Source: a virus. Taken from it: DNA of 64,000 bases. This document shows, piece by piece, positions 1 to 64,000 of this stretch. Made by a program: the position numbers and the translations under genes. Position 1 is the first letter of the stretch, and every line of letters begins with the position of its first letter. The stretch covers positions 1 through 64,000 of IMG/VR virus record IMGVR_UViG_3300042868_012782; one strand, given 5' to 3'. Below the pieces are notes generated by a model. The model ran no database searches, was not told the origin of the DNA, and saw only the letters and a program-made list of their open reading frames with translations.

Positions 1-132
1 ACGGTCGACTCAACGGTCGACTCAACGGTCGACTCAACGGTCGACTCAACGGTCGACTCAACGGTCGACTCAACGGTCGACTCAACGGTCGACTCAACGG
101 TCGACTCAACGGTCGACTCAACGGTCGATATC
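1..132 (+). repeat. 12-bp tandem repeat encoding TVDS
   Basis: Ten exact copies of ACGGTCGACTCA fill bases 1-120 and a partial diverging copy follows. Each copy carries a GTCGAC palindrome. The unit is a multiple of three and is read in frame by the overlapping gene. Because the window begins inside the array, its full copy number is unknown. Confidence 0.97.
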
Positions 133-1014
133 ACGAATGATATCAGGCACTATCTCAATGAAGCAATCAGCTTCAACCTATATAACCCAGAGTTTGATTA
201 TATATCAAATCCTATAGTCCATCTGTATCGGGCTATGGTTTGTGCGATGCGCGATAACAACGCAAGTGCCACGTCTAAGCTCTATGATGAGCTTAGATAT
301 CTTGTTGTATCAAAAGTCCATGTGAGCGTATCTGGCGCTGGCGGGAGACATGTTGCGAAGGGGTCCGTGCTATCAGGACCTAGTGAGAAAGCTAGCACAA
401 ACAGTGGTCGCAATAGCGCGACATATGTAAAGTCTGCAGGTGGTATCGCTAAGGACGGTCAGGATAGCATAGGCGCTGATGAAGCAGTTGCCATGATATG
501 GGAGCTTAGCTCCAAGACTGTCTCGTATGGCGGATATGCTAGCCGAATCATGAAGGCATATCACAAGCTTGCAACAGACAAGTCAGTGCTAGGGTGGCTT
601 GCTGGAACAGCTAGACGTGTATCTTCAGAAGATATCTTCGGCACTCTAAGGGGTCACAAGGTATATCGGGGAAAGCTAGATGCATATGAAGTAGACGTTG
701 TTGATGACAATGTGATATGCGCAGAAGACAATGAGATATCAACAGAGATCAACGGTATCGCTGGCGATATCGGGAGCTTCATAGAGGAATATGTTGAGAA
801 TACTGGTGATAGCTTGCCAGTGGTATACTATAAGCGGAAGATGGCAGATAAAGATACTGGGATAGAGTTTTGGAAGAAGTGCGGCATACCGAAAACAACA
901 GCGTATCGAAGGATAGCAAAATTCAACAAGGCTCTGCTGAATGAGATAAAGAATATAGAGTGTGATAAGGAAGTGCTAGCCTTGGCAATAGCAAGAGCCT
1001 TCCGAATGAACTAA
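1..1014 (+). CDS. TVDS-repeat protein with C-terminal helix-turn-helix, 5' end outside window
   Basis: The frame is open from base 1, so the gene begins upstream. The first 120 bases are ten copies of a 12-mer that encode (TVDS)10. A roughly 300-residue unique region follows without stops. Near the C-terminus, FWKKCGIPKTTAYRRIAKF resembles a helix-turn-helix, which suggests DNA binding (inference). The first ATG at 235 is probably internal because the reading frame and the repeat are continuous through it. A strong terminator follows at 1023. I do not recognise the family. Confidence 0.7.
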   Translation, partial: TVDSTVDSTVDSTVDSTVDSTVDSTVDSTVDSTVDSTVDSTVDITNDIRHYLNEAISFNLYNPEFDYISNPIVHLYRAMVCAMRDNNASATSKLYDELRYLVVSKVHVSVSGAGGRHVAKGSVLSGPSEKASTNSGRNSATYVKSAGGIAKDGQDSIGADEAVAMIWELSSKTVSYGGYASRIMKAYHKLATDKSVLGWLAGTARRVSSEDIFGTLRGHKVYRGKLDAYEVDVVDDNVICAEDNEISTEINGIAGDIGSFIEEYVENTGDSLPVVYYKRKMADKDTGIEFWKKCGIPKTTAYRRIAKFNKALLNEIKNIECDKEVLALAIARAFRMN

Positions 1015-1020
1015 AGATGA

Positions 1021-1058
1021 GGGCCGGATAGGGGGAACCCTATCCGGCTCTTTTTTTT
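1021..1058 (+). terminator. Intrinsic terminator after TVDS-repeat gene
   Basis: An 11-bp perfect stem (GCCGGATAGGG with CCCTATCCGGC), a GGAA loop and eight T residues form a classical rho-independent terminator. It starts just after the stop codon at 1014. Confidence 0.95.
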
Positions 1059-1446
1059 CTACTGTTGATATCAAAATATATATCTTGAACCTGGTTGATA
1101 GCCAGGCTATACTGGGCTAGCTCCTGTACTAGCCCAGATAGCCCGGTAAATTATACTAAGATAGCAACTGATATGCGGGAATGTCTTGCGACAAGCTGCA
1201 CTATGTTTATGCCAATCCTATATCTCAACAGCGCACCGATATATCAATTGCTATAGTTCGGTATTGTACCGCGCCTTTTAGGCGGGTTGCATATACTAGG
1301 ATAGCAAGCGAAAATCTGGGAATCGAGTGCTGCAAGCTGCACTATGTTTATGGCCTAAATAACCAGGGGCGGGAATCCTCCCGCCGCCGATGCACATCTT
1401 ATGGAAAGGCTAGCGAGGTGCAACGCCTTCCTTATGGAGTTGTGAT
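1059..1446 (+). repeat. Intergenic module 0 (GGGAAT-N13-CTGCAC sites at 1177, 1318, 1371)
   Basis: This is the first and most divergent leader. It opens with two hairpins: CCTGG/CCAGG at 1090-1106, and a perfect 9-bp stem CTGGGCTAG/CTAGCCCAG at 1112-1137. Three bipartite elements follow; the last reads ATGCAC and starts a seven-codon ORF at 1390-1413. The ribosome binding site of the next gene ends the module. The long open frame here is not credible as a gene because it only reads through the repeated element. Confidence 0.8.
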
Positions 1447-1713
1447 ATGGCAGCAAGATTTGAGTCAATAAAGGAAGTAGAAATCGAGGCATCCGTGTGG
1501 ACCGTTGAACGGTCCGGCACTTACGAAGTCTGGGGCGATGGTGACGAAGTCACCTTCCAAGTCGAACAAGAGAACGTCTACAAAGACGGAGTCCTGCAAG
1601 AGGACTGGACCTCTGTGGGCGAACTCCTGCCACCGATCACGGATGAAGATATTGATATAGATATGGAAGATGTAGAGAAGTCGAGACTTATGGATCAAAT
1701 ATGCGGCCGATAG
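1447..1713 (+). CDS. Small acidic hypothetical protein (88 aa)
   Basis: The start follows the module-borne ribosome binding site (ATGGAGTTGTGAT before ATG). The protein is strongly acidic, has a beta-rich centre (WTVERSGTYEVWGDGDEVTFQV) and a DEDIDIDMEDVE cluster near the C-terminus. It is a single-gene transcription unit between module 0 and the first GAAA-loop terminator. I do not recognise the family. Confidence 0.75.
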   Translation: MAARFESIKEVEIEASVWTVERSGTYEVWGDGDEVTFQVEQENVYKDGVLQEDWTSVGELLPPITDEDIDIDMEDVEKSRLMDQICGR

Positions 1714-1733
1714 ACGATCGCTGAGTAGATCGG

Positions 1734-1763
1734 GGCGGGGGGCGAAAGCCTCCCGCCTTTTTT
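1734..1763 (+). terminator. GAAA-loop terminator, copy 1
   Basis: Ten-base arms GGCGGGGGGC and GCCTCCCGCC pair with one G-U, close a GAAA tetraloop and are followed by six T residues. The same hairpin recurs almost unchanged after most genes in the first 10 kb. Confidence 0.95.
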
Positions 1764-1993
1764 CGTTGGTGGTCCTGGGAATTCTGCGGGTGAAGCTGCA
1801 CTATGGTATGGCCATCGCCTGGCGGCCGCGGCCGTACCTGCCGCGCCTAGCGGGTTAAAATTGTGGGAATAGCAAGCGAGAAGCTGCACTATCTTTCTAG
1901 GCGATTTAACCAGGGCGGGAATCTCCTTCTGGCCGATGCACATCTTATGGAAGGGCTAGCGAGGTTGCGATGCCTACCACATGGAGTTGTGAG
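1764..1993 (+). repeat. Intergenic module 1 (sites 1777, 1865, 1917)
   Basis: This is the standard module layout: site, GC-rich stem-loop (GGTATGGCC pairs with GGCCGTACC), site, short stem-loop, gene-proximal ATGCAC site, ribosome binding site. The sites lie 88 and 52 bases apart. The proximal site opens a seven-codon ORF at 1936-1959. Confidence 0.9.
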
Positions 1994-2155
1994 ATGTGCT
2001 CGTCATGCAATGTGGTCAAGATCAACGGAGTCCGGACTCACGAGTCCGGGTGCCCGGAATCTTGGAGGGAGATCAAGGCATGCTCGGCATGCCGAGAAAA
2101 GTTTCGCCCTAAGGCGAAAAACCAAAAGCACTGCCGGGACTGTCGCATCCGATAG
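1994..2155 (+). CDS. Small zinc-ribbon protein (53 aa)
   Basis: Start chosen at the ATG after the module ribosome binding site (GGAGTTGTGAG). CSSC near the N-terminus, CSAC in the middle and a CRDC pair at the end suggest bound zinc. An in-frame ATG at 1970 (MPTTWSCEM) lies inside the repeated module and is less likely. Role unknown; such ribbons often bind nucleic acid or proteins. Confidence 0.7.
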   Translation: MCSSCNVVKINGVRTHESGCPESWREIKACSACREKFRPKAKNQKHCRDCRIR

Positions 2156-2178
2156 GGATGCGTCGACAGTAAGGCAGG

Positions 2179-2208
2179 GGCGGGGGGCGAAAGCCTCCCG
2201 CCTTTTTT
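2179..2208 (+). terminator. GAAA-loop terminator, copy 2
   Basis: Same hairpin and six-T tail as copy 1, starting 23 bases after the zinc-ribbon stop codon. Confidence 0.95.
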
Positions 2209-2526
2209 CGTTGGTATTCCTAGGAATCCCGCGGGTGAAGCTGCACTATGGTATAGCCATCGCCTGGCGGCCGCGGCCGTACCTGCCGCGCTCGGCCGGT
2301 CAATATTGTGGGAATAGCAAGCGGAAAGCTGCACTATGGTATGGCTCCTGCCTGGCGGCCGCGGCCGCATCTGCCGCGCTCGGCAGCCTAGCATAGTGGG
2401 AATAACCGATCTTAAGCTGCACTATGGTTATGGGCTAAATAACCAGGTGCGGGAATCCTCCCGCCGCCGATGCACATCTTATGGAAAGGCTAGCGAGGTG
2501 CGATGCCTACCAAGTGGAGTTTTCAT
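2209..2526 (+). repeat. Intergenic module 2, four sites (2222, 2310, 2398, 2451)
   Basis: This module carries one extra copy of the 88-base site-plus-stem-loop unit, so sites 1 to 3 are each 88 bases apart. The first site reads AGGAAT instead of GGGAAT. The proximal ATGCAC site opens a seven-codon ORF at 2470-2493. The extra unit shows that the internal element can itself duplicate in tandem. Confidence 0.9.
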
Positions 2527-2835
2527 ATGACCAAGATCCAAGAAATCGAAAACCTAACAGGTTTTATCGGAAGTCTTCAGGATGGCTATCTAAAAGACAT
2601 CTTTGATGATTTAGGACCGATGATAATCGGGGCGATTCGGTCGGACTTTTGCTGTGTGCCGTACAGGGAGATGCAGCAAACAAAAGCGGATCTCCGACTG
2701 GAGATCCAAACCCTTCAGAAAGAGGCCTCGGATCTGAAGGTCCTGTTGTCTGAAGCAAGACGGCAACAGGAACGACTGAAGACAGAAATAGACGATATAA
2801 GGCGAATTGCTGCGACCATCGCTGCCTGCAGGTAA
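2527..2835 (+). CDS. Coiled-coil hypothetical protein (102 aa)
   Basis: ATG follows GTGGAGTTTTCAT. The C-terminal half (about residues 45-95) is rich in K, E, L and R with heptad spacing, indicating a coiled coil. The N-terminal half is helical with MIIGAIRSDFCC. An in-frame ATG lies upstream in the module at 2503. It is a single-gene unit closed by a terminator. Family not recognised. Confidence 0.7.
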   Translation: MTKIQEIENLTGFIGSLQDGYLKDIFDDLGPMIIGAIRSDFCCVPYREMQQTKADLRLEIQTLQKEASDLKVLLSEARRQQERLKTEIDDIRRIAATIAACR

Positions 2836-2854
2836 CAGGCGAAGGTCGGGCGGG

Positions 2855-2884
2855 GGCGGGGGGCGAAAGCCTCCCGCCTTTTTT
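2855..2884 (+). terminator. GAAA-loop terminator, copy 3
   Basis: Identical arms, GAAA loop and T tail to copy 1. Confidence 0.95.
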
Positions 2885-3113
2885 CGTTGGTATTCCTGGG
2901 AATCCCGCGGGTGAAGCTGCACTATGGTATGGCTATCGCCTGGCGGCCGCGGCCGTACCTGCCGCGCTCAGCCGGTCGATATTGTGGGAATAGCAAGCGA
3001 GAAGCTGCACTATCTTTCTGGGCGATTTAACCAGGCTGGGAATCTACTGCTGGCCAATGCACATCTTATGGAAAGGCTAGCGGGGTTGCGATGCCTACCA
3101 CATGGAGCTAGTG
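2885..3113 (+). repeat. Intergenic module 3 (sites 2898, 2986, 3038)
   Basis: Standard three-site module, nearly identical to modules 4 and 6. The proximal ATGCAC opens a seven-codon ORF at 3057-3080. The 65-residue frame starting at 2924 is read through this repeat and recurs in module 4, but is broken in the others. Confidence 0.9.
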
Positions 3114-3425
3114 ATGTTTGAGAAATTCCTTAAGGGGTATGTTGAAGCAGCTGTATTCACCAACGGTTCTGTCGTTGCGCCAATCGATGATGAAACAATG
3201 AAAGAGATAGAAACAGACTGCAGAGGTTTTTACGATAGCAACTTTGACCGCATAAAAGATGCGCCCGAAAAAGCGGGAGTCGACTTCCACTTGACCAGAA
3301 ACGGACATGGCGCCGGTTTCTGGGACGGAGGTTGGATCGATGGAGAAAAGCTGACTAAGGAAGCCAAGGTGTACGGAACTTTGGAGCTGTATTTGCACGA
3401 AGGAGTACTGTATCATCATAACTGA
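3114..3425 (+). CDS. Phage protein with RNGHGAGFWD motif (103 aa)
   Basis: Start chosen at ATG after CATGGAGCTAGTG. The segment GVDFHLTRNGHGAGFWDGG is typical, from memory, of a small protein widely found in tailed phages and of unknown function. Length is as expected for that group. It is a single-gene transcription unit. No catalytic motif is visible. Confidence 0.75.
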   Translation: MFEKFLKGYVEAAVFTNGSVVAPIDDETMKEIETDCRGFYDSNFDRIKDAPEKAGVDFHLTRNGHGAGFWDGGWIDGEKLTKEAKVYGTLELYLHEGVLYHHN

Positions 3426-3444
3426 TGGGATCTAAAAGCTGGGG

Positions 3445-3474
3445 GGCGGGGGGCGAAAGCCTCCCGCCTTTTTT
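3445..3474 (+). terminator. GAAA-loop terminator, copy 4
   Basis: Same hairpin and T tail as copy 1, starting 20 bases after the stop codon. Confidence 0.95.
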
Positions 3475-3703
3475 CGTTGGTATTCCTGGGAATCCCGCGG
3501 GTGAAGCTGCACTATGGTATGGCTATCGCCTGGCGGCCGCGGCCGTACCTGCCGCGCTCAGCCGGTCGATATCGTGGGAATAGCAAGCGAGAAGCTGCAC
3601 TATCTTCCTAGGCAATTTAACCAGGCTGGGAATCGCCTGCTGGCCGATGCACATCTTATGGAAAGGCTAGCAAGGTGCGACGCCTACCAAGTGGAGTTCT
3701 CGA
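3475..3703 (+). repeat. Intergenic module 4 (sites 3488, 3576, 3628)
   Basis: Standard three-site module; spacing 88 and 52. The proximal site opens a seven-codon ORF at 3647-3670. Confidence 0.9.
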
Positions 3704-3895
3704 ATGCCTAGGGTAGCCATTGAATTTCAAGATAAAACTGGTGAATTAGTGACAAAGTGGGCGGAACACCGCCCGGAGCACATAGGAGTCTGCGGACGAC
3801 TACGCCCGTATAGGGTGGAGTTCGGATGCATGACAGAAGACGGGTACAGATATTTCACTTGGGATCTTTTAGAAAGCGAGGCAAGACGGGTGTGA
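3704..3895 (+). CDS. Small hypothetical protein (63 aa)
   Basis: ATG follows GTGGAGTTCTCGA. The protein is compact and probably beta-rich (VAIEFQDKTGELVTKW, YRVEFGCMTEDGYRYFTW). No motif recognised. Single-gene unit. Confidence 0.65.
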   Translation: MPRVAIEFQDKTGELVTKWAEHRPEHIGVCGRLRPYRVEFGCMTEDGYRYFTWDLLESEARRV

Positions 3896-3916
3896 CGGGT
3901 GTGACGGCAAAGCAGG

Positions 3917-3946
3917 GGCGGGGGGCGAAAGCCTCCCGCCTTTTTT
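3917..3946 (+). terminator. GAAA-loop terminator, copy 5
   Basis: Same hairpin and T tail as copy 1. Confidence 0.95.
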
Positions 3947-4176
3947 CGTTGGTATTCCTGGGAATCCCGCGGGTGAAGCTGCACTATGGTATAGCCATCG
4001 CCTGGCGACCGCGGCCGTACCTGCCGCGCTCAGCCGGTCGAAATTGTGGGAATAGCAAGCGAGAAGCTGCACTATGGTTATGGGCTTATTAACCAGGGGC
4101 GGGAATCCTCCCGGCGCCGATGCACATCTTATGGAAAGGCAAGCAAGGTGCGACGCCTACCACATGGAGTTGTGAA
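3947..4176 (+). repeat. Intergenic module 5 (sites 3960, 4048, 4101)
   Basis: Standard three-site module. The stop codon of the seven-codon ORF is changed to AAG, so the frame from ATGCAC at 4120 runs in frame into the next gene. That frame would add 19 residues to it if used. Confidence 0.9.
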
Positions 4177-4431
4177 ATGACTAACTTTTGTAAGATTTTT
4201 GACGAAGTGATGATCAACAGTGTGTTCCTGAGAAAGGACGCATACTGGACAAAAGAGGATCCTCGCGGTCCAGAGTATGGACTGATCCTCGTCTGTCCTG
4301 AACCGGCAAAAATGTCGGTTCAGGTAACAAAGAAAATTAGATTTGGTACAACCGAGTACTATGTGACCAGCTGGACCGTATTGGTGCCAATTGAGCACCT
4401 AGAGGAATATCTCAAAGATCCTACCGTCTAG
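4177..4431 (+). CDS. Small hypothetical protein (84 aa)
   Basis: ATG follows GGAGTTGTGAA, the usual module ribosome binding site. The sequence alternates hydrophobic and polar residues (YGLILVCPEPAKMSVQV, TEYYVTSWTVLVPIEHLEEYL), suggesting an alpha/beta fold. The frame is open upstream into module 5 as far as 4120, so a longer form is possible but less likely. Family not recognised. Confidence 0.65.
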   Translation: MTNFCKIFDEVMINSVFLRKDAYWTKEDPRGPEYGLILVCPEPAKMSVQVTKKIRFGTTEYYVTSWTVLVPIEHLEEYLKDPTV

Positions 4432-4454
4432 TGCGAAAAGTGTCGGCGACAGAA

Positions 4455-4484
4455 GGCGGGGGGCGAAAGCCTCCCGCCTTTTTT
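4455..4484 (+). terminator. GAAA-loop terminator, copy 6
   Basis: Same hairpin and T tail as copy 1. Confidence 0.95.
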
Positions 4485-4714
4485 CGTTGGTATTCCTGGG
4501 AATCCCGCGGGTGAAGCTGCACTATGGTATAGCTATAGCCTGGCGGCCGCGGCCGTACCTGCCGCGCTCAGCCGGTTGAAATTGTGGGAATAGCAAGCGA
4601 GAAGCTGCACTATCTTTCTAGGCGATTTAACCAGGCTGGGAATCTACTGCTGGCCGATGCACATCTTATGGAAGGGCTAGCAAGGTGCGATGCCTACCAC
4701 ATGGAGCTTTGACA
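4485..4714 (+). repeat. Intergenic module 6 (sites 4498, 4586, 4638)
   Basis: Standard three-site module. The proximal site opens a seven-codon ORF at 4657-4680. Confidence 0.9.
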
Positions 4715-4990
4715 ATGGCTACTACCAGATTCCCGCGCATTTGCGACGTTGTACACGATTTAAAGGCGGTGAGAGACTCTATGGAGTCAAAGCAGACGGA
4801 TTTGGATATAAGGCTTCAAGTGTATCCTACTTCGAGCTGGGCCATTAGGGTCGGTGCGTCCGACTTTGATCAAGATCACTTCGGATACTGGGGAGCATCG
4901 AGCATCGATCAAAAAATGTCAGTGAAGACGCTGACGTCCATTGCTAGGGACATCTTGGATCAAGCCAAGGAAGCATACTCCTGCAGGTAA
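4715..4990 (+). CDS. Small hypothetical protein (91 aa)
   Basis: ATG follows ATGGAGCTTTGACA. The protein has an amphipathic helix (VVHDLKAVRDSMESK), a strand-rich centre (LDIRLQVYPTSSWAIRVG) and a C-terminal helix. It reads as a small globular domain. No family recognised; single-gene unit. Confidence 0.65.
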   Translation: MATTRFPRICDVVHDLKAVRDSMESKQTDLDIRLQVYPTSSWAIRVGASDFDQDHFGYWGASSIDQKMSVKTLTSIARDILDQAKEAYSCR

Positions 4991-5010
4991 ATAAGCAGCG
5001 GGGGGTCTGG

Positions 5011-5040
5011 GGCGGGGGGCGAAAGCCTCCCGCCTTTTTT
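5011..5040 (+). terminator. GAAA-loop terminator, copy 7
   Basis: Same hairpin and T tail as copy 1. Confidence 0.95.
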
Positions 5041-5268
5041 CGTTGGTATTCCTGGGAATCCCGCGGGTGAAGCTGCACTATGGTATAGCTATCGCCTGGC
5101 TGCCGCGGCCGTACCTGCCGCGCTCGGCCGGTCGAAATTGTGGGAATAGCAAGCGAGAAGCTGCACTATGATCTTGACTATTTAACCAGGCTGGGAATAA
5201 ACTTTTGGCCGATGCACATCTTATGGAAAGGCAAGCAAGGTGCGACGCCTACCAACTGGAGTTTTGAT
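5041..5268 (+). repeat. Intergenic module 7 (sites 5054, 5142, 5193)
   Basis: Three-site module that shares an altered second loop (GATCTTGACTATTTAACC) with module 8. As in module 5, the seven-codon ORF has lost its stop and continues in frame into the next gene from 5212. Confidence 0.9.
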
Positions 5269-5475
5269 ATGAAAAGATGGATTGAGATCGAGGACATCAA
5301 GGCGGCTGTTGATTCAGGAAGGATTGTCTACGCAGATAGTAAATCGTACCAAGTCAAAAAAATAAAACAAGAATACATGATTGTATACCATGGAGGGCAA
5401 ATGGTCGGCCTTCACGGCGCTGAGGGGACGCCTTTTGAAAGAGTTATGAACGGGAAACTGTTCTGGTCTGAGTAA
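5269..5475 (+). CDS. Small hypothetical protein (68 aa)
   Basis: ATG follows TGGAGTTTTGAT. Basic N-terminal half (KSYQVKKIKQEYMIVYHGG) followed by a Gly-rich turn. No known motif. It could also be read from 5212 with an N-terminal extension drawn from the module. Confidence 0.6.
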   Translation: MKRWIEIEDIKAAVDSGRIVYADSKSYQVKKIKQEYMIVYHGGQMVGLHGAEGTPFERVMNGKLFWSE

Positions 5476-5498
5476 CGAAAAGGTCTGAGTGACCATGG

Positions 5499-5528
5499 GG
5501 CGGGGGGCGAAAGCCTCCCGCCTTTTTT
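5499..5528 (+). terminator. GAAA-loop terminator, copy 8
   Basis: Same hairpin and T tail as copy 1. Confidence 0.95.
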
Positions 5529-5756
5529 CGTTGGTAGTCCTGGGAATTCCGCGGGTGAAGCTGCACTATGGTATGGCTATCGCCTGGCGGCCGCGGCCGT
5601 ACCTGCCGCGCTCAGCCGGTCGAAATTGTGGGAATAGCAAGCGGGAAGCTGCACTATGATCTTGACTATTTAACCAGGCTGGGAATAAACTTTTGGCCGA
5701 TGCACATCTTATGGAAAGGCTAGCAAGGTGCGACGCCTACCAACTGGAGTTTTGAG
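5529..5756 (+). repeat. Intergenic module 8 (sites 5542, 5630, 5681)
   Basis: Three-site module that pairs with module 7 in its second loop. The proximal site opens a seven-codon ORF at 5700-5723. Confidence 0.9.
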
Positions 5757-6320
5757 ATGAATATTGAAGAACGCGCTGCCGCCATGGCAGATAACCATAA
5801 GAACTACAAGGATTTCTCTTGGATGGATCGACCGTCTGAAGGGGTGTGGTGTCTTCACTACACCCATACCAGAGACAGTGATCGGGTCGAAAGAAGCAAC
5901 GGCGCGGTTATCGCTGCAGAAATGGGGAAGCAGTCTAGCGACGATGTGTCGCTTGAGCACCACACTCACTTCGCCGTAGGATGGGTGGACGGCGTGGCCG
6001 TCCGAATCTACGACAACGAAGGCAAGGTGACAAAGGCATTCGAGAAGCTTCATCAGCTTCTGTCCAAAATCGAGGACTATCCTATCCTCGATGAAGACGG
6101 ATACTCATCACTTGAGAATGATGAGTTAGCAGAAGAAATGTCTCAGTGCATAAAACATGTGGGTAGAAATTTCGATGAGGAAATAACTCAAGAGATTATA
6201 GACAAGGTTGACGCCTGGCTTCAGACCAATAGGTCGGAAGCTTTCTATGAGGAGAGATGGAGTTTGAAGGAGAAGGCGGTCGATGAGGCCTTAACAGCAC
6301 TTGGGCTGACTAGGTCCTAA
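5757..6320 (+). CDS. Phage protein of unknown function (187 aa)
   Basis: ATG follows TGGAGTTTTGAG. The pattern HYTHTRDSDRVERSNGA ... HTHFAVGWVDGVAVRIYDN ... DYPILDEDGYS resembles, from memory, a protein family found in many tailed phages with no assigned role. The C-terminal 60 residues are helical and acidic. It is the largest single-gene unit in the cassette array. Confidence 0.75.
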   Translation: MNIEERAAAMADNHKNYKDFSWMDRPSEGVWCLHYTHTRDSDRVERSNGAVIAAEMGKQSSDDVSLEHHTHFAVGWVDGVAVRIYDNEGKVTKAFEKLHQLLSKIEDYPILDEDGYSSLENDELAEEMSQCIKHVGRNFDEEITQEIIDKVDAWLQTNRSEAFYEERWSLKEKAVDEALTALGLTRS

Positions 6321-6333
6321 GAGGGGGCGGGGG

Positions 6334-6363
6334 GGCGGGGGGCGAAAGCCTCCCGCCTTTTTT
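6334..6363 (+). terminator. GAAA-loop terminator, copy 9
   Basis: Same hairpin and T tail as copy 1. Confidence 0.95.
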
Positions 6364-6590
6364 CGTTGGTGATCCTGGGAATTCCGCGGGTGAAGCTGCA
6401 CTATGGTATAGCCATCGCCTGGCGGCCGCGGCCGTACCTGCCGCGCTCAGCCGGTCGATATCGTGGGAATAGCAAGCGAGAAGCTGCACTATGGTTATGG
6501 CCTCATTAACCAGGCTGGGAATCGCCTTCTGGCCGATGCACACCTATTGTGAGAGGTGAAGGACACCGATCGCAACAACAGGAGACTCGC
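6364..6590 (+). repeat. Intergenic module 9 (sites 6377, 6465, 6517)
   Basis: Three-site module with a different 3' junction (CTATTGTGAGAGGTGAAGG) shared only with module 11. The proximal site opens a seven-codon ORF at 6536-6559 ending in TGA, whereas most copies end in TAG. Confidence 0.9.
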
Positions 6591-6785
6591 ATGAAATATA
6601 GCGTAAGAGTTGTTCGTACCGTGACGATGGTTGCGGACGTAGACGTAGAGGCAAAAAGCGAAATAGAAGCAAAAGAGGCAGCCGTGGAAGCTGCAAGCGC
6701 GGGCGAAGATATCGAGTGGTCAGAACAGGACACATCGGATATTATTGCCTGCCCGTTATGTAGTGTTGATCCGTATGAGCAGTAA
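6591..6785 (+). CDS. Small YSVRVV-type protein, paralogue family A (64 aa)
   Basis: ATG follows CAGGAGACTCGC. N-terminal strand YSVRVVRTVTMVADVDVEA, then an Ala/Glu helix (EAKEAAVEAA). The same plan (Y-x-V-x-I/V, then V-x-A, then an EA-rich helix) is seen at 12207 and 26513, so these look like paralogues. Function unknown. Confidence 0.7.
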   Translation: MKYSVRVVRTVTMVADVDVEAKSEIEAKEAAVEAASAGEDIEWSEQDTSDIIACPLCSVDPYEQ

Positions 6786-6808
6786 GGAATTTTAAGTCGA
6801 AAAGAAGG

Positions 6809-6838
6809 GGCGGGGGGCGAAAGCCTCCCGCCTTTTTT
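6809..6838 (+). terminator. GAAA-loop terminator, copy 10
   Basis: Same hairpin and T tail as copy 1. Confidence 0.95.
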
Positions 6839-7068
6839 CGTTGGTGCTCCTGGGAATCCCGCGGGTGAAGCTGCACTATGGTATAGCTATAGCCTGGCGG
6901 CCGCGGCCGTACCTGCCGCGCTCAGCCGGTCGATATTATGGGAATAGCAAGCGAGAAGCTGCACTATGTTTATGGCCTAAATAACCAGGCTGGGAATCCC
7001 TTTGTTGCCGATGCACAGCTTATGGAGAGGCTAGCAAGGTGCGATGCCTTCCAACAGGGAGTTTAAAA
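6839..7068 (+). repeat. Intergenic module 10 (sites 6852, 6940, 6992)
   Basis: Standard three-site module. The proximal site reads ATGCACAGC and opens a seven-codon ORF at 7011-7034. Confidence 0.9.
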
Positions 7069-7383
7069 ATGAGCTACAACGGTTATGTAAATTACGAAAC
7101 ATGGTGTGTAAATGTCTGGATGAGCAACGGGAATACGGAGCTGTACGAAGAAATGGCTTGCGAGTACCTCAAGGAATCGGATGGGGACGAAAGTTTGGCA
7201 CGCCGAGAGCTAGCCGACTGGCTTAAGGGCGAAGTCGGGGAGTTCCCAGAAGGATTAGACAACACGAGCATGATGGGAGATTTATTGAAATCGGCAATAG
7301 GCAAAGTAGACTGGCGAGAGATCGCCGCAAGCTATATCGAATCGGCAGTAGAGGCGGTAGAGCAAGAAAAGGAGTCAGCATGA
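7069..7383 (+). CDS. NYETW-motif phage protein (104 aa)
   Basis: ATG follows AGGGAGTTTAAAA. The N-terminus YNGYVNYETWCVNVWMSN matches a common phage and plasmid motif (N-G-x-x-N-Y-E-T-W) known from small proteins of unknown function. The rest is helical and acidic. It heads a three-gene unit with two very short downstream ORFs. Confidence 0.8.
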   Translation: MSYNGYVNYETWCVNVWMSNGNTELYEEMACEYLKESDGDESLARRELADWLKGEVGEFPEGLDNTSMMGDLLKSAIGKVDWREIAASYIESAVEAVEQEKESA

Positions 7384-7514
7384 GCAAGATCTTTGTGGCC
7401 ATTCCCAAGGATGGATGGAAGGTTCCTGACCGCTCAGGACCAAAACAAAAACGAGAACGAAGGAAGAAAACCAGGTCGGCTAGGATCGCTGTAGTTCTGA
7501 GGGAGTGGCAATGA
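7380..7514 (+). CDS. Small basic peptide (44 aa)
   Basis: Start overlaps the previous stop (ATGA). The peptide is strongly basic (KQKRERRKKTRSARIAVV), so nucleic-acid contact is possible. Translational coupling is the main support for its being real. Confidence 0.5.
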   Translation: MSKIFVAIPKDGWKVPDRSGPKQKRERRKKTRSARIAVVLREWQ

Positions 7515-7579
7515 TGTTTTTTGCGGTAGGGGCGGGGATATTCCTCGCCCTGGTGGGGGCGCTGGCGAGCAGCCGATAG
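7511..7579 (+). CDS. Short membrane peptide (22 aa)
   Basis: Start overlaps the previous stop (CAATGATG). Nearly the whole peptide is one hydrophobic segment (MMFFAVGAGIFLALVGALA). It is supported only by coupling and by its composition. The 3' end of this gene is partly repeated before the next terminator at about 8202. Confidence 0.45.
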   Translation: MMFFAVGAGIFLALVGALASSR

Positions 7580-7585
7580 TAGTTG

Positions 7586-7615
7586 GGCGGGGGGCGAAAG
7601 CCTCCCGCCTTTTTT
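7586..7615 (+). terminator. GAAA-loop terminator, copy 11
   Basis: Same hairpin and T tail as copy 1. Confidence 0.95.
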
Positions 7616-7842
7616 CGTTGGTGACCCTGGGAATCACGCGGGCGAAGCTGCACTATGGTATGGCCATCGCCTGGCGGCCGCGGCCGTACCTGCCGCGCTC
7701 AGCCGGTTGATATTGTGGGAATAGCAAGCGGAAAGCTGCACTATGGTTATGACCTCATTAACCAGGCTGGGAATCGCCTGCTGGCCAATGCACAGCTATT
7801 GTGAGAGGCGAAGGACGCCGATCGCAACAAAAGGAGCAAGTG
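7616..7842 (+). repeat. Intergenic module 11 (sites 7629, 7717, 7769)
   Basis: Three-site module with the same 3' junction type as module 9. The ORF from ATGCAC at 7788 has no stop at codon 8 and is not in frame with the next gene. Confidence 0.9.
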
Positions 7843-8175
7843 ATGCAGACATGGGATGTGCCAGTAAAATCTCTCCGAGACGATATGACCCACGTAAGAG
7901 TGGCGGTCGTCTACAGAAAAGGCGAGGGGAGATGTCCAAGGGGCTACTATCTGTCGGTCAATCCGGTAAAGATTGATAACGAGTTTGTAACCTGCCCTCT
8001 TGGCAGAGGGCGGGTCGTCAGTCTGGCTGCCGTAGTGCGCAGCTCAAAGAAACTGGAACAGTCGTTCGGCAAGCAAGTATCAGTAGAGTTGCTGTTCCAA
8101 CTCGGTCAGACGTGGGACATGGTCGTTGGCGTCGCTGATCAGAACTCTCTTGAACTGAAGGAGGGTGGGAAATGA
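7843..8175 (+). CDS. Hypothetical protein (110 aa)
   Basis: ATG follows AAAGGAGCAAGTG, a strong ribosome binding site. The sequence is beta-rich (MTHVRVAVVYRKGEG, RGYYLSVNPVKIDNEFVTC, QVSVELLFQLGQTWDMVVGV). Family not recognised. A seven-codon remnant (8172-8193) follows and looks non-functional. Confidence 0.65.
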   Translation: MQTWDVPVKSLRDDMTHVRVAVVYRKGEGRCPRGYYLSVNPVKIDNEFVTCPLGRGRVVSLAAVVRSSKKLEQSFGKQVSVELLFQLGQTWDMVVGVADQNSLELKEGGK

Positions 8176-8216
8176 GTTACTCATACGAATGGTAGGACGG
8201 CAGCCGATAATAGTTG

Positions 8217-8246
8217 GGCGGGGGGCGAAAGCCTCCCGCCTTTTTT
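8217..8246 (+). terminator. GAAA-loop terminator, copy 12
   Basis: Same hairpin and T tail as copy 1. About 17 bases of homology with the region before copy 11 extend upstream of the hairpin. Confidence 0.95.
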
Positions 8247-8474
8247 CGTTGGTGGTCCTGGGAATTCCGCGGGTGAAGCTGCACTATGGTATAGCCATCG
8301 CCTGGCGGCCGCGGCCGTACCTGCCGCGCTCGGCCGGTCAAAATGTTGGGAATAGCAAGCGGGAAGCTGCACTATGGTTATGGCCTCATTAACCAGGCTG
8401 GGAATCGCCTGCTGGGCGATGCACAGCTTATGGAAAGGCCAGCAAGGTGCGATGCCTTCCTCAAGGAGACGACC
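8247..8474 (+). repeat. Intergenic module 12 (sites 8260, 8348, 8400)
   Basis: Standard three-site module. The ORF from ATGCAC at 8419 lacks a stop at codon 8 and runs out of frame with the next gene. Confidence 0.9.
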
Positions 8475-8618
8475 GTGGAAAACAACGACATACTTGAAAA
8501 AATTGAAAAGGCCATGTCCATGGCTAGAATTTACTTGGACGACCAATACGAGTTCTTAGAAGTGACTGAACCACTTCGGGATGCTGTCAAGTTGTTATTG
8601 TTAAAGGAGAAACAATGA
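8475..8618 (+). CDS. Small hypothetical protein (47 aa), GTG start
   Basis: GTG follows CAAGGAGACGACC. The short helical acidic protein (ENNDILEKIEKAMSMARIYL) ends in LLLLKEKQ and overlaps the next start (AATGA). Support comes from the ribosome binding site and the coupling. Confidence 0.6.
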   Translation: MENNDILEKIEKAMSMARIYLDDQYEFLEVTEPLRDAVKLLLLKEKQ

Positions 8619-8827
8619 AGTATCACATTCAAGAAGGATTTGGGCCTATTGATCAACAGGGCCAAGCCCCTGCCTGTCAGCAGTGTTGGGGGGTCAGGCT
8701 AGTCAAGGCGACATTTGCAACTGCCGAAGAAGCGTCAGATTTTGCAGATAAGTGGTACGAGCGAAAAATCAAGAAGATCGACTCAGACGACTGGAAGTCG
8801 TATTGGGTTAGAGTACTGAATGTCTGA
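8615..8827 (+). CDS. Small hypothetical protein (70 aa)
   Basis: Start overlaps the previous stop, with AAAGGAG upstream. Contains CQQC, then VRLVKATFATAEEASDFADKWYERK. The strand-then-helix layout resembles other small proteins here that carry an EEA-x-x-F/A helix. Family not recognised. Confidence 0.65.
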   Translation: MKYHIQEGFGPIDQQGQAPACQQCWGVRLVKATFATAEEASDFADKWYERKIKKIDSDDWKSYWVRVLNV

Positions 8828-8834
8828 CGATAGG

Positions 8835-8865
8835 GGCGGGGGGCGAAAGCCTCCCGCCCTTTTTT
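8835..8865 (+). terminator. GAAA-loop terminator, copy 13
   Basis: Same arms and loop, with one extra C before a six-T tail. It begins only eight bases after the stop codon. Confidence 0.93.
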
Positions 8866-9136
8866 CGTTGGTGGTCCTGGGAATTCCGCGGGTGAAGCTG
8901 CACTATGGTATGGCCATCGCCTGGCTGCTGCGGCCGTACCTGCCGCGCTCGGCCGGTCAAAATATTGGGAATAGCAAGGGAAAAGCTGCACTATGTTTTC
9001 GGCGTTCGTTTGCGTCGACGTGGGAATGGGCAGCGGGCTGCTGCACTATGAAATACCAGGCTTATGGCCTGGCGGGAATAACCAGCTCATCAATGCACAC
9101 CTATTGTAAGGGCATGGTGCCCGATTACTAGGAGCG
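8866..9136 (+). repeat. Intergenic module 13, four sites (8879, 8967, 9022, 9074)
   Basis: Sites 1 and 2 keep the 88-base spacing, but the second half is divergent. Site 3 has a long linker GGGCAGCGGGCTG, and the last site reads ATGCAC and opens a 12-codon ORF at 9093. From here on the modules drift from the consensus sequence while the 13-base gap is kept. Confidence 0.85.
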
Positions 9137-9457
9137 ATGATCATGAGAACGTGGCGTGGGGAATTTGCTGATTTCGACGAAAACCTCGATACCAAAGCCA
9201 AGGATCTAGAGTCTTTGGGGTTTGAGGATTCTTCTTGGCATAACGACATATGCCCATCTTACAGTCTGGCTCTGCCGGAAGACAAATATATCCAGATATT
9301 CATAGACTATGTGGATCCAGCACTGCGCGAATTCCCAGAATGGAAGCGGTTTCTCGTGATCATGGTTGATCAGGACAATGTGACGACTCCGATGTTCAAG
9401 TCGGACGATTGGGGGGAGGCTCTTACCTTCCTTAAGGAGACTGGGAAAAGCGCGTAA
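9137..9457 (+). CDS. Hypothetical acidic protein (106 aa)
   Basis: Two in-frame ATGs (9137 and 9143) follow TAGGAGCG; the second has the better spacing. Sequence features: SYSLALPEDKYIQIFIDYVDP, then FLVIMVDQDN, then a C-terminal helix. Family not recognised. Single-gene unit closed by a different terminator. Confidence 0.65.
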   Translation: MIMRTWRGEFADFDENLDTKAKDLESLGFEDSSWHNDICPSYSLALPEDKYIQIFIDYVDPALREFPEWKRFLVIMVDQDNVTTPMFKSDDWGEALTFLKETGKSA

Positions 9458-9472
9458 GGGATTGTGTGCGAG

Positions 9473-9501
9473 CGGGGAGGGGAAACCCTCCCCGTTTTTT
9501 T
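9473..9501 (+). terminator. Intrinsic terminator with GAAA loop, different stem
   Basis: A 9-bp perfect stem CGGGGAGGG/CCCTCCCCG closes a GAAA loop and is followed by seven T residues. The design matches the common copies but the stem sequence differs. Confidence 0.95.
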
Positions 9502-9718
9502 GCGTTTTTACGCCTGGGAATTTGGCGCAGCAATCTGCACTATGGTGTACGCGTTGCTCAGAGCGCGGGCGCGTACCTGCCGCGCTTAGCTGGTCGAAGT
9601 GATGGGAATAGCAAGCAAGAAGCTGCACTATGTTTTTGGCTATTTGTGCCTGGCTGGGAATCGATGGCGAACCAATGCACAGCTTTGGGAAGTAAAGGTC
9701 TCAACCAAGGAGGATGAA
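9502..9718 (+). repeat. Intergenic module 14 (sites 9516, 9604, 9656)
   Basis: Diverged sequence, but sites still lie 88 and 52 bases apart with the 13-base gap. The proximal ATGCAC at 9675 opens a six-codon ORF ending in TAA. Confidence 0.88.
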
Positions 9719-10054
9719 ATGGCTCATAATTTTTTGCTGACAGATCGATCTGGCCGCGGTATTTCTACGACCGTAGACATAGATCATGTGCTTAAGTTTT
9801 TTGGGGATATGCTGACCGACGGAGACTTCGATTACCGACCTGTGTCTGATTGGGCAATGGGTGCAAGTATTGCCCAGAGCATAGAAGTTCACGAGGAACG
9901 ATTGGAGCTTACTGCTCTTGATAGCAACCAAGAGACAAGGTATAAGGTGAGAGCCAGTTACTGGTTCGACATAAAGGAAGACGCAGTAAAATTTGCTGAC
10001 CAGGTTCGGCGAATCGCAGATGAGCAAAATTGCAATGGAACAGTAGTTTCATAA
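9719..10054 (+). CDS. Hypothetical protein (111 aa)
   Basis: ATG follows CCAAGGAGGATGAA, a near-perfect ribosome binding site. The protein has a strand-rich second half (EVHEERLELTALDSNQETRYKVRASYWF) and ends with a helix. Family not recognised. Single-gene unit. Confidence 0.7.
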   Translation: MAHNFLLTDRSGRGISTTVDIDHVLKFFGDMLTDGDFDYRPVSDWAMGASIAQSIEVHEERLELTALDSNQETRYKVRASYWFDIKEDAVKFADQVRRIADEQNCNGTVVS

Positions 10055-10062
10055 CCGCGGAG

Positions 10063-10093
10063 GGCGGGGGGCGAAAGCCTCCCGCCTTTTTTT
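10063..10093 (+). terminator. GAAA-loop terminator, copy 14
   Basis: Same hairpin as copy 1 with a seven-T tail. Confidence 0.95.
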
Positions 10094-10657
10094 GTTTTTT
10101 GGGAATCAGAGACAACAACCTGCACTATGTTCTAGGGCTTTTGCGCCCGCGGCCCCTGCGTATCGGCCCTGCGAAGCCGGTCGCCATTATGGGAATAGCA
10201 AGCAAGAAGCTGCACTATGTTATGGGCAGCGCCCTAGCGCCCGCGGCCGTACTGGCCCTGCGAAGCCGGTCGGCATTGTGGGAATAGCAAGCAACAATCT
10301 GCACTATGTTATTGGCTTTGATCTTGCCTTGCGCAGCCTGCTGCAGCACGCCGCGCACCTGCAAACAAAAGACATTTCATAGTGCAGAATTGGAATCGGT
10401 ATTCCCAGGCGCCCGCGCGGGAATCGCGCCGCGGTAGCTGCACTAGTATCTGCCCCACATAACCGGTCGACTGGGAATGCCGCCAGCCTGGCTGCACTAT
10501 GTTCCAGGGGCTTAAGCCAGGGGCCTGGGAATGCCTCGCTTGCCGATGCACAGCTTTTGTGAAGGTTAACGATCTGCAGCAAGGTGCTGCGGGAATAATC
10601 GAAACCATCATGCACGACAGATGAGAGCCGACTGTTGAAGTATAGGGAGACTGCGCC
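10094..10657 (+). repeat. Intergenic module 15, seven direct sites and one inverted site
   Basis: Direct sites at 10101, 10191, 10280, 10419, 10473, 10527 and 10591 all keep the 13-base gap. The last two read ATGCAC. An inverted copy (CATAGTGCAG at 10378, 13 bases, ATTCCC at 10401) faces away from the site at 10419. GC-rich stem-loops (GGGC...GCCC types) lie between sites. A seven-codon ORF is at 10546-10569. No other gene is visible in this 560-base gap. Confidence 0.88.
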
Positions 10658-11578
10658 ATGCTGATGTTAAATAGTAGAAGAAAAGCGCCAGTAGTTTTCG
10701 GTCGTCAGATTGCCATGAAGGTAGCTAGGTTGGCTGCCAAGGCAAACATGTTCGATCTGGTTCAAGGTCTAGAAGAGCTGGTGTTAGGATTACCGCGGTT
10801 TGGGCCAGGTTCTACCTGGTATATCTGGGGCAACAAGGTGCTATCTTTCCTTAGGGGCGAGTCTGCGCCACCACTAAAAGTATTCAAGAAAGATGGTAAT
10901 AGTAAGTTACCATTTTACACCTGGAGTACGGTGCCTATCTACACTTGCCCTGGCAAGGGCCAGTGCGCTAGCTGGTGCTATAGTCTGAGAGCCTGGCGTT
11001 ACGCTGCGCCATTCTGGCGCCAAGTACAGAACACCATTATGATCCGGTTCTTTCCTGAGATGATTGCCGACCTATTCGTAGGTCTGCCTCAGAACATCAC
11101 TTTCCGTCTCTATGTTGACGGAGACTTCGATTCTGAAGGCACTGTCCGGTTCTGGTTCCGTCTGTTGCGCTTGCGTCCTGATATTGAGTCTTACGGGTAC
11201 TCTAAGTCGTGGGACGAGATTTATTCGGCTAGGGACGCATTCCCTGAGAACTACGTCTTGAACGTGTCCTCGGGCGGCAAGGTCCGCTCTATCGATCAGG
11301 CAACAATTGAAAGCCTATCGATAACCCGCGGCAAGTTTCTGGCGGTGAGCGTAGACAAGCGCTTCATCGATATGAAGACCGAAGACCGCTACGCTAGTGC
11401 CGAATACCATAAGGCCGTCCGTGAGTCGGCTAAGGCGCTAGGCCACCAGCGCGTGTTCTCGTGCCCCGGAAAGTGCGGCGAATGCGTGACTAAGAAAGAC
11501 GGGACCAATGAACACGCATGCGGGCAAAGCAAGGCTGGACGATTTGGCTTGATGGTCATTGCGAACGGTATCCACTAA
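10658..11578 (+). CDS. Gp88-like phage protein (306 aa)
   Basis: ATG starts MLMLNSRR. A Cys-rich centre (CPGKGQCASWCYSLRAWR) is followed by FRLYVDGDFDSEGTVRFWFRL, and the C-terminus has CPGKCGECVTKKDGTNEHACGQSK. This pattern of CPG and C-x-x-C clusters matches, from memory, the Gp88 family seen in mycobacteriophages and other tailed phages, of unknown function. Metal binding by the Cys residues is likely (inference). It is the longest gene of the cassette region. Confidence 0.75.
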   Translation: MLMLNSRRKAPVVFGRQIAMKVARLAAKANMFDLVQGLEELVLGLPRFGPGSTWYIWGNKVLSFLRGESAPPLKVFKKDGNSKLPFYTWSTVPIYTCPGKGQCASWCYSLRAWRYAAPFWRQVQNTIMIRFFPEMIADLFVGLPQNITFRLYVDGDFDSEGTVRFWFRLLRLRPDIESYGYSKSWDEIYSARDAFPENYVLNVSSGGKVRSIDQATIESLSITRGKFLAVSVDKRFIDMKTEDRYASAEYHKAVRESAKALGHQRVFSCPGKCGECVTKKDGTNEHACGQSKAGRFGLMVIANGIH

Positions 11579-11641
11579 TTCTGAACGATGGGTGGCGAGT
11601 ATGGTACTCGCCACCCTGGTGTGGGCGATAGGGGGTGTTCT

Positions 11642-11839
11642 ATGCAGATTGTGATTGATTTGAAGAAACTGGCCGAGGCTTCGTTTTCTAAGAAAGATCT
11701 GGCCAGGCTGGCCGCGGAAGGCTCGGAAGGGAATGCAGTGTTTGATAGCGTCGATTGGACGTCGTCAGTAATGGATGGGCTGGAAGAGTCCCATTCGTTT
11801 GAGGCGGTACTAATGGAATTCATAGCTGCCAACTACTAA
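11642..11839 (+). CDS. Small hypothetical protein (65 aa)
   Basis: ATG follows AGGGGGTGTTCT. A basic first half (IDLKKLAEASFSKKDLARLAAEG) precedes an acidic helical tail. The 63 bases before it carry an inverted repeat, GGTGGCGAG ... CTCGCCACC, around 11589-11615, which may be a weak hairpin behind the Gp88-like gene. Family unknown. Confidence 0.6.
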   Translation: MQIVIDLKKLAEASFSKKDLARLAAEGSEGNAVFDSVDWTSSVMDGLEESHSFEAVLMEFIAANY

Positions 11840-11847
11840 CAAATCTC

Positions 11848-11887
11848 ATCCAGGGCGGGGCCACCCCGTCCTGGATTTTTTTATTTT
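11848..11887 (+). terminator. Intrinsic terminator with 13-bp stem
   Basis: ATCCAGGGCGGGG pairs with CCCCGTCCTGGAT (one G-U) around a CCA loop, followed by TTTTTATTTTTT. Confidence 0.95.
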
Positions 11888-12172
11888 TTGGGAATCGGCG
11901 TTCTTGAGCTGCACTATGTATTCCTTGTTTTAGGAGTGCTAGCATTTCCGCGACCTGGGAATAGAAGCTGCCTGGCTGCACTATGTTCTAACCCTGAGTA
12001 TTCACTCAATTCGGGAATAAAGCCAGGGGTGATGCACTATGTTTTCTAGCCTGGCTGTCGGTGTCTGGGAATACCATGTGACCAGATGCACGAGTTATGT
12101 GAGGGGTAGTTGATGCGGGCCGCGGATGGGTGGGAATCACATCGGGCTGCATGCACAACTAAGGAGGGGCTG
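11888..12172 (+). repeat. Intergenic module 16, five sites (11890, 11957, 12013, 12067, 12132)
   Basis: Strongly diverged module with all five sites at the 13-base gap. The third site is intermediate (ATGCACTATG). The last two are ATGCAC type; 12086-12109 is a seven-codon ORF. Inter-site sequences share no obvious identity with the early modules. Confidence 0.85.
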
Positions 12173-12223
12173 ATGTCCCTCTGGGGTCTCAAGCAAAGGG
12201 GGCGGGATGAGATATCAAGTTAA
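12173..12223 (+). CDS. Possible leader peptide (16 aa)
   Basis: ATG lies five bases after AAGGAGGGG, the strongest ribosome binding site in the region, and encodes MSLWGLKQRGRDEISS. The stop lies 17 bases inside the next gene, so translation could be coupled. The small size keeps confidence low. Confidence 0.35.
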   Translation: MSLWGLKQRGRDEISS

Positions 12224-12407
12224 GATTGTAACGACCCACACGATGGAGGTGTCTGCCGACAACCGATTTGAGGCGCTAAGGCAGGCCAAACGCCAGTCAA
12301 AGTACCGGACGGAGCTGGAGAGCTTCGCCCAGGTCCTAGACCAAGACGGGTCGGAGTGGACCGTGAAGGAAACGCCCGTTGCCATTATTTGGCAGGGCAA
12401 GGAGTAA
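12207..12407 (+). CDS. Small YQVKIV-type protein, paralogue family A (66 aa)
   Basis: ATG follows AAGGGGGCGGG. N-terminal strand YQVKIVTTHTMEVSADNRFEA, then a basic helix. It has the same layout as the proteins at 6591 and 26513. Probably a small alpha/beta domain; role unknown. Confidence 0.7.
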   Translation: MRYQVKIVTTHTMEVSADNRFEALRQAKRQSKYRTELESFAQVLDQDGSEWTVKETPVAIIWQGKE

Positions 12408-12478
12408 TAAGGTACGCCAGGGGGGTAGGCGCGGTGCATGCCTCCTGGCTATGTGCGTCGACGCAAGGAGGAAGATAT

Positions 12479-12814
12479 ATGTCTCAAGAGCTACTGAATG
12501 TCGCTGAGGAAATACTTCGCAACAGTTTTACTTCGTGCAATTGCTCGCCTATGGTATGCGATAGCACTTGCACTCATGGTAAGCTGGTGTTGGCTGTAGC
12601 CAACGCCAAGAGCAAAGAAAAGGTCTTTGTGGTCTGGGGGGAACAGCCCAGCAAAGATCAGTCTGTCTGTACATATGAGTTTTCTACTCCAGAGGAGGCG
12701 TGCGCCTTTAAGCTGGGGATCGACGAGAGCCTGGGGTGGGGCGACGCCGTCTACTATTTTACTACCAAAGAAGAGGCGCAAGATTACCTAAAGGAGGTCG
12801 GATATGATGGTTGA
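12479..12814 (+). CDS. VVWG-motif hypothetical protein, paralogue family B (111 aa)
   Basis: ATG follows GGAGGAAGATAT. An N-terminal Cys cluster (CNCSPMVCDSTC) precedes VFVVWGEQPSKDQSVCTYEF, EEACAFKLGIDESLGW and FTTKEEAQDYLKE. The second half aligns well with the protein at 17645, so the two are paralogues and this one has an added Cys-rich head. Function unknown. Confidence 0.7.
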   Translation: MSQELLNVAEEILRNSFTSCNCSPMVCDSTCTHGKLVLAVANAKSKEKVFVVWGEQPSKDQSVCTYEFSTPEEACAFKLGIDESLGWGDAVYYFTTKEEAQDYLKEVGYDG

Positions 12815-13097
12815 CCAGAAGCACTACCCCAATCTGGTTGGGGAGATCGACATGGCGGGTAGTCGGTGGGAATATACCGCCATTGGAAACTTTGAGCATG
12901 ACACGCTGTTCGTGTCAGTGAGGCTCCAGAAGAAAGTGGGGCGCGTGTGGCGCATGGTGGCTGGCCCCTATCAATTTCATGACGGCAAACTAGACCGCGG
13001 CGAAGACCAGGACGTGACCTTCACCGAAGACTGCATGGTGCGACTCGAGGCTGCTGTGATCGATGCCATGCACAAGAACTGGCCTTTCGACTTCTAA
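12804..13097 (+). CDS. Hypothetical protein (97 aa)
   Basis: ATG follows AAAGGAGGTCGGAT and overlaps the end of the previous gene by 11 bases. Beta-rich middle (RWEYTAIGNFEHDTLFVSVRLQ) and conserved-looking C-terminus. Family not recognised. Forms an operon with the gene at 12479. Confidence 0.7.
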   Translation: MMVDQKHYPNLVGEIDMAGSRWEYTAIGNFEHDTLFVSVRLQKKVGRVWRMVAGPYQFHDGKLDRGEDQDVTFTEDCMVRLEAAVIDAMHKNWPFDF

Positions 13098-13119
13098 TTG
13101 TCTAGCCGCCGCGGCGATT

Positions 13120-13148
13120 CCCCAGGGGTTACCCCCTGGGGTTTTTTT
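13120..13148 (+). terminator. Intrinsic terminator CCCCAGGGG/CCCCTGGGG
   Basis: A 9-bp perfect stem with a four-base loop is followed by seven T residues. Confidence 0.95.
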
Positions 13149-13673
13149 ATGCCTAGTGGGAACCGCGGTACACAATCTGCACTATGTTCTAGGGCTTTTG
13201 CGCCCGCGGCCCCTGCGTATCGGCCGTGCGGAGCCGGTCGACATTGTGGGAATAGCAAGCAAGAAGCTGCACTATGTTATGGGCAGTGCCATGGCGCCCG
13301 CGGCCGTACTGGCCCTGCGAAGCCGGTCGAACTTGTGGGAATAGCAAGCAAGAAGCTGCACTATGTTTTAGGGTTTTGCGTTCGCCGCCCTGCGGGAATC
13401 TGGCCGCGGTAGCTGCACTAAGTTATTGCCGCATCTGAAGTTGCGTTCCGCAAAATTTTTTTGCCCCCTTAAACATAGTGCAGAATAAAAACCCTATTCC
13501 CGCGGCCTGGGAATGGACCCAGGAGTGCTGCACTATGTTCTTGTGGAGCCAGGGGAGCGCGTGGGAACGCTCGCTTTTCCAATGCACGGCTTATGTAAGG
13601 AAAACGTGCTGAGGCCAACAGGGGGTGGTAATCTTCTGGGCCGACATGCACGACTGATGTAAGGGGGTGGACG
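13149..13673 (+). repeat. Intergenic module 17, seven direct sites and one inverted site
   Basis: Direct sites at 13158 (GGGAAC), 13248, 13337, 13394, 13509, 13563 (GGGAAC) and 13627 (GGTAAT), each with a 13-base gap. An inverted site (CATAGTGCAG at 13474, 12 bases, ATTCCC at 13496) points away from the site at 13509. The first half is close to module 15. This is the last full module; genes beyond are arranged in operons. Confidence 0.88.
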
Positions 13674-13880
13674 ATGTGGGTAGTTGAAATGCTGATCGGT
13701 GACGAGTGGGAGAACGTGTGGTGGGATGATGCCAACGAACCGCTCGCCTTCTCTAGTGAGGAGGAAGCGAAGGAGGCACTGGCCGAACATCTGGCCGACC
13801 AGAAGGAGTCAGTCGAGGAGGGGTTCCTCGAGGACGTGGATTCCCCTGAGATGTTCAGGGTACAGGAGGAGGTGGTATGA
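13674..13880 (+). CDS. Small acidic hypothetical protein (68 aa)
   Basis: ATG follows AAGGGGGTGGACG. WVVEMLIGDEWENVWW then FSSEEEAKEALAEHL: a strand pair and an EEA helix, a plan shared with several small proteins here. First gene of an operon. Confidence 0.7.
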   Translation: MWVVEMLIGDEWENVWWDDANEPLAFSSEEEAKEALAEHLADQKESVEEGFLEDVDSPEMFRVQEEVV

Positions 13881-14119
13881 GTAGCGTAATCATCGAGAGT
13901 CGGATAAGGCGGGGCGAGAAGGCCCACCAGTGGGTGGTCACAGAGGTAGCATTCACGCCTGGAGAGGGCGGGGTGAACCTCGAGAGGCCGGTGGTACTGA
14001 GCGTCACCGGATTCCAGAAGGTTCGACTGGAGTCAGTTTTCTGGGCCTTGATGGACAGCCGCGGAAAGTACTTCCACCAGGTCATGGCCGCGGTAACGAG
14101 TCGCGAGGAAGCGATGTAG
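13877..14119 (+). CDS. Small hypothetical protein (80 aa)
   Basis: Start overlaps the previous stop (ATGA), with an AGGAGG upstream. Beta-rich (AHQWVVTEVAFTPGEG, ERPVVLSVTGFQKVRL). Family unknown. Confidence 0.65.
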   Translation: MSSVIIESRIRRGEKAHQWVVTEVAFTPGEGGVNLERPVVLSVTGFQKVRLESVFWALMDSRGKYFHQVMAAVTSREEAM

Positions 14120-14165
14120 CAACGTCCGATAATCATCCTTATGTTGCACTGACCCAGGAGGAACA

Positions 14166-14333
14166 ATGGAGTTCAAGCTGCACGACAGATGTTGGTTGAT
14201 CAGGGGGGGAGAGCGCCGACCAGTGCTGGTGTTCTATATCGACGAAGAGTCCAATAGGATCTGTGTCTATGACACACTGTCGGGCTGGGAGGGATGCGTG
14301 AATCCCGACAGCCTGACTTTCCGAGACGATTAG
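14166..14333 (+). CDS. Small hypothetical protein (55 aa)
   Basis: ATG follows CCAGGAGGAACA. Sequence MEFKLHDRCWLIRGGERRPVL then VFYIDEESNRICVYD suggests a small beta barrel. No family recognised. Confidence 0.65.
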   Translation: MEFKLHDRCWLIRGGERRPVLVFYIDEESNRICVYDTLSGWEGCVNPDSLTFRDD

Positions 14334-14380
14334 TTGTGAATTCTCTTGAACGATTGGCGAATCTACCATAGGAGGTTGAC

Positions 14381-14707
14381 ATGCATACTAAAGGACCTTG
14401 GAACATTGAGTGGCAGTATGACAAGAGTCGGGACACATTGTGGGGCACAATTGTGCATACTCCCAACCCCGAGCGGGGGAAGCCCGCCCTAGAGTGGGAG
14501 TCCGTGAGTGTCTCGGGACAGAACAAGGAGGCAAACAGCAAGCTAATCGCCCAGGCGCCAAAGTTATTGAGTGCGCTCACAGCACTTGCCGAGAGCTTTA
14601 GGACGGCCCTGAGCATCGACGAGGCAGGCAGAGATCCAGATGGTTTCACATACATTAACCTGGCTCTCGCCGAGAGCCTGATTCAGTCACTAGGGGGTGC
14701 AGAATGA
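14381..14707 (+). CDS. HTKGPW-type phage protein, paralogue family C (108 aa)
   Basis: ATG follows AGGAGGTTGAC. N-terminal MHTKGPWNIEW and central ANSKLIAQAPKLLSALTALAE are hallmarks, from memory, of a widespread phage protein group of unknown function (N-A-x-L-I-A-x-A-P-x-L-L). A second copy lies at 16393. Overlaps the next gene by four bases. Confidence 0.8.
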   Translation: MHTKGPWNIEWQYDKSRDTLWGTIVHTPNPERGKPALEWESVSVSGQNKEANSKLIAQAPKLLSALTALAESFRTALSIDEAGRDPDGFTYINLALAESLIQSLGGAE

Positions 14708-14961
14708 GTACGTTACAGATCAACGGTACGAGTGTCTGTCGGACGGTTGCGCACAAATGCACGTCAGACATCATATACCAGACAGCCGATGGGCGCGTCT
14801 ATGTTGACGCAGATGTCGGCTACCTGACCAACGGCGGGGTGTTTCCCGCGGGCAGGCTTGAGGCAGACGCATCCAGCCACGAACTGATCCGTCTGTGTGG
14901 CAGATGCGAATGCAAAGACAGGGGCGATGGGTATTGCTTACCGGCAAAAGGGGGGGTGTGA
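14704..14961 (+). CDS. Small hypothetical protein with C-terminal Cys cluster (85 aa)
   Basis: ATGA overlap with the previous gene. Ends with LCGRCECKDRGDGYCLP, a likely metal-binding knuckle. Role unknown. Confidence 0.65.
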   Translation: MSTLQINGTSVCRTVAHKCTSDIIYQTADGRVYVDADVGYLTNGGVFPAGRLEADASSHELIRLCGRCECKDRGDGYCLPAKGGV

Positions 14962-14963
14962 AG

Positions 14964-15236
14964 ATGCGTCAGATCCTAGGTGCAGATGTCCCAGAGTGTG
15001 TCGAGGACATAAAGGTCCCCACCCACTACAGGGGTGTGGGCGAGACCGATGGCTTAAAGCTGTGGTTGGCGGCGACAGGAAGGCTCGCAATCGCCGCGGT
15101 CGATGACCTAGAGGCCCGGCTCCGCAGGCTGCGGGAAGAAATGGATGCAATGAGAGCATCTCATCTCGATGAGCTGGGCGCACAGCTCCGCAGGATGAAC
15201 GCAGAGATAGCCGCGCTCAAAGGGGGGAAGCCATGA
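14964..15236 (+). CDS. Coiled-coil hypothetical protein (90 aa)
   Basis: ATG follows GGGGGGTGTGAAG. Residues about 45-85 (DDLEARLRRLREEMDAM, LGAQLRRMNAEIAAL) form a clear coiled coil. Probable oligomer; partner unknown. Confidence 0.65.
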   Translation: MRQILGADVPECVEDIKVPTHYRGVGETDGLKLWLAATGRLAIAAVDDLEARLRRLREEMDAMRASHLDELGAQLRRMNAEIAALKGGKP

Positions 15237-15421
15237 AATGCCAGGCATGCCAAGCGGACATCCCGCCAGCGTCGGAAAGGGATCAATTCCACCAGCATTG
15301 CTACGATCAGGTGGCCGCGGGTTGGGATCAGTTCGACAGGGAACGGCTCCTGTTCGCTGCGGTCGCAATAACAAAATCGATAGTTGCTCGTGACGTAACT
15401 ATCGACGCAGACTCAAGTTAA
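15233..15421 (+). CDS. Small zinc-finger-like protein (62 aa)
   Basis: ATGA overlap with the previous gene, with GGGGGAAGCC upstream. CQACQ and HQHC suggest a CCHC metal site. The tail is a short helix. Last gene before a long gap. Confidence 0.65.
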   Translation: MKCQACQADIPPASERDQFHQHCYDQVAAGWDQFDRERLLFAAVAITKSIVARDVTIDADSS

Positions 15422-15966
15422 CGCATCATCTCAACCTAATATACGCAAATAGCGTGTAGTTACACGGGTTTTTGAGGCTCTTGCGTTTGGTGGGCACCAG
15501 GAGGGCCATTTTGACCCGTCAAGCATGGCAAAAACAGACAGGTTTTTGGGGGGTAGTTGGGAGTCGTTCCGGCCCCCTCTCTCCCTCTCTCTCTCATCTC
15601 CTTATATATGGGGATGGTATATAGGGGGGATTTATTGACCCAGGGTAGCGGGGTGGGGGCAATGCAAACGCCAAAAAACGCTGTAAACGCAGTGTTTTCT
15701 GACCCAGGAGGACTTGCCCAGCCGCGCTGCTGTCGTCGCCTCTAGGCTGAGTCCTTATGTGTCGTGTCTATGGGGTGATAGTGGTGAGTCGCGGCGCTAG
15801 ACTGATGCGCCGCGGCGAGGGATGGTAGCGCCTGGCGTGACCGCGGGCTGCTCTGGTGACCAAAAACAACGGTGGAGAATATCCATCAAAACGGTTTTAA
15901 TATGTTGATTTGTTGGACGATAGTATATTAGTCTGCACAGTCTTAAGTTACACAGGAGGGTTGCCG
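15422..15966 (+). other. 545-base noncoding gap
   Basis: No convincing gene: the frame at 15557-15745 has no good ribosome binding site and low-complexity content. The gap holds a pyrimidine run (CT repeats, 15574-15602), an AT-rich patch and a 9-bp hairpin AAAACGCTG/CAGTGTTTT at 15675-15698 followed by a short T run. Promoters or a replication-related site are possible but not demonstrable. Confidence 0.5.
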
Positions 15967-16188
15967 ATGAAGACAAAGACATTCCATGTGACAAACATGG
16001 GGCGATTCGGACCAACGTATTTGGCAGACAATGACGGCTACATAACCGTACATGATTCGGCCCGATACGAGCAGGCCGGAGACCAGCAGTTGGCTGAATG
16101 GCGCAGGAGTTCTGTGTCGTCTGTAAGAGCTGCGGCAATAGTCGAGCTGGCGCAGCGAGAGATTCAGCGGTGGAGGGCGGGGCGATGA
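15967..16188 (+). CDS. Small hypothetical protein (73 aa)
   Basis: ATG follows ACAGGAGGGTTGCCG. Residues FHVTNMGRFGPTYLADNDGYI suggest a beta sheet, and the second half is a basic helix. Overlaps the next gene (ATGA). Confidence 0.65.
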   Translation: MKTKTFHVTNMGRFGPTYLADNDGYITVHDSARYEQAGDQQLAEWRRSSVSSVRAAAIVELAQREIQRWRAGR

Positions 16189-16391
16189 CGAAGACAAGAC
16201 TGTATAGGGTGTTGGTCCGATCAACTGTGTCGCTGCAGCCCAACGGGACAGCGTGGAAGAAAGGCGTGCTGTATTGCGGGTACGACAGGCTTGAGGCGCT
16301 GCGGGTATTTTTCGAGTCGCAGCCAAAAGATGTGTGGAGTTCGTTCGGCGGTCCGGCTCGGGAAACCCTGGGCCAATCAAAAGGAGTCTGA
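16185..16391 (+). CDS. Small hypothetical protein (68 aa)
   Basis: Overlapping start with GGGCGGGGCG upstream. YRVLVRSTVSLQPNGTAWKKG then YDRLEALRVFFES: the common strand-helix plan of the small proteins here. Confidence 0.65.
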   Translation: MTKTRLYRVLVRSTVSLQPNGTAWKKGVLYCGYDRLEALRVFFESQPKDVWSSFGGPARETLGQSKGV

Positions 16392-16392
16392 A

Positions 16393-16677
16393 ATGCATAC
16401 TCAAGGTCCGTGGGATTGGAAAGACGACATGGGGCTGGTGGTGGGGCCAGCTGATGATCCAGCAGGAAACCCGGTCGCTGAGATAATCGGACATCCAAAC
16501 CAGGCGTTCGGAAACGCGCAGCTGATTGCTCTGGCCCCAGAATTGCTCGAGGTATTAGTGAACTTGGATAATTACCTGACCAGGGGTCAGGACAGAATCC
16601 TAGACGGATACCTGGGAACAATCGAGTCGCTGCTGCACAGACTGGGGTCGGCAGCAACAAACACAGGAGTGCGATAA
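16393..16677 (+). CDS. HTQGPW-type phage protein, paralogue family C (94 aa)
   Basis: ATG follows AAAGGAGTCTGAA. MHTQGPWDWKDD and FGNAQLIALAPELLEVLVNL match the motifs of the protein at 14381, so the pair arose by duplication or repeated acquisition. Function unknown. Confidence 0.8.
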   Translation: MHTQGPWDWKDDMGLVVGPADDPAGNPVAEIIGHPNQAFGNAQLIALAPELLEVLVNLDNYLTRGQDRILDGYLGTIESLLHRLGSAATNTGVR

Positions 16678-16678
16678 G

Positions 16679-16876
16679 ATGGAGAAGTCCATATGTACTG
16701 TTTGTTCTAGTGAGTTTACACGAAGCGAATATGTATATCTTGGCTATGCATATTGCCCAAACTGCGCTTTGCAGTCTAATGCTGTCAGAGCAATTAGGTG
16801 CTTGATAAGAAAGGCTGGGCCTGCAATTTCAACAAACGCAGGCAGTGGTCGGGACAAGCGAGACCAAAAAGCCTGA
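16679..16876 (+). CDS. Small zinc-ribbon protein (65 aa)
   Basis: ATG follows ACAGGAGTGCGATAAG. Two Cys pairs (CTVC and CPNC), 20-odd residues apart, form a standard zinc ribbon. The tail is basic (GSGRDKRDQK). Confidence 0.7.
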   Translation: MEKSICTVCSSEFTRSEYVYLGYAYCPNCALQSNAVRAIRCLIRKAGPAISTNAGSGRDKRDQKA

Positions 16877-16899
16877 CGTTGAGTGATTGTGTGGACGAG

Positions 16900-16921
16900 G
16901 GGAGGGGCGGACACCCCTCCC
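16900..16921 (+). promoter_or_regulatory. Hairpin with GGA in a hexaloop upstream of a GGA-containing ribosome binding site
   Basis: An 8-bp perfect stem GGGAGGGG/CCCCTCCC closes the loop CGGACA. The ribosome binding site AAAGGAGGG of the next gene lies about 10 bases downstream. A GGA in a hairpin loop plus a second GGA in the ribosome binding site is the known layout of CsrA targets, and a CsrA-like gene lies at 20029. Binding is inferred. Confidence 0.5.
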
Positions 16922-16943
16922 GGTGGAAAAAGGAGGGACTGCA

Positions 16944-17204
16944 ATGACTATTTTTGTAACCATGACGGATAAGTTTATGTCCGGGTGGGGGGGATCGAGC
17001 GGCAAGATCAACAAGTACGTGGTCGAATGCTCGAACCGCGAGCAGGCAGATCAGATTGTAGCGGCTGCTAGACGCCGCAGTGAGATGAAGTACATCAATA
17101 TGGTATCAAGATTGCCCAAATACCCAGAGAGCAAGTACGTGGTGTCTCTCCGCAAGTTCAGTGAATTAGGAGAGATCTGGACAGGTGACGTTGCTAAGGT
17201 CTGA
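16944..17204 (+). CDS. MTDKFMSGWG phage protein (86 aa)
   Basis: ATG follows AAAGGAGGGACTGCA. The N-terminus IFVTMTDKFMSGWGGSSGKINK and the later SEMKYINMV are highly characteristic, from memory, of a small protein present in very diverse phages. Its function is unknown. Length matches the group. Confidence 0.85.
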   Translation: MTIFVTMTDKFMSGWGGSSGKINKYVVECSNREQADQIVAAARRRSEMKYINMVSRLPKYPESKYVVSLRKFSELGEIWTGDVAKV

Positions 17205-17256
17205 TATCACCAGGTTGTCGTTAACGGCAGGGACAACCCCTGCCACAGTAGGGAGG

Positions 17257-17276
17257 GGAGGGGCGGACACCCCTCC
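17257..17276 (+). promoter_or_regulatory. Second GGA-loop hairpin
   Basis: A 7-bp stem GGAGGGG/CCCCTCC with the same CGGACA loop as the hairpin at 16900. It has no T run. It is followed by two copies of an 18-mer repeat and then the ribosome binding site of the gene at 17362. Confidence 0.45.
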
Positions 17277-17298
17277 TAAGGTTTGATATTTCTAGCAC

Positions 17299-17351
17299 AT
17301 GTCTTCCGCGGCGACACATGAAGTAGTATGTGTCTTCCGCGGCGACACAAG
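17299..17351 (+). repeat. Two direct copies of TGTCTTCCGCGGCGACAC
   Basis: Each 18-mer can form a GTGTC/GACAC-type stem around a CCGCGG palindrome. The copies flank AT-richer sequence directly ahead of AAGGAGGTGAGCT and the start at 17362, so they may be operators or leader hairpins. Confidence 0.6.
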
Positions 17352-17361
17352 GAGGTGAGCT

Positions 17362-17616
17362 ATGTTGAAGTTCGGGTTCCGTGGTCATGTTTATTCCATC
17401 AAAGTTCGCTCGTTCAATGGAATGATTCAACTGGGTTTCGATGACTGGTTGCTCGGCAGTTTCCGCTGCAAGCAGAAGCTGATTTCTCACATCGAGGAGC
17501 AAGCACGTTGGGCAGAAGGTGCGATCGAGGCAAAGAAATTGCCTAGGAAAATTCTTCAACAGATTGAAGATTTTCTGGCTGCCGACGAATCGGTGTGGCA
17601 GGGCAGTTTTGAATGA
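17362..17616 (+). CDS. Small hypothetical protein (84 aa)
   Basis: ATG follows AAGGAGGTGAGCT. Beta-rich start (FGFRGHVYSIKVRSFNGMIQLGFD) then a long helix (LISHIEEQARWAEGAIEAKK). Family not recognised. Confidence 0.7.
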   Translation: MLKFGFRGHVYSIKVRSFNGMIQLGFDDWLLGSFRCKQKLISHIEEQARWAEGAIEAKKLPRKILQQIEDFLAADESVWQGSFE

Positions 17617-17644
17617 ATCGCTGGCGACAACACAAGAGGCAAAA

Positions 17645-17869
17645 ATGGTTAAGCTGTACATCGTGTGGGGGACTTCCCCCAACATGGTCAACCATGTCCC
17701 CTGCGAATATGAGTTCAGCGCCCAGGAGCAGGCAGATGCGTTTCTGCTCGGGGTCTCTGAAGCGCAGGGGTGGGATAGTTCGAGTAGCTTTATCAGTGTA
17801 GAGGACGCAGAACGGCATATTGCGGAAGCCAACGGCTATCGCAGCATTAGGAAAAAGGGGGAGCTATGA
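17645..17869 (+). CDS. IVWG-motif hypothetical protein, paralogue family B (75 aa)
   Basis: ATG begins MVKLYIVWGTSP. CEYEFSAQEQADAFLLGVSEAQGW and VEDAERHIAEANGY align with the second half of the protein at 12479. The ribosome binding site is weak (AGAGGCAAAA), so coupling to the upstream gene is likely. Confidence 0.65.
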   Translation: MVKLYIVWGTSPNMVNHVPCEYEFSAQEQADAFLLGVSEAQGWDSSSSFISVEDAERHIAEANGYRSIRKKGEL

Positions 17870-18369
17870 CTAGTTTATTTGAGTTATCAAGCAATGTGGC
17901 GGCACTCGAGCTGGCGTTAGATAACGACAGCGATCCATCGACACTGCAGCAGATTATGGATGATCTGGTGGCCAACAAGGAGGGGTTCAATCAGAAGGTT
18001 GAAGGCTATGCCGGATACATCGGCGAGCTTCAGTCTGTAGCAGATGCGAGATCTGCGGAGTCTAAGAGGATTGGCGAGTTGGCAAAAGCTACAGCCAACA
18101 AGGCCCAGAGACTTAGGGAAGCTCTTCGAGACGCCCTGGTTCGTGTTGGCTTAAAGAAAATGTCAACAACACGATATGAGATTAGAATCCAGAAGGCAGG
18201 GGGCAAGGCTCCTCTGGTGATCGACGAGAGTCGCGTTTCCGAGGAGTGGACTACCACTCGCACGATCACTGAGATCAATAAGGATTTGATCCGAGCAGCC
18301 CTAGAGGGGGGGGAAGTTCTGGACTTCGCAGAACTCGCAGAGCGATCCAACGTGATGGTGATCCGATGA
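17866..18369 (+). CDS. Gp157-like siphovirus protein (167 aa)
   Basis: ATGA overlap with the previous gene. A long N-terminal coiled coil (residues about 25-95, with KAQRLREALRDALVRVGLKK) is followed by STTRYEIRIQKAGGKAPLVID and a C-terminal helix. This is the layout of the Siphovirus Gp157 family, which occurs near recombination and replication genes. Its biochemical role is not established. Confidence 0.8.
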   Translation: MTSLFELSSNVAALELALDNDSDPSTLQQIMDDLVANKEGFNQKVEGYAGYIGELQSVADARSAESKRIGELAKATANKAQRLREALRDALVRVGLKKMSTTRYEIRIQKAGGKAPLVIDESRVSEEWTTTRTITEINKDLIRAALEGGEVLDFAELAERSNVMVIR

Positions 18370-18734
18370 ATAGGGTCAGATTTCACCTGGCGCATGGGGA
18401 AAACTACATGCGGTGGCAGATCTCGCAGAAGGGCGGCGACACGAAGTATGTGTGTCCGCTCCAGTACCAAATAGTCATGAGGGGTTGCCGACTGCGCAAC
18501 CGGCGCAGCGCCGCCGAACAAATATATTGTGGCGCAAACAAAACTGTGTGCGCCTGGATTGAGTGCGATGAGGTTGAGATCGTCCCCCACAGTGGCGAGA
18601 CGAAAAATCAACTGGCGATCACCTACAATCCTCGGACGGCACCATATTGGGTGGACGAGGACAGTAACGCTGACGACAAAAGATATGCGGTATTGTTCAC
18701 GCAAGGGAGAGGAATTTTTAAGCTGGCGCACTGA
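18366..18734 (+). CDS. Phage protein with WQISQKGG/VCAWIEC motifs (122 aa)
   Basis: ATGA overlap. Motifs FHLAHGENYMRWQI, AAEQIYCGANKTVCAWIEC and YNPRTAPYWVDE match, from memory, a phage protein family seen beside recombination genes. Two conserved Cys residues could bind metal. Unknown function. Confidence 0.75.
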   Translation: MNRVRFHLAHGENYMRWQISQKGGDTKYVCPLQYQIVMRGCRLRNRRSAAEQIYCGANKTVCAWIECDEVEIVPHSGETKNQLAITYNPRTAPYWVDEDSNADDKRYAVLFTQGRGIFKLAH

Positions 18735-18788
18735 ATTCTGTTCTGCTCGGTGCGAATGGTCAGAGTACACACATGAAAGGGGTGCATG

Positions 18789-18953
18789 ATGACAGACAAG
18801 GAAATCGTTGAATTTCTCAGACGCGCTGCGCGCAACCCAGGGTCGTGGGACGTCCCAGGACTCCTGTTGGATGCCGCAGACAGGATCGAGAAAATTACAG
18901 TGGCGAAAGGCAATGAGTTCAAGATGGAGATATTCAGTGAACGACCTAGCTAG
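18789..18953 (+). CDS. Small hypothetical protein (54 aa)
   Basis: Tandem ATGATG after AAAGGGGTGC; the second ATG is used here. MTDKEIVEFLRRAARNPGSW then PGLLLDAADRIEK: a compact helical protein of a type common in phages (LL-x-x-AA-x-x-I). Overlaps the next gene. Confidence 0.65.
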   Translation: MTDKEIVEFLRRAARNPGSWDVPGLLLDAADRIEKITVAKGNEFKMEIFSERPS

Positions 18954-19122
18954 CCTAATAGACGAAGCCTGCGGACGAAAAACAGGCAACGAAACCTGGA
19001 AGATTGCGGCTCTCCTGTCTGCACTGAACGCTGTTCTGAGGCGAGTGGATGCGCAGGGGATGGATGATGACGATGATGTTCTGAGTAATGCCCGGAAAGT
19101 TATTGAGCGAGTGGGAATGTAA
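18937..19122 (+). CDS. Small helical hypothetical protein (61 aa), GTG start
   Basis: GTG at 18937 is preceded by ATGGAGATATTCA. Upstream in-frame ATG at 18913 is an alternative. Helical and acidic with DDDDD near the end. The last codons overlap a GGGAAT element at 19113. Confidence 0.55.
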   Translation: MNDLASLIDEACGRKTGNETWKIAALLSALNAVLRRVDAQGMDDDDDVLSNARKVIERVGM

Positions 19123-19137
19123 TAGGATTGGATGCAC
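19113..19137 (+). promoter_or_regulatory. Isolated GGGAAT-N13-ATGCAC element
   Basis: A lone gene-proximal type element with the exact 13-base gap. Its GGGAAT covers the end of the previous gene. It lies 48 bases before the next start, as in the array modules. A GTGGGG/CCCCAC hairpin (19144-19161) and an AGGAG site follow. Confidence 0.7.
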
Positions 19138-19179
19138 AGGAATGTGGGGAAGAAACCCCACTCAACACAGGAGACAGTA

Positions 19180-19389
19180 ATGACAGATCTTGAAGCAGAT
19201 GTGCGACACCTGACCGACAACGCCCTCTCGGCGTTGGCCACCAATGCAGCAGACATTAAGATGCGGCTGCGGAGAGGCGAGGAGGTCGCCCAAGAGGAAA
19301 TCCAGGCGCTTTCCGCACTGGTCGCAACTGCCCTCGGGGCGTTTCAGTTGCGGAGCATTGTCGAATCATACGAGGGAGTTAACTCGTGA
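19180..19389 (+). CDS. Small helical hypothetical protein (69 aa)
   Basis: ATG follows ACAGGAGACAGTA. Acidic helical sequence with LRRGEEVAQEEIQALSALVATALG. It can also be read in frame from ATGCAC at 19132. Overlaps the next GTG start. Confidence 0.65.
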   Translation: MTDLEADVRHLTDNALSALATNAADIKMRLRRGEEVAQEEIQALSALVATALGAFQLRSIVESYEGVNS

Positions 19390-19538
19390 ACCGTAGCCTC
19401 TCCCAGTACTGGGACGCGATGGGCGGCGATCCAGAGCTGGATCTGCTGAATAACGACGAAGAGCTGCTTCGGCGCGAGGCCGAGGCAGGGGGGGAGGAGA
19501 CGGAGGGGGCGACTCCCGAGGACAAAAAGATTTTCTGA
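19386..19538 (+). CDS. Small acidic protein (50 aa), GTG start
   Basis: GTG overlaps the previous stop (GTGA) with GAGGGAG upstream. Sequence QYWDAMGGDPELDLLNNDEELL then a Glu/Gly-rich tail ending KKIF. Composition suggests a disordered tail. Confidence 0.55.
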   Translation: MNRSLSQYWDAMGGDPELDLLNNDEELLRREAEAGGEETEGATPEDKKIF

Positions 19539-19559
19539 TCATTTACCAAGGAGGTTCTT

Positions 19560-19856
19560 ATGTGTGTGTTTTGCGACGAGTCGATTGAGATTGCCTTAAT
19601 GGCAATGGACGGATACAAGTTCATTCGCAGCAAGGGAGGCGTTCAGAGCAAGAGCGCTATTGTTGCAGCCATCCTGTGGAATGACATTTTTCAGGGGGGA
19701 ATTGATCAACGAGGCGTCATGCTAAAGGCATTTGAGGCAATGGTTATACATAGGATGATCCTGCCGTCTGGGGACGGCTGGGTGTGGAATGCGGAGTACA
19801 AACCGTCACCAGATGACGCATGGATCGAAGACGAAGAGTTCGTTGGTAAGGAGTAG
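19560..19856 (+). CDS. Hypothetical protein (98 aa)
   Basis: ATG follows AAGGAGGTTCTT. CVFC at the N-terminus, a helical middle and an acidic aromatic tail (GWVWNAEYKPSPDDAWIEDEEF). Family not recognised. Confidence 0.7.
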   Translation: MCVFCDESIEIALMAMDGYKFIRSKGGVQSKSAIVAAILWNDIFQGGIDQRGVMLKAFEAMVIHRMILPSGDGWVWNAEYKPSPDDAWIEDEEFVGKE

Positions 19857-19859
19857 CCG

Positions 19860-20003
19860 ATGAATAGGATAGGATGCCTGCTGATCGCAGTCCTCTGTGG
19901 ATGCGCATCAACCCGACAGGAAGTCGCAATAAACCTACAGTTTGACCCAGCCATGCCTCAGAGGACTGGGAAGGTCGACATCATTGTGCATCTTGTGAAA
20001 TAG
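19860..20003 (+). CDS. Small lipoprotein (47 aa)
   Basis: ATG follows AAGGAGTAGCCG. MNRIGCLLIAVLCGCAST has a basic start, hydrophobic core and a lipobox-like LCGC. The mature part is about 30 residues (QEVAINLQFD...VDIIVHLVK). Small phage lipoproteins include outer-membrane spanin subunits, but no partner gene is apparent here, so the role is open. Confidence 0.7.
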   Translation: MNRIGCLLIAVLCGCASTRQEVAINLQFDPAMPQRTGKVDIIVHLVK

Positions 20004-20028
20004 ACATTCATTACCAGGAGGAACGCAT

Positions 20029-20208
20029 ATGAAAAAGGGTTTGTCTTTAACGCGCCGAGAAGGAGAAACATGCACTTGCAGTATTGGAGGCACGACAATG
20101 ATAATAGAGGTCGAGGCGATGGAAGGTAACCGCGTAAGGCTCAGGTTCGTGGCAGATCAGTCAGTCACGATTCTCAGAACAGAACTGGTAAGGGCGGGTG
20201 GGAAATGA
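20029..20208 (+). CDS. csrA: CsrA-like RNA-binding regulator (59 aa)
   Basis: ATG follows CCAGGAGGAACGCAT. The sequence follows CsrA/RsmA: LSLTRREGET, then GGTTMIIEVEAMEGNRVRLRF, then ADQSVTILRTELV, matching LTR-x-x-GE, GN-x-VR and the C-terminal V-x-x-x-R-x-E that contacts RNA. CsrA dimers bind GGA motifs in mRNA leaders and change translation or stability. Length is typical. It could control phage or host messages; GGA-loop hairpins lie nearby. Confidence 0.82.
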   Translation: MKKGLSLTRREGETCTCSIGGTTMIIEVEAMEGNRVRLRFVADQSVTILRTELVRAGGK

Positions 20209-20282
20209 CTGCTCTCCTACTGCTGTATGCCTTTTGCATTGTCATGACCCAAAGAATCGTTAGGGAGGTCATTGAGTCATGA
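20205..20282 (+). CDS. Short membrane peptide (25 aa)
   Basis: ATG overlaps the CsrA-like stop (AATGA), with GGTGGG upstream. MTALLLLYAFCIVMTQ is a single hydrophobic segment. The stop overlaps the next start, so it is a coupled link in the operon. Confidence 0.45.
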   Translation: MTALLLLYAFCIVMTQRIVREVIES

Positions 20283-20599
20283 GAGGAAGAAAACCCATCC
20301 AGGAGCTGACAGATAAGCAACGTACGGTATTGCGATTAATGATTAGCTTCGTTAGCCAGAACGGATTTCAGCCTACCCGCAAAGAACTTTCTGCGCGGGA
20401 AGGAACAACCCCCCATGCGGTTACGCAGAAGATATGGTCTCTTCAAGATAAGGGATTCTTGGTTGCTAGCGAGGGGGGCGGGGAGCGAAGCCTGACGATA
20501 CGCGGCATCAAATTCGAGCCGTGTATCGACCGGGATGGCCTAACCGAGGAGCAATGCCTAGAGCTTGAGGCAATCCTCCAAGAAATTTCCGACGATTAG
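20279..20599 (+). CDS. LexA-type DNA-binding domain protein (106 aa)
   Basis: ATG overlaps the preceding stop. LTDKQRTVLRLMISFVSQNGFQPTRKEL ... AVTQKIWSLQDKGFL ... RSLTIRG matches the winged helix of LexA (residues 1-70). The peptidase half with its Ser-Lys dyad is missing, so this is not an autocleaving repressor. It probably acts as a DNA-binding regulator. It ends tail-to-tail against a minus-strand gene. Confidence 0.75.
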   Translation: MRGRKPIQELTDKQRTVLRLMISFVSQNGFQPTRKELSAREGTTPHAVTQKIWSLQDKGFLVASEGGGERSLTIRGIKFEPCIDRDGLTEEQCLELEAILQEISDD

Positions 20600-21111
20600 G
20601 CGCCGACTTTGTTGCGCCAAATTTCAACTCCTGGTCCGGCTGCCCTGAACACTTGTGTTCCAAACAGTCGGACCACTGTTAAAATTTTAGAGGCCAACGC
20701 TGAAAAGGCTTTCTGGCCAGCGGGCGCATCTAGCGCCCCTGACCAAACCTCTTGTCCTGCAACGTGAGCCAGACCAACTTCAGTTAAATGTGCTGCTACT
20801 GGATAAAATACAATTCCACTTTTGTCAGGCCTATCTTCCTCAGACAACCAACCAAGCAACCACCCACAATTCCATTGGCCGCAAACATCAGGACGCAAGG
20901 GATCTGTCCATATTGAACAGCCACCACCACTTTTTCGGTGAGCGCAGTCGCAATATGACTCTTTAGATAGTTCTCTGACCTCGAGGACGTAGCAGCACGC
21001 ATCGCACTCGCTACACTTTCGTTCAAAGATTGTTGGAATGGGAATTTTTTTCATAAACACAACATCGGATTTTACAAACGGCTCCCCGGTTACTATAGTC
21101 TGTTCAGACAT
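20596..21111 (-). CDS. YkgJ-like Cys-rich metal-cluster protein (171 aa)
   Basis: The only convincing minus-strand gene. Residues about 33-85 hold CSECDACCYVLEV, CDCAHRKSGGGCSIW and RPDVCGQW, the Cys spacing of the YkgJ-type zinc/iron-chelating family (C-x-x-C-x-x-CC). The C-terminal half is a hydrophobic alpha/beta segment. The family's role is poorly known. Its orientation suggests separate regulation or recent acquisition. Confidence 0.75.
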   Translation of the reverse strand: MSEQTIVTGEPFVKSDVVFMKKIPIPTIFERKCSECDACCYVLEVRELSKESYCDCAHRKSGGGCSIWTDPLRPDVCGQWNCGWLLGWLSEEDRPDKSGIVFYPVAAHLTEVGLAHVAGQEVWSGALDAPAGQKAFSALASKILTVVRLFGTQVFRAAGPGVEIWRNKVGA

Positions 21112-21657
21112 AGCCCCCGGCTGGGCAACTCCCGCATCCAGGAAGGCCGAGGCCGTTGGGTGCAGGTCGCTGGGATCGACCGTCGAGAAGTCCCCTTCAG
21201 ATTAGTTAATGACAATCTGTAGCTGATGCAGTGCCTGGTGAGGTTAAGAGGGATTCACGGCCAGGGCTGGGGAACGCCCCAGGCTGCTTTGGGATTGCCC
21301 ATCACAGGTGGGACCAAGGCGGTAAAAACGGTAAGTCCTGCGTCAAACCCCTGACTTTAGGTGGTTTCGCTGGGACCCCTCACGTCTACTAAGTAATATC
21401 AGGTCTACTATTCCGGCGGCTCGTAGGCCGACAACAGCCTTAAGTGGGCAGAAATCTGAATGATAATCAGCACCACACAACTGACAGCAGGCCATACAAT
21501 TGCGTCGACAAGAAGGCTCCCTTGTCAGCCAAACGCTCCAAGATTAACTCGCGGTAATAAATGTCGATACCTCCAATATCACGCAACAAAAGTAACTCAA
21601 GAAACACTAGAGTAAGGACATGAGATTGAATTAATCTCTACCGGTGTAAGCGACCAT
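21112..21657. other. 545-base noncoding gap with hairpins
   Basis: No gene is visible on either strand. It includes a 6-bp stem CTGGGG-AACG-CCCCAG (around 21269-21284), several short GC-rich inverted repeats and a mixed-composition 3' half. It lies between divergent genes (minus-strand YkgJ-like and plus-strand macro-domain-like), so both promoters should be here. A structured RNA is possible; no tRNA signature was found. Confidence 0.5.
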
Positions 21658-21687
21658 GTGGCTATATCGGAAGTGATGAGAAGTAAG

Positions 21688-22110
21688 ATGATTGAAAGGC
21701 GGGGAAATCTGTGGAGAGAATCGGGATGGAAGTTAATTCCTACAGGTGGTGTATTGCAGATGAGCAAAATTGGACCACGCCTGGTGATGGGGGAAGGATT
21801 TGCTGCTGAGGCACTACTTCAATATCCAGATATTGATAAAGTGTGGGGAGAACGCATTTGTCGTCATGGCAATATGCCTTACCCAATAAATGAAAAACTT
21901 TTGATAAATTTTCCAGTAAGACATCACAACTACGGATCGCTAGACTTAGCACTCATACGTGCGTCGTCGCAATGGATTGCTTCTTGGGCTTGCCGCACAG
22001 ATCCCGACGAGATTTTTGTTCCGATGATGGGCGGAAGATCCTGGAGACAGGTTAGGCCGCTGCTGGAAGGAATTCTTGATGACCGATTTGTTGTGTTGTC
22101 GCAAGTCTAA
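21688..22110 (+). CDS. Macro-domain-like (ADP-ribose-binding) phage protein (140 aa)
   Basis: Starts considered: GTG 21658, ATG 21676 and ATG 21688; the last follows GAGAAGTAAG. Motifs IPTGGVLQMSKIGPRLVMGEGFAAEALLQYPD, INFPVRHH, SLDLALIRASS and VRPLLEGILDDRFVVLS follow the macro-domain-like proteins common in phages. The usual GCGNGG-type loop is replaced by PMMGGRSW. Macro domains bind or hydrolyse ADP-ribose derivatives. A role against NAD-based or ADP-ribosylation defences is an inference. Confidence 0.75.
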   Translation: MIERRGNLWRESGWKLIPTGGVLQMSKIGPRLVMGEGFAAEALLQYPDIDKVWGERICRHGNMPYPINEKLLINFPVRHHNYGSLDLALIRASSQWIASWACRTDPDEIFVPMMGGRSWRQVRPLLEGILDDRFVVLSQV

Positions 22111-22189
22111 GTTAGGTCAGCCGGACAGTCACTACCAATCATTAGTATGTCAAGGGACAATGTTCTTAGGTAGGGCGGGGTATTCAGTT

Positions 22190-22681
22190 ATGAACACAGC
22201 CGGAGCCGCCACAATGGATGCCACTGTCGAATATATGATCCGCAGCCACCTTTCGGATGTAGTAGAGGTGGAAAAAGCAGCGTGGACTATCAGCGATCCT
22301 GATTTTGGAGACTTCGTGTGCCCGCTTGCCTGGGGAGAAGACAGGTTCGTGTCGGAGGTCAGGCGGAAAAACACAGTGCTATTTGTGGTTCTTGAGGGCG
22401 ATCTGGTTGTTGGGTACGCTTGCGTTTCAAAAGAAAAAAATCGCAACACCAATACAATTGAGCGATTAGTTGTTCACCCGCAGTTCTGTAGGCGTGGACT
22501 AGGATCAGCGCTACTGCTTGATATCATGGCTAGGTCTAATTCAGTTAAATATCAATCCCAGGTGCGCGAACACGACGACACATCCATTGCGTTTTTTACA
22601 TCTCTCGGATGGACAGGTAAGTTTTCGCGAAATCTTTACGGACGAGACACAAACGGCATCGTTTTCTCTCAGCCACAATAG
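22190..22681 (+). CDS. GNAT-family N-acetyltransferase (163 aa)
   Basis: ATG at 22190 lies nine bases after GGGCGGGG; 22160 and 22214 are alternatives. The acetyl-CoA site is clear: TIERLVVHPQFCRRGLGSALLLDIM (motif A, R-x-x-G-x-G/A type) and DTSIAFFTSLGW (motif B). VLEGDLVVGYACV is the preceding strand. Such enzymes acetylate small molecules or proteins; the substrate cannot be told. Confidence 0.85.
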   Translation: MNTAGAATMDATVEYMIRSHLSDVVEVEKAAWTISDPDFGDFVCPLAWGEDRFVSEVRRKNTVLFVVLEGDLVVGYACVSKEKNRNTNTIERLVVHPQFCRRGLGSALLLDIMARSNSVKYQSQVREHDDTSIAFFTSLGWTGKFSRNLYGRDTNGIVFSQPQ

Positions 22682-22705
22682 CTTTATAAAGCTGCGGCTT
22701 GAACA

Positions 22706-22731
22706 TATAATCCATTAAGGGAAAATATAAT
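22706..22731 (+). promoter_or_regulatory. Candidate sigma-70 -10 elements before the methyltransferase
   Basis: Two exact TATAAT hexamers lie at 22706 and 22726 in an AT-rich stretch just upstream of the methyltransferase start. A TTGAAC at 22699 is not at the ideal 17-base spacing for either. Promoter activity is plausible but unproven. Confidence 0.35.
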
Positions 22732-22747
22732 CTTTCCGGAAAAAACA

Positions 22748-24394
22748 ATGCGCTATCTGTCTGTTTGTTCGGGAATTGAAGCAGCAAGCACAGCGTGGCA
22801 CATCCTAGGATGGACGCCTGTTGCTTTTAGCGAGATTGAATCATTTCCGGCAGCAGTTCTTGCCCAGCGGTTTCCAGACGTTCCTAACTGGGGGGACATG
22901 ACCAAGTGGAGAGATTGGCCCGATGCAACAATTGAACTTCTCGTGGGAGGAACCCCATGCCAATCGTTCTCAGTCGCCGGACTCCGGCAGGGACTCAAAG
23001 ACGCACGCGGCGGACTCATGCTTGACTTTGTTGGGATCGCTAGACGTTACAGACCTAGATGGTTCATTTGGGAAAATGTCCCCGGCGTTTTATCATCCGG
23101 GGGAGGACGGGATTTTGGAACCCTCCTCGGGGCGATGGGGGACCTGGGGTATAAGCTCGCCTATAGGGTTCTTGACGCTCAGTGGGTCCGAACACAACAA
23201 TTTCCAAACGCAGTGCCCCAACGCAGACGACGTGTCTTCCTTATCGGATATCTTGGAGACAGGAATCGTGCAGCAGAGGTACTTTTTGAGCGCGAAAGCT
23301 TGCGCGGGAATCCTCCGGCGCGCCGAAAAACGAGGCAAGACTTTGCCAGAGATGTTGCACCGAGCCTTACTGGCAGTGGTAGAGGGGTCGAAAGAACAGG
23401 AGAAACCCGAGGACAAGATCCAGTAATTGGATGTTGGTGGAATGGTGATCGCATCAGTCAGACTCTTGATGCCGTACTAGCCAAAGGGCAGACAATGCCT
23501 GAAAAAAATAGATTTCCTGCTGTGCTTGTGCCAGCATCTGAGGTCGTCGAGCAAAGATGGCCTGCCGATGTCGCACCTACCCTACATGCAAAATTTGGCG
23601 ACAAGTTGGGGCTAGAAAATCAACACATTGACTCCAACGCAGGAGGAATGTTTGTACTAAGCAAAGCGCAATCGAATGTCTCTCAGGTGGCGCCAATTTT
23701 TCGAGCTGAAAGCACCATAATTTGTTTTGAGCCAGGCGTTGCTAGCCGCGATGGTGGACACACCTACTACGATGTTTGTGGCACCATCCGTAGTCAACCC
23801 GGCGACAACAGGATGACAGTAGCATTTCATCTAACGCAGGATCCTATCTGCAGCACGGAAGTCTGCCACTCGTTATCTTCTGGGACGAAAAATGGATGCT
23901 CAACTGCGGCAGCTATGTGCTACACCACCATTGAAGTTCGACACGCTGGCATTGACTGCGGTAAGGGCAAAGTCGAAGCAATCGCTATTCAGGATTCACG
24001 CGGTATCGACAAGATTCAGAATGGTAAGGGCTGGAACGAGGAAGGCTCAAGCTACACAGTGGACACCGTCGCCTCTCAAGGGGTAGCGATTTGCGCTACT
24101 GGGGAACGCACACATACACTGACAGGAAACGGGTTTGATGCCTCTGAAGACGGAACAGGGAGGGGGAATCCAATTGTCGCTCAGTCCATGGTCGTACGCC
24201 GACTAACCCCGTTAGAATGCGAGAGACTGCAGGGGTTTCCTGACGGACACACCGACATCTCGGTCAGGAATAAGCCAGCAGCAGACGCACCACGATACAA
24301 ATCTCTTGGCAATTCCATGGCGGTAAACTGCATGCAGTTTCTTGGAGAAAGAATAAATGCAGCAGATCAAAAAGCTAGGGAGCTACTAGAATGA
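22748..24394 (+). CDS. dcm: DNA (cytosine-5)-methyltransferase (548 aa)
   Basis: Canonical motifs are in order: I (LSVCSGIEAASTAW), IV (GGTPCQSFSVAG, catalytic Cys), VI (WENVPG), VIII (VPQRRRRVFLIG), then a long target-recognition region (about residues 190-485) and X (SLGNSMAVNCM). It transfers methyl from SAM to C5 of cytosine. The insert is larger than in single-target enzymes, so several recognition sequences are possible. No restriction partner is adjacent, so protection from host restriction is the likely purpose. Confidence 0.95.
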   Translation: MRYLSVCSGIEAASTAWHILGWTPVAFSEIESFPAAVLAQRFPDVPNWGDMTKWRDWPDATIELLVGGTPCQSFSVAGLRQGLKDARGGLMLDFVGIARRYRPRWFIWENVPGVLSSGGGRDFGTLLGAMGDLGYKLAYRVLDAQWVRTQQFPNAVPQRRRRVFLIGYLGDRNRAAEVLFERESLRGNPPARRKTRQDFARDVAPSLTGSGRGVERTGETRGQDPVIGCWWNGDRISQTLDAVLAKGQTMPEKNRFPAVLVPASEVVEQRWPADVAPTLHAKFGDKLGLENQHIDSNAGGMFVLSKAQSNVSQVAPIFRAESTIICFEPGVASRDGGHTYYDVCGTIRSQPGDNRMTVAFHLTQDPICSTEVCHSLSSGTKNGCSTAAAMCYTTIEVRHAGIDCGKGKVEAIAIQDSRGIDKIQNGKGWNEEGSSYTVDTVASQGVAICATGERTHTLTGNGFDASEDGTGRGNPIVAQSMVVRRLTPLECERLQGFPDGHTDISVRNKPAADAPRYKSLGNSMAVNCMQFLGERINAADQKARELLE

Positions 24395-24597
24395 GCGCTA
24401 TTGAGCACCTCGAGGAAGCTAGTGCAACACTAGGTGATCTCCTGCGGATTGCCTCTGATCCTAATCTGAAAGCCAAGATCGCCCGTGCTTATGCCGACGT
24501 GTCGATTGCCTTGGTTAAGATTGTGGGGGACCAGGGGAGGTTGTGTCGTGTACAGACCATGGGTCGGGACGATGAAGCTTCAGCAAGCAGCAGATAA
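24391..24597 (+). CDS. Small helical hypothetical protein (68 aa)
   Basis: ATGA overlap with the methyltransferase. EHLEEASATLGDLLRIASDPNLKAKIARAYADV forms two helices; the end becomes low in structure. Overlaps the next gene by 26 bases. Confidence 0.6.
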   Translation: MSAIEHLEEASATLGDLLRIASDPNLKAKIARAYADVSIALVKIVGDQGRLCRVQTMGRDDEASASSR

Positions 24598-24826
24598 GGC
24601 AGCCAGCCGAGACATTCTTCAGACACTAGAGATTACCATTGAGGATTCCGGAGAAGGCCACTACGCAATCCTTAAGACCGGACGATGGGCAATCAGGGCA
24701 AATGAATTGCTGGGCTTGGCTCGGTATCTTAAGGGACTCTGTGTGGACGCAGACAAATCCATTGATGAAGCCATGGAGCAAGTCGATTTTCCAGGCTCCG
24801 ATCTGCTTTCAGGAGTATCAGAGTGA
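24572..24826 (+). CDS. Hypothetical protein (84 aa)
   Basis: ATG at 24572 with a weak GGGACG upstream. Beta-rich start (LEITIEDSGEGHYAILKTGRWAIRANELLGLARYL) and an acidic tail. Likely coupled to the upstream gene. Family unknown. Confidence 0.55.
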   Translation: MKLQQAADKAASRDILQTLEITIEDSGEGHYAILKTGRWAIRANELLGLARYLKGLCVDADKSIDEAMEQVDFPGSDLLSGVSE

Positions 24827-24936
24827 CCCACATATTAATTTTTCTCATTGTCTTTCCTTTAGCATACGGTTTAGCCGAAGTTTTTTCTGGACGACTAAGC
24901 GACGACGGTCGAGATGTCGACCTAGTGGAGGATTGA
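24823..24936 (+). CDS. Short membrane peptide (37 aa), GTG start
   Basis: GTG overlaps the previous stop (GTGA) with AGGAGT upstream. MTHILIFLIVFPLAYGLAEVF is a membrane segment and the tail is acidic. Its stop overlaps the next gene's ribosome binding region. Confidence 0.5.
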   Translation: MTHILIFLIVFPLAYGLAEVFSGRLSDDGRDVDLVED

Positions 24937-24939
24937 ACC

Positions 24940-25143
24940 ATGGCTCATATCGTTAAACCTGGGCACCTAAGACCAACAGTATTCCGCGGACGGTGTCCGA
25001 CATGCAGGGCTGTCATCGAGGCTGATCGAACTGAGCTAACATGTGAGACCTGTCCACGAGAAGGATACGAGTTTTCTCATTTCTCATGCTTACAATGCGA
25101 TGGGCGAATGGTGCTTTACCCGCGGAAAGACAAGAGTATTTGA
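24940..25143 (+). CDS. Zinc-finger protein (67 aa)
   Basis: ATG follows GGAGGATTGAACC. Three Cys pairs (CPTC, CETC, CLQC) indicate one or two zinc ribbons. Role unknown. Confidence 0.7.
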   Translation: MAHIVKPGHLRPTVFRGRCPTCRAVIEADRTELTCETCPREGYEFSHFSCLQCDGRMVLYPRKDKSI

Positions 25144-25144
25144 C

Positions 25145-25450
25145 ATGGGCGACGACATACTGAATGACATTGAGATTTCGCACTGCGACAATCGTGACAG
25201 AACTCACTGGGATGGATGCGCTGCGACCCATATTGAGTGTGCTGTTACCTATCTGGTTAAGCGAGCTAGGTCTGCCGAGGCGCGGGTATGGAAATTGGAG
25301 ATTGAGATAGACAGACTGCAAACTTCTATCCGCAATACTGTCTTGCAAATGTCCGCAAAAACCAAGGTCTCACCCCAAGAGTGGCTTGACTGGGGCAGAC
25401 TTGTACTGGGTGAGGATTTATCCAATGGAAACCCTAGTTGTCCTCGCTAA
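25145..25450 (+). CDS. Hypothetical coiled-coil protein (101 aa)
   Basis: ATG two bases after the previous stop. HCDNRDRTHWDGCAATHIECAV may bind metal; residues about 40-75 are a coiled coil (AEARVWKLEIEIDRLQTSI). No clear ribosome binding site, so coupling is assumed. Confidence 0.6.
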   Translation: MGDDILNDIEISHCDNRDRTHWDGCAATHIECAVTYLVKRARSAEARVWKLEIEIDRLQTSIRNTVLQMSAKTKVSPQEWLDWGRLVLGEDLSNGNPSCPR

Positions 25451-25994
25451 AATCATCTTCTGGATATCGGTCGCCAGCAACCATTACCAGTGGATGCGCC
25501 CTCTACTTAATAATGTGACAATATATAACTTTGTTCGAGCCGAAGCATTCGCTAAGGGATACTTCTATCCGTGGGAAGCAGCGCCTGGTCCTTCGATCCT
25601 AGCTGACCTTCACTACGCTATCCAGTCTTGCCGCGATGATCCTCCAGAGGATCTGCTCTACCTGCATCTCTACGTCAGGACATGCCCAGAAGCCAGGGGC
25701 GGGACATTTTACTGGTGTCATCTAGAATTAAACCGTCAGTTCAGATCGCACTGCGAAGCCCAGGAGACTTTGGGGGGACATCATGCTGCAGTGTGGTCTT
25801 CCGTTCGCAAAGAAGCAGAATTCCTCCATGGTATCTATTTAGCTCTAGACATGCTATCAAGTGAGAACGTGTGTCTTTATAGACGCAGGCAGCATTTGGC
25901 TTTCGTTCGTCGCAGCCTAGGGGACAAGTTGTTTGAGTTGGGATACGTACCTCCGGTCGTTCCAGTTCATAGGTTCACCCGCATCGACCCTTAA
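25425..25994 (+). CDS. Hypothetical protein (189 aa)
   Basis: ATG follows GAGGATTTATCCA and overlaps the previous gene by 26 bases. Mixed alpha/beta with many His, Cys and Trp residues (YWCHLELNRQFRSHCE). No recognised domain. Confidence 0.65.
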   Translation: METLVVLAKIIFWISVASNHYQWMRPLLNNVTIYNFVRAEAFAKGYFYPWEAAPGPSILADLHYAIQSCRDDPPEDLLYLHLYVRTCPEARGGTFYWCHLELNRQFRSHCEAQETLGGHHAAVWSSVRKEAEFLHGIYLALDMLSSENVCLYRRRQHLAFVRRSLGDKLFELGYVPPVVPVHRFTRIDP

Positions 25995-26065
25995 TGAGCT
26001 TGATTTATAGTCTCTCGACAACTATCAAATACTTGTTCGCTTTCACATACTAGGAGGGTACAGTG

Positions 26066-26323
26066 ATGATGAGCTTTGTCTTGTGCGCGATCTTGACTTT
26101 GGGAGCTTCCAACGGCACCGCCCAGGGCGCTGCTGAAATTCAGGCGTCTAGGGGACGGATGTCTCATGTCGGGGGCAACAGGGGGTACGAGGGGGTGGGA
26201 TTTTCCACATCCAGTGCCCAGGCCGCCATCCGGAACTGCTGCTATTGGGGCAGGAAGACACCAGTAGACATCGGCGTTTGCCGCGGCCGCAATGGCTGGT
26301 ATGCGTGCGTTCGATACCGATGA
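26066..26323 (+). CDS. Small secreted protein (85 aa)
   Basis: ATG follows AGGAGGGTACAGTG. Residues 1-20 (MMSFVLCAILTLGASNGTAQ) form a signal peptide. The mature part has Cys pairs (NCCYWGRK, GVCRGRNGWYACVRYR) that could form disulfides outside the cytoplasm. Family not recognised. Confidence 0.65.
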   Translation: MMSFVLCAILTLGASNGTAQGAAEIQASRGRMSHVGGNRGYEGVGFSTSSAQAAIRNCCYWGRKTPVDIGVCRGRNGWYACVRYR

Positions 26324-26336
26324 TTTGGAGCAATTT

Positions 26337-26516
26337 ATGATGCAGTTTTTGTATTTAGAGTTCTGGTGGGCGATTCATAATCTCGTCGCCCACCCATTGT
26401 CCCAGTTGGCCTGGTGGGCAAGCCTTTTTGGAACAATTAAGTGCCTGGCTTTTTTTAGCGAATGGGTACACGACTGGACTGTCCCTATTCACGACGAAGA
26501 TGGTGGCAGAGGATGA
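26337..26516 (+). CDS. Small membrane protein (59 aa)
   Basis: ATG follows TTGGAGCAATTT. Hydrophobic, Trp-rich (FWWAIHNLVAHPLSQLAWWASLFGTIKCLAFF). HNLVAHPL is typical, from memory, of short phage membrane proteins. Stop overlaps the next start. Confidence 0.65.
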   Translation: MMQFLYLEFWWAIHNLVAHPLSQLAWWASLFGTIKCLAFFSEWVHDWTVPIHDEDGGRG

Positions 26517-26716
26517 GCATGAATTACTCTGTTACTATCATCAGGACGCAAAAATATCTTGTCGAGGTTACCTCTGGCAATCGATACGATGCGCTTTTCG
26601 AGGCCGAAGCGCTTGTGGCAGAGGATCCATTTAAATACGAAGCGGAAGCTAGTACCGTTTCAGTGGTAAAAAATCAGTGTAGTCCAGGCTATGAATGGGT
26701 AAACAAGCATGAGTGA
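26513..26716 (+). CDS. Small YSVTII-type protein, paralogue family A (67 aa)
   Basis: ATGA overlap with GCAGAGG upstream. NYSVTIIRTQKYLVEVTSGNR then an Ala/Glu helix. Same plan as the proteins at 6591 and 12207 in the cassette array. Overlaps the next start. Confidence 0.65.
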   Translation: MSMNYSVTIIRTQKYLVEVTSGNRYDALFEAEALVAEDPFKYEAEASTVSVVKNQCSPGYEWVNKHE

Positions 26717-26861
26717 AGAAGAATGGGAACAACAACCAACCTCGCTGTTGTTGTCGACGCTTGCCTTTGGTTTTTTCTGCTGTATCGCTTCGGGAATGAT
26801 GGCTGCTTTTTTGTATTGTTTTTGCTTGCTTATTGAAGTGGTCATAATCGCTTTCTCTTGA
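26709..26861 (+). CDS. Small membrane protein (50 aa)
   Basis: ATG overlaps the previous gene. An acidic head (MSEEEWEQQ) is followed by one or two membrane segments (LAFGFFCCIASGMMAAFLYCFCLLIEVVIIAF). Support is by overlap and composition. Confidence 0.55.
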   Translation: MSEEEWEQQPTSLLLSTLAFGFFCCIASGMMAAFLYCFCLLIEVVIIAFS

Positions 26862-26871
26862 GTTAAGAATT

Positions 26872-27063
26872 ATGACAATTTCAACGCATGTTAACGCAAT
26901 CATTTCTCTTGCTCAGGGACTCGATAAGAATTGGGCGTCAACTTCCGGAATGGTGAAAGTCACTTATCTTTCTCTGATTCAGAAGTGGGCCAGACAGCTT
27001 GAAGAGATTGCTGTGTCCGAAATTAAAGCGCTAAAACCAGTCAGGAAAGTCAGGAAGGAATAA
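26872..27063 (+). CDS. Small hypothetical protein (63 aa)
   Basis: ATG after GAGTTAAGAATT. Helical, with a basic C-terminus (ALKPVRKVRKE). Start site support is moderate. Confidence 0.55.
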   Translation: MTISTHVNAIISLAQGLDKNWASTSGMVKVTYLSLIQKWARQLEEIAVSEIKALKPVRKVRKE

Positions 27064-27066
27064 GAC

Positions 27067-27315
27067 ATGGCCAAGACTGAGCACGACGGCAGGATTAAGT
27101 TGACGATTGAGCAATTGATTTTAATTCTTCGTAGCTCCGACGAATCGAAAAGTTTGGAGCAGCACTTAGAAGATATTCAAAAGGCCGACCTAACGTCCAG
27201 CTCAATCATAGAAAATCTCGGTGGATATCGGCAAATGTCAAAATTGATGCCTCTTATTCAAAAAAAGATTGAGGGTGGGGAGTCGCCTTATGCTGGAGAC
27301 GCACTCAATGACTGA
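27067..27315 (+). CDS. Small helical hypothetical protein (82 aa)
   Basis: ATG follows AGGAATAAGAC. Contains LTIEQLILILRSSDESKSLEQHLEDI and a Lys-rich end. Overlaps the next gene by eight bases. Confidence 0.6.
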   Translation: MAKTEHDGRIKLTIEQLILILRSSDESKSLEQHLEDIQKADLTSSSIIENLGGYRQMSKLMPLIQKKIEGGESPYAGDALND

Positions 27316-27625
27316 GATAGTATGGATTATTTTGACTGTAGTCTTGACTAGCGTCTTAGTTTTGTTTTTTACCAGGCCCGTAAAACATGTTAAAAATAAT
27401 TGTATTCGTGATATTTGGCTGGTTTGTGAGTCAGACGGAATAAAAGTCAAAGTCGTATTGGACGGATTTGATGAGTGGATAACGGTAATATCGGAAAACA
27501 AATGCTACGACATAGACGGCTCACCGTCTTTGATTTCTCACACGATTAATATTCGCAACCTGCCTACGGGCGGGTTAGTGTATTTTGATGGGGCGATTCC
27601 GTCGACAGAAGTTAAGGAGCGATGA
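27308..27625 (+). CDS. Membrane-anchored hypothetical protein (105 aa)
   Basis: ATG at 27308 inside the end of the previous gene. Residues 4-22 (IVWIILTVVLTSVLVLFF) form a membrane anchor. The rest is a soluble beta-rich domain. Family unknown. Confidence 0.6.
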   Translation: MTEIVWIILTVVLTSVLVLFFTRPVKHVKNNCIRDIWLVCESDGIKVKVVLDGFDEWITVISENKCYDIDGSPSLISHTINIRNLPTGGLVYFDGAIPSTEVKER

Positions 27626-27626
27626 C

Positions 27627-28157
27627 ATGTATCCCATGAGACAAGACCACAACTCAATCAAGGGACTTATTGAGTTGTGTCGTTCACTGATGGCTAAGAA
27701 AGAGATCCAAGATTTTGTTGAGGTGGGATCTTTTTGTGGGGAGTCGGCACTGCTGTTCCATGAACATCTCCCAGAGGCTAACATCTTTTGCATCGATCCC
27801 TGGGAGTCAGGTTATGACGGCAATGACGTTGCGAGTTCGCACGACATGAAAGCGGTAGAAGCCGCTTTCGATGAACGCACGTCGAATTGTGGTCGCGTCT
27901 TGAAAATGAAGGGGCAGTCTGAAGATTATGCCGATAGCTTCGACTTGGCGTCAGTTGACGCCGTCTATTTAGACGGATGCCATACATACGAAGCGATTAA
28001 GAAAGATCTGCAGTTTTGGCTACCTCGCTGTAAGCTTGCAATTTGTGGCCACGACTATACGTCAAATTGGCCAGGTGTCGTAGAAGCGGTTGATGAATTA
28101 ATTGGCACCCCAGATCTTTTGTTTTGTGACGGATCATGGATTAAGTGGTTGAACTGA
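27627..28157 (+). CDS. Class I SAM-dependent methyltransferase (176 aa)
   Basis: ATG follows AAGGAGCGATGAC. FVEVGSFCGESALLF is the SAM-binding motif I, ANIFCIDPWESG motif II, and VDAVYLDGCHTYEAIKKDL is the Methyltransf_24-type segment (D-G-x-H-x-Y). ICGHDY follows. Target unknown; such phage enzymes often modify sugars or small metabolites. Confidence 0.8.
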   Translation: MYPMRQDHNSIKGLIELCRSLMAKKEIQDFVEVGSFCGESALLFHEHLPEANIFCIDPWESGYDGNDVASSHDMKAVEAAFDERTSNCGRVLKMKGQSEDYADSFDLASVDAVYLDGCHTYEAIKKDLQFWLPRCKLAICGHDYTSNWPGVVEAVDELIGTPDLLFCDGSWIKWLN

Positions 28158-28167
28158 GGATACATTT

Positions 28168-28392
28168 GTGGTCGCTCGTTGCAGATCGTGCTCAAAATAT
28201 GTTGCTTACCCAGACGATCCAGGATCTTCTGCTGGACTCAAGCTTTATGCGGAAATTTTTCCTCAGAAGTGTCGATGCGGCAATGTGTATGTTGACCAAG
28301 ACGAGCAAAAAATTGCCTACGACGACTCATCGTCGGTATTAATTTGGAACACGGTGGATCAAGACTGGATGTCTATAGGGGCTGGATCGTGA
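28168..28392 (+). CDS. Small zinc-ribbon protein (74 aa), GTG start
   Basis: GTG lies eight bases after GAGG. CRSC and CRC-G separated by about 25 residues suggest zinc. Overlaps the next GTG start (GTGA). Confidence 0.6.
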   Translation: MVARCRSCSKYVAYPDDPGSSAGLKLYAEIFPQKCRCGNVYVDQDEQKIAYDDSSSVLIWNTVDQDWMSIGAGS

Positions 28393-28844
28393 GCCGCAAG
28401 CTTCAGGAATACGAGGCTGCTGCCGAGGCTGGTACTCGTCCCACTGGACTAAGGCTATTGTCTTATAAAATTTTGCATAACAAAAACGGTTTTTCTGCTA
28501 GTGTTAATATCGGTAATCACGAAACGCAAGAAGATGCAGAGCAGTTTATCCAAACGCTTTCTTGCCTAATGCATAATCAGTCCGAAAGAACGACTGACTA
28601 CGCAATGTGGTCGTTCAGTGCAGTTAGAGATAATCAATTTCAGTCTGCGTTTTCTGTGGGACCCACTTCTTATTTTGAACGATACGGGGAATTGGGTGGT
28701 GATCCAAATCCGCACTTTCAGCTTCCTTCATCCCTTGGTTTTGAGCACGTTGGCGAAAACGTGTTCTCGTTTTCTGGTCAAGAAACGGACGGGAGACAAC
28801 TCCTACTCAGGCTTGGATTAAGCGAAGTGTTCTTGGACGATTAG
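28389..28844 (+). CDS. Hypothetical protein (151 aa), GTG start
   Basis: GTG overlaps the previous stop. No clear domain: a helix, then ASVNIGNHETQEDAEQFIQTL and FGFEHVGENVFSF-like strands. Family not recognised. Confidence 0.6.
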   Translation: MSRKLQEYEAAAEAGTRPTGLRLLSYKILHNKNGFSASVNIGNHETQEDAEQFIQTLSCLMHNQSERTTDYAMWSFSAVRDNQFQSAFSVGPTSYFERYGELGGDPNPHFQLPSSLGFEHVGENVFSFSGQETDGRQLLLRLGLSEVFLDD

Positions 28845-28886
28845 TCGTCGAATAAAATGTCTTGAGCAAAAATACAATAAGAAGAC

Positions 28887-28916
28887 TTGCATTTGTAAGC
28901 GGCCCCACGATATAGT
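28887..28916 (+). promoter_or_regulatory. Candidate sigma-70 promoter
   Basis: TTGCAT at 28887 and TATAGT at 28911 are separated by 18 bases in a 128-base gap, upstream of the gene at 28973. A match of this quality occurs by chance often, so support is modest. Confidence 0.35.
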
Positions 28917-28972
28917 TTTCCCAGACGTGGACACTATGTCTAACGTGGAACAAAACATGGTGGGGGCACCTA

Positions 28973-29491
28973 ATGAAAAGCAATAGCTTGAGTAAGGGTT
29001 TACAAGAGGGCAAGCCAAGCGCTGATGATCCTAGGAAGACTCCAGCGAAACCAGACGAGCGCAAGCGCGGAAGTAAGCGCAATCCTAAAGACTCGGCTAG
29101 TAAGCCGAATAACTCAATCGAAGTGTCAGAAGACACAGAAAAGAAAATTCGCGCGTTGATGCAAAAGCACAATGCTAGTGACTCGGAGTTTAAGGCTAGT
29201 ATGGCCATGCTAAAGTCTGTTTTTCGTCGTGGCGCAGGAGCCTTTAGCTCTTCTCACGCACCTGGAATGGATAGGACTAGGTGGGGACTAAAGCGGGTCG
29301 AGGCATTCTTGAGTTTGCTGCGGCGCGGCAGACCTGCAAATCCTAACTATAAGCAGGATAACGACTTGCTTCCTTCAGGTCATCCTAGATCTAGCAAGGA
29401 AAGTTCTCGGGGTTCCACTAGGCTTGATCGTTTTATATCTGAGCTTAAGACTTTTCTGAGTCTTGCAGAGAAGCGTTACGAGGACGAGTGA
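28973..29491 (+). CDS. Basic phage protein with disordered N-terminus (172 aa)
   Basis: Residues 1-55 are charged and low-complexity (many K, R, P, S). The conserved part is VFRRGAGAFSSSHAPGMDRTRWGLKRVEAFL ... GRPANPNYKQDNDLLPSGHP. This motif recurs, from memory, in proteins of diverse phages, sometimes fused to head-gene products, but its role is unknown to me. Overlaps the next gene by one base. Confidence 0.7.
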   Translation: MKSNSLSKGLQEGKPSADDPRKTPAKPDERKRGSKRNPKDSASKPNNSIEVSEDTEKKIRALMQKHNASDSEFKASMAMLKSVFRRGAGAFSSSHAPGMDRTRWGLKRVEAFLSLLRRGRPANPNYKQDNDLLPSGHPRSSKESSRGSTRLDRFISELKTFLSLAEKRYEDE

Positions 29492-29913
29492 TGCAACTTT
29501 CACTTGAGTCCGACGGAGAATTTCGTTTTCTTGACGACTCAGGTCAGGTCGTTATTCCGCACGGAAAGACGCCGGACGACTTGCAAGAAATGTTGATGGA
29601 TCTACTTTTTGTATTGTCAACTTCCGAAGCGATAAGTGGAGAGCCTCGCGGTTCATGCTGGAAAGCAACGCGAGAAACTCACCTTGAGTCTAATCCTCGA
29701 TGCGCAGGCTGCTCAACTAAACGCAGCCTTTCTGTCCATCACAAAGTTCCATTTCATTTGGATCCGTCCAAGGAATGTGATCTTGTAAATCTGATAACCT
29801 TGTGCCCGGTATGCCATCTTATGCTGGGGCACCTCAAGAACTGGTCAAGTCACAACGTCGACGTCGAAGGTGACGCCGCCTGGTTTCTAGGTAAGGTAAG
29901 GGGAAGGCCATGA
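29491..29913 (+). CDS. HNH endonuclease (140 aa)
   Basis: ATG shares bases with the previous stop (TGATG). The HNH region is at residues about 70-120: CAGCSTKRSLSVHHKVPFHLDPSKECDLVNLITLCPVCHLMLGH, with a Cys pair at each end and catalytic HH. The N-terminal 60 residues are unrelated. It could be a free-standing homing endonuclease or a DNA-processing nuclease. Confidence 0.85.
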   Translation: MQLSLESDGEFRFLDDSGQVVIPHGKTPDDLQEMLMDLLFVLSTSEAISGEPRGSCWKATRETHLESNPRCAGCSTKRSLSVHHKVPFHLDPSKECDLVNLITLCPVCHLMLGHLKNWSSHNVDVEGDAAWFLGKVRGRP

Positions 29914-30290
29914 AGAACGCTTTTTGGTTGCTCGCATTGGGTTGGGCTGCTCTGATATGGGGCGCGGTAATTCACCGTCGTGCAGAATCAGAGTATAAGC
30001 TTGTTCAAGACTGCTTGATGCTTGAGCGAGGAAGATCGTCATTGCTCCAAGACGAACTAGCTGAACTTGCGCGCAAGCCGACTTATGAGCAAGGCTATAG
30101 GGACGCAATTATACGGGCAGGAACACCTGACTCGCCAGGATCATATAAGGATGGATATTACGCAGGATTTCTTGCTGCTGGAGATGGGGGGTATTCGGAT
30201 GGATATCACGCTGCCATCGAGCAGTTTGGACACAAGGAACATCCGCGAGCTAAGCTTCCCGTTGTCGCTAAGATGGGGGGTGAAAAGTGA
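29910..30290 (+). CDS. Membrane-anchored GYxDGY protein (126 aa)
   Basis: ATGA overlap. FWLLALGWAALIWGAVI is a membrane anchor, followed by a short coiled coil. Repeats YEQGYRDAI, YKDGYYAGFLAAG and YSDGYHAAI recall glycine/tyrosine repeat proteins. Overlaps the next GTG. Confidence 0.6.
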   Translation: MKNAFWLLALGWAALIWGAVIHRRAESEYKLVQDCLMLERGRSSLLQDELAELARKPTYEQGYRDAIIRAGTPDSPGSYKDGYYAGFLAAGDGGYSDGYHAAIEQFGHKEHPRAKLPVVAKMGGEK

Positions 30291-30814
30291 GTATATTGGC
30301 TGTAAAACCCATACGCGAAGTCAGCGATGAGGAGTATGCTCAGGCTCTCCGTCAGTATACTCCTTGTCTAGTAAAAACGGCGTTTCGTTGGCATAGGTCT
30401 TTTGGAATCGATGAGGCCAGACATCTGGGAGCAATTGCGCTTTGGAGAGCAATGCAGTCCTACGACAGTGAAAGAGAGAGCAGAAAGGGTGACAGGGCGA
30501 ATTTTCTTACTCACCTGATGAATTACCTTCATTGGACATACTTAGAAGCCAATAAGGTTGAGCAGAGAGCGTTGTCGACTATGGATGTTAATCCTTCCTG
30601 TGTTACCGTTCTGCCTGAAGAAATCGACGATCGATTTGATGCAATAAAAAACCACCTCAATGAGCGCCAAAGAAAGGTAGTCGACTTGATTAGGGAAGGT
30701 AGGGATGTGACGTCGATCATGGTTGAGACCTCGCTGTCTAGGCAGCGTGTTCACCAGATATTTTCCGAGATACGACTCGTGCATATGAATCTGTCAAAGA
30801 TTGGTCGTTTCTAA
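30287..30814 (+). CDS. Sigma-70-like factor (175 aa), GTG start
   Basis: GTGA overlap. Region 2-like helices (residues about 25-90: YTPCLVKTAFRWHRSFGIDEARHLGAIALWRAM, then FLTHLMNYLHWTYLEA) are followed by region 4-like HLNERQRKVVDLIREGRDVTSI and SLSRQRVHQIF. This two-domain layout without regions 1 and 3 is that of ECF-size factors. It could direct host RNA polymerase to phage promoters. The -10 and -35 contacts cannot be deduced. Confidence 0.75.
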   Translation: MSILAVKPIREVSDEEYAQALRQYTPCLVKTAFRWHRSFGIDEARHLGAIALWRAMQSYDSERESRKGDRANFLTHLMNYLHWTYLEANKVEQRALSTMDVNPSCVTVLPEEIDDRFDAIKNHLNERQRKVVDLIREGRDVTSIMVETSLSRQRVHQIFSEIRLVHMNLSKIGRF

Positions 30815-30850
30815 CAATAAATGTTTTGTTGTCGTTAAATATTTAACAGG

Positions 30851-30876
30851 GCGCCTCCGTTAAGGGGGCGCTTATG
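30851..30876 (+). terminator. Hairpin after the sigma-like gene
   Basis: GCGCCTCC pairs with GGGGGCGC (one G-U) around GTTAA. Only a short TT follows, so termination may be weak. It may also act as a leader hairpin of the next gene. Confidence 0.45.
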
Positions 30877-30947
30877 CTATTGTGAAAATTGATTGCGTCA
30901 TTATAATTGACAGTGGTTCTAATAGAATTCTTCGCGGGAGTTTCCGC

Positions 30948-32069
30948 ATGAGTCGTGAGACTAATGGATTTAAGAATGTCAGCCGTCAATGGTTAGACAA
31001 GTGCATGACTTACGAACAGGGAATGCAGGCTTTGAGTTTAAAATCTGACAGCGAAGACCTTGAAGCTTCCATTGATCGCTTCAGTCCTAAATTGTTGAAT
31101 GGCAAAATGGCTTTGGTAGATTGCGAAAGTGGGCGCTCCTATATTCCCACCAGTCATTGCATGACTCAGCTTTCAAGGTGGGCGGGTGTTGGAACATTTT
31201 TGCCAGCTAAGCTGGCCGCTTCCAATGACGAACAAGACGCTGAAACACTCGTTAGAATTATGACGAACGGCCTTCGCCATGTTGATCGCAGCAAATCCAT
31301 GCTTTGGCGAACTAAGCGAGACGGCACGATGCGTGCTGTTCTAAGCGATCGCTACATGACGGTCAATAATCTGTGGGTTCTTCAATCAATCAGCAAGATT
31401 ATTCCTGGGGGACTGCTTTCTCACTGGCGCGGAGATGAAGATGCAATTTACGCCAACGTATTAATTCCCGACAAGATTCGATCTGAAAAAGATTCCGACT
31501 ACGGTGGCATGTTGTCTATTGGCAACAGCGAAATAGGCACCAGGCATCTTTCTAGCTTGCCCAGTGTTTTTAGATCCATATGCATGAATGGCTGCATATG
31601 GGATCGGACGTCTGGAATTGCTATGCGACTTCGACACAATGGACAGTTAGATTACGAGGTAATTTTTGAGTCAATGAAGGAACACATCAATTCACAAATT
31701 CCCATACTAGATGCTGGAGTTAATCAACTTCTATCAACTCGCAATATGGTGTGGGAGCATGGGGACATTTTGCCGTTGTTTGCTCAAATTTCTCAAGACT
31801 TTAAGGTGGCCCGACACCCCATGGCCATAGTAATTGATGCTTACGCCGAAGAGGTTGCGACCTCAGAAGATTCTACCAATACCTTGTTCGGAGTCATTAA
31901 CGCTGTGACAAGGGCTGGCCAGTCATTAGGAAACGAGATCTGGCATTCGTTTGATGTTCTTGGCGGTAGACTTTCAAACTATGGGGTTTCGGAATGGGAA
32001 TCATTAACTCAGCGCGCTCGATTTCTTTCGTCTTCGTCTATTGAGAAAGCCTTAGGCATAAGCCTATAA
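30948..32069 (+). CDS. DUF932-like phage/plasmid protein (373 aa)
   Basis: ATG follows GCGGGAGTTTCCGC; an upstream GTG at 30882 is the alternative. VLSDRYMTVNNLWVLQSI, a central strand-rich segment (YANVLIPDK...YGGMLSIGNSEIG) and WEHGDILPLFAQI resemble the DUF932 family of plasmids and phages. Function unknown. The gene ends with the next ribosome binding site. Confidence 0.6.
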   Translation: MSRETNGFKNVSRQWLDKCMTYEQGMQALSLKSDSEDLEASIDRFSPKLLNGKMALVDCESGRSYIPTSHCMTQLSRWAGVGTFLPAKLAASNDEQDAETLVRIMTNGLRHVDRSKSMLWRTKRDGTMRAVLSDRYMTVNNLWVLQSISKIIPGGLLSHWRGDEDAIYANVLIPDKIRSEKDSDYGGMLSIGNSEIGTRHLSSLPSVFRSICMNGCIWDRTSGIAMRLRHNGQLDYEVIFESMKEHINSQIPILDAGVNQLLSTRNMVWEHGDILPLFAQISQDFKVARHPMAIVIDAYAEEVATSEDSTNTLFGVINAVTRAGQSLGNEIWHSFDVLGGRLSNYGVSEWESLTQRARFLSSSSIEKALGISL

Positions 32070-32091
32070 TGTTTATGATTTGGAGAACAGA

Positions 32092-32367
32092 ATGTCGAAA
32101 AATAATTATCATATCGCTCCCGACGAGTTCATACTTGCTTGGGAAACTTCTGTCACGGTTGACGAAGTTGTCGAGAAGCTGGGTCGACTTACTGCAAGTA
32201 GGGGACATCTACCGATTCCTAAGGGTATTGTTTTGTCTAGAGCTTCTGCTTACCGCAATTCAGGGGTTAGGCTAAGAAAAATGCGCCGCAAGCATGGTCG
32301 CCCAATCGACGTAGATTCTCTAAATATGCTGATCGTCAAAATCAATAGTGAGACACAAGCTCGTTAA
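32092..32367 (+). CDS. Putative helix-turn-helix protein (91 aa)
   Basis: ATG follows TTGGAGAACAGA. FILAWETSVTVDEVVEKLG, then LSRASAYRNSGVRLRKM and IDVDSLNMLIVKI match a small phage protein group with a helix-turn-helix-like start (E-F-x-x-x-W). Probably DNA binding. Confidence 0.65.
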   Translation: MSKNNYHIAPDEFILAWETSVTVDEVVEKLGRLTASRGHLPIPKGIVLSRASAYRNSGVRLRKMRRKHGRPIDVDSLNMLIVKINSETQAR

Positions 32368-32439
32368 CAAGCAGCAGGCAAGATCGTCATAAATCCGGTG
32401 TATGCCTTATTGACCCGCATGCCTGACGAGGAACTTAAT

Positions 32440-32706
32440 ATGCCAGATCTTTATGGTAATCCCGTTGTTTCGGGGCAGATGATTCCGCATGGAAACGAAG
32501 CCTTGACCCAAAATACTCAGGTTATTACGGAGCAATTTTGGTCTGAGGCAAAATACGTCAAGAAGAAAGTTGCGTTTGGATCATTGTACAGCACATTACC
32601 CGTGGTGACCGAGTCAGTTGTCATGGGGCAGACCTCAATGCCCAACACCAATCAGCCTGCTGTCGCATCTCGCGGCTTCACTTGCTTGGGCGATTCAATC
32701 GTATAA
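32440..32706 (+). CDS. Small hypothetical protein (88 aa)
   Basis: ATG follows GAGGAACTTAAT; upstream starts at 32398 and 32419 exist. No known motif; moderately hydrophobic with many V, T and S. Confidence 0.55.
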   Translation: MPDLYGNPVVSGQMIPHGNEALTQNTQVITEQFWSEAKYVKKKVAFGSLYSTLPVVTESVVMGQTSMPNTNQPAVASRGFTCLGDSIV

Positions 32707-32726
32707 CCCCTAGTAGAGGCACCCAC

Positions 32727-33080
32727 ATGGATTTTTCGCTTTTGATTAAGAGACTTTTTGAAGCGCGTCAAGCAGCCCATCAGGCTCACCTGAAAACTAC
32801 TTCGTATGCTGCTCACAAGGCACTAAATGAATTTTACGATGGCATACTTGGAATTGCGGATGAGCTAGCCGAAGTAGTCCAAGGCGAATTTGGCCTGATG
32901 GATCTCACCATCGGAGCTGTTGCAACTCCAGACGACTTCGTCTTTTACCTTAAAGAAATGGCTACAGTTCTTAAGGCTTCTGCACAACTTATTCCTGGCA
33001 TTCAGAGCTATCACTTAAATATTATTGACGAAGCTCTTGCACTAACATACAAAACCAACTACCTTCTGTCTCTCTCGTGA
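32727..33080 (+). CDS. Helical hypothetical protein (117 aa)
   Basis: ATG follows TAGAGGCACCCAC. Mostly helical: LLIKRLFEARQAAHQAHLKTTSYAAHKALNEFYDGILGIADEL. That pattern is typical of the phage DUF5856/ferritin-like small proteins, but the match is from memory and tentative. GTGA overlap with the next gene. Confidence 0.55.
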   Translation: MDFSLLIKRLFEARQAAHQAHLKTTSYAAHKALNEFYDGILGIADELAEVVQGEFGLMDLTIGAVATPDDFVFYLKEMATVLKASAQLIPGIQSYHLNIIDEALALTYKTNYLLSLS

Positions 33081-33274
33081 AATACGTAGAGGGTCAGGAC
33101 TATACTGTCGAAGGATCGTCTTGGATCTGGACGCGCAATTTTCTTTTCCGGCGTGGTTTTTGTTGCCATGCCGGATGCCGTAACTGCCCCTGGGCGGCAA
33201 ATGCATGTGGTGAGGAAGATCGAAATGATTCGTTATGTCAAAGCAGCCAGAAGGCCGTCGATCCGATTCAATAA
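33077..33274 (+). CDS. Small Cys-rich protein of the RGxCCxxGCxxCPW type (65 aa)
   Basis: GTG overlaps the previous stop. YTVEGSSWIWTRNFLFRRGFCCHAGCRNCPW matches, from memory, a short conserved bacterial and phage Cys motif (RG-x-CC-x-x-x-C-x-x-CP). Metal binding is likely. The 3' end overlaps the next gene by 50 bases. Confidence 0.65.
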   Translation: MKYVEGQDYTVEGSSWIWTRNFLFRRGFCCHAGCRNCPWAANACGEEDRNDSLCQSSQKAVDPIQ

Positions 33275-33455
33275 TCCAACAGAAAGCATAATTTACAGTC
33301 TTACTCCTGATACTGCTTCTACGGTTCAAGAAATCGTAGACTTGGTCCATGCGAAAATGGAAATACATCCAGAAGATGGGGCATCTAAAGGGGTTCACGA
33401 GCTGCATCTGGCTACTCAGAATCTGATTGCTGCTGGATGGTTGAGGCCTGCCTAA
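33225..33455 (+). CDS. Hypothetical protein, possible winged helix (76 aa)
   Basis: ATG follows GAGGAAGATCGAA, inside the preceding gene in another frame. LTPDTASTVQEIVDLVHAKM and LATQNLIAAGWLRPA resemble a winged-helix DNA-binding fold. Tentative. Confidence 0.6.
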   Translation: MIRYVKAARRPSIRFNNPTESIIYSLTPDTASTVQEIVDLVHAKMEIHPEDGASKGVHELHLATQNLIAAGWLRPA

Positions 33456-33517
33456 TGAGGTGACGCAACGGTGTATTTTGTGGTAGCAACTCCCACGATG
33501 TTTTTTAGGAGACTACC

Positions 33518-33859
33518 ATGGAGAATTTCGTTGCTGTCGCTGAACGCCTAGGAGTTTCTGCTGCCGTTCTTGTGGCTCTCCTATGGGCAACGTATAAATT
33601 CGCTGTCTGGTGTGCTGCTAAATTCAACTGGTTTTCGGAAAATGTTGTGGTCCCAGTAACCGCAAGACACATTCGTTTCATGGATGAAATCATCTCTGCG
33701 CACGACAAGGTCGGAGCTGCCGTAGAAAAAATACAAGAATCACAGGAAGTTCTTGTTGGGCATATGATTAACCTTCAGGGGGCAATACGCACAAACAGCA
33801 GACGCGTGGGCATTCTTGAAAGAGAAGCCGGGGTCGAGGAGAACGACGTCCGTAGCTGA
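33518..33859 (+). CDS. Membrane-anchored coiled-coil protein (113 aa)
   Basis: ATG follows TTTTAGGAGACTACC. SAAVLVALLWATYKFAVWCAAKF is a membrane segment and residues about 55-105 are helical. Size and layout are compatible with phage lysis-associated proteins, but nothing specific marks it as a holin. Confidence 0.6.
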   Translation: MENFVAVAERLGVSAAVLVALLWATYKFAVWCAAKFNWFSENVVVPVTARHIRFMDEIISAHDKVGAAVEKIQESQEVLVGHMINLQGAIRTNSRRVGILEREAGVEENDVRS

Positions 33860-33870
33860 GGGGGTGATCT

Positions 33871-34041
33871 GTGTACGAGATTCACGGTATCCCGCCAGAA
33901 AAAAAGAAGTCTGTTCTGCTGATGACCTACCCATCCGCTGGGATGGGTTGGCAATTGGCCCAAAAGAAATCCGCTCGCCTTGAGGAACAAGGATATCTTG
34001 AGTTGAAGGTTATAGAGTCTAAGAACAAATCTGCTAATTGA
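33871..34041 (+). CDS. Small basic hypothetical protein (56 aa), GTG start
   Basis: GTG follows GAGGGGGTGATCT. YEIHGIPPEKKKSVLLMTYPSAGMGWQLAQKKSARLEEQGY. No known family. Isolated between two genes with short gaps. Confidence 0.55.
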   Translation: MYEIHGIPPEKKKSVLLMTYPSAGMGWQLAQKKSARLEEQGYLELKVIESKNKSAN

Positions 34042-34104
34042 TTCTGAATAGTCCATCCACTAACCTAACAGTCAGTATTCCAGCCAGGTTGTAGTGGGTG
34101 TCCC

Positions 34105-34818
34105 ATGCTTCCAATGGTGAGTTGTCTTTGTTCGACATACGGAAGAGTGCGCGCACTAGAAGAGGCCGTTCACTCTTTTCTGATGCAGGATTACGAAGGC
34201 CCTAAGGAATTGTTGATTCTTAACGATTTGGCTGATCAAGAACTTATATTTGATCATCCCGACGTTAGGATCGTCAACAGCAAAAACCGCATCGTTCCAT
34301 TAGGAGCAAAGTTTAATGAGGCTGCGCGGTTAGCCAAAGGCCGGATCTTCATGGTTTGGGAAGACGACGATATCTACCTACCTCACCGCATCTCCTACAG
34401 CGTGCAACATCTTAAGAATGGCTTATTTCACACGGGTCAGGGCTACTACGAACAATCCTATCGCAAGATTGTTCGATCGAATAACTTATTTCATGCCAAC
34501 CTTGCTATTAGTAATGATGTGTTTTGGTCTGTAGGTGGGTATGACCACTCTGACTGGTCAGGTATCGACACCACCCTATTCAATGCTCTTCGCAATAAGT
34601 ATGGGGAGTTTTCCTGCGAAATACCCAGCAAAGATGTTTTTTACATCTATCGGTGGGCCGCCATTAGCGATTATCATGCTAGCTACTGGAGTCAGTCTAA
34701 TGCTAGTACTATGGCTGCAGATTATGTTGGTGGGCGGATCTTGAGGGGGGAAATACCAACAGGGGTTGTGCAATTGCGTCCGCACTGGTCGTACGACTAC
34801 ATGGAGCTGCTACCGTGA
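34105..34818 (+). CDS. Family 2 glycosyltransferase (237 aa)
   Basis: Starts MLPMVSCLCSTYGRVRALEEAVHSFL, the GT-A nucleotide-sugar strand, with LLILNDLAD and the DXD-type FMVWEDDDIYLPHRIS. It transfers a sugar from a nucleotide sugar. Next to a second glycosyltransferase, sharing an overlap (GTGA). Substrate could be phage DNA, a virion protein or host surface sugars; the sequence does not say. Confidence 0.88.
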   Translation: MLPMVSCLCSTYGRVRALEEAVHSFLMQDYEGPKELLILNDLADQELIFDHPDVRIVNSKNRIVPLGAKFNEAARLAKGRIFMVWEDDDIYLPHRISYSVQHLKNGLFHTGQGYYEQSYRKIVRSNNLFHANLAISNDVFWSVGGYDHSDWSGIDTTLFNALRNKYGEFSCEIPSKDVFYIYRWAAISDYHASYWSQSNASTMAADYVGGRILRGEIPTGVVQLRPHWSYDYMELLP

Positions 34819-35891
34819 TCAATTTGACAGCCCCAGTTAACTCCCTGGGTTACGGTGTCGTTGGTGTGGGTCTTGCTAAGGCCCTGCGCTCATTGGGCGC
34901 TGCTCCTGCCTTGTTTCCGATCGGTCCTGTCGATTGTTCTTCGGACGATCGCTCAATCTTGCAGGAGCTTGTGTCTGCCTCGCTGCGGTATGATCCGAAA
35001 GCTCCATCTCTACGCTTGTGGCACGCCTGGGAAATGGCTCAGCATCCGACTCGAGGCATTAGATCTGGCGCAACATTCTTTGAGTTAGATAGGCTTCGCC
35101 CTGATGAAGTTCATCAGATGAATCAGCTAGATCTAATTTTTTCTTTTGGTGTTTGGTCAGCTGGAGTTATGCGCAATTCTGGTGTGACTACGCCCATGTG
35201 CGAAATTCATTGTGGAGTTGACACAAGCATTTTCTTGCCCACCCCATTGCCTAAAGATGGCCCCACTGTGTTCGTTAACGCTGGCAAGTGGGAGATACGC
35301 AAGGGCCACGACATCCTGCTGTTGGCGTTCACCAAGGCGTTTCGTTCCGACGATGATGTTCGCCTAATTATGCTGTGCGACAATCCGTTTCTTTCGCCAT
35401 CGGAATCTGCCGAATGGGTTCGATATTATAAGGATCACCCCCTCGGCGACAAGGTGGTGGTGGTTCCGAGGCAGCCAACCCATCGAGATGTTGCTAGTAT
35501 TTTTGCTCAAGCCCATTGTGGCGTTTTTCCGTCGCGTGGCGAGGGCTGGAACATGGAGGCAATGGAGCTAATGGCAATGGGGCGACACGTCATTGCGACA
35601 GATGCTTCTGCGCACGCAGATTACATGGGATCTGAAAATGCTATGTTGGTTCCTGTGGGATTACCTGAGTATGCATTCGATGGAAAATGGTTCTCTGGGC
35701 AGGGAATGTGGGCGTCCATTCCAGACTCTTCTGTTGCCGAGTTTGCTAGCAACATGAGGCATGTTCACGAGCGACAAAAAAAAGGACTTCTTATGCCGAA
35801 TATTGCGGGGACAGAGACTTGTCGCATTCTAAGTTGGGAATCGGCAGCACTGAAGATTATTAAAGAATTGGGGGTGGTTTGTGCTGTGTGA
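34815..35891 (+). CDS. Family 4 (GT-B) glycosyltransferase (358 aa), GTG start
   Basis: GTGA overlap with the family 2 enzyme. C-terminal domain shows the GT4 signature: FVNAGKWEIRKGHDILLLAF, and GVFPSRGEGWNMEAMELMAMGRHVIATDASAHADY (E-x7-E). The N-terminal half is GPVDCSSDDR and WHAWEMAQ. Likely acts with the neighbouring enzyme on one glycan. Confidence 0.88.
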   Translation: MINLTAPVNSLGYGVVGVGLAKALRSLGAAPALFPIGPVDCSSDDRSILQELVSASLRYDPKAPSLRLWHAWEMAQHPTRGIRSGATFFELDRLRPDEVHQMNQLDLIFSFGVWSAGVMRNSGVTTPMCEIHCGVDTSIFLPTPLPKDGPTVFVNAGKWEIRKGHDILLLAFTKAFRSDDDVRLIMLCDNPFLSPSESAEWVRYYKDHPLGDKVVVVPRQPTHRDVASIFAQAHCGVFPSRGEGWNMEAMELMAMGRHVIATDASAHADYMGSENAMLVPVGLPEYAFDGKWFSGQGMWASIPDSSVAEFASNMRHVHERQKKGLLMPNIAGTETCRILSWESAALKIIKELGVVCAV

Positions 35892-36288
35892 TTTAAAGGT
35901 TGGCGTGTCTCTCGCATGCATACCGTTCAGCCTCTCTCATGTGAGCGAAATCAAGTTCCTGGTGAAAACTACACCCACAGAGATGCCGACGATAAGTATT
36001 TTGCCGGGAGAAGATGTGATCGTGGCGGCATCTAATTTGCTGCATCGTCTAGTGGGTGTTAAGGCCCGAATCGAAGATAGGGGTTGGGTCGATCTTAAAT
36101 TGTCTTCCTGCCTAACGATTTCTTCTGATCCTTGGTCGGTTGTTTTGGTTTATGGCGGAATGGTTCCGGACGAACTTCCAGTAGTAGAGGAGGGATACGC
36201 ATGGATGAGTTGGGAAAGCCTAAAAAAACCAGGGGTCGTCGATCCGCGACTAGCCCAGGCAATGGTCTTTGCAGCACAGCGAATGTGA
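35881..36288 (+). CDS. Hypothetical protein (135 aa), GTG start
   Basis: GTG with GGGGGTGG upstream overlaps the previous gene by 11 bases. Strand-rich end (PWSVVLVYGGMVPDELPVVEEGYAWMSWESL) recalls the end of NUDIX hydrolases, but the NUDIX box is not present. Overlaps the next gene by 88 bases. Confidence 0.5.
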   Translation: MLCDLKVGVSLACIPFSLSHVSEIKFLVKTTPTEMPTISILPGEDVIVAASNLLHRLVGVKARIEDRGWVDLKLSSCLTISSDPWSVVLVYGGMVPDELPVVEEGYAWMSWESLKKPGVVDPRLAQAMVFAAQRM

Positions 36289-36602
36289 TTGGTATTTCGC
36301 TTCAAATTCAAGGTGAAGAATTTGAGATCAAATTCGACATGCCAGATTCAGTATCGGACAAACAAAAAATTGAAAATGCTGAGAAGATGGGGCACTTCAT
36401 CGGCATATTACAACAAGGTAAGCTAGCATCTCTCTTAACTTATTCCGCAGCGAAGTGGGGGATTGTTGGCAGACGAGACGATGAGGCTCAGATAATGATC
36501 GGAGCTATGCACGTCAGTATGAATCTGAACATGATTGACGGCAAGATTGTCGACCCACCTCTTGTGTCTCCTATGGACGCATTCGTGATGAGGAAAGAGT
36601 AG
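36201..36602 (+). CDS. Hypothetical protein (133 aa)
   Basis: ATG follows GAGGAGGGATACGC, a strong site inside the preceding gene. Basic head (LGKPKKTRGRRS), then NVIGISLQIQGEEFEIKFDMP and a helical end. Family not recognised. Confidence 0.6.
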   Translation: MDELGKPKKTRGRRSATSPGNGLCSTANVIGISLQIQGEEFEIKFDMPDSVSDKQKIENAEKMGHFIGILQQGKLASLLTYSAAKWGIVGRRDDEAQIMIGAMHVSMNLNMIDGKIVDPPLVSPMDAFVMRKE

Positions 36603-36604
36603 TC

Positions 36605-37408
36605 ATGATTAGTGCTCGCATTATTGCCGACAGCATTAGCACCGTCGGCATCCGCATCACCACCATGGTGGTTCGGTTTCCGCGGTTTATTTTGGCTGAG
36701 TTCAACACTCACCGAAAGTTTTCGCGCAACGCTGCTAGTAGTCGAGCCATACCCACAACAAAGATCATTCGTCAGATCCTAGAAGATCCGGCAATGCCAG
36801 TGTTCTGGGGGAAAAATCAATCCGGCATGCAGGCCTGGTCCGAAATGTCTTCTGGCGATCAGGGGGTAGCCGAAACAATTTGGCTTCAGGCTCGAGATTT
36901 AGCCGTCAATAAAGCTAAGGAATTGTTGTCTATAGATTGCCACAAGCAGATCGTCAACAGGATACTGGAGCCGTGGATTATGACGACTGTCCTCGTGACA
37001 GCTACTGAATGGCAGAACTTCTTTCGATTGCGCTGTCATCCTGACGCTCAACCGGAAATGCGAGTTTTGGCCGAGGCAATAAAAGTAGAATATGATCGAA
37101 GTCGCCCGATCGATGTTCCAATAGGAGGCTGGCATATTCCGTTTGGCGATAAGATGCCGGAAGGTGTTTCTGAAAGTGATCGACTAAAAGTTGCTACTGC
37201 CCGTGCCGCCAGGCTGAGCTATGAGTCCTTTGACAATGAGACTTCTGTCAGCAAAGATTTGGAACTACACGATCGACTAGCAAGCTCGGGACACTGGTCT
37301 CCATTTGAGCATTCCGCTAAGGCGATGTACAATCCGTTCGAGGGATCTGGCAACTTTGATGCCTGGATGCAATACCGGAAATTTTTTCCGGGGGAGGCAG
37401 GGCGATGA
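36605..37408 (+). CDS. thyX: Flavin-dependent thymidylate synthase ThyX (267 aa)
   Basis: ATG two bases after the previous stop. FNTHRKFSRNAASSRAIP is the ThyX signature (R-H-R-x7-S class), followed by HKQIVNRILEPW, TATEWQNFFRLR and HWSPFEHSA. It makes dTMP from dUMP with methylene-tetrahydrofolate and FAD. This variant with an R-N-A-S core is typical of phage ThyX. It fits with NrdJ, dNMP kinase and MazG to supply DNA precursors. Confidence 0.88.
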   Translation: MISARIIADSISTVGIRITTMVVRFPRFILAEFNTHRKFSRNAASSRAIPTTKIIRQILEDPAMPVFWGKNQSGMQAWSEMSSGDQGVAETIWLQARDLAVNKAKELLSIDCHKQIVNRILEPWIMTTVLVTATEWQNFFRLRCHPDAQPEMRVLAEAIKVEYDRSRPIDVPIGGWHIPFGDKMPEGVSESDRLKVATARAARLSYESFDNETSVSKDLELHDRLASSGHWSPFEHSAKAMYNPFEGSGNFDAWMQYRKFFPGEAGR

Positions 37409-38022
37409 AGAGAAAAATTCAGTGGCTGAAGTGGCAGGATCCTTTGCGTTGGCGAGAAAGCAACGACCCTGAGGAATCTGGAGAACAATCGACGATCGAC
37501 TCCTTTGAGGGGGAAGGAGAAGAGGAGCATGCTCGTCACGTACGCATGTTGGCAGGCCCCTACGGATTGTTGCCCATAGGTGAACATGGTCTATCAAGTA
37601 AATTGTACAAGTTGTGGGTTGGACATACAAACTTTGATATTACTTCCGCAATTGCAACCAAAATCTCGCAAGTTGATGGCGTTGAAATTCTCAGGATCTG
37701 GACGCGGTATCGTATGTGGGTGGGTATTGCCAACCTCTTCAATACTCAGGATGTTCAACGCTCAATAGAAAGAGAACTTTGCGAGGAAGTTCAGCGAGCA
37801 ATTCCTCTGCCTAAGCCTCCACCCGACGTTTCTCAAAAACAAGAAGCGGCAGTTATGCTTCTTGAAAAGAAACTTATCAGTGACTACTCAGACATGGAGT
37901 GGATTATTTACTGCGATACCGATGGAAGCTTAACTTACACGGTTGGTGAAGATCGTCAGAGTTTGATGGAACGAATCTGGGAAAAAGGGTTGGAAGCAAA
38001 TGTCCTCTCCAAGAGTTGGTGA
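37405..38022 (+). CDS. Phage protein with WVGHTNFDIT motif (205 aa)
   Basis: ATGA overlap with thyX. WVGHTNFDITSAIATKISQVDGVEILRIWTRYRMWVGI is a phage-wide motif of unknown function from memory; the C-terminus (WIIYCDTDGSLTYTVGED) is beta-rich. The acidic N-terminal 45 residues look disordered. Confidence 0.7.
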   Translation: MKRKIQWLKWQDPLRWRESNDPEESGEQSTIDSFEGEGEEEHARHVRMLAGPYGLLPIGEHGLSSKLYKLWVGHTNFDITSAIATKISQVDGVEILRIWTRYRMWVGIANLFNTQDVQRSIERELCEEVQRAIPLPKPPPDVSQKQEAAVMLLEKKLISDYSDMEWIIYCDTDGSLTYTVGEDRQSLMERIWEKGLEANVLSKSW

Positions 38023-38548
38023 TATTATGTCGAGAAAATTCGTTACGAACGAGCAGATCGACGCAGCGTTAGCTGTTGAAGACAATATGAATATTATTCG
38101 GAAGGTGACCGCTAAGTATGCCTCAGTTATTCATTACGATGACCTCAAGACGTGTGGCCTGAACGCTCTTTGGCGCACGCTTGAATGCCACGACCCAAGC
38201 TACAATCAGAAATTTACGACGTCACTTTACAGATTCGTGGAGTGGGAGTGTCAGAGAGAACTTAGACGCAAAAGAACCAAAGTACTCTCCCTGACTGTCC
38301 CGTTAGAGCAAGCGAAACCCCACGAAGTATCTGCTCACGCGATGCCATCCGCCGACGTGGAATTGGTTCGCGAGGTAATTTCCGCAATGGATGAGCAAGA
38401 TCGGGAGATTATACATTTTCATTTTCTGGAGGGGCACAGTCTAAGAGATGCCGCTCGCCGTTTTGGGTTTAGCAAACAGGTTGCACGCAAGAAAAAACAA
38501 GAAGCGCTTGAAAAACTGCGCGAACGCCTAATCAATCATGCTGGTTAA
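38000..38548 (+). CDS. Second sigma-70-like factor (182 aa)
   Basis: Starts at ATG 38000 (GGAAGCAA upstream) or 38027. Region 2-like residues about 25-85: VTAKYASVIHYDDLKTCGLNALWRTLECHD, FTTSLYRFVEWECQREL. Region 4-like: MDEQDREIIHFHFLEGHSLRDAARRFGFSKQVARKKKQEALEKL. Length and layout resemble ECF-type factors. Together with the factor at 30287 this is a candidate reader of the GGGAAT elements. Confidence 0.8.
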   Translation: MSSPRVGDIMSRKFVTNEQIDAALAVEDNMNIIRKVTAKYASVIHYDDLKTCGLNALWRTLECHDPSYNQKFTTSLYRFVEWECQRELRRKRTKVLSLTVPLEQAKPHEVSAHAMPSADVELVREVISAMDEQDREIIHFHFLEGHSLRDAARRFGFSKQVARKKKQEALEKLRERLINHAG

Positions 38549-38582
38549 TATGGTTGGCTATCCACCACACTGGAGAATTTTC

Positions 38583-38843
38583 ATGGCAACCAATGCTGAT
38601 CAAGTTAAGAAGTACATTTCTCTTTTCCTGAGTACGGCCAAGTGGATTCAGGCTATTGTTCCAGGAAATAATGACGACAAGGTAATTGAAGCAATCAGCA
38701 ACATGGTGACACAGCCATGGTTTGTGGATTTCGCTGTTTTTGTTCTTAGCCAGTTTGAAAACGGCAAGACTCCAAGTATGGCTGAGTTCGGTTTTGCCAT
38801 CAGTCAATTTGCACCCGATCAGAACGACGCTCCACAATCCTAA
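38583..38843 (+). CDS. Small helical hypothetical protein (86 aa)
   Basis: ATG follows TGGAGAATTTTC. Helical with aromatic residues (KKYISLFLSTAKWIQAIV). Family not recognised. Confidence 0.6.
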   Translation: MATNADQVKKYISLFLSTAKWIQAIVPGNNDDKVIEAISNMVTQPWFVDFAVFVLSQFENGKTPSMAEFGFAISQFAPDQNDAPQS

Positions 38844-38851
38844 GGTGAACC

Positions 38852-39652
38852 ATGATTGGTATGTCTGCTTTTCTCCTAACTCTCTTTGCGTTTCCTGGAC
38901 CAGGGGGCGAAGCAGACAAATACGTGGTTCCCAAGCAAGTGATTGTTGGAGCAGAGAGTCCCGTCCCATTGGGCGAGTTGGTCGACTTGTCTCTTTCTGC
39001 GATTGAGCCTAAGCCAGCGAACCTTATACAGCAATCAGTAGCATGGCAAGTCTTTGAAGGCGGACTACCAAAGCGCGTGCGCTCTACTAACGATGGCATA
39101 TTCTTCGGTGCTGGTGTTCAGCCCAAGAGAATGTTGGTTATCGCTGCTGTTTCCTATCTCTTCGCTAGTAAGGATGGCGACAAGATCACTGATGTCCAGG
39201 TCAAGAGCGTGCTCCTGACTGCGGATTTGCAAATCGGCCGGCCTGAACCGTTGCCGGGACCAGGGCCTCGTCCTGTCCCGCCTCCGGATTCCACCCCCAC
39301 TTTGCCGGAGGGGCGGTTCGGGCTGGCTAAAATTTCATTTGATTTGGCCATGTCGAAGGTCGCAGAGAATAGGGCTAGTGGCGCCTCCATCCTCGGTTCG
39401 TCTTTCGAGTCTCTTGCGTCTGCCGTGGCGGCAGGTGCTTATAAAACAGTCGAATCAATACTAAAAGCTACGAACGAAGCTAATAACTCAGCACTGACGC
39501 AAGCCAATCTCAAGATCACTGATTGGGATGCTTTTGGTAATGATCTTCAAAAACTATTGTATGACCTTCACAAGAATAAAAAATTAGTAACTACTGAAGA
39601 TTATTCGGATGCCTGGAAAGAAATTGCTTTAGGACTGAGGGCCGTCAAGTGA
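38852..39652 (+). CDS. Secreted or virion protein with Pro linker (266 aa)
   Basis: ATG follows AAGGTGAACC. A possible signal peptide (MIGMSAFLLTLFAFPGPGG), a beta-rich domain (residues 25-125), the linker EPLPGPGPRPVPPPDSTPT, and a helical C-terminus. Its place before a papain-like protease and tail proteins suggests a structural or lysis role, unproven. Confidence 0.6.
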   Translation: MIGMSAFLLTLFAFPGPGGEADKYVVPKQVIVGAESPVPLGELVDLSLSAIEPKPANLIQQSVAWQVFEGGLPKRVRSTNDGIFFGAGVQPKRMLVIAAVSYLFASKDGDKITDVQVKSVLLTADLQIGRPEPLPGPGPRPVPPPDSTPTLPEGRFGLAKISFDLAMSKVAENRASGASILGSSFESLASAVAAGAYKTVESILKATNEANNSALTQANLKITDWDAFGNDLQKLLYDLHKNKKLVTTEDYSDAWKEIALGLRAVK

Positions 39653-40581
39653 GCGACACCATTATTTCCTCCTACGTGAATGGGGACGAGTCTGGGTGGT
39701 TTGGCGAAGAAGTTGCTGCCGAGCAGTGGCCAGTAATGCAGGAAGCCGCCAACTTCGTTGAATTTGATCTTTTCGGTGATGTGCAGGCCCCTAAGTACTC
39801 AGAAAACTATCGAGTAGCTCAACGCGTTATTGGTCGTAGTATCGGGGGGGCATCTAGCGTGCAACTAATTGGAGACTGTGTCTCCTGGGGGATGAAGCAT
39901 GCTGTTGAGTATCTAGCGTGCTGCGACATCCTCATGCGTAAAGATGCAGAAGAATTTCATCATATATTTGCTCCATACATCTACGGTGTGTCGCGGGTCC
40001 AAATCGGTGGGGGGCGACTCTCTGGCGACGGCAGTCTTGGGAGTTGGGCCGCAGCTGGAGTGATGAAGTACGGAGTGATTTTTGCGAACAAAAACGAAAC
40101 TCCAGTATACTCAAAAGAAGTCGCTAAGAAGTGGGGCGCTAATGGACCTCCGTCTAGCTATCTAGCCATAGGAAAAAACTATCTTGTCCAGTCTGCTGCT
40201 AAGGTAAAAAGCTGGGATCAGCTCATCGCAGGTTTGGCCAATGGCTATTCGTGTACAGTCGCATCCAATCAAGGCTTCACGATGAAGCCCGACAAAGACG
40301 GCTTTCATCAAGCAGACGGACAATGGATGCACCAAATGTGTATTTATGATTATTGCTTAGATCCTGATCCTCATGTTCTTATCGCCAACAGTTGGGGCGA
40401 TGTTCACGGAACACTTAAGCATTTTGCTACTGGTGAAACACTACCGGCCGGAACCATTAGGGCTAAGAAGTCCGTCATTGAACGCATGATAGGACAAGGC
40501 GACACTTTCCTTGTGTCGCAGTACAATGGCTTCCCCACTCAGGATATTCCTGCCGCCCTATTTAAGCTTGTCGGCCGTTAA
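39649..40581 (+). CDS. Papain-like cysteine peptidase (310 aa)
   Basis: ATGA-type overlap (GTGAGCG) with the previous gene. Oxyanion Gln and catalytic Cys in VQLIGDCVSWG, His in WMHQMCIYDY and Asn/Trp in HVLIANSWGD give the papain triad in order. It could cleave virion proteins, a host surface, or a peptidoglycan peptide. Its gene neighbours are tail-type proteins. Confidence 0.8.
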   Translation: MSDTIISSYVNGDESGWFGEEVAAEQWPVMQEAANFVEFDLFGDVQAPKYSENYRVAQRVIGRSIGGASSVQLIGDCVSWGMKHAVEYLACCDILMRKDAEEFHHIFAPYIYGVSRVQIGGGRLSGDGSLGSWAAAGVMKYGVIFANKNETPVYSKEVAKKWGANGPPSSYLAIGKNYLVQSAAKVKSWDQLIAGLANGYSCTVASNQGFTMKPDKDGFHQADGQWMHQMCIYDYCLDPDPHVLIANSWGDVHGTLKHFATGETLPAGTIRAKKSVIERMIGQGDTFLVSQYNGFPTQDIPAALFKLVGR

Positions 40582-40596
40582 CTGCGAGGACGCCTC

Positions 40597-40938
40597 ATGA
40601 AACAGGGCGAGTACGACGTGAAGCTGGAGCCAGTATTGGATGGCGCCTACCCCAAGCTTCAAGAATATGTGGGTGAGCAGCTTGTTGGACTGCCACTCAT
40701 GACTATCCTGATGATTGTTTCCGTGGGCATGCAGGCCCTCTTTTATCTTTGGCAATGTCGACGCGCCAGAGTTATTTTGCGACGCATGGCGCTCTGTAAT
40801 GGCCCAATCAGCCAGACCTACTTGCGTCACAAGGTGTATGTACCCTTGATAAGGGCAGGTATCCCCGAGGCAGATGCCGAGCGGGCCACCCAGGCTTTGC
40901 GAATGGCGTTTGTCGAGGGACACTTTGATGGTGGGTGA
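40597..40938 (+). CDS. Single-pass membrane protein (113 aa)
   Basis: ATG follows GCGAGGACGCCTC. GLPLMTILMIVSVGMQALFYLW is a membrane helix, followed by a basic cytoplasmic tail. Overlaps the next gene by 11 bases. Could be a holin-like partner of the neighbouring peptidase; not supported by a motif. Confidence 0.6.
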   Translation: MKQGEYDVKLEPVLDGAYPKLQEYVGEQLVGLPLMTILMIVSVGMQALFYLWQCRRARVILRRMALCNGPISQTYLRHKVYVPLIRAGIPEADAERATQALRMAFVEGHFDGG

Positions 40939-42034
40939 GTTCCGACGCTATTCCGGTGCCTCCTCAACTCTAGGTGAAACCACCAGTGCGACAGCGACAC
41001 AAATCGTTGTTGCATTTTCTAATTTTCCTGCGCTACCACCGTTTGACATAGTCATCGATTCAGAAATAATTTCAGTCATTGGTATTTCATCACAGCCTGT
41101 AGGTACAGGCGCACTACTAGGAATGATTCAGCCTCCCGAGACCCTGACTTTTACTGTCTTGCGTGGTAGGGAGGGAACCACTGCCTCTAAGCACCTAGCC
41201 GGTCGTCCGGTCAAATGCGTCATAACATCAGACGGCTTTCTTTCACTCTCAGACGACAAGGGGTATTCCGGCCTTCGTGTTGTATCTGGTGGTTCGATTT
41301 CGGTAGAAATCACCGATGGCGATGGCATTTTCTTGATCGATCCATCTAATGAAAGATGGCGAGAGTTCCCTGTCCAGGATGACGTGATCCTTCCACTTCT
41401 GTCCGATGGAGAGGTGGGTGACGTCTATGCCTACTGGTCAGATGTCACAGATATGGTGGAGTACGAGATACAGAATTGGATTTCTCCACAGTCTCCTGCT
41501 CAAAGATCCATTAGGGACGGCGTGACAAGTAGAACAAGTAGTCTAACCAGAAGATATGTTGGCTCAGTGCAAAGACAAGGTGCGCTGTATAGCGCAAGCG
41601 TTCTTCGGCTATCGCTGACATCAGCTTCGCTGGTAAGCTTGAAGCACGGAGGGTTTCGTGCCTTGAGATTGGTTCCCACAGTGTCAACGGTCACCCTTAA
41701 TGGCCTACAGACAGCACGCGATGGATCAGTGATCGTTTTGCACAATGCTGCGGCGACACAAAAGGTGGTGCTTAAGCACAACTCCAATGCGGCTTCTGCT
41801 GGAGAAAAATTCCTGCTTCCAAAAGGCTTGGATCTGCCCATCGATCCGCTGGATGGAGTCGTGGCGATCTACGACGTGGCCAGCCAAGCCTGGAGGACGT
41901 TGTCAAACTGCTATATTCGAGAACCGCGTCCAGAAGATCCCGTGCTCCAAGATAACAGTCTAGAGGACGGCTCCGATAATCTAATGGCATATGCAGACGG
42001 GCGATCCGACACAATCTTCTACAAGGGCAATTGA
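40928..42034 (+). CDS. Tail/adhesin protein with GREGTTA domain (368 aa)
   Basis: ATG follows CGAGGGACACTTTG. TFTVLRGREGTTASKHLAGRPV and FLSLSDDKG form a short beta domain that recurs in the fibre at 42729. A strand-rich C-terminus (VIVLHNAAATQKVVLKHNSN) is also shared with it. Likely a virion component at the tail. Confidence 0.75.
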   Translation: MVGEFRRYSGASSTLGETTSATATQIVVAFSNFPALPPFDIVIDSEIISVIGISSQPVGTGALLGMIQPPETLTFTVLRGREGTTASKHLAGRPVKCVITSDGFLSLSDDKGYSGLRVVSGGSISVEITDGDGIFLIDPSNERWREFPVQDDVILPLLSDGEVGDVYAYWSDVTDMVEYEIQNWISPQSPAQRSIRDGVTSRTSSLTRRYVGSVQRQGALYSASVLRLSLTSASLVSLKHGGFRALRLVPTVSTVTLNGLQTARDGSVIVLHNAAATQKVVLKHNSNAASAGEKFLLPKGLDLPIDPLDGVVAIYDVASQAWRTLSNCYIREPRPEDPVLQDNSLEDGSDNLMAYADGRSDTIFYKGN

Positions 42035-42035
42035 C

Positions 42036-42725
42036 ATGGCTGACAATGTGACAATAGTTGGAACAGTAGTTGCGGCCGACGAGGTTAGCGACGGGACATT
42101 AGGAACTGTCAAGGTTCAATATGTCAAGATTATGGACGGGACTCTTGACGGCACCAATAAGGCTCAGGTGGGAGCAAGTGGACTGTCTGTTTTAGCGTCT
42201 CAAAACGGATCTTGGTCAGTCGCAGTACCGACTCTTGCGGCATCGGCTCCGTCGCTCAAATCTACTGCTCCTGGCGTTGGAACTTTCGTCTCGGACGGAT
42301 CGGGATGGCAACCAGCCATCAATCCTGTTGGCGCGGGGGCAACTACTTCGGGTAGTGGTCTGGCTGCCGGAACAGACTACTTATTTAATGGTGTTTCGTA
42401 TGAGAGGCAGCGCACACCATCCGTATGGAAAGATGTTGTTGCTTCGGGGGTGCTGGCTACAGTATGGACTCCCGCCTCAGGCAAGACTATTCGTTTCATG
42501 GGCGGGCATATTTCTGCTGCTAGCGGAGTTAGCTTGTTGTTTGAGGATAATACCACCGGAAACTTCATTTTTAGAACGCCTATTTTAACAGCAAATGTGC
42601 CGTTCTCATTTGCCTTAGGTAACGGTATCCCTATGTCGGGAGCTAACCGAACCCTAAAGGCGACCCAGACACCCAACTCGCCGGTCGTCACCTTCACAGG
42701 GACCATATACGGCACCGAGGAGTAA
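42036..42725 (+). CDS. Probable virion beta-sandwich protein (229 aa)
   Basis: ATG follows AAGGGCAATTGAC. Low-Cys, Gly/Ser/Thr-rich strands typical of phage fibre or decoration proteins; VVWTPASGKTIRFMGGHISAASGVSLLFEDNTTGNFIFRTP is the most conserved-looking part. Lies between two GREGTTA proteins. Confidence 0.65.
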   Translation: MADNVTIVGTVVAADEVSDGTLGTVKVQYVKIMDGTLDGTNKAQVGASGLSVLASQNGSWSVAVPTLAASAPSLKSTAPGVGTFVSDGSGWQPAINPVGAGATTSGSGLAAGTDYLFNGVSYERQRTPSVWKDVVASGVLATVWTPASGKTIRFMGGHISAASGVSLLFEDNTTGNFIFRTPILTANVPFSFALGNGIPMSGANRTLKATQTPNSPVVTFTGTIYGTEE

Positions 42726-42728
42726 CAG

Positions 42729-45700
42729 ATGGCTTTTCACCGCTTCGCCAATCAGGCGGTCACCTATCTGGCCAACACTATCAACAGTTCGGCCACTTCG
42801 GTCGTTGTGGTTTCTGCCACTAAATTTCCACAGGTTCCTTTTGAAGTGACTTGTGGTTCAGAAGTTATGCGTGTCACAGACATCAATTTGGTGACCAATA
42901 CGCTTACTGTTATTAGGGGTAGGGAAGGGACTACTGCGGCGACGCATGCTTCGGGTGACGCAATTGCACACACGCTCACTCGTGATGGACTATTAGATAC
43001 TCTATCGGGAAACGGAACTAACAATACTGCACTCTCGTTTTCTTCTACAGATCCAGAAGCAGTCGGTGGAGCAACCGTATATTTGACTCCATTATCCGGT
43101 AACAATATTGGACTTTATGATGCTTTAGAGCAACGATGGAGACGTTTTCCTGTTACTATACCTCCGTCTGTCGACGCCAACGAAGTAGCTGGTTCTTGTG
43201 TAGATGTGTTTGCGTCCTGGAACAATTCGACACAGTCCGTCGTTTTGAACAAGGTAGTATTTGATTGTGAGGACGGCCGATCTGCTGGCTACGATCTTGT
43301 TCGAGTAGACGGAGTCGTTGTTTCTGAGTCAGCACTTGCCTGGCGGCATGTGGGCACTTATCAAATGGTGTCAAGCAATCAAGTGGCCTTAAACTCCAAT
43401 ACTCCAATACTTTCTGGATATCAGAATGCCGAGATACCGCGGTTAGGAAAAAAGATTCTTAGAATCGACCCACCGATAACTTCTTATGAAATCCATGGCG
43501 TCGAACCAGCAGAAGATGGCGCAACAATCTACCTACTTAATGTCTCCAGCTCCGATACAATTTTGATCAAGCATAACTCTGGTACGGCTGGCGCCAACGC
43601 TAAAATTCTGGCGCTTGATGCTGATGATTATCCGATTTATCCGCTCGGAGGCGTTACGCTTGTTTATGATGCTTCGTCGGCTGCCTATCGCATGATCGGA
43701 GCATGTTGTGCTACGACAACCACAGCTCCAACAACCACCACTACTACAACTACTACGACAACAACCACAACTGCTGGTCCAGGAACAACAACTACCGCTG
43801 GACCAACAACGACATCGACTCCAACGACGACAACTCCAGATCCCTACTCTGCATCGTGCTTGCCCTCTACTACCTACGTTCGAGTATCTACAGATACTAA
43901 TGGCGTGAGTGGTCCTCACTTTGAGTTTTCTGCGGATAATTCCGCATGGTTCGTCATCAGTTCGGGTAGCCCTAAGCTGATTGCTAATCGTACCTATACA
44001 TTCAAGCTAACTAACACCTCGTCTCACCCATTCCGCGTTTTCGACACGGATGGATTCAATCGGTTAGTAAAAACTACAGTTGGCGGAGCTAGTGGAACAG
44101 CAGCAGATGGATTTTGGGGTGGCGACGTCACGATGACGGTCGTACTCCTTGATAAGACGCCATTCTCTTATGATTGTGGTCTACACGGTTTTGAGGGTGG
44201 CATCGGCGAAAATGCTCTTGTCTACGGTGGAGACTGTTCGATTTGCGCGCAACCTGCAATGTACTTAAGGTTGAACGAGGATCCTGCAACCTATCCGCCA
44301 CCTCCCGCCTGGCCGTCCAGCGTGCCAGTGCTTCAATACAACAAATCAAGCGTATATGCTGATGTATTTAGTGGTAGCTATGCCGACGGCCTTAAAAGTT
44401 CTTTTGTCCCCATTCAAACTAACTATTCCTACAGCGTCATTGATGACAATAGAATGGGGCTGACAGGTCAAATTTCCGGAATCAAGCTCAAGCTGTATGG
44501 ATTGCGTTCAACGATTGCTTCGGCTGATAATAAGTGCGTCGTATTTTTGGGCTATACTACTGCTGAGTCCACGCCGATTACCAAGAGATGCTTGTTGGCT
44601 GGAGAGTTAGATGCTTCTGGCACAAATGTCTCTGGTGGAATCGACTATGTAATTGAACCAAATGACTCCCTCTCTGCCTGGTCCTTTGGGGCGGCTGGTA
44701 CGTACAAGCCTAATCCCAATAGCAAGCTGTCTACCTCTTATGAGGCAGGTGATTCCTTACCACACGCTCAACTTATTGATCTCATCGGACTGAGCGCCAG
44801 AGGTACTTTTTTCCTATTGATCAAAGCTAGTAACCAGAGTGGTGCTGGTGTTGTCACTGTTGATAGTTTTTCCGTTGAGATTCTGACAAGTAATGATGAG
44901 ACGCGAACATTCTGGGCACGCCCGAATGATCAGATTGGATTCAATCCAACAGATGCCTTTGGTGTGTTGGCCGATATTCCTCTGGAAAGAAACTATGGGT
45001 TGTCTGAGCTTCCAACAGATCTTGCTATCGCAGAGGTCAAGTACGTCCGCTTCCGCTCTGAATACGATGCCAATTACCACCTGTGGGCTGGTGGTCAAGA
45101 CACAGGTGGGGTCAAGCTGGAAATATTCCGAAATTGGAACGCTTCCGGCTCTCCCGTCTCCACTTATTTCAATCTGTACGATTCCTCACGCAAGCGATTA
45201 CTCTGTTCGTCAGGAGAGTTCATTACCTTTAAGTTCACCAACACCTCGGCGACAGCCAAAACTATCAGTCTCAAGCTCCAAACTCCAGGCATCAACTATG
45301 AAATGAGCGCGGATGGTACTAATTGGCATCTGCCTAACCGTTGGACTTTTGGTGGGGCTGGTACTAGTACGCCAGCCTCGTATAAGATTGACTTGCGCCA
45401 TCTGACCAATCCGCGCTTTGCATTCAAGGTTCGCCCGATTCCAGGTGGTACTTCGGCATTTGTGGAAAGTACGGCTTCCACTATCAATAGTTCTATAGGC
45501 CCAGGGCCATATTATTATGCCAACCCAAGCAATGTAAACAATAGCTATGTAAAGTTGCTAATGGGCTACAATCAACCCATTCAGAAATTTCTTGACACGC
45601 GTACCGGCACACTGATCATCAACGAAGATGATTTAGACGACGACCGTCAGTCTCTCGTATATGGTGCCGGGTGTGCTGGAGTCGTAGATCCGACGACTAC

Positions 45701-46838
45701 TGCAGGCCCCACCACCACTTCGGCTCCAACGACACCTGATCCTTGGATGCCAGGATATTATTGCGTAACAGATTCCTCAGATGGTCGAAAATATTGCTCA
45801 TACGTCTCGCTTACTCCACCCGAAAATCCAAATGTCTCTTATTTAGGTCCAGTAGCAAGTCTGGCTATGTGCCGGGCTGGATGCCTCTCGGGAACTACTA
45901 CGACATCGACGACGGCTGGCCCAGGCGTGACTACGACTACGCCTCCATGCACAGGATACTGTCTGTATACGTGGAACGGAGCGGGCTGGGACAAGGATGG
46001 GGCGGGCTATTGTTCGTCTGGTTGCGGATGCGTTGCGCCAAGCTTTGCGGGATCTTTCGCTGGGCAGGCTTCAGTTACTTACTGCTCTCCGACAACAACT
46101 ACGACGGCTGCGCCGACTACCACGACGGCTACGCCGACCACGACGGCTGCGCCGACCACGACGGCTGCGCCGACCACCACGACGGCTACGCCGACTACCA
46201 CGACGGCTGCGCCGACTACCACGACGGCTACGCCGACCACGACGGCTGCGCCGACTACCACGACGGCTGCGCCGACTACCACGACGGCTGCGCCGACTAC
46301 CACGACGGCTGCGCCGACTACCACGACGGCTGCGCCGACTACCACGACAACAACGCTGCCTCCGCCTCCTGATGAGTGTGGCGCTACTGGTTACGCTTAT
46401 TGGATGCCAGAATATAATTCCACAACATCAACCTACAGTTGGAGATGGTATAGTCAGAACTGCGCTGCGGGATATGAGCCAGCTACTCCATCTGGAGATC
46501 CGTCGACATATACTCCAGGATATTATGCTCTTTCTACTTGCTGTACGCCTACCGTTACCACAACGACATCTGCTCCTGGGGCAACGACGACTGCGCCGCC
46601 GACCACTACGACGAGCAATCCAACAACTACAACATCCATGTATGGAGGTTCGACGACGACAGTCGCGCCAACAAGCACTACGACGTCTCCTACAGGATAT
46701 TGTACATATGTTTGGTATGACGCCACTGGTTGGGCGGGTCCCACAGCAAGTAGCTGCTCGCCTGGCTATTCGTGCCCTCCTGAACCCGGACAAGAAGGTC
46801 CATCTAATGCATATGAAGCTAATATTCCATGCATTTGA
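42729..46838 (+). CDS. Large Thr-rich tail fibre/adhesin (1369 aa)
   Basis: N-terminal 350 residues have the VIRGREGTTAATHASGDA domain shared with the protein at 40928. Three or more Thr-rich linkers follow (about residues 330-370, 975-990, 1060 and 1120-1215). Between them: a cupredoxin-like domain (residues about 385-505, TYTFKLTNTSSHPFRVF ... YDCGLHGFEG), two large beta domains, and Cys-rich modules (CTGYCLYTWNGAGWDKDGAGYC). It probably projects from the virion and binds the host. The repeats suggest recombination between modules. Confidence 0.8.
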   Translation: MAFHRFANQAVTYLANTINSSATSVVVVSATKFPQVPFEVTCGSEVMRVTDINLVTNTLTVIRGREGTTAATHASGDAIAHTLTRDGLLDTLSGNGTNNTALSFSSTDPEAVGGATVYLTPLSGNNIGLYDALEQRWRRFPVTIPPSVDANEVAGSCVDVFASWNNSTQSVVLNKVVFDCEDGRSAGYDLVRVDGVVVSESALAWRHVGTYQMVSSNQVALNSNTPILSGYQNAEIPRLGKKILRIDPPITSYEIHGVEPAEDGATIYLLNVSSSDTILIKHNSGTAGANAKILALDADDYPIYPLGGVTLVYDASSAAYRMIGACCATTTTAPTTTTTTTTTTTTTTAGPGTTTTAGPTTTSTPTTTTPDPYSASCLPSTTYVRVSTDTNGVSGPHFEFSADNSAWFVISSGSPKLIANRTYTFKLTNTSSHPFRVFDTDGFNRLVKTTVGGASGTAADGFWGGDVTMTVVLLDKTPFSYDCGLHGFEGGIGENALVYGGDCSICAQPAMYLRLNEDPATYPPPPAWPSSVPVLQYNKSSVYADVFSGSYADGLKSSFVPIQTNYSYSVIDDNRMGLTGQISGIKLKLYGLRSTIASADNKCVVFLGYTTAESTPITKRCLLAGELDASGTNVSGGIDYVIEPNDSLSAWSFGAAGTYKPNPNSKLSTSYEAGDSLPHAQLIDLIGLSARGTFFLLIKASNQSGAGVVTVDSFSVEILTSNDETRTFWARPNDQIGFNPTDAFGVLADIPLERNYGLSELPTDLAIAEVKYVRFRSEYDANYHLWAGGQDTGGVKLEIFRNWNASGSPVSTYFNLYDSSRKRLLCSSGEFITFKFTNTSATAKTISLKLQTPGINYEMSADGTNWHLPNRWTFGGAGTSTPASYKIDLRHLTNPRFAFKVRPIPGGTSAFVESTASTINSSIGPGPYYYANPSNVNNSYVKLLMGYNQPIQKFLDTRTGTLIINEDDLDDDRQSLVYGAGCAGVVDPTTTAGPTTTSAPTTPDPWMPGYYCVTDSSDGRKYCSYVSLTPPENPNVSYLGPVASLAMCRAGCLSGTTTTSTTAGPGVTTTTPPCTGYCLYTWNGAGWDKDGAGYCSSGCGCVAPSFAGSFAGQASVTYCSPTTTTTAAPTTTTATPTTTAAPTTTAAPTTTTATPTTTTAAPTTTTATPTTTAAPTTTTAAPTTTTAAPTTTTAAPTTTTAAPTTTTTTLPPPPDECGATGYAYWMPEYNSTTSTYSWRWYSQNCAAGYEPATPSGDPSTYTPGYYALSTCCTPTVTTTTSAPGATTTAPPTTTTSNPTTTTSMYGGSTTTVAPTSTTTSPTGYCTYVWYDATGWAGPTASSCSPGYSCPPEPGQEGPSNAYEANIPCI
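46095..46356 (+). repeat. 21-bp tandem repeat in the fibre Thr linker
   Basis: About a dozen copies of a 21-base unit (core ACGACGGCTGCGCCGACTACC) encode Thr-Thr-Ala-Ala/Thr-Pro-Thr-Thr blocks. The unit length keeps the frame, so copy-number changes alter the linker length only. Minus-strand ORFs across it are artefacts of composition. Confidence 0.9.
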
Positions 46839-46854
46839 TTTTCATTAATAAAAA

Positions 46855-46887
46855 AACGCAAGGCGTTACTGTAAATGACTTTGCGTA
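46855..46887. terminator. Weak hairpin between fibre gene and nrdJ
   Basis: ACGCAAGG pairs imperfectly with CTTTGCGT around a 15-base loop, preceded by a run of seven A residues. Read on the minus strand it would have a T tail, but no minus-strand gene is near. Read on the plus strand it lacks a T run. Confidence 0.3.
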
Positions 46888-47021
46888 AACGCAAAAGCAA
46901 AAGCTAGATCAATTAACGGGCCTAGACTATTATCTTCTGTGCTTAGTGGTCGAGGGGGACCGCATCCTGCCCGCGCCTATCGGTGTAATCTACCTTTGCC
47001 GCAATTTATCCACGGTGTTGT

Positions 47022-47043
47022 TCTAGAGGTCGGCCCCTCTAGA
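47022..47043 (+). promoter_or_regulatory. Leader hairpin immediately before the nrdJ ribosome binding site
   Basis: A perfect 8-bp stem TCTAGAGG/CCTCTAGA with a six-base loop ends just before ATGGAGG, the ribosome binding site of nrdJ. It may set translation efficiency or stability. No cobalamin riboswitch consensus was found in the 220-base leader. Confidence 0.6.
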
Positions 47044-47060
47044 CTTATGGAGGTTTCTCA

Positions 47061-49646
47061 ATGTCGGTGTTCCGCAACAAATTTTCTGAAGACATCTTTA
47101 ATTACAAGTATCGTCACGAGGGCTGTGAAACGTGGGAAAAACTTTCTGACGTCATCGTAGACGATGTATGTAGAGACAAGATGACCAAGGAAGAAAAAAG
47201 CCTTCTTAAGAAAGCCATTCGAGAGATGAAGTTTCTTCCGGGCGGTAGATATATTTACTATGCTGGTCGTGAGATAAAAGCATTCAACAATTGCTATCTA
47301 CTTAGAGCAGAGTCTGATACGAGAGAAGATTGGGCAATGCTGTCTTGGAAGGCTGAATCGTGTCTTTCGACTGGGGGTGGGATTGGTGTCGACTACTCAA
47401 TCTATCGACCCAAGGACACCCCACTCAAGAGGACTGGGGGGCAGGCTTCTGGGCCTGTCAGCAAAATGAGAATGATCAACGAAATTGGGCGCGAGGTCAT
47501 GCAGGGGGGGTCTCGACGCTCTGCTATTTATGCGAGCCTGAACTGGCAGCATCAAGACATTCAGCAGTTTTTGTATTCCAAAGACTGGTTCGGAATGAGA
47601 GTTCCCGGCACGGATAAAACTTTCTGGGACTGTAAGGTTGCTGACTTTAACTTTGCAGCTCCACTCGATATGACCAACATATCGGCAAACTATGACGACG
47701 CGTGGCTAAACATGCCAGACAGACACAAGCACCCTACTTTTTTGGCTAATTGTCGACAGGCAATGATGACTGGAGAACCAGGTTGGTCTTTTAATTTCGG
47801 CGACAAGCAGAACGAGACCCTGCGAAATGCATGCGTTCCTTTTGAGACGAGGATTCTCACTAGGGATGGCTATCAAGCCATTGGTGAGTTGGTAGGACAG
47901 ACTGTCGAAGTTTGGAACGGGGAAGAGTGGTCTTCGGTCACTCCTAAATCGACAGGACGAAAAAACACTTATCTCGTGATCCTTAGCAACGGAGCATCAC
48001 TACGTTGTTCAGGCAATCACGAATGGTTGATGGTCAACAACACCAGAAAGCAGACCGAATACTTAACGGTCGGAGAGAAGATCGAAAAGTACTCAATGCC
48101 AGTGGTAAGTGCTGGAAGAGTAGCCGATTTTGACGCTTACTCTCAAGGTTTTTATTCTGGTGATGGGAACGACGGTCATGAGTTCTCTTGGGTTTACCTA
48201 CCCAAGCAAAGCGTTTGTTCTCGCCTCAAAGGTAAAATTGTTTCCGAGAATAATTCTACTCGCCAGCGATGGACTCATGGCAAAATGCTAGGCAAGGGAT
48301 TTGTTCCTACTGGGTTTGACCTAAAGACTCGTATCGACTGGCTTGCGGGACTATTAGACGCTGATGCATGTGTCAACGTCAGCAAAAGCAGTATCCAAGT
48401 TCAATTGGCATCAATTAACTTTGAGTTTTTGCGAGAAGTACAGCTCTTGCTGACTACGCTTGGAGTTTGCTCTTCTGTAACCAAAATGCGCGACGAGGAA
48501 GTGAGAGATCTTCCTGATGGACGAGGAGGTGTGGCTCCTTATGCTTGCGCAAGCATCTACCGTCTACATCTGGGTAATGGGGCCGTTTGTCAGCTCAACA
48601 GCTTGGGTCTTTCGACATCCCGCATTGATCTCTCCGACGCCAATCCAGACGCATCAGATAAGTCTCGCTTCTATAGCATTGCCTCCGTCGAAGAGGTAGG
48701 CGAAGAAGATGTCTATTGCTTCGATGAACCCCTGCTGCATCAGGGGACATTTGAGGGAATTGTCACAGGGCAATGTACTGAGGTAACGTCGGAAGACGAC
48801 TCAGACGTGTGCAATCTGGGTTCCCTCAATATGTCTAGGATTGAGACCAAAGAAGAGTTTCAAATGATCATTCGCCTAGCCACGAAATTCTTGATATGTG
48901 GTACTCTGGTGGCAGATCTACCATACGCCAAGGTCCATCAGACCAGAGAAAAGAATCGTCGACTGGGGCTTGGCCTCATGGGAATGCATGAGTGGTTGGT
49001 GCAAAGAGGGTATCGTTACGAGGTAACGCCCGAACTGCACGAGTGGCTGGCTGTCTATCGTGATGAGTCTGATTATGTTTCTCGCCAGTTTAGTGCTGAG
49101 CTTTCCGTCTCAGAACCTGTTGCGAAGCGGGCTATTGCTCCTACTGGATCTATCGGTATTTTGGCTGGGACGACAACGGGAATCGAGCCAGTATTTGCTG
49201 TTGCGTACAAGCGGCGATATCTGAAGAACGGTACGCAATGGCACTACCAGTACGTTGTCGACTCCGCGGCCAAGGATCTGATTGAGCGTTACGGCGTTTC
49301 GCCCGATCGTATTGAGTCTGCAATCGATCTGGCCGCCGACTACGAACGGCGGCTTAAGTTCCAGGCGGACACCCAGGACTACGTCGATCAGTCGATTAGC
49401 TCCACAATCAACATGCCTAGCTGGGGCAGTGATCTAAACAACGAAGACAAAGTCGTCGATATCGCAGAGACGCTCTCTCGATATGCTCCACGCTTGCGAG
49501 GATTTACTGTATATCCAGACGGCGCCAGAGGTGGCCAGCCATTGGTGTCTGTCGACTATGCTGAGGCTGCTAGACAACAGGGCGTAGAATATCTAGAGCA
49601 CGACATTTGCGTGATCGGAGGCAAGGGCGGAACTTGCGGCAGTTAA
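47061..49646 (+). CDS. nrdJ: Adenosylcobalamin-type ribonucleotide reductase with intein (861 aa)
   Basis: Extein motifs: FNNCYLLRAESD, SCLSTGGGIGVDYSIYRP, QGGSRRSAIYASLNWQHQDI, and after the intein CTEVTSEDDSDVCNLGSLNMSRI and PTGSIGILAGTTTGIEPVF. This is the class II (NrdJ) enzyme, which reduces nucleotides to deoxynucleotides using adenosylcobalamin and does not need a separate radical subunit. Residues 258-571 are an intein inserted before the NACTEV cysteine. The extein is about 547 residues, slightly short, but the main motifs are kept. Confidence 0.92.
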   Translation: MSVFRNKFSEDIFNYKYRHEGCETWEKLSDVIVDDVCRDKMTKEEKSLLKKAIREMKFLPGGRYIYYAGREIKAFNNCYLLRAESDTREDWAMLSWKAESCLSTGGGIGVDYSIYRPKDTPLKRTGGQASGPVSKMRMINEIGREVMQGGSRRSAIYASLNWQHQDIQQFLYSKDWFGMRVPGTDKTFWDCKVADFNFAAPLDMTNISANYDDAWLNMPDRHKHPTFLANCRQAMMTGEPGWSFNFGDKQNETLRNACVPFETRILTRDGYQAIGELVGQTVEVWNGEEWSSVTPKSTGRKNTYLVILSNGASLRCSGNHEWLMVNNTRKQTEYLTVGEKIEKYSMPVVSAGRVADFDAYSQGFYSGDGNDGHEFSWVYLPKQSVCSRLKGKIVSENNSTRQRWTHGKMLGKGFVPTGFDLKTRIDWLAGLLDADACVNVSKSSIQVQLASINFEFLREVQLLLTTLGVCSSVTKMRDEEVRDLPDGRGGVAPYACASIYRLHLGNGAVCQLNSLGLSTSRIDLSDANPDASDKSRFYSIASVEEVGEEDVYCFDEPLLHQGTFEGIVTGQCTEVTSEDDSDVCNLGSLNMSRIETKEEFQMIIRLATKFLICGTLVADLPYAKVHQTREKNRRLGLGLMGMHEWLVQRGYRYEVTPELHEWLAVYRDESDYVSRQFSAELSVSEPVAKRAIAPTGSIGILAGTTTGIEPVFAVAYKRRYLKNGTQWHYQYVVDSAAKDLIERYGVSPDRIESAIDLAADYERRLKFQADTQDYVDQSISSTINMPSWGSDLNNEDKVVDIAETLSRYAPRLRGFTVYPDGARGGQPLVSVDYAEAARQQGVEYLEHDICVIGGKGGTCGS
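47832..48773 (+). other. Intein in NrdJ with LAGLIDADG endonuclease (314 aa)
   Basis: Begins with Cys (CVPFETRILTRDGYQAIGELVG), block B is SLRCSGNHEWLM, DOD motifs are GFYSGDG and LAGLLDADA, and it ends FEGIVTGQ followed by Cys. The terminal Gln in place of Asn and the Gly before it are unusual but known for reductase inteins. It should self-splice and may home to intein-free alleles. Confidence 0.93.
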
Positions 49647-49714
49647 TCTGCAATGAATGGGATCTGGGGGGTTCGTCGTGGTTACTATCTTGAGGATGGT
49701 AAACCGGAGGCAAT

Positions 49715-50173
49715 ATGAGCAGATCAGCAGGACGACGAAGCAAGCCCCTCTCCCATATCATTGAGGCTGTTGAGAAATTTCTTGAGTCTATTGTCCATGC
49801 TGCTGATCAGGCATCGCACTCTGATGCGTCTGAGGGATTTGATCCTCCCGAGTCAGCAAGGAACAATGCTAGGAAAGTTCTGGCTTGGAAAGAAAAATAT
49901 GGCAAAGAGTGTCGCGGCATGACTGCGGTTGGCTGGGCACGCGCTCGAGACCTGGGTAACGGATCAAAGCTTTCTGCCGAAACAGTAAAAAGAATGTCGT
50001 CTTTCAATCGCCACCGCGGTAATTATGAGAAGGCGCGCAATAAGCCGGAAGCTAAGAGCAAACCATGGACAATCCCGGCAATTGTTGCTTGGCTGGGATG
50101 GGGTGGTACTACTGGTATTGACTGGGCTATCAGAACATCAGAATCAATACGGAATAAGGGGAAGCGACGATGA
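49715..50173 (+). CDS. Phage WGG-family protein of unknown function (152 aa)
   Basis: ATG follows CGGAGGCAAT. NARKVLAWKEKYGKECRGMTAVGWARARDLGNGSKLSAETVKRM and WTIPAIVAWLGWGGTTGIDWA form the conserved motif seen alone or fused to head-protein genes in many phages. Enzymatic role unknown. GATGA overlap with the next gene. Confidence 0.75.
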   Translation: MSRSAGRRSKPLSHIIEAVEKFLESIVHAADQASHSDASEGFDPPESARNNARKVLAWKEKYGKECRGMTAVGWARARDLGNGSKLSAETVKRMSSFNRHRGNYEKARNKPEAKSKPWTIPAIVAWLGWGGTTGIDWAIRTSESIRNKGKRR

Positions 50174-50421
50174 GCCAGTCTGAATTTTTTGAAGTCGGCG
50201 ACGTTGTTTGTCTCAATAGCGGATCGCCCCCAATGACGGTCATGTCTCTCTCTGACGACAAAAGTCTGGTCTTGGCATACGCCGACATGAATGGCTCTAT
50301 ACTTCGAGAATGCTTGCCACCCGAGGCTGTTGCTTTGACAGAAATGCGTTGGTCAATCAGCTCAGTCGACTCAGAAGTCGATATGGAACTGGACGACGAA
50401 GACGACGAGGACGATGACTGA
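50170..50421 (+). CDS. DUF2158-like small protein with acidic tail (83 aa)
   Basis: ATGA overlap. FEVGDVVCLNSGSPPMTV is the YodC/DUF2158 motif (G-D-x-V-x-L-x-S-G-S-P-x-M-T-V). The C-terminal 18 residues are nearly all Asp and Glu. Function unknown. Confidence 0.8.
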   Translation: MSQSEFFEVGDVVCLNSGSPPMTVMSLSDDKSLVLAYADMNGSILRECLPPEAVALTEMRWSISSVDSEVDMELDDEDDEDDD

Positions 50422-50792
50422 TGCCTACGTACGATTACAGATGTAATGCTTGCGGCGATGAATTTGATCTCTATCAATCCTTTGTCGACAAGGTTAAGCG
50501 TACGTGCAAGAAGTGCGGCCAGAAAAAGCTGGAGCGCCTGATCGGTTGTGGCCTAGACGCGTTTTGCCACAACGTAACGACAATTGGACAGCAGGGCGAG
50601 CGCAATGCCAAAAAAGCAGGCAAGACTAAAATTGAGGAAATGACTGCTCAACGGGATCAAGATCGCAGGAAAGCTCAAAGACTGGTTAGCAAAGACGCTG
50701 GCAAAAAGCCTTGGTGGCGTGAATCCGAAAAACCACTTGATTTGAAAAAAATTAAGGATGTGAAAAAATATATTGAAAAGGGAGAAAAATGA
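50421..50792 (+). CDS. FmdB-type zinc-ribbon protein (123 aa)
   Basis: Start shares one base with the previous stop (TGATG). MPTYDYRCNACGDEFDLYQSF ... CKKCGQKKLERLIG matches the FmdB N-terminal zinc ribbon (CxxC...CxxC). The rest is basic and helical. Regulatory role in the family is only predicted. Confidence 0.8.
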   Translation: MPTYDYRCNACGDEFDLYQSFVDKVKRTCKKCGQKKLERLIGCGLDAFCHNVTTIGQQGERNAKKAGKTKIEEMTAQRDQDRRKAQRLVSKDAGKKPWWRESEKPLDLKKIKDVKKYIEKGEK

Positions 50793-51397
50793 TTCACATC
50801 ATTACTCCATGCACTAGACCTAGTAACCTGCAGAAAATTTTTGAATCTATACCAGCTCCATGCCGATGGATAGTTGTTTTAGATGCGTCAGTAAAAGGTG
50901 AAGAATCTGACTTGCAAATTGCTTCGTTTCTTGATGCAGCCATTTCTCCTTCCACATCTCAAGATTTTGGTAGGCCTGGCCTGTTAGTCAAGAGATCACA
51001 GCTAGGTGGAAGATGGGGGAGCTTGTGTCGTAACCAGGCACTAGACGAACTGGTTGCAGATGATGAAGATTGGGTATACTTCCTTGATGACGACAATATA
51101 ATTCATCCAGACTGGTACTGGGGAGTTCTTCCTCATCTGAATTCGGACGCAGTCATGGTAGGGTGGGGGCAGTTGAATAAGAATGAATCGATCCGCCTCA
51201 TGCCTCCGCATAATGTGCTGATTCATCATATCGACACTGCGTCATTTATGGTGCGCTGGAAGGCACTTAAAAATTTTCGATGGAACACAGAGAGGCGTGA
51301 CGCAGACGGGCTGTTGGCGATGGAAATCGACCAGCAGTATGGACATGAGACTATCGACCAGTATTTATGCTGGTACAACGCACTGGATCAAAAATGA
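50789..51397 (+). CDS. GT-A-type glycosyltransferase (202 aa)
   Basis: ATGA overlap with AAGGGAGAAAA upstream. IHIITPCTRPSNLQKIFESIP, a Gly-Arg-Trp segment (GGRWGSLCRNQALDELV) and the DXD motif VYFLDDDNIIHPDWY mark a GT-A transferase that reads the nucleotide sugar. Third glycosyltransferase in the window; overlaps the next gene. Confidence 0.82.
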   Translation: MIHIITPCTRPSNLQKIFESIPAPCRWIVVLDASVKGEESDLQIASFLDAAISPSTSQDFGRPGLLVKRSQLGGRWGSLCRNQALDELVADDEDWVYFLDDDNIIHPDWYWGVLPHLNSDAVMVGWGQLNKNESIRLMPPHNVLIHHIDTASFMVRWKALKNFRWNTERRDADGLLAMEIDQQYGHETIDQYLCWYNALDQK

Positions 51398-51606
51398 TGA
51401 ACATTCCTAACGACGAGACGAACCCACACGTCGCTGTCATTTACGCATTCGCTGAGATTCACGAGAGACTTCCCGACGGAACGGCAAGCGGTAATCCAGT
51501 CGAACGCAAAAACTTGACGCTGCGTATGAGCGGAGCTGATCGCTGGACATGTGAAAGAAAGCTCTCAGAGGCCTTAGAGGAGTTAATGAAAGCATGCGCA
51601 AGGTAA
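51394..51606 (+). CDS. Small hypothetical protein (70 aa)
   Basis: ATGA overlap. Mixed composition, ends DRWTCERKLSEALEELMKACAR. Family not recognised. Confidence 0.6.
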   Translation: MMNIPNDETNPHVAVIYAFAEIHERLPDGTASGNPVERKNLTLRMSGADRWTCERKLSEALEELMKACAR

Positions 51607-51917
51607 ACTCGGAAACATCGCCACATATTCCAGAGGGCGAAAAAATTGTGCTGGAATGTTCCAGCTGCAATAAGCCTTTGGTGGACGTCAGAACCACTAA
51701 TCCGGAACAGCCCTTTGTGTGGAAGGTCCGCGCTAAGTGTTGTTATTGCGGCGACACTTCGTTTGAAAAAGAAGTGCATGGATTGCTTAGGTATTTTGGA
51801 GCGCAAGCAGCAAAAGAAGAGGATTCGTCAGATGTCGTTTTGTTGACGCGAATTGCCCATCTTGAGGCTGACGGAGACAAAGTTGTTTTCCACACTGCTC
51901 CAGGAGACAAGTCGTGA
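51594..51917 (+). CDS. Zinc-ribbon protein (107 aa)
   Basis: ATG overlaps the previous gene by 13 bases, with GGAGTTAATGAAAGC upstream. CSSCNKPL and KCCYCGDTSF give two Cys pairs about 25 residues apart. Nucleic-acid binding is possible. Confidence 0.65.
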   Translation: MRKVNSETSPHIPEGEKIVLECSSCNKPLVDVRTTNPEQPFVWKVRAKCCYCGDTSFEKEVHGLLRYFGAQAAKEEDSSDVVLLTRIAHLEADGDKVVFHTAPGDKS

Positions 51918-52273
51918 ATATTGCTGAAGACGCTCAGAGATTTTTAGAAAAAAAAGATGCAGCACAACAAGATTCTGGATACGACGGCTCGGGATGCAGC
52001 GTCGGAGTTGAGTCTTCAGAATGTGTTGCTAAGTGTTCTGTGATCAAGACTGGAGTCGCCAAATACTTCATTAGAGTGTGTCGCCGGGGCATTGACACGG
52101 GAACATTTTACAATCCTCAGGTTCATTCAAAAGCCGAACTTGTTCGGTATGATGCGCACACTGGAAAAATGCGGTACCACTTCACTGAGGTGAGTCAGTC
52201 TGCTTTTGATAATTACGTAGGTTTCCTTAAGACAGGTAATGTCGCGCTTCTGCGCGTCGCACAAAGGAGTTAA
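51914..52273 (+). CDS. Hypothetical protein (119 aa), GTG start
   Basis: GTGA overlap with AGGAGACAAGTC upstream. Strand-rich (KYFIRVCRRGIDTGTFYNPQV) with several Cys. Family not recognised. Confidence 0.6.
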   Translation: MNIAEDAQRFLEKKDAAQQDSGYDGSGCSVGVESSECVAKCSVIKTGVAKYFIRVCRRGIDTGTFYNPQVHSKAELVRYDAHTGKMRYHFTEVSQSAFDNYVGFLKTGNVALLRVAQRS

Positions 52274-52274
52274 C

Positions 52275-52583
52275 ATGCCAAGAAAGACGCAAGAGCCGCG
52301 CCCGCTGAGCAAGTCGGAAAATTATTATCTCGAAAGTCTTGCGGGAATCAAGTCTTTAGAGGAAATGTCAGAGGATCTTGGTCGTCCAATCTCAGAGATT
52401 GAGATCGCCTACAAGAAGGCAAAATCTAAGAGTCCAGGCAAGTTTGGTCGCCCCTCTGAAGGGGTCACCATCATGACTGAGGCTGCATCAGTAGAAGGCG
52501 ACGAGCACGGCAAGAATAATCGAGCAGCTAACAGCGAGTTCATGGCTAGGTATGCCAATTGCATATGGAGCGGACACAAGTGA
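52275..52583 (+). CDS. Small hypothetical protein, possible HTH (102 aa)
   Basis: ATG follows AAAGGAGTTAAC. LSKSENYYLESLAGIKSLEEMSEDLGRPISEIEIAYKKAKSK has a helix-turn-helix-like segment. Ends RYANCIWSGHK. Tentative DNA-binding role. Confidence 0.6.
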   Translation: MPRKTQEPRPLSKSENYYLESLAGIKSLEEMSEDLGRPISEIEIAYKKAKSKSPGKFGRPSEGVTIMTEAASVEGDEHGKNNRAANSEFMARYANCIWSGHK

Positions 52584-52999
52584 CAGCCGGAACCTTGCCC
52601 GAAGTCCTAGCCCAAGCCCCTTTTGATCATTCGTTTTTGCTTGCGGGCCTATCGGATGGGCTGTTTGTCGTCGCCGATGGCACGCCCGACGACTGGGTCA
52701 GACTCTCGTCACTGATAACGCCAGAGCGACACATGACGTCGCTTGAAGTTCGTTTTCGGTCTTCGTGCATGAAGGCTGTTCCCGAACTTGCTAGGGGTTA
52801 TTTTTTTCGCCCTGCTGTTGCGGCGTGTCTTTCGGGCAACTCAAAATCCTACAACCTTTTTGTTGTGGGGTATTGTGGTGAGGACGGAATTGTTCACACT
52901 AAGTCGGTCATAGTTCCTGAGATGGTTGTCGTCAATGAAGACACTAGGGAACAATCCGATAAAGAGTCCGTAGGTACTTCCTTGATAATCAACTGGTGA
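52565..52999 (+). CDS. Hypothetical protein (144 aa)
   Basis: ATG at 52565 with little ribosome binding site, overlapping the previous gene by 19 bases. Beta-rich: SFLLAGLSDGLFVVADGTPDDWVRLSSL, SYNLFVVGYCGEDGIVHTKSVIVPEMVVV. Family not recognised. Confidence 0.55.
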   Translation: MERTQVTAGTLPEVLAQAPFDHSFLLAGLSDGLFVVADGTPDDWVRLSSLITPERHMTSLEVRFRSSCMKAVPELARGYFFRPAVAACLSGNSKSYNLFVVGYCGEDGIVHTKSVIVPEMVVVNEDTREQSDKESVGTSLIINW

Positions 53000-53038
53000 A
53001 GGTCATACAGTTAATCCTCGAAGACAAGGGGGACTGTC

Positions 53039-53494
53039 ATGGCCAAAAATTTGTCAGAAAGCAGCCGCTATCAAAGCCGATACGGCGGAGGCTGGGTGGC
53101 ACCCCAGCAAATACTTGCTGAAGTTATGTGTGAGCGCATCGCTGGCAAGGAAAAAACAAGTCTGCCTGCGAAGTTTTGGGACGTACCAAGATGGCAGAAG
53201 CATTTCCTCATGCAGCTACGCCTAGCACTCAAGCTCTTAGACAAATATCATCCCTCAGTCATATCTCGAGGAATTCGCTCTAATGATGGCAGAAGAGCAT
53301 TTTCGTTCGGTGCCCCCTTTCTGAAGGATATCTTCGATAGGGAGCAATTGAAGTACGATACGGAAATAACATCTTTAAGTTCTTTGCCAGCTCCCGTAGT
53401 CTCTGACGAACCCGCGGTTGAGTCAGCTACGCGTCCATGTTTTGCACCGCGGCGCAACTTGAAATCTCGGCTGGAGGAACTTGATCGTGACTAA
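53039..53494 (+). CDS. Phage protein adjacent to RecA (151 aa)
   Basis: ATG lies 11 bases from AGGGGGACTGTC. YQSRYGGGWVAPQQILAEVMCERIAGKE and the LPAKFWDVPRWQKHFLMQL region resemble, from memory, a phage protein that often lies beside recA-like genes. The end overlaps recA. Unknown role. Confidence 0.65.
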   Translation: MAKNLSESSRYQSRYGGGWVAPQQILAEVMCERIAGKEKTSLPAKFWDVPRWQKHFLMQLRLALKLLDKYHPSVISRGIRSNDGRRAFSFGAPFLKDIFDREQLKYDTEITSLSSLPAPVVSDEPAVESATRPCFAPRRNLKSRLEELDRD

Positions 53495-55583
53495 AGACAA
53501 AGACAAGGAAAAGCTCGACTTCACTAAGGAGGTCACGAAGCAGTTTGGCAATGGAGTAATACTTTCCGCTAGGGACATGATTGGTTTAGATGAAGAGAGG
53601 AAGCAAATTATTCCTTTGGGTCCGGCACTTAACGTGGCGCTGCACGGCGGCATTCCAGAAGGATCTTGGGTTACGTGTTCTGGCCAGCCGAAGACGGGGA
53701 AAGAGCAGCCAGTATCAGCAACTGTCTACACTCCGAGAGGAGCTAGGCAGATTGGAGATCTAAAGCCAGGCGACATCGTATGTCATCCCGAAGGCACATC
53801 TCGTGTTGTCGCAGTTTTCCCCCAAGGCAAAAAAGCTGTCTATAGAGTATATTTTGATAATGGCGATTGGGCTGAGTGTGGCATTGAACATTTGTGGGAA
53901 GTCAGGAACTCTCGCCTGTGCAAGGCACGCAGGAAAGATGTTGTTATGACTTTGGCCGACATCAAAAATTCTCTTTTTCATCAAGATAAAAGTCACAAGT
54001 GGGGAAGAAGACCACGTTGGTCAGTACGTTTGCCAAAGCCAGTCATCTTTCAATCCAAGCGAGTACCAATCGACAGCTATGCTCTTGGTCTTTTATTGGG
54101 GAATGGCAGCATAACTAATCAGACCATGGCTTTTACGACAATGGACGCTGAACTTTGCTCAGTCATTTCCGAGAAAGGTAGATGTCATGTTAAGCCAAAA
54201 CTACAGCGCTATCAGTATAATATAAATCGTAGCTCGCACTTAAAGTCTGTGCTACTCAAGCTTGGACTTCTTGGGCGGAAGTCTCACACAAAGCATGTCC
54301 CAGACATTTATAAATTTAACGATGTTTCAGTCAGGTTGGGCTTGCTTCAAGGCCTAATGGATACTGACGGTACTGCGGGCAAAAAAGGTGATTGTGAATT
54401 CAAAACAGCTTCAATGGCTCTGGCTAGTGACGTCAAGTTTTTAATTCAATCCCTGGGTGGACTATGTACGGTACGTCCAGTTAGATACGAGTACTCGGGC
54501 AAGATGCTGAGGATCTATCGTTGCGCTATTCGCATGCCTGATGCGTCGCTTCTTTTTCGACTTCGACGAAAGAAAATGCGCTGTCAAAATCGTTCGTCAA
54601 GAATTCTGAGGAGAAGAATTGTTGCTGTTGAATATGTAAGGGACGAACAATGCGTTTGCATTAAGGTTGATAATCTTGACGGTTTATATTTGACCAATCA
54701 ATTCATTGTCACCCACAACACTTCGACAGCACTAAGCTTTGCTGCTCAGTGTCAAAAGCCCGAGAATGGAGATCGCCATGTCTACTATCTCAATATTGAG
54801 GGCCGCCTTAAAGAAATGAATTTGAGAGGAACAGCAGGTCTCAATTTCGACAAGATGACTATTTTTAGATCTACGCCAGACAAGATTTTGACGGCTAAAG
54901 ACTACCTGACTCTCGCCATGAAGGTCATCACTAGTCATCCTGGCTCACTAATCATCATTGACTCAGTGAGCGCATTGTGCGACGAAAAAGAGATGGATGA
55001 AGGAATTGGCTATGAAAATAGAGGCGCTGGCAATAAGATTTTTGCTGGATTCTGTCGTCAGGCAGCAAATCTTGTGCCCATTCGCAACTGCATTGTCTGG
55101 GCCATCATGCACTTGACTCAGTCACAGACTGGATATGGTGGGTATGTGGAAAAAGGGTCAAGAACTCTACAGTATCAAGCAGACGTTCAGATGAGGGTTA
55201 AGTTTGATCGCCCTTGGAAGGTTGGTGCGGCAGGTGCCGAAAAACAAATTGGGCAGCAGGTCCACTGGTTGGTAGAGTCGTGCGCGCTTGGACCACCAGG
55301 CATGGAAGTCGACTCGTATATTCGATATGGAACGGGAATAGATCATGTGTTTGAGGCAATTAATCTTGGTGTTCAGCTTGGTCTGATAGGCAAGGCTGGT
55401 GCCTGGATGTCGCTAGATTTCATGGAGCGACACCTTGATTTGCTTAAGGCCGAAAAGTGGACAGACGAGACAATCAAGCGGACCAAAACCCAAGGCGTTG
55501 AGAAACTGTATCGTTTACTTCATGAAAACCCAACGTGGGTATCTGTTTTGGAAAAAGAGATTGCTGTGATGCTAAAGCCATGA
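53487..55583 (+). CDS. recA: RecA recombinase with intein in the Walker A motif (698 aa)
   Basis: GTG follows CTGGAGGAACTTGATC; an upstream TTG at 53481 is too close to that site. Extein motifs: FGNGVILSARD, the split P-loop GQPKTGK/TSTALSF, LNIEGRLKEM, SLIIIDSVSALCDEKEMDEG and VWAIMHLTQSQTGYGGYVEKGSRTLQYQADVQMRV (loop L2 region). It pairs homologous strands with ATP. Without the intein it is 359 residues, the normal RecA length. Confidence 0.93.
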   Translation: MTKDKDKEKLDFTKEVTKQFGNGVILSARDMIGLDEERKQIIPLGPALNVALHGGIPEGSWVTCSGQPKTGKEQPVSATVYTPRGARQIGDLKPGDIVCHPEGTSRVVAVFPQGKKAVYRVYFDNGDWAECGIEHLWEVRNSRLCKARRKDVVMTLADIKNSLFHQDKSHKWGRRPRWSVRLPKPVIFQSKRVPIDSYALGLLLGNGSITNQTMAFTTMDAELCSVISEKGRCHVKPKLQRYQYNINRSSHLKSVLLKLGLLGRKSHTKHVPDIYKFNDVSVRLGLLQGLMDTDGTAGKKGDCEFKTASMALASDVKFLIQSLGGLCTVRPVRYEYSGKMLRIYRCAIRMPDASLLFRLRRKKMRCQNRSSRILRRRIVAVEYVRDEQCVCIKVDNLDGLYLTNQFIVTHNTSTALSFAAQCQKPENGDRHVYYLNIEGRLKEMNLRGTAGLNFDKMTIFRSTPDKILTAKDYLTLAMKVITSHPGSLIIIDSVSALCDEKEMDEGIGYENRGAGNKIFAGFCRQAANLVPIRNCIVWAIMHLTQSQTGYGGYVEKGSRTLQYQADVQMRVKFDRPWKVGAAGAEKQIGQQVHWLVESCALGPPGMEVDSYIRYGTGIDHVFEAINLGVQLGLIGKAGAWMSLDFMERHLDLLKAEKWTDETIKRTKTQGVEKLYRLLHENPTWVSVLEKEIAVMLKP
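53703..54719 (+). other. Class 3-type intein in RecA with degenerate LAGLIDADG endonuclease (339 aa)
   Basis: Lies between Lys and Thr of GQPKTGK/T. It begins with Glu (EQPVSATVYTPRGARQIGDL) instead of Cys or Ser. It has the class 3 triplet: Trp in CGIEHLWEV, Cys in DEQCVCIKVDN (block F), and Thr after HN at the end (FIVTHN/T). DOD motifs are LGLLLGNGS (Asp changed to Asn) and LQGLMDTDG, so DNA cutting is probably weak or lost. Confidence 0.9.
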
Positions 55584-56008
55584 GAGTAAAGGGGCTAGAC
55601 GGTCGCACATACACATGGTCATTCGCAGGGCGTTCAGATGACGGACCAGGTGGGCCAGCACGATCTGGCTTACATGTTTCAGTCAGGGCTTTTCTGAGAA
55701 CAATTTATCCGGTCGATCGAATTATGGAAGAGGTCGGATTGCCTGGGTCGAATGGGTTACGCCTTGATTTTTATCTTCCTCTTCGTCGATTGGCTATAGA
55801 AGCGCACGGACAGCAGCACTACCGTTACGTAATGCATTTCCATGGAACTATGATGGGGTTCCTAAGATCTAGGGAGCGCGATCAGAAAAAACGCGACTGG
55901 TGCTCTATCAACGGTATTGATTTGGTTGAGCTTCCATTTTCCGAGAAGCCAGACGACTGGCTGGTGCGCATGAATTCTTGTGGCAAGGAGGGAGGCAGTG
56001 ATGTCTGA
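55580..56008 (+). CDS. PD-(D/E)XK/VSR-like nuclease (142 aa)
   Basis: ATGA overlap with RecA. GLRLDFYLPLRRLAIEAHGQQHYRY (D, E and QQH) and RDQKKRDWCSINGIDLVELP resemble the compact endonuclease fold of VSR or homing EDxHD enzymes. It may process recombination intermediates, given its overlap with recA. Metal ligands cannot be settled from sequence alone. Confidence 0.65.
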   Translation: MRVKGLDGRTYTWSFAGRSDDGPGGPARSGLHVSVRAFLRTIYPVDRIMEEVGLPGSNGLRLDFYLPLRRLAIEAHGQQHYRYVMHFHGTMMGFLRSRERDQKKRDWCSINGIDLVELPFSEKPDDWLVRMNSCGKEGGSDV

Positions 56009-56453
56009 TTCAAGTGCGGCAGTTGATCAAGCTCTTGAAGATTTTGAGAAATCGATCTTTCCTGCCGAAGGGGAAGGGGCGATGAAATATGTTGCATTAT
56101 CAAACGAAGAACTACACATGATGTCTGCTGAGGAATGCGGAGAGGCCGCCGTTATGTTGACGTGTCTCGGTTTTCATATCAGTCGTCAAGGCAACAAGCT
56201 GCGGGCTAAAATCCGCTATTGCAATGAGATCATACTCAAAAGTGTTGCTGGTAAGACTAGTAACTATCGATATCAGTCTCCCGAAGAACGGATGTCTTTG
56301 GCGACTCAAGAAGATGATGGTACGGCAGCAATGAAAAAACATGAGGTAACTCTCTCGTGTCGTCTTGAAAGGATTGACTACCTCGCATTGCGTTTGGAAA
56401 AGGTTGCGGATATGTTCTCGTCATTGGCGGCGACGAAAAGGAGACAGTCATGA
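56001..56453 (+). CDS. Hypothetical helical protein (150 aa)
   Basis: ATG follows AGGGAGGCAGTG. MMSAEECGEAAVMLTCLGFHI then a basic stretch and a long C-terminal helix pair. Family not recognised. Overlaps the next gene by four bases. Confidence 0.6.
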   Translation: MSDSSAAVDQALEDFEKSIFPAEGEGAMKYVALSNEELHMMSAEECGEAAVMLTCLGFHISRQGNKLRAKIRYCNEIILKSVAGKTSNYRYQSPEERMSLATQEDDGTAAMKKHEVTLSCRLERIDYLALRLEKVADMFSSLAATKRRQS

Positions 56454-56866
56454 GTCAGGAAATTCTTGCCCAAATGGCAGCAGCTTTAGCAAAAGGCGAT
56501 TGGGCACTGCTTGCTGATTGTGCTGGCAAAATGGCCCAGGCGAATGCGCCTGAGTCACAGAAGAAAGCAACTAAGAAAACGGCGAAGAAGTTAGTTTTGC
56601 CCCCCTCTCCTCCACCAGAGACTACTTTTACCAATAGATTTGTAGATGATAGAACGCTTGAGAAAGCGCATATCATTTCCGACAAAAAATTACTAAAAGG
56701 CATCAAGCCAACCACTCGTCGTCCGCCTTCGGACAACCGTCCTAGGGAAGTATTTTGTCCTAAATGCAACAAGCCTCATATGGTTGCCGGATCACTTGTG
56801 GCATTGCGTCGAGAAACGGATTCTGGAATTGTATGCCCATCTTGCCTCAGGAGCAATCGACGATGA
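56450..56866 (+). CDS. Zinc-binding hypothetical protein (138 aa)
   Basis: ATGA overlap with AAAGGAGACAGTC upstream. Helical start, a Lys/Thr/Pro-rich linker, and a C-terminal ribbon CPKCNKPHMV ... CPSC. May help load helicase or primase, as it is immediately upstream of helicase; this is inference. Confidence 0.6.
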   Translation: MSQEILAQMAAALAKGDWALLADCAGKMAQANAPESQKKATKKTAKKLVLPPSPPPETTFTNRFVDDRTLEKAHIISDKKLLKGIKPTTRRPPSDNRPREVFCPKCNKPHMVAGSLVALRRETDSGIVCPSCLRSNRR

Positions 56867-58314
56867 ATAGTGATCCAGCAGCTGAAAGGGCAGTGCTAGC
56901 GGCCCTTTATAGGGGTGGACATGATTCCTGGGTAGAAGTTTCAGACATTCTTTCCTCCGATTGTTTTTCGTGTGGAAACAACAGTATCTATTATCGAATC
57001 ATGGAGAAAATGCTAGAGGATCCAGGGAGTAAAGCAGACGTCCCATCGTTCATGTCGACTGCTTCAGTGCTAGGGTTTCCGGATCTACTTAAGGATCAGG
57101 AAGAGCAGAAATATTTGCGCGCTCTCACGGTCACGGCCGTAGAATCAAGCAATCTTCGCAAGCAAGCAGCTCGATTAGTCAAGTTTCGTAAGGCTGCAGA
57201 GTTTGCTAGCGTGTTGAGGCGATCAGCCGACCGATTGGATGCTGTAACTGGAGACGAAACGCTAGGTGAGATATTAGGTGTTGGCGAAGAGGCAGTATTT
57301 AATTTCGTGGGAAATCTAGGAAGCCAGAGTGACACACTCTCTCACATCGGCAAGGACTTAGACGAATATTTAGAATATCTCGCAGCCAATCCTTCAGACA
57401 TGATGGGAGTAGGTTCTGGACTTCCGACCTATGATCAGGCGATAGGTGGGGGATTTCAGCGAGGCACTGTGAATGTGATTGGAGCGCGGCCAAAAACTGG
57501 CAAGACGCAGTTGGCAGACAACATAGCCCTTCATGCTGCTGGAAAATTGGGAGTTCCTGTTCTAAATTTAGACACGGAGATGTCAGCTAAGGAGCACTGG
57601 CATCGGATGATCGCCAATCTAGCAGACGTTACTGTTGACAGAATCAAGTCTGGCAAATTTGCCAGCGATCCATCGGAATCGCGCAGAGTGTACGACGCCA
57701 AGGAAAAAATTAAGGCGATGCCGTACCATTATTCCTCAATTGCTGGTCAAGCATTTGAAGAAACTGTCGGAGTCATGAGAAGGTGGCTGTATAGACACGT
57801 TGGCTTTGACGAGTCTGGACAATCCAAGCCATGCCTAATTATTTTTGACTACGTTAAACTTATGGATGATCGCTCAATCACCAAGAACGTGAGCGAATTC
57901 CAGGCGTTGGGATTCCTCATGACCAATCTGCATAATTTTGCAGTAAAATATCAGGTTCCAGTTCTTGCTTTTGTTCAATTGAATCGCGATGGGATTAACG
58001 CAGAGGACACTAGCACCGCCTCTGGTTCTGATAGGATCATTTGGCTTTGTTCAAACTTCTCTATCTATAAGTGGAAATCTCAAGAAGAAATGGCTGAAGA
58101 AGGCGTAGGTGCAGACGGAGTTCGTTACAATTTGAAGTTAATACCTGTTGTTACTAGGCAGGGTAAGGGAATTGAAAGTGGGGACTACATCAATGTCCAA
58201 GGACAATACGAATTTGGTCGACTTAGGGAGGGGCCAACCCGCAACGGGGTCCTCCGCACGCGCCCAGGGCGTTCAGGATTTGACGGATCAACAGCCCAGT
58301 CGCCCCAGTTTTGA
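56863..58314 (+). CDS. dnaB: Replicative DnaB-like helicase (483 aa)
   Basis: ATG follows CAGGAGCAATCGACG and overlaps the previous stop. N-terminal DnaB domain (AERAVLAALYRGG), then Walker A GARPKTGKTQLADN, LNLDTEMSAKEHWHRMIANLA, Walker B CLIIFDYVKLMDD, and VPVLAFVQLNRDG. It unwinds DNA at the fork in the 5'-3' direction. The 3' end overlaps the primase gene by 122 bases in another frame. Confidence 0.92.
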   Translation: MNSDPAAERAVLAALYRGGHDSWVEVSDILSSDCFSCGNNSIYYRIMEKMLEDPGSKADVPSFMSTASVLGFPDLLKDQEEQKYLRALTVTAVESSNLRKQAARLVKFRKAAEFASVLRRSADRLDAVTGDETLGEILGVGEEAVFNFVGNLGSQSDTLSHIGKDLDEYLEYLAANPSDMMGVGSGLPTYDQAIGGGFQRGTVNVIGARPKTGKTQLADNIALHAAGKLGVPVLNLDTEMSAKEHWHRMIANLADVTVDRIKSGKFASDPSESRRVYDAKEKIKAMPYHYSSIAGQAFEETVGVMRRWLYRHVGFDESGQSKPCLIIFDYVKLMDDRSITKNVSEFQALGFLMTNLHNFAVKYQVPVLAFVQLNRDGINAEDTSTASGSDRIIWLCSNFSIYKWKSQEEMAEEGVGADGVRYNLKLIPVVTRQGKGIESGDYINVQGQYEFGRLREGPTRNGVLRTRPGRSGFDGSTAQSPQF

Positions 58315-59335
58315 TGGTCTACGGGCAATTTCGGGCGTTGCAACTGAATATCTTGAGCAAGTACTATCATCACTCGGTTTAGATTACGTTGTGGCAGAAA
58401 ATGCAGTAGTCCTCCCGTGCCCCGTTCATGGAGGAGACAACCCGACCGGTTGTCGTGCCTATACCAACTCCGCATTTGGGTATTGGCAATGCCACACTCG
58501 TGGGTGCGAGCGCATTTTTCGCGACGACACATTTGGAATGGTGAGAGGCATAATTTCACGACAAAGATACAATTGGAACGCAGAGGGTGACAGAAAAGCA
58601 ACTCTTGGAGAGACAATTTCCTTCATCAGGCGATCGTTGGGAATTAAGGGGGAAGGCCCCAACATAGTTGTTGATCATTCGCGGCGTGAGTTTGTAAATC
58701 AGACTCGTCGTTTAGCAGTTGAGGACGGAGTAGAAGGTAAGTGGTGCCGCAAAACCATACGTAGCAGAATGGATGTGCCATCAAGATTCTTTTTGGGTCG
58801 TGGATTTTCGTACGAAGTCTTAGATCGATTTGATGTTGGCGAAACTCAGACGGGGCCATTTGCTGGCCGAGCAGTGGTGCCAGTATATGACCACACTGGA
58901 CGAATGGCCGTTGGCTTTTCAGCCAGAGCCACAACAACCAATCAGACGCCGAAGTGGCTTCACTCTCGATTTTCAAGAGCCAGAATACTTTACAACATGC
59001 ATTCTGCGTTCCAAGAGGCTCGTCGTACTGGAACGATCATCCTGGTTGAGGGGCCTGCTGATGTCTGGAGGCTGTGGGAGGCCGGTTATCACAATGCAGC
59101 AGCCCTACTGGGTATCTCACTCACAGATGCACAGCAGGTATTGCTGGAAGCGTCAGGAGCCAGCAAGGTTGTTGTGTTTCTTGACGACGACGAAGCAGGA
59201 CGCTCGGCAGCCATGAAGATTGTCGGACAGCTATCCCGATGCTTTCGCGTTGTTATTGCACACGCCGGTCACGGATTCGACCCCGCCGATCTAACGCCCG
59301 CACAACTCAAGGAAATTCTGGAGAGACTGAGATGA
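58193..59335 (+). CDS. dnaG: DnaG-type DNA primase (380 aa)
   Basis: Start at ATG 58193 (AGTGGGG upstream); the longer frame from TTG 58148 is less likely. N-terminal zinc-binding domain CPVHGGDNPTGCRAY ... WQCHTRGC (CHC2 type). The TOPRIM part has IILVEGPADVWRLWEAGYHNAAALLG and VVVFLDDDEAGRSAAMKI. It synthesises RNA primers with the helicase. The helicase-binding C-terminal domain seems absent. Confidence 0.88.
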   Translation: MSKDNTNLVDLGRGQPATGSSARAQGVQDLTDQQPSRPSFDGLRAISGVATEYLEQVLSSLGLDYVVAENAVVLPCPVHGGDNPTGCRAYTNSAFGYWQCHTRGCERIFRDDTFGMVRGIISRQRYNWNAEGDRKATLGETISFIRRSLGIKGEGPNIVVDHSRREFVNQTRRLAVEDGVEGKWCRKTIRSRMDVPSRFFLGRGFSYEVLDRFDVGETQTGPFAGRAVVPVYDHTGRMAVGFSARATTTNQTPKWLHSRFSRARILYNMHSAFQEARRTGTIILVEGPADVWRLWEAGYHNAAALLGISLTDAQQVLLEASGASKVVVFLDDDEAGRSAAMKIVGQLSRCFRVVIAHAGHGFDPADLTPAQLKEILERLR

Positions 59336-59973
59336 TCATGGTTGGTATTGCTGGCAGAAAAGGTTCTGGAAAAGACACTTTGGCGAGCGGCATGCTTACG
59401 TGGTGGTTGAAATCTTACGGATTATTGAGGGATGGGAACGTATACCATATGGCTGATGTTCTTAAAAAAACATCTGTTGATTTGTTTGGTATATCAAGAA
59501 CATCTGTTTATGGTAGCCAGCAACAGAAGGATCAACTTACTCAGTATGGGTGGGGCGACATGCCAACATACGATATCATGACTGAGCCTCGTCCACCTAG
59601 AAACAAAAAAATGACATGCAGAGAATTCCTTCAGTATTTTGGCACCGAAATATGTAGAACAATGAGCCACTCTATTCACATAGATGCTACCATGAGAAAA
59701 ATACATTCCGACGAATCAGAATCTTCGGCGCTTGACTATTTAGTAGTTGTTGCAGATTTACGTTTTCCGAACGAGTGTGACGCTATACGCAAATCTGGGG
59801 GCAAAATTATTCTTGTGACCCGCGGCGACAACGAGAAAACTGATGAGCACTCTTCAGAAAACTCCTTAGATAATTATGAATTTGATGCAATTATTGATAA
59901 CGCATCTATGAATAAGCACCAACAGCTTGATGCAGCCATTACCTATCTGCGGGAGGCATTCCAATTATCGTAA
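59332..59973 (+). CDS. Deoxynucleoside monophosphate kinase (213 aa)
   Basis: ATGA overlap with primase. P-loop GIAGRKGSGKDTLASGML, then HMADVLKKTSVDLFGI, REFLQYFGTEICR, and DLRFPNECDAIRKSGG; the order matches T4-type and T5-type phage dNMP kinases. It makes dNDPs from dNMPs for DNA synthesis. Fits the thyX, nrdJ and mazG set. Confidence 0.82.
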   Translation: MIMVGIAGRKGSGKDTLASGMLTWWLKSYGLLRDGNVYHMADVLKKTSVDLFGISRTSVYGSQQQKDQLTQYGWGDMPTYDIMTEPRPPRNKKMTCREFLQYFGTEICRTMSHSIHIDATMRKIHSDESESSALDYLVVVADLRFPNECDAIRKSGGKIILVTRGDNEKTDEHSSENSLDNYEFDAIIDNASMNKHQQLDAAITYLREAFQLS

Positions 59974-61016
59974 CATTCCTCAGATCTAGTTCTGTCGGCA
60001 GTTACGGGTGGTGCCCCCACAAATTTTTTATAACCTCCAATCTTGGACATAAGGAGCCTTCTGGAAAAAAGGCAGAGTCTGGGAACATTGTTCACAAAGC
60101 GCTTGAGCTGCTAGCTCGAAAAAAATTAGCTCATCAAAACAAGGAATCGACATTTTCGGATCCTGAAGTAGAGCGAGAATTTGCTACCGCAACATTTACT
60201 CCCGAGATGGCTGTTCAGGCAGGTTGGGATCACTATACCCATTTGGAACGCACTGTTCATCCGTGGACAAAAGGCGACTTCCAAAAATGTTACAATTGGA
60301 CCTGGGACGTGCTGCTGTTCAATGATGGGATGTTCTCTCCTGTTAACCGAAACGTGGTCATGCCTGAACAGTATTTTGAGATTGCTCTTGAGGAAGACTG
60401 GGCTAGCTATGAATACGAACTGCCCGACGGTCGAAAATATTCGGGCCAATTAATCCTCAGGGGAACAATGGATCTTGTTACTCGGGTCGGATCACGAATG
60501 ATTGAGTATATTGACTGGAAGACTGGTAAGCGTCGATGTTGGATTAAAGACAAGACCAAAGAATACGAAGACATGCAAAGCGACTTTCAGCTGCGTCTCT
60601 ATCACTATGCGTTGTGCAAGCTTTATCCAAACGATGAAATTCTTATGACAATCTACTACATCCAGGACGGTGGACCATACAGCTTGTGCTACCAGCGCTC
60701 GGATTTGCCCGAAACACTACAAATGATTCGTCATGAATTTGAGAAGATAAGATTAGACAACTTGCCTCGCAGAATCCTTGATCGAGATCCTAATAACTGG
60801 AAGTGCCAAAGACTATGTCACTTCTATGATGATGCTCATCCAGACTCTGGTTTGTCGACCTGCCATCACTTTAGGCAAGAGATATTGCAAATAGGTCTCA
60901 GTCGCGTAATCGCCAAGTACGCAAGGGGTGAGCCTTGGGCGGGATATGGTTCTGGCGGTGGCCGAACCGATCGACTAGATGAGGGACAGCCTGGCCCCCT
61001 ACCATCAAGTGCTTGA
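59964..61016 (+). CDS. PD-(D/E)XK nuclease of the Cas4/RecB type with Fe-S cysteines, ATT start
   Basis: The frame is open upstream of the first ATG (60207) back to 59964, where ATT lies seven bases after GGGAGG. The start is needed for SSSVGSYGWCPHKFF and GNIVHKALE, both conserved in Cas4/AddB-type nucleases. Catalytic residues: GTMDLVTRVG and EYIDWKTGKRR. Cys residues at the N-terminus, KCQRLC and TCHHF fit a 4Fe-4S cluster. Likely acts in recombination or replication. 350 aa. Confidence 0.75.
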   Translation: MIVTFLRSSSVGSYGWCPHKFFITSNLGHKEPSGKKAESGNIVHKALELLARKKLAHQNKESTFSDPEVEREFATATFTPEMAVQAGWDHYTHLERTVHPWTKGDFQKCYNWTWDVLLFNDGMFSPVNRNVVMPEQYFEIALEEDWASYEYELPDGRKYSGQLILRGTMDLVTRVGSRMIEYIDWKTGKRRCWIKDKTKEYEDMQSDFQLRLYHYALCKLYPNDEILMTIYYIQDGGPYSLCYQRSDLPETLQMIRHEFEKIRLDNLPRRILDRDPNNWKCQRLCHFYDDAHPDSGLSTCHHFRQEILQIGLSRVIAKYARGEPWAGYGSGGGRTDRLDEGQPGPLPSSA

Positions 61017-61049
61017 CTGCGCACAGCAACATTTTTGGGAGCAGCTAGC

Positions 61050-61547
61050 GTGAATGAAGCGTTAAAGATTGGAAAAAGCGTGGTGCTGAATGAAGCAGAG
61101 CAACGCCTTGCGAAATACTTGGCCAAAGCTCGATACGTTAAAAATCGTCAATCTAATACCAATGATGGCAAGGTTGGTCCCCAAACTTGTGGCGAAACTG
61201 ATCTCGAAGGCATAGCTGCTGAGATTGCGTTCTGTAAGATGCATAACATCTATCCGGATCTTCAGCTTGAAGGTCGGCCGCCGCATGATGCAATGCTGGC
61301 TGATGGCACAACTGTCGACGTCAAAGCAACAAAGTATAGATCAGGACAGCTTCTGGCTGTTCCCGGTAAACTTAACAAGTCCGAAGGACTTGATTCTTAT
61401 TCGCTCGTGGTGGGCGAATTTCCTGGGCCATATGAGTTCCGGGGTTTCATGAAGAGGGAGGATCTCCTGCAGCTGGAGCGCCTTACCGATCTGGGCTATG
61501 GCCCAACGTATGCTGCTCAGCAAAAGGAATTGAAGGATACGCCATGA
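61050..61547 (+). CDS. Second PD-(D/E)XK-type nuclease (165 aa), GTG start
   Basis: GTG follows TTGGGAGCAGCTAGC; the TTG at 61035 is too early for this site. DLEGIAAEIAFCKMHNI (Glu), RPPHDAMLADGTTVDVKATKYRSG (D and D-x-K) give the fold's metal site. It could be a resolvase or a recombination nuclease. Overlaps mazG. Confidence 0.65.
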   Translation: MNEALKIGKSVVLNEAEQRLAKYLAKARYVKNRQSNTNDGKVGPQTCGETDLEGIAAEIAFCKMHNIYPDLQLEGRPPHDAMLADGTTVDVKATKYRSGQLLAVPGKLNKSEGLDSYSLVVGEFPGPYEFRGFMKREDLLQLERLTDLGYGPTYAAQQKELKDTP

Positions 61548-61870
61548 CACTGAACGAATATCAGTTTGAAGCAAACACAACCGCTATCTATCCCGACAGC
61601 GCCGCCTTAACATATCCCACCCTGGGACTGGCCGGTGAGTCTGGCGAGATCTGCAACAAGGTCAAGAAGATCATCCGCGACGACAGCGGATTACTTTCTG
61701 ATTCTAAAAAGCAGGCACTGATCGATGAGCTGGGCGACGTAATGTGGTATGTCGCAGCAATCGCTAAAGATCTAAAGGTCACGCTCGCAGAGGTATGTAA
61801 GCGCAACCTCGAAAAGTTAAATAGTCGCAGGGAACGCGGCACTTTGGGCGGTAGCGGCGACAACAGATAA
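61544..61870 (+). CDS. mazG: MazG-type nucleotide pyrophosphohydrolase (108 aa)
   Basis: ATGA overlap. LGLAGESGEICNKVKKIIRDD and LIDELGDVMWYVAAIAKDL are the MazG metal-binding motifs (E-x-x-E and E-x-x-D). The enzyme hydrolyses nucleoside triphosphates to monophosphates. In phages it can lower ppGpp or modify dNTP pools. Closes the operon before a terminator. Confidence 0.9.
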   Translation: MTLNEYQFEANTTAIYPDSAALTYPTLGLAGESGEICNKVKKIIRDDSGLLSDSKKQALIDELGDVMWYVAAIAKDLKVTLAEVCKRNLEKLNSRRERGTLGGSGDNR

Positions 61871-61890
61871 TAGCTGTGACTCACCTTCCC

Positions 61891-61927
61891 ATGATCCCGA
61901 AGTTGATTTCGGGATCATTAACTTTTT
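61891..61927 (+). terminator. Intrinsic terminator after mazG
   Basis: An 11-bp stem ATGATCCCGAA/TTCGGGATCAT with a six-base loop is followed by TAACTTTTT. Confidence 0.85.
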
Positions 61928-61958
61928 ACTGTCGCCGATTATTGATTTGGATGACCCC

Positions 61959-61987
61959 TTGATTATTGTTCGCAACGAAAGTAGTAT
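61959..61987 (+). promoter_or_regulatory. Candidate promoter for the DNA polymerase gene
   Basis: TTGATT at 61959 and TAGTAT at 61982 with a 17-base spacer, downstream of the mazG terminator. Matches are four of six in each box. A 120-base leader follows before the dnaE start. Confidence 0.4.
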
Positions 61988-62109
61988 CCACGCATAGGGA
62001 ACTTCGGGGTGGCGCTGGCGGCGTATTTTTCGCTGAGATTCCCCCCCTTCTGGCACACCAGCAGCGCATGCCAGAATTTTATTTGTAGCCAGTCACGAGG
62101 GTTGTTACC

Positions 62110-64000
62110 ATGTCTTGGGTCCCGTTGCACGTTCATACTACGTACAGCTTGCTGGATTCTCAGTCTAAGCCCGACATGATTGCTGCTCGTTGTGAGAAGT
62201 TGGGCTACAAATCGTGCGCTATCACCGACCATGGAACACTAGCTGGAACAGTTTCCTTTTCAAAGGCTTTACGCAAAAGGAACATCAAGCCGCTGCTGGG
62301 ATGTGAATTTTACCTGTCGCCGAACGACCCCAAGATTAAAACTCCCGAGAATGGCGCTCACTCTCATTTGTGTGTGTTGGCAAAAGGTGAGGAGGGGTGG
62401 AAGCGTTTGATTCAGGCATCTTCACTGAGTAACAATCCCGATAATTTTTACAAGAAACCTAGGCTTGATGTTTTTACTTTGGGGCGCCTTATGGGCGGGC
62501 ACGCCATTGCATTTTCTGGTCATCCAGGAAGTGACTTATGCAATGTTTTATTTTCTGAACCACGGAAAGCTTATACCTGCCAAACCTATGACGAGGCCAG
62601 AAATTTAGTTCCAACCGACTGGGAGTCTCGATTGACGGCTCTGGTCAGAAAATATCAAAATTCATTTGGCATTGAGAACTTCTATATTGAAATTCAGACT
62701 GTTGATCAGGAAAATTTTCCTGCGGCAGCCGTCGCAGCAAAGGCTTTAAGATATTTTGCGAAAAAATACGGAATCAGGACAGTCGGAACGCCAGATGCGC
62801 ACTATCCAGCACCAGAAGACGCTAGCGATCAGCGCGTATTGTTGGCTACGTCACTGCAGACAACGCTGCCATCTATACGAGCAGCACTGGCTAAGCAGGA
62901 AGACATATCGCTTGGAGCTTTTTTTCGCAGTAATCGTTATCATATTCCATCTATTGAAGAGGTGCGATTGCTTCATACGCCTCAGGAAATTGAGGCCTCA
63001 CTAGTCATATCAGAATTGTGTGGAGACTTTGATCTACTTGGCAAGCCAAATCTTCCTCAGTTTTCTTGCCCGGAAGGAGTAGGGGCAGACGAATTCTTGC
63101 GGAGACTGTGTAGGGATGGCTGGCGTCGCAAGTTGCCGTGGATTGAGCATGATGGATCGCATTATCACTCTTACGGAGAGCGGATTAGGAAAGAGCTTGG
63201 AGTAATTACGGAAGCTGGGCTGTCTCCTTATTTTCTTATTGTGTCTGAGTATTGTGGATGGGCGCGGTCGCAGGGGTGGCTTGTTGGAAAAGGTCGTGGC
63301 TCAGGTGCAGGATGCCTTGTGTCTTATCTCCTAGACATTACTGACGTTGATCCTGTCAAGTATTCCTTGTTGTTTGAGAGATTCTATAATGCTGGACGCA
63401 ATCAGCCAGGAAGAGTGAGTCTTCCTGATATTGACTGCGATTTTCCTATTTCTCATAGAGACGAAGTCGTTCAGCATATGCGTGATCTGTATGGATCTGA
63501 TAAGGTCGCCCAAATGGTGACGTTCAGCCGCCTGCAGGGGCGTGCCGCAATCAAGGATGTAATGAAGGCGCACGAGAAAGGAACATTCGACGAAGTCAAT
63601 AGGATTACTGATCACATTCCGGATGAGGCGGCCATATCTGACGAACTCCAGGAAATGCGCGAGGACACCGGCGAAGCATCCATCATCCAGTGGGCACTAG
63701 AGAACAACGCAAACGGATTGTCGCCCTGGTGTCGATTGCTTGATGATGGAACGCTGGATGGTCCTCTTGCGGCCGAGTTTGCTCAGGCCATCAGACTGGA
63801 GGGAACTAAACGAAATCAGGGCAAGCACGCAGCCGGAGTCGTTATTGCTCCTAGATCATTGACTGATTGCTGCCCTATGGTATACGACAAGATTACGCAG
63901 CGTCAGATTTGCGGTTTGGAAATGGCTGACCTTGAGGCTATGGGTTTTGTGAAGTTTGACATATTAGGCATTGCTGCTTTGGACAAGATTCAAGGGGTAG
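62110..64000 (+). CDS. dnaE: DNA polymerase III alpha subunit (DnaE), 3' end outside window
   Basis: ATG follows CACGAGGGTTGTTACC. N-terminal PHP domain: LHVHTTYSLLDS, AITDHGTL, GTPDAHY. Polymerase domain begins around residue 360: YFLIVSEYCGWARSQGWLVGKGRGSGAGCLVSYLLDI, PDIDCDFPISHRDEVVQHM (catalytic Asp pair), VAQMVTFSRLQGRAAIKDV and KHAAGVVIAP. The protein continues past base 64000. It is the replicative polymerase of the phage, in its own unit after a terminator. Confidence 0.95.
   Translation, partial: MSWVPLHVHTTYSLLDSQSKPDMIAARCEKLGYKSCAITDHGTLAGTVSFSKALRKRNIKPLLGCEFYLSPNDPKIKTPENGAHSHLCVLAKGEEGWKRLIQASSLSNNPDNFYKKPRLDVFTLGRLMGGHAIAFSGHPGSDLCNVLFSEPRKAYTCQTYDEARNLVPTDWESRLTALVRKYQNSFGIENFYIEIQTVDQENFPAAAVAAKALRYFAKKYGIRTVGTPDAHYPAPEDASDQRVLLATSLQTTLPSIRAALAKQEDISLGAFFRSNRYHIPSIEEVRLLHTPQEIEASLVISELCGDFDLLGKPNLPQFSCPEGVGADEFLRRLCRDGWRRKLPWIEHDGSHYHSYGERIRKELGVITEAGLSPYFLIVSEYCGWARSQGWLVGKGRGSGAGCLVSYLLDITDVDPVKYSLLFERFYNAGRNQPGRVSLPDIDCDFPISHRDEVVQHMRDLYGSDKVAQMVTFSRLQGRAAIKDVMKAHEKGTFDEVNRITDHIPDEAAISDELQEMREDTGEASIIQWALENNANGLSPWCRLLDDGTLDGPLAAEFAQAIRLEGTKRNQGKHAAGVVIAPRSLTDCCPMVYDKITQRQICGLEMADLEAMGFVKFDILGIAALDKIQGV

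What the first reader, a model, noticed from the sequence alone, without database searches (positions are those of the whole stretch)
1059..13673. Array of small gene cassettes separated by a repeated terminator-plus-leader module
Eighteen intergenic modules share one plan: GAAA-loop terminator, three or more GGGAAT-N13-CTGCACTATG elements with stem-loops, then a ribosome binding site. Early modules are nearly identical, while later ones keep only the element spacing. Each small unknown gene or pair is thereby an independent, insulated unit. I know of stoperators and start-associated sequences in actinobacteriophages, but not this layout. Long identical flanks would let cassettes be swapped by recombination.
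Basis: partly seen in the sequence, partly recalled or inferred. Interest (0 to 1): 0.92.

Follow-up and report, generated by a model that had tools for sequence, protein, structure and literature searches.

The report
Phage gene cassettes with private promoters
In an uncultured phage, eighteen small-gene cassettes are each bounded by a terminator and several tandem copies of a promoter-like element; relatives keep the layout and spacing but use a different element sequence in each lineage, which suggests that each lineage reads its early genes through its own promoter code.

Summary
Eighteen intergenic modules lie between window 1015 and 13673, each with an intrinsic terminator (14 carry an identical 24-mer), two to five GGGAAT-N13-CTGCACTA elements (class A), a gene-proximal variant GGGAAT-N14-TGCAC (class B) and a ribosome binding site. 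The element occurs 48 times against 0.42 expected. The elements are most likely tandem promoters: they share the genes' strand, sit between terminator and ribosome binding site, and have absolutely fixed -35/-10-like spacing. Uncultured relatives support this. Two (G024, L089) keep the layout and the 19-nt offset to CTGC but replace the left box (GAGYCAAAC, GAAAAA); a third type uses GAGACAAT at the same offset. A more distant relative, G011, has canonical TTGACA-N17-TATAAT promoters in the slot; L106 has sigma-28-like promoters, and its array begins with a sigma-factor gene. The window phage encodes one clear and one weaker sigma factor, and its array has no excess of sigma70 promoters. Proposed cascade: host sigma, then a phage specificity factor, then the cassettes. 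This works like T4 PeSL promoter-terminator modules but with a noncanonical, lineage-specific promoter. Which factor reads it, and that transcription starts there, is not shown.

The parts
1..1014 (+). Array-leading ORF, open to the contig start (begins in a (TVDS)n tandem repeat). Homologous to the first array gene in G024 and, more weakly, L089 (about 24% identical). Candidate specificity factor, unproven.
   Evidence: no Pfam/PHROG hit
1015..1446 (+). Module 1: variant terminator 1019-1052, class A elements 1177 and 1318, class B 1371
1714..1993 (+). Module 2: terminator 1734-1757, A 1777 and 1865, B 1917
2156..2526 (+). Module 3: terminator 2179-2202, A 2222 (one mismatch), 2310, 2398, B 2451
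2836..3113 (+). Module 4: terminator 2855-2878, A 2898, 2986, B 3038
3426..3703 (+). Module 5: terminator 3445-3468, A 3488, 3576, B 3628
3896..4176 (+). Module 6: terminator 3917-3940, A 3960, 4048, B 4101
4432..4714 (+). Module 7: terminator 4455-4478, A 4498, 4586, B 4638
4991..5268 (+). Module 8: terminator 5011-5034, A 5054, 5142, B 5193
5476..5756 (+). Module 9: terminator 5499-5522, A 5542, 5630, B 5681
6321..6590 (+). Module 10: terminator 6334-6357, A 6377, 6465, B 6517
6786..7068 (+). Module 11: terminator 6809-6832, A 6852, 6940, B 6992
7580..7842 (+). Module 12: terminator 7586-7609, A 7629, 7717, B 7769
8196..8474 (+). Module 13: terminator 8217-8240, A 8260, 8348, B 8400
8828..9142 (+). 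Module 14: terminator 8835-8858, A 8879, 8967, 9022, B 9074
9458..9718 (+). Module 15: variant terminator 9470-9497, A 9516, 9604, B 9656
10055..10657 (+). Module 16: terminator 10063-10086, A 10101, 10191, 10280, 10419, 10473, one minus-strand copy 10378-10406, B 10527, 10591; precedes a GP88-family gene
11840..12206 (+). Module 17: variant terminator 11848-11876, A 11890, 11957, intermediate 12013, B 12067, 12132
13098..13673 (+). Module 18: variant terminator 13120-13141, A 13158, 13248, 13337, 13394, 13509, minus-strand copy 13474-13502, B 13563
1447..13097 (+). Small cassette genes, mostly one and up to three per cassette, about 22-306 aa. Homologs of several occur in G024 and L089 in other orders; most have no known function
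19113..19137 (+). Class B-like element with a downstream hairpin, outside the reported interval
30296..30814 (+). Phage sigma-like protein; weak Sigma70_r4 match; its G024 homolog passes the Sigma70_r2 cut-off
38027..38548 (+). Phage-encoded sigma factor: Sigma70_r4 above cut-off, weak r2, PHROG sigma factor E=2.8e-16; solved-structure matches are bacterial sigma factors (WhiG, RpoS, FliA among them)

Best explanation
Each module ends one transcription unit and starts the next. An intrinsic terminator stops the upstream cassette. Two to five tandem promoters follow, read as -35 GGGAAT, fixed spacer, -10 region (TGC)ACTATG, with a class B variant close to the gene; the class B transcript would start just ahead of a small 5' hairpin and then the ribosome binding site. 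The promoter is not a canonical sigma70 promoter. I think it is read by host core RNA polymerase carrying a phage-encoded specificity factor that is itself made first from a host-type promoter; the gene at the head of the array is the favoured candidate. Shown: layout, statistics, fixed spacing, conservation of geometry with lineage-specific boxes, canonical promoters in the same slot in a relative, and sigma-factor genes in these phages. Inferred: that transcription starts there, and which factor reads it (phage factor about 0.55, host factor about 0.25).
For: Elements lie on the genes' strand between terminator and RBS in all 18 modules, with no spacing variant: N13 only in the window, G024 and L089 (42/19/23 copies). 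These three phages share the 19-nt offset and CTGC but have different left boxes (GGGAAT, GAGYCAAAC, GAAAAA); a further type, L095/L100/L109, uses GAGACAAT with the same offset. G011 has a canonical TTGACA-N17-TATAAT promoter before the small-gene cassettes of its array. L106 has 17 copies of TAAAT-N15-ACGAA, in register with sigma-28-type promoters, and its first array gene carries Sigma70_r2 and r4 (E about 3e-4 each, just under the curated cut-offs) behind TTGACA-N17-TAATAT. The window array shows no excess of sigma70 promoters (12 versus 11.6 expected). Sigma factors are encoded. Precedent for a phage sigma with a bipartite promoter ending in aCTA: phage 7-11, GTAAtg-(16)-aCTA (PMC8948821). 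Downstream of class B a hairpin forms in many leaders (mean z -1.5, -1.1, -3.4 in three phages against -0.9, 0.05, -1.0 for control stretches), with some compensatory changes.
Against: No transcription data. The array-leading protein of the window has no detectable sigma homology (Pfam/PHROG none; profile comparison with sigmas P=0.62) and its predicted structures are unusable (pLDDT 34 and 47). Sigma70-like promoters before lead genes are only marginal against shuffles (P 0.03, 0.04, 0.30, 0.45, 1.0). Classes A and B differ right after TGC, where a -10 element should be most constrained. The leader hairpin gets no consensus fold in L089.
Confidence: 0.78

Rival explanations
1. Tandem promoters, but read by a sigma factor of the host (a noncanonical primary or an alternative sigma), not by a phage factor. 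Left boxes would differ because the phages infect different hosts.
For: Early phage genes are usually read by host RNAP, and the relative G011 uses canonical promoters in the slot. The hosts of all these phages are unknown; a scan of bacterial genomes with the array-adjacent sigma as query found no relative.
Against: L106 has a sigma gene at the head of its array; all five phages tested encode sigma-like proteins. Each motif is confined to its own lineage in IMG/VR, other hits being single. The upstream AGCAAGC box is conserved between the phages while the left box has changed (sequences).
Confidence: 0.25
2. Operators (repressor or stoperator type) that shut down each cassette after a separate, undetected promoter, or stop read-through in a lysogen.
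For: Many copies of a nonpalindromic element in one orientation resemble mycobacteriophage stoperators.
Against: Elements are confined to the array and do not punctuate the rest of the record; no integrase found in the record or in G024; the known stoperator consensus is not clearly enriched (6 versus 2.9 expected). Canonical promoters occupy the slot in G011, and no other promoter type is seen in the window modules.
Confidence: 0.07
3. The elements act in RNA, as structured leaders or protein-binding sites (antitermination, translation or stability control), while transcription starts upstream of them.
For: Downstream class A copies would be transcribed from upstream starts; stem-loops lie between and after the elements.
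Against: No Rfam family. The conserved boxes are two short strings at an absolute spacing with a variable interval, which is usual for DNA-read promoters; G011 and L106 have recognisable promoters in the same place.
Confidence: 0.07
4. The modules are mainly recombination substrates or selfish repeats, with no promoter function.
For: Modules 2-14 are 71-93% identical; gene order is shuffled between relatives.
Against: Modules always keep the order terminator, elements, RBS; layout and spacing are conserved across phages whose left boxes share no sequence. Observed exchanges are of genes, not modules.
Confidence: 0.03

Closest known systems
PeSLs (promoter early stem-loop cassettes) of T4-type phages (Arbiol 2010; Comeau 2014; known to me and cited in PMC4503421; originals not held)
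   Same: Composite terminator stem-loop plus promoter between small early ORFs; dense in variable regions; thought to help gene shuffling
   Different: Here the promoter is noncanonical and lineage-specific, is repeated two to five times per module with a proximal variant, and the phage has a DnaE-type polymerase, unlike T4 (own knowledge)
Promoters of phage-encoded sigma factors, e.g. phage 7-11 gp47 (GTAAtg-16-aCTA) and phiEco32 gp36 (PMC8948821)
   Same: Phage sigma, bipartite noncanonical promoter ending in a CTA-type element, and related phages with different promoter consensus
   Different: There a handful of middle or late promoters; here tens of copies on an array of small early-type genes
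Start-associated sequences (SAS/ESAS) of Cluster K mycobacteriophages (PMC3203893)
   Same: Repeated, oriented, nonpalindromic elements before many small nonstructural genes; some with inverted repeats
   Different: SAS is a 13-bp RBS-overlapping sequence 3-7 bp from the start codon; not enriched here
Stoperators of Cluster A mycobacteriophages
   Same: Many oriented repeats
   Different: Repressor sites spread over the genome; consensus not clearly enriched here

Membership tests
PeSL (T4-type) | Terminator stem-loop joined to a promoter between small early ORFs | tested here: inconclusive
   Terminators in all 18 modules and a promoter-like element after each, but promoter activity is inferred, not measured
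PeSL (T4-type) | Host sigma70-type early promoter | tested here: not met
   Sigma70-like sites at chance, 12 versus 11.6; met only in the distant relative G011
PeSL (T4-type) | Carried by T4-type myoviruses | tested here: inconclusive
   DnaE-type polymerase, best isolated-phage identity 34%; no full core-gene test
PeSL (T4-type) | Mediates modular shuffling by recombination in the modules | tested here: inconclusive
   Gene order and cassette context differ, but traced exchanges and indels lie at genes
Phage-sigma-dependent promoters | Sigma factor encoded by the same phage | tested here: met
   Window 38027-38548 over the Sigma70_r4 cut-off
Phage-sigma-dependent promoters | Bipartite element with promoter-like spacing before genes | tested here: met
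   N13 fixed, 42 copies
Phage-sigma-dependent promoters | Transcription from the element requires the phage sigma | not testable with these tools
   Needs in vitro transcription
SAS/ESAS | GGGATAGGAGCCC within a few bases of start codons | tested here: not met
   1 match versus 1.2 expected
Stoperators | Genome-wide oriented sites with the known 13-bp consensus | tested here: not met
   Elements confined to the array; consensus not clearly enriched

The most novel reading that the evidence does not exclude
Each lineage of this phage group carries a private promoter code: a fast-evolving specificity factor encoded at the head of the array, and tens of cognate tandem promoters that change in concert with it while spacing and module layout stay fixed. 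The array-leading proteins, which have no recognisable domain in most lineages, would then be a new, extremely diverged kind of sigma-like factor.
Probability: 0.4. Interest if true: 0.82.

Novelty: new variant of a known kind. Interest (0 to 1): 0.66.

Why it matters
If true, it is a natural series of factor-promoter pairs, with tens of cognate sites per genome, that shows how a whole regulon can switch its recognition sequence while keeping its architecture. It would make the concerted evolution of promoters and their reader directly testable, and would supply insulated expression modules.

Tried and rejected
Rfam search of the window: nothing. Module and GP88 searches against isolated phages: no match; the motif in IMG/VR gave only seven single hits, taken as chance. 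The core-gene relatives found first carry no exact copy of the window's element: G024 has its own element instead, and the 70-kb-class contigs lack the region. AlphaFold of the array-leading protein alone and with three homologs: too poor to use; Foldseek on the second gave E>0.3 and was disregarded. Profile comparison of lead proteins with sigmas: no signal. Covariation of the leader hairpin: weak in the window, none in L089. Search for a second promoter motif outside the array: nothing convincing. Single-subunit RNA polymerase family PF00940: no match, but no control genome rang either, so uninformative. Host search through bacterial genomes: nothing. A T7-like reading of 'CACTATG' was set aside because of the conserved distant left box.

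Full report
What is there. The window is the first 64 kb of an 82,770-bp IMG/VR virus record. Between 1015 and 13673 eighteen intergenic modules separate single small genes or short operons. Each module has an intrinsic terminator, then bipartite elements, then a ribosome binding site. Fourteen terminators carry the identical 24-mer GGCGGGGGGCGAAAGCCTCCCGCC; those of modules 1, 15, 17 and 18 are variants. The element GGGAAT-N13-CTGCACTATG occurs 48 times with up to three mismatches against 0.42 expected. Two classes can be told apart. Class A, usually two per module and five in modules 16 and 18, reads TGGGAAT-N10-AAGCTGCACTATG. Class B, next to the gene, keeps GGGAAT-N14-TGCAC and then differs. 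The spacing never varies. Outside the array a class B-like copy at 19113 looks real. Two copies at 10378-10406 and 13474-13502 are on the minus strand, head to head with plus copies.

Relatives. DnaE and another core gene led to uncultured relatives. G024 (149 kb) is colinear with our record; most core proteins are 40-88% identical. Its early region (first 14 kb of the reverse strand) has the same plan: terminator, one to three elements, ribosome binding site, small genes. The element there is GAGYCAAACC...AACTGCACTC (class A) or ...AACTGCAATAAGGGTGAG (class B). L089 has GAAAAAG...CTGCACTTATC and GAAAAA...CTGCTCAAATAGTGAG. In all three the left box begins 19 nt before CTGC. L095/L100/L109, found through a sigma gene that lies divergently next to the array, use GAGACAAT with the same offset.

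Why promoters. The more distant relative G011 has a canonical TTGACA-N17-TATAAT before the cassettes of its array. L106 has seventeen TAAAT-N15-ACGAA elements, in register with the FliA consensus TAAA...CCGATAA (consensus from my own knowledge), and the first gene of its array carries Sigma70 regions 2 and 4, just under the curated cut-offs. So two relatives carry recognisable promoters in the same position. In the window array sigma70-like sites are at chance. The element has the strand, position and absolute spacing of a -35/-10 promoter. A published phage sigma, 7-11 gp47, reads a comparable GTAAtg-(16)-aCTA (PMC8948821). Downstream of class B many leaders fold into a hairpin, with some compensatory changes in the window but no consensus fold in L089.

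Which factor. The window encodes a clear sigma factor at 38027-38548 and a weaker one at 30296-30814. G024 and L089 have a further sigma gene divergent from the array; in G024 this assumes that the two ends of the record adjoin, and a terminase-like gene follows it. The array-leading proteins of window, G024, L089, L100 and others appear homologous but very diverged (about 24% for G024 against window or L089). By position they match the sigma gene of L106. But no sequence or structure test shows them to be sigmas. The proposal that they read the array rests on position and fast divergence only; sigma70-like promoters before them are marginal.

Swapping. Homologs of cassette genes occur in other orders in relatives, and some that are separate cassettes here are fused or in operons there (window 5269 and 6591 genes in L089 8383-8793). 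The clearest DNA-level similarity to L089 outside modules, 7830-8162 at 85%, spans one gene. G024 and L091, about 92-97% identical, differ by genes inside operons. The near-identical sets L095/L100/L109 and L102/L103 show no cassette gain or loss over the stretches held. So mobility of genes is supported; exchange through the modules is plausible but not shown.

Verdict. The modules most likely work like the PeSL promoter-terminator cassettes of T4-type phages, but fail one defining feature (host sigma70 promoter) and use a lineage-specific tandem promoter. I rate this a new variant of a known kind.

Noticed in passing
window 10378-10447 and 13474-13537: Head-to-head element pairs that form imperfect inverted repeats; could be divergent promoters or hairpins.
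   Followed up: partly
L089:8383-8793 versus window 6591-6785 and 5269-5475: One L089 gene is a fusion of two genes that are separate cassettes in the window.
   Followed up: partly
window modules; L089, G024, G011 sequences: A conserved GG(n)AAAGCAAGC-type box follows a GC hairpin or T-run in four phages, even where the left box has changed; its role is unknown.
   Followed up: partly
window 20279-20599: A LexA DNA-binding domain without the protease part, conserved in G024, just after the early region.
   Followed up: no
window 47061-49646 and 53481-55583: Ribonucleotide reductase with a LAGLIDADG intein-like insert, and a RecA-like gene with a probable intein.
   Followed up: no
window 42729-46838: A 1369-aa threonine/proline-rich repeat protein with a 21-bp tandem repeat at 46101-46348.
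   Followed up: no
window 1-128: The record begins inside a 12-bp tandem repeat coding (TVDS)n in the array-leading ORF, probably an assembly break.
   Followed up: partly
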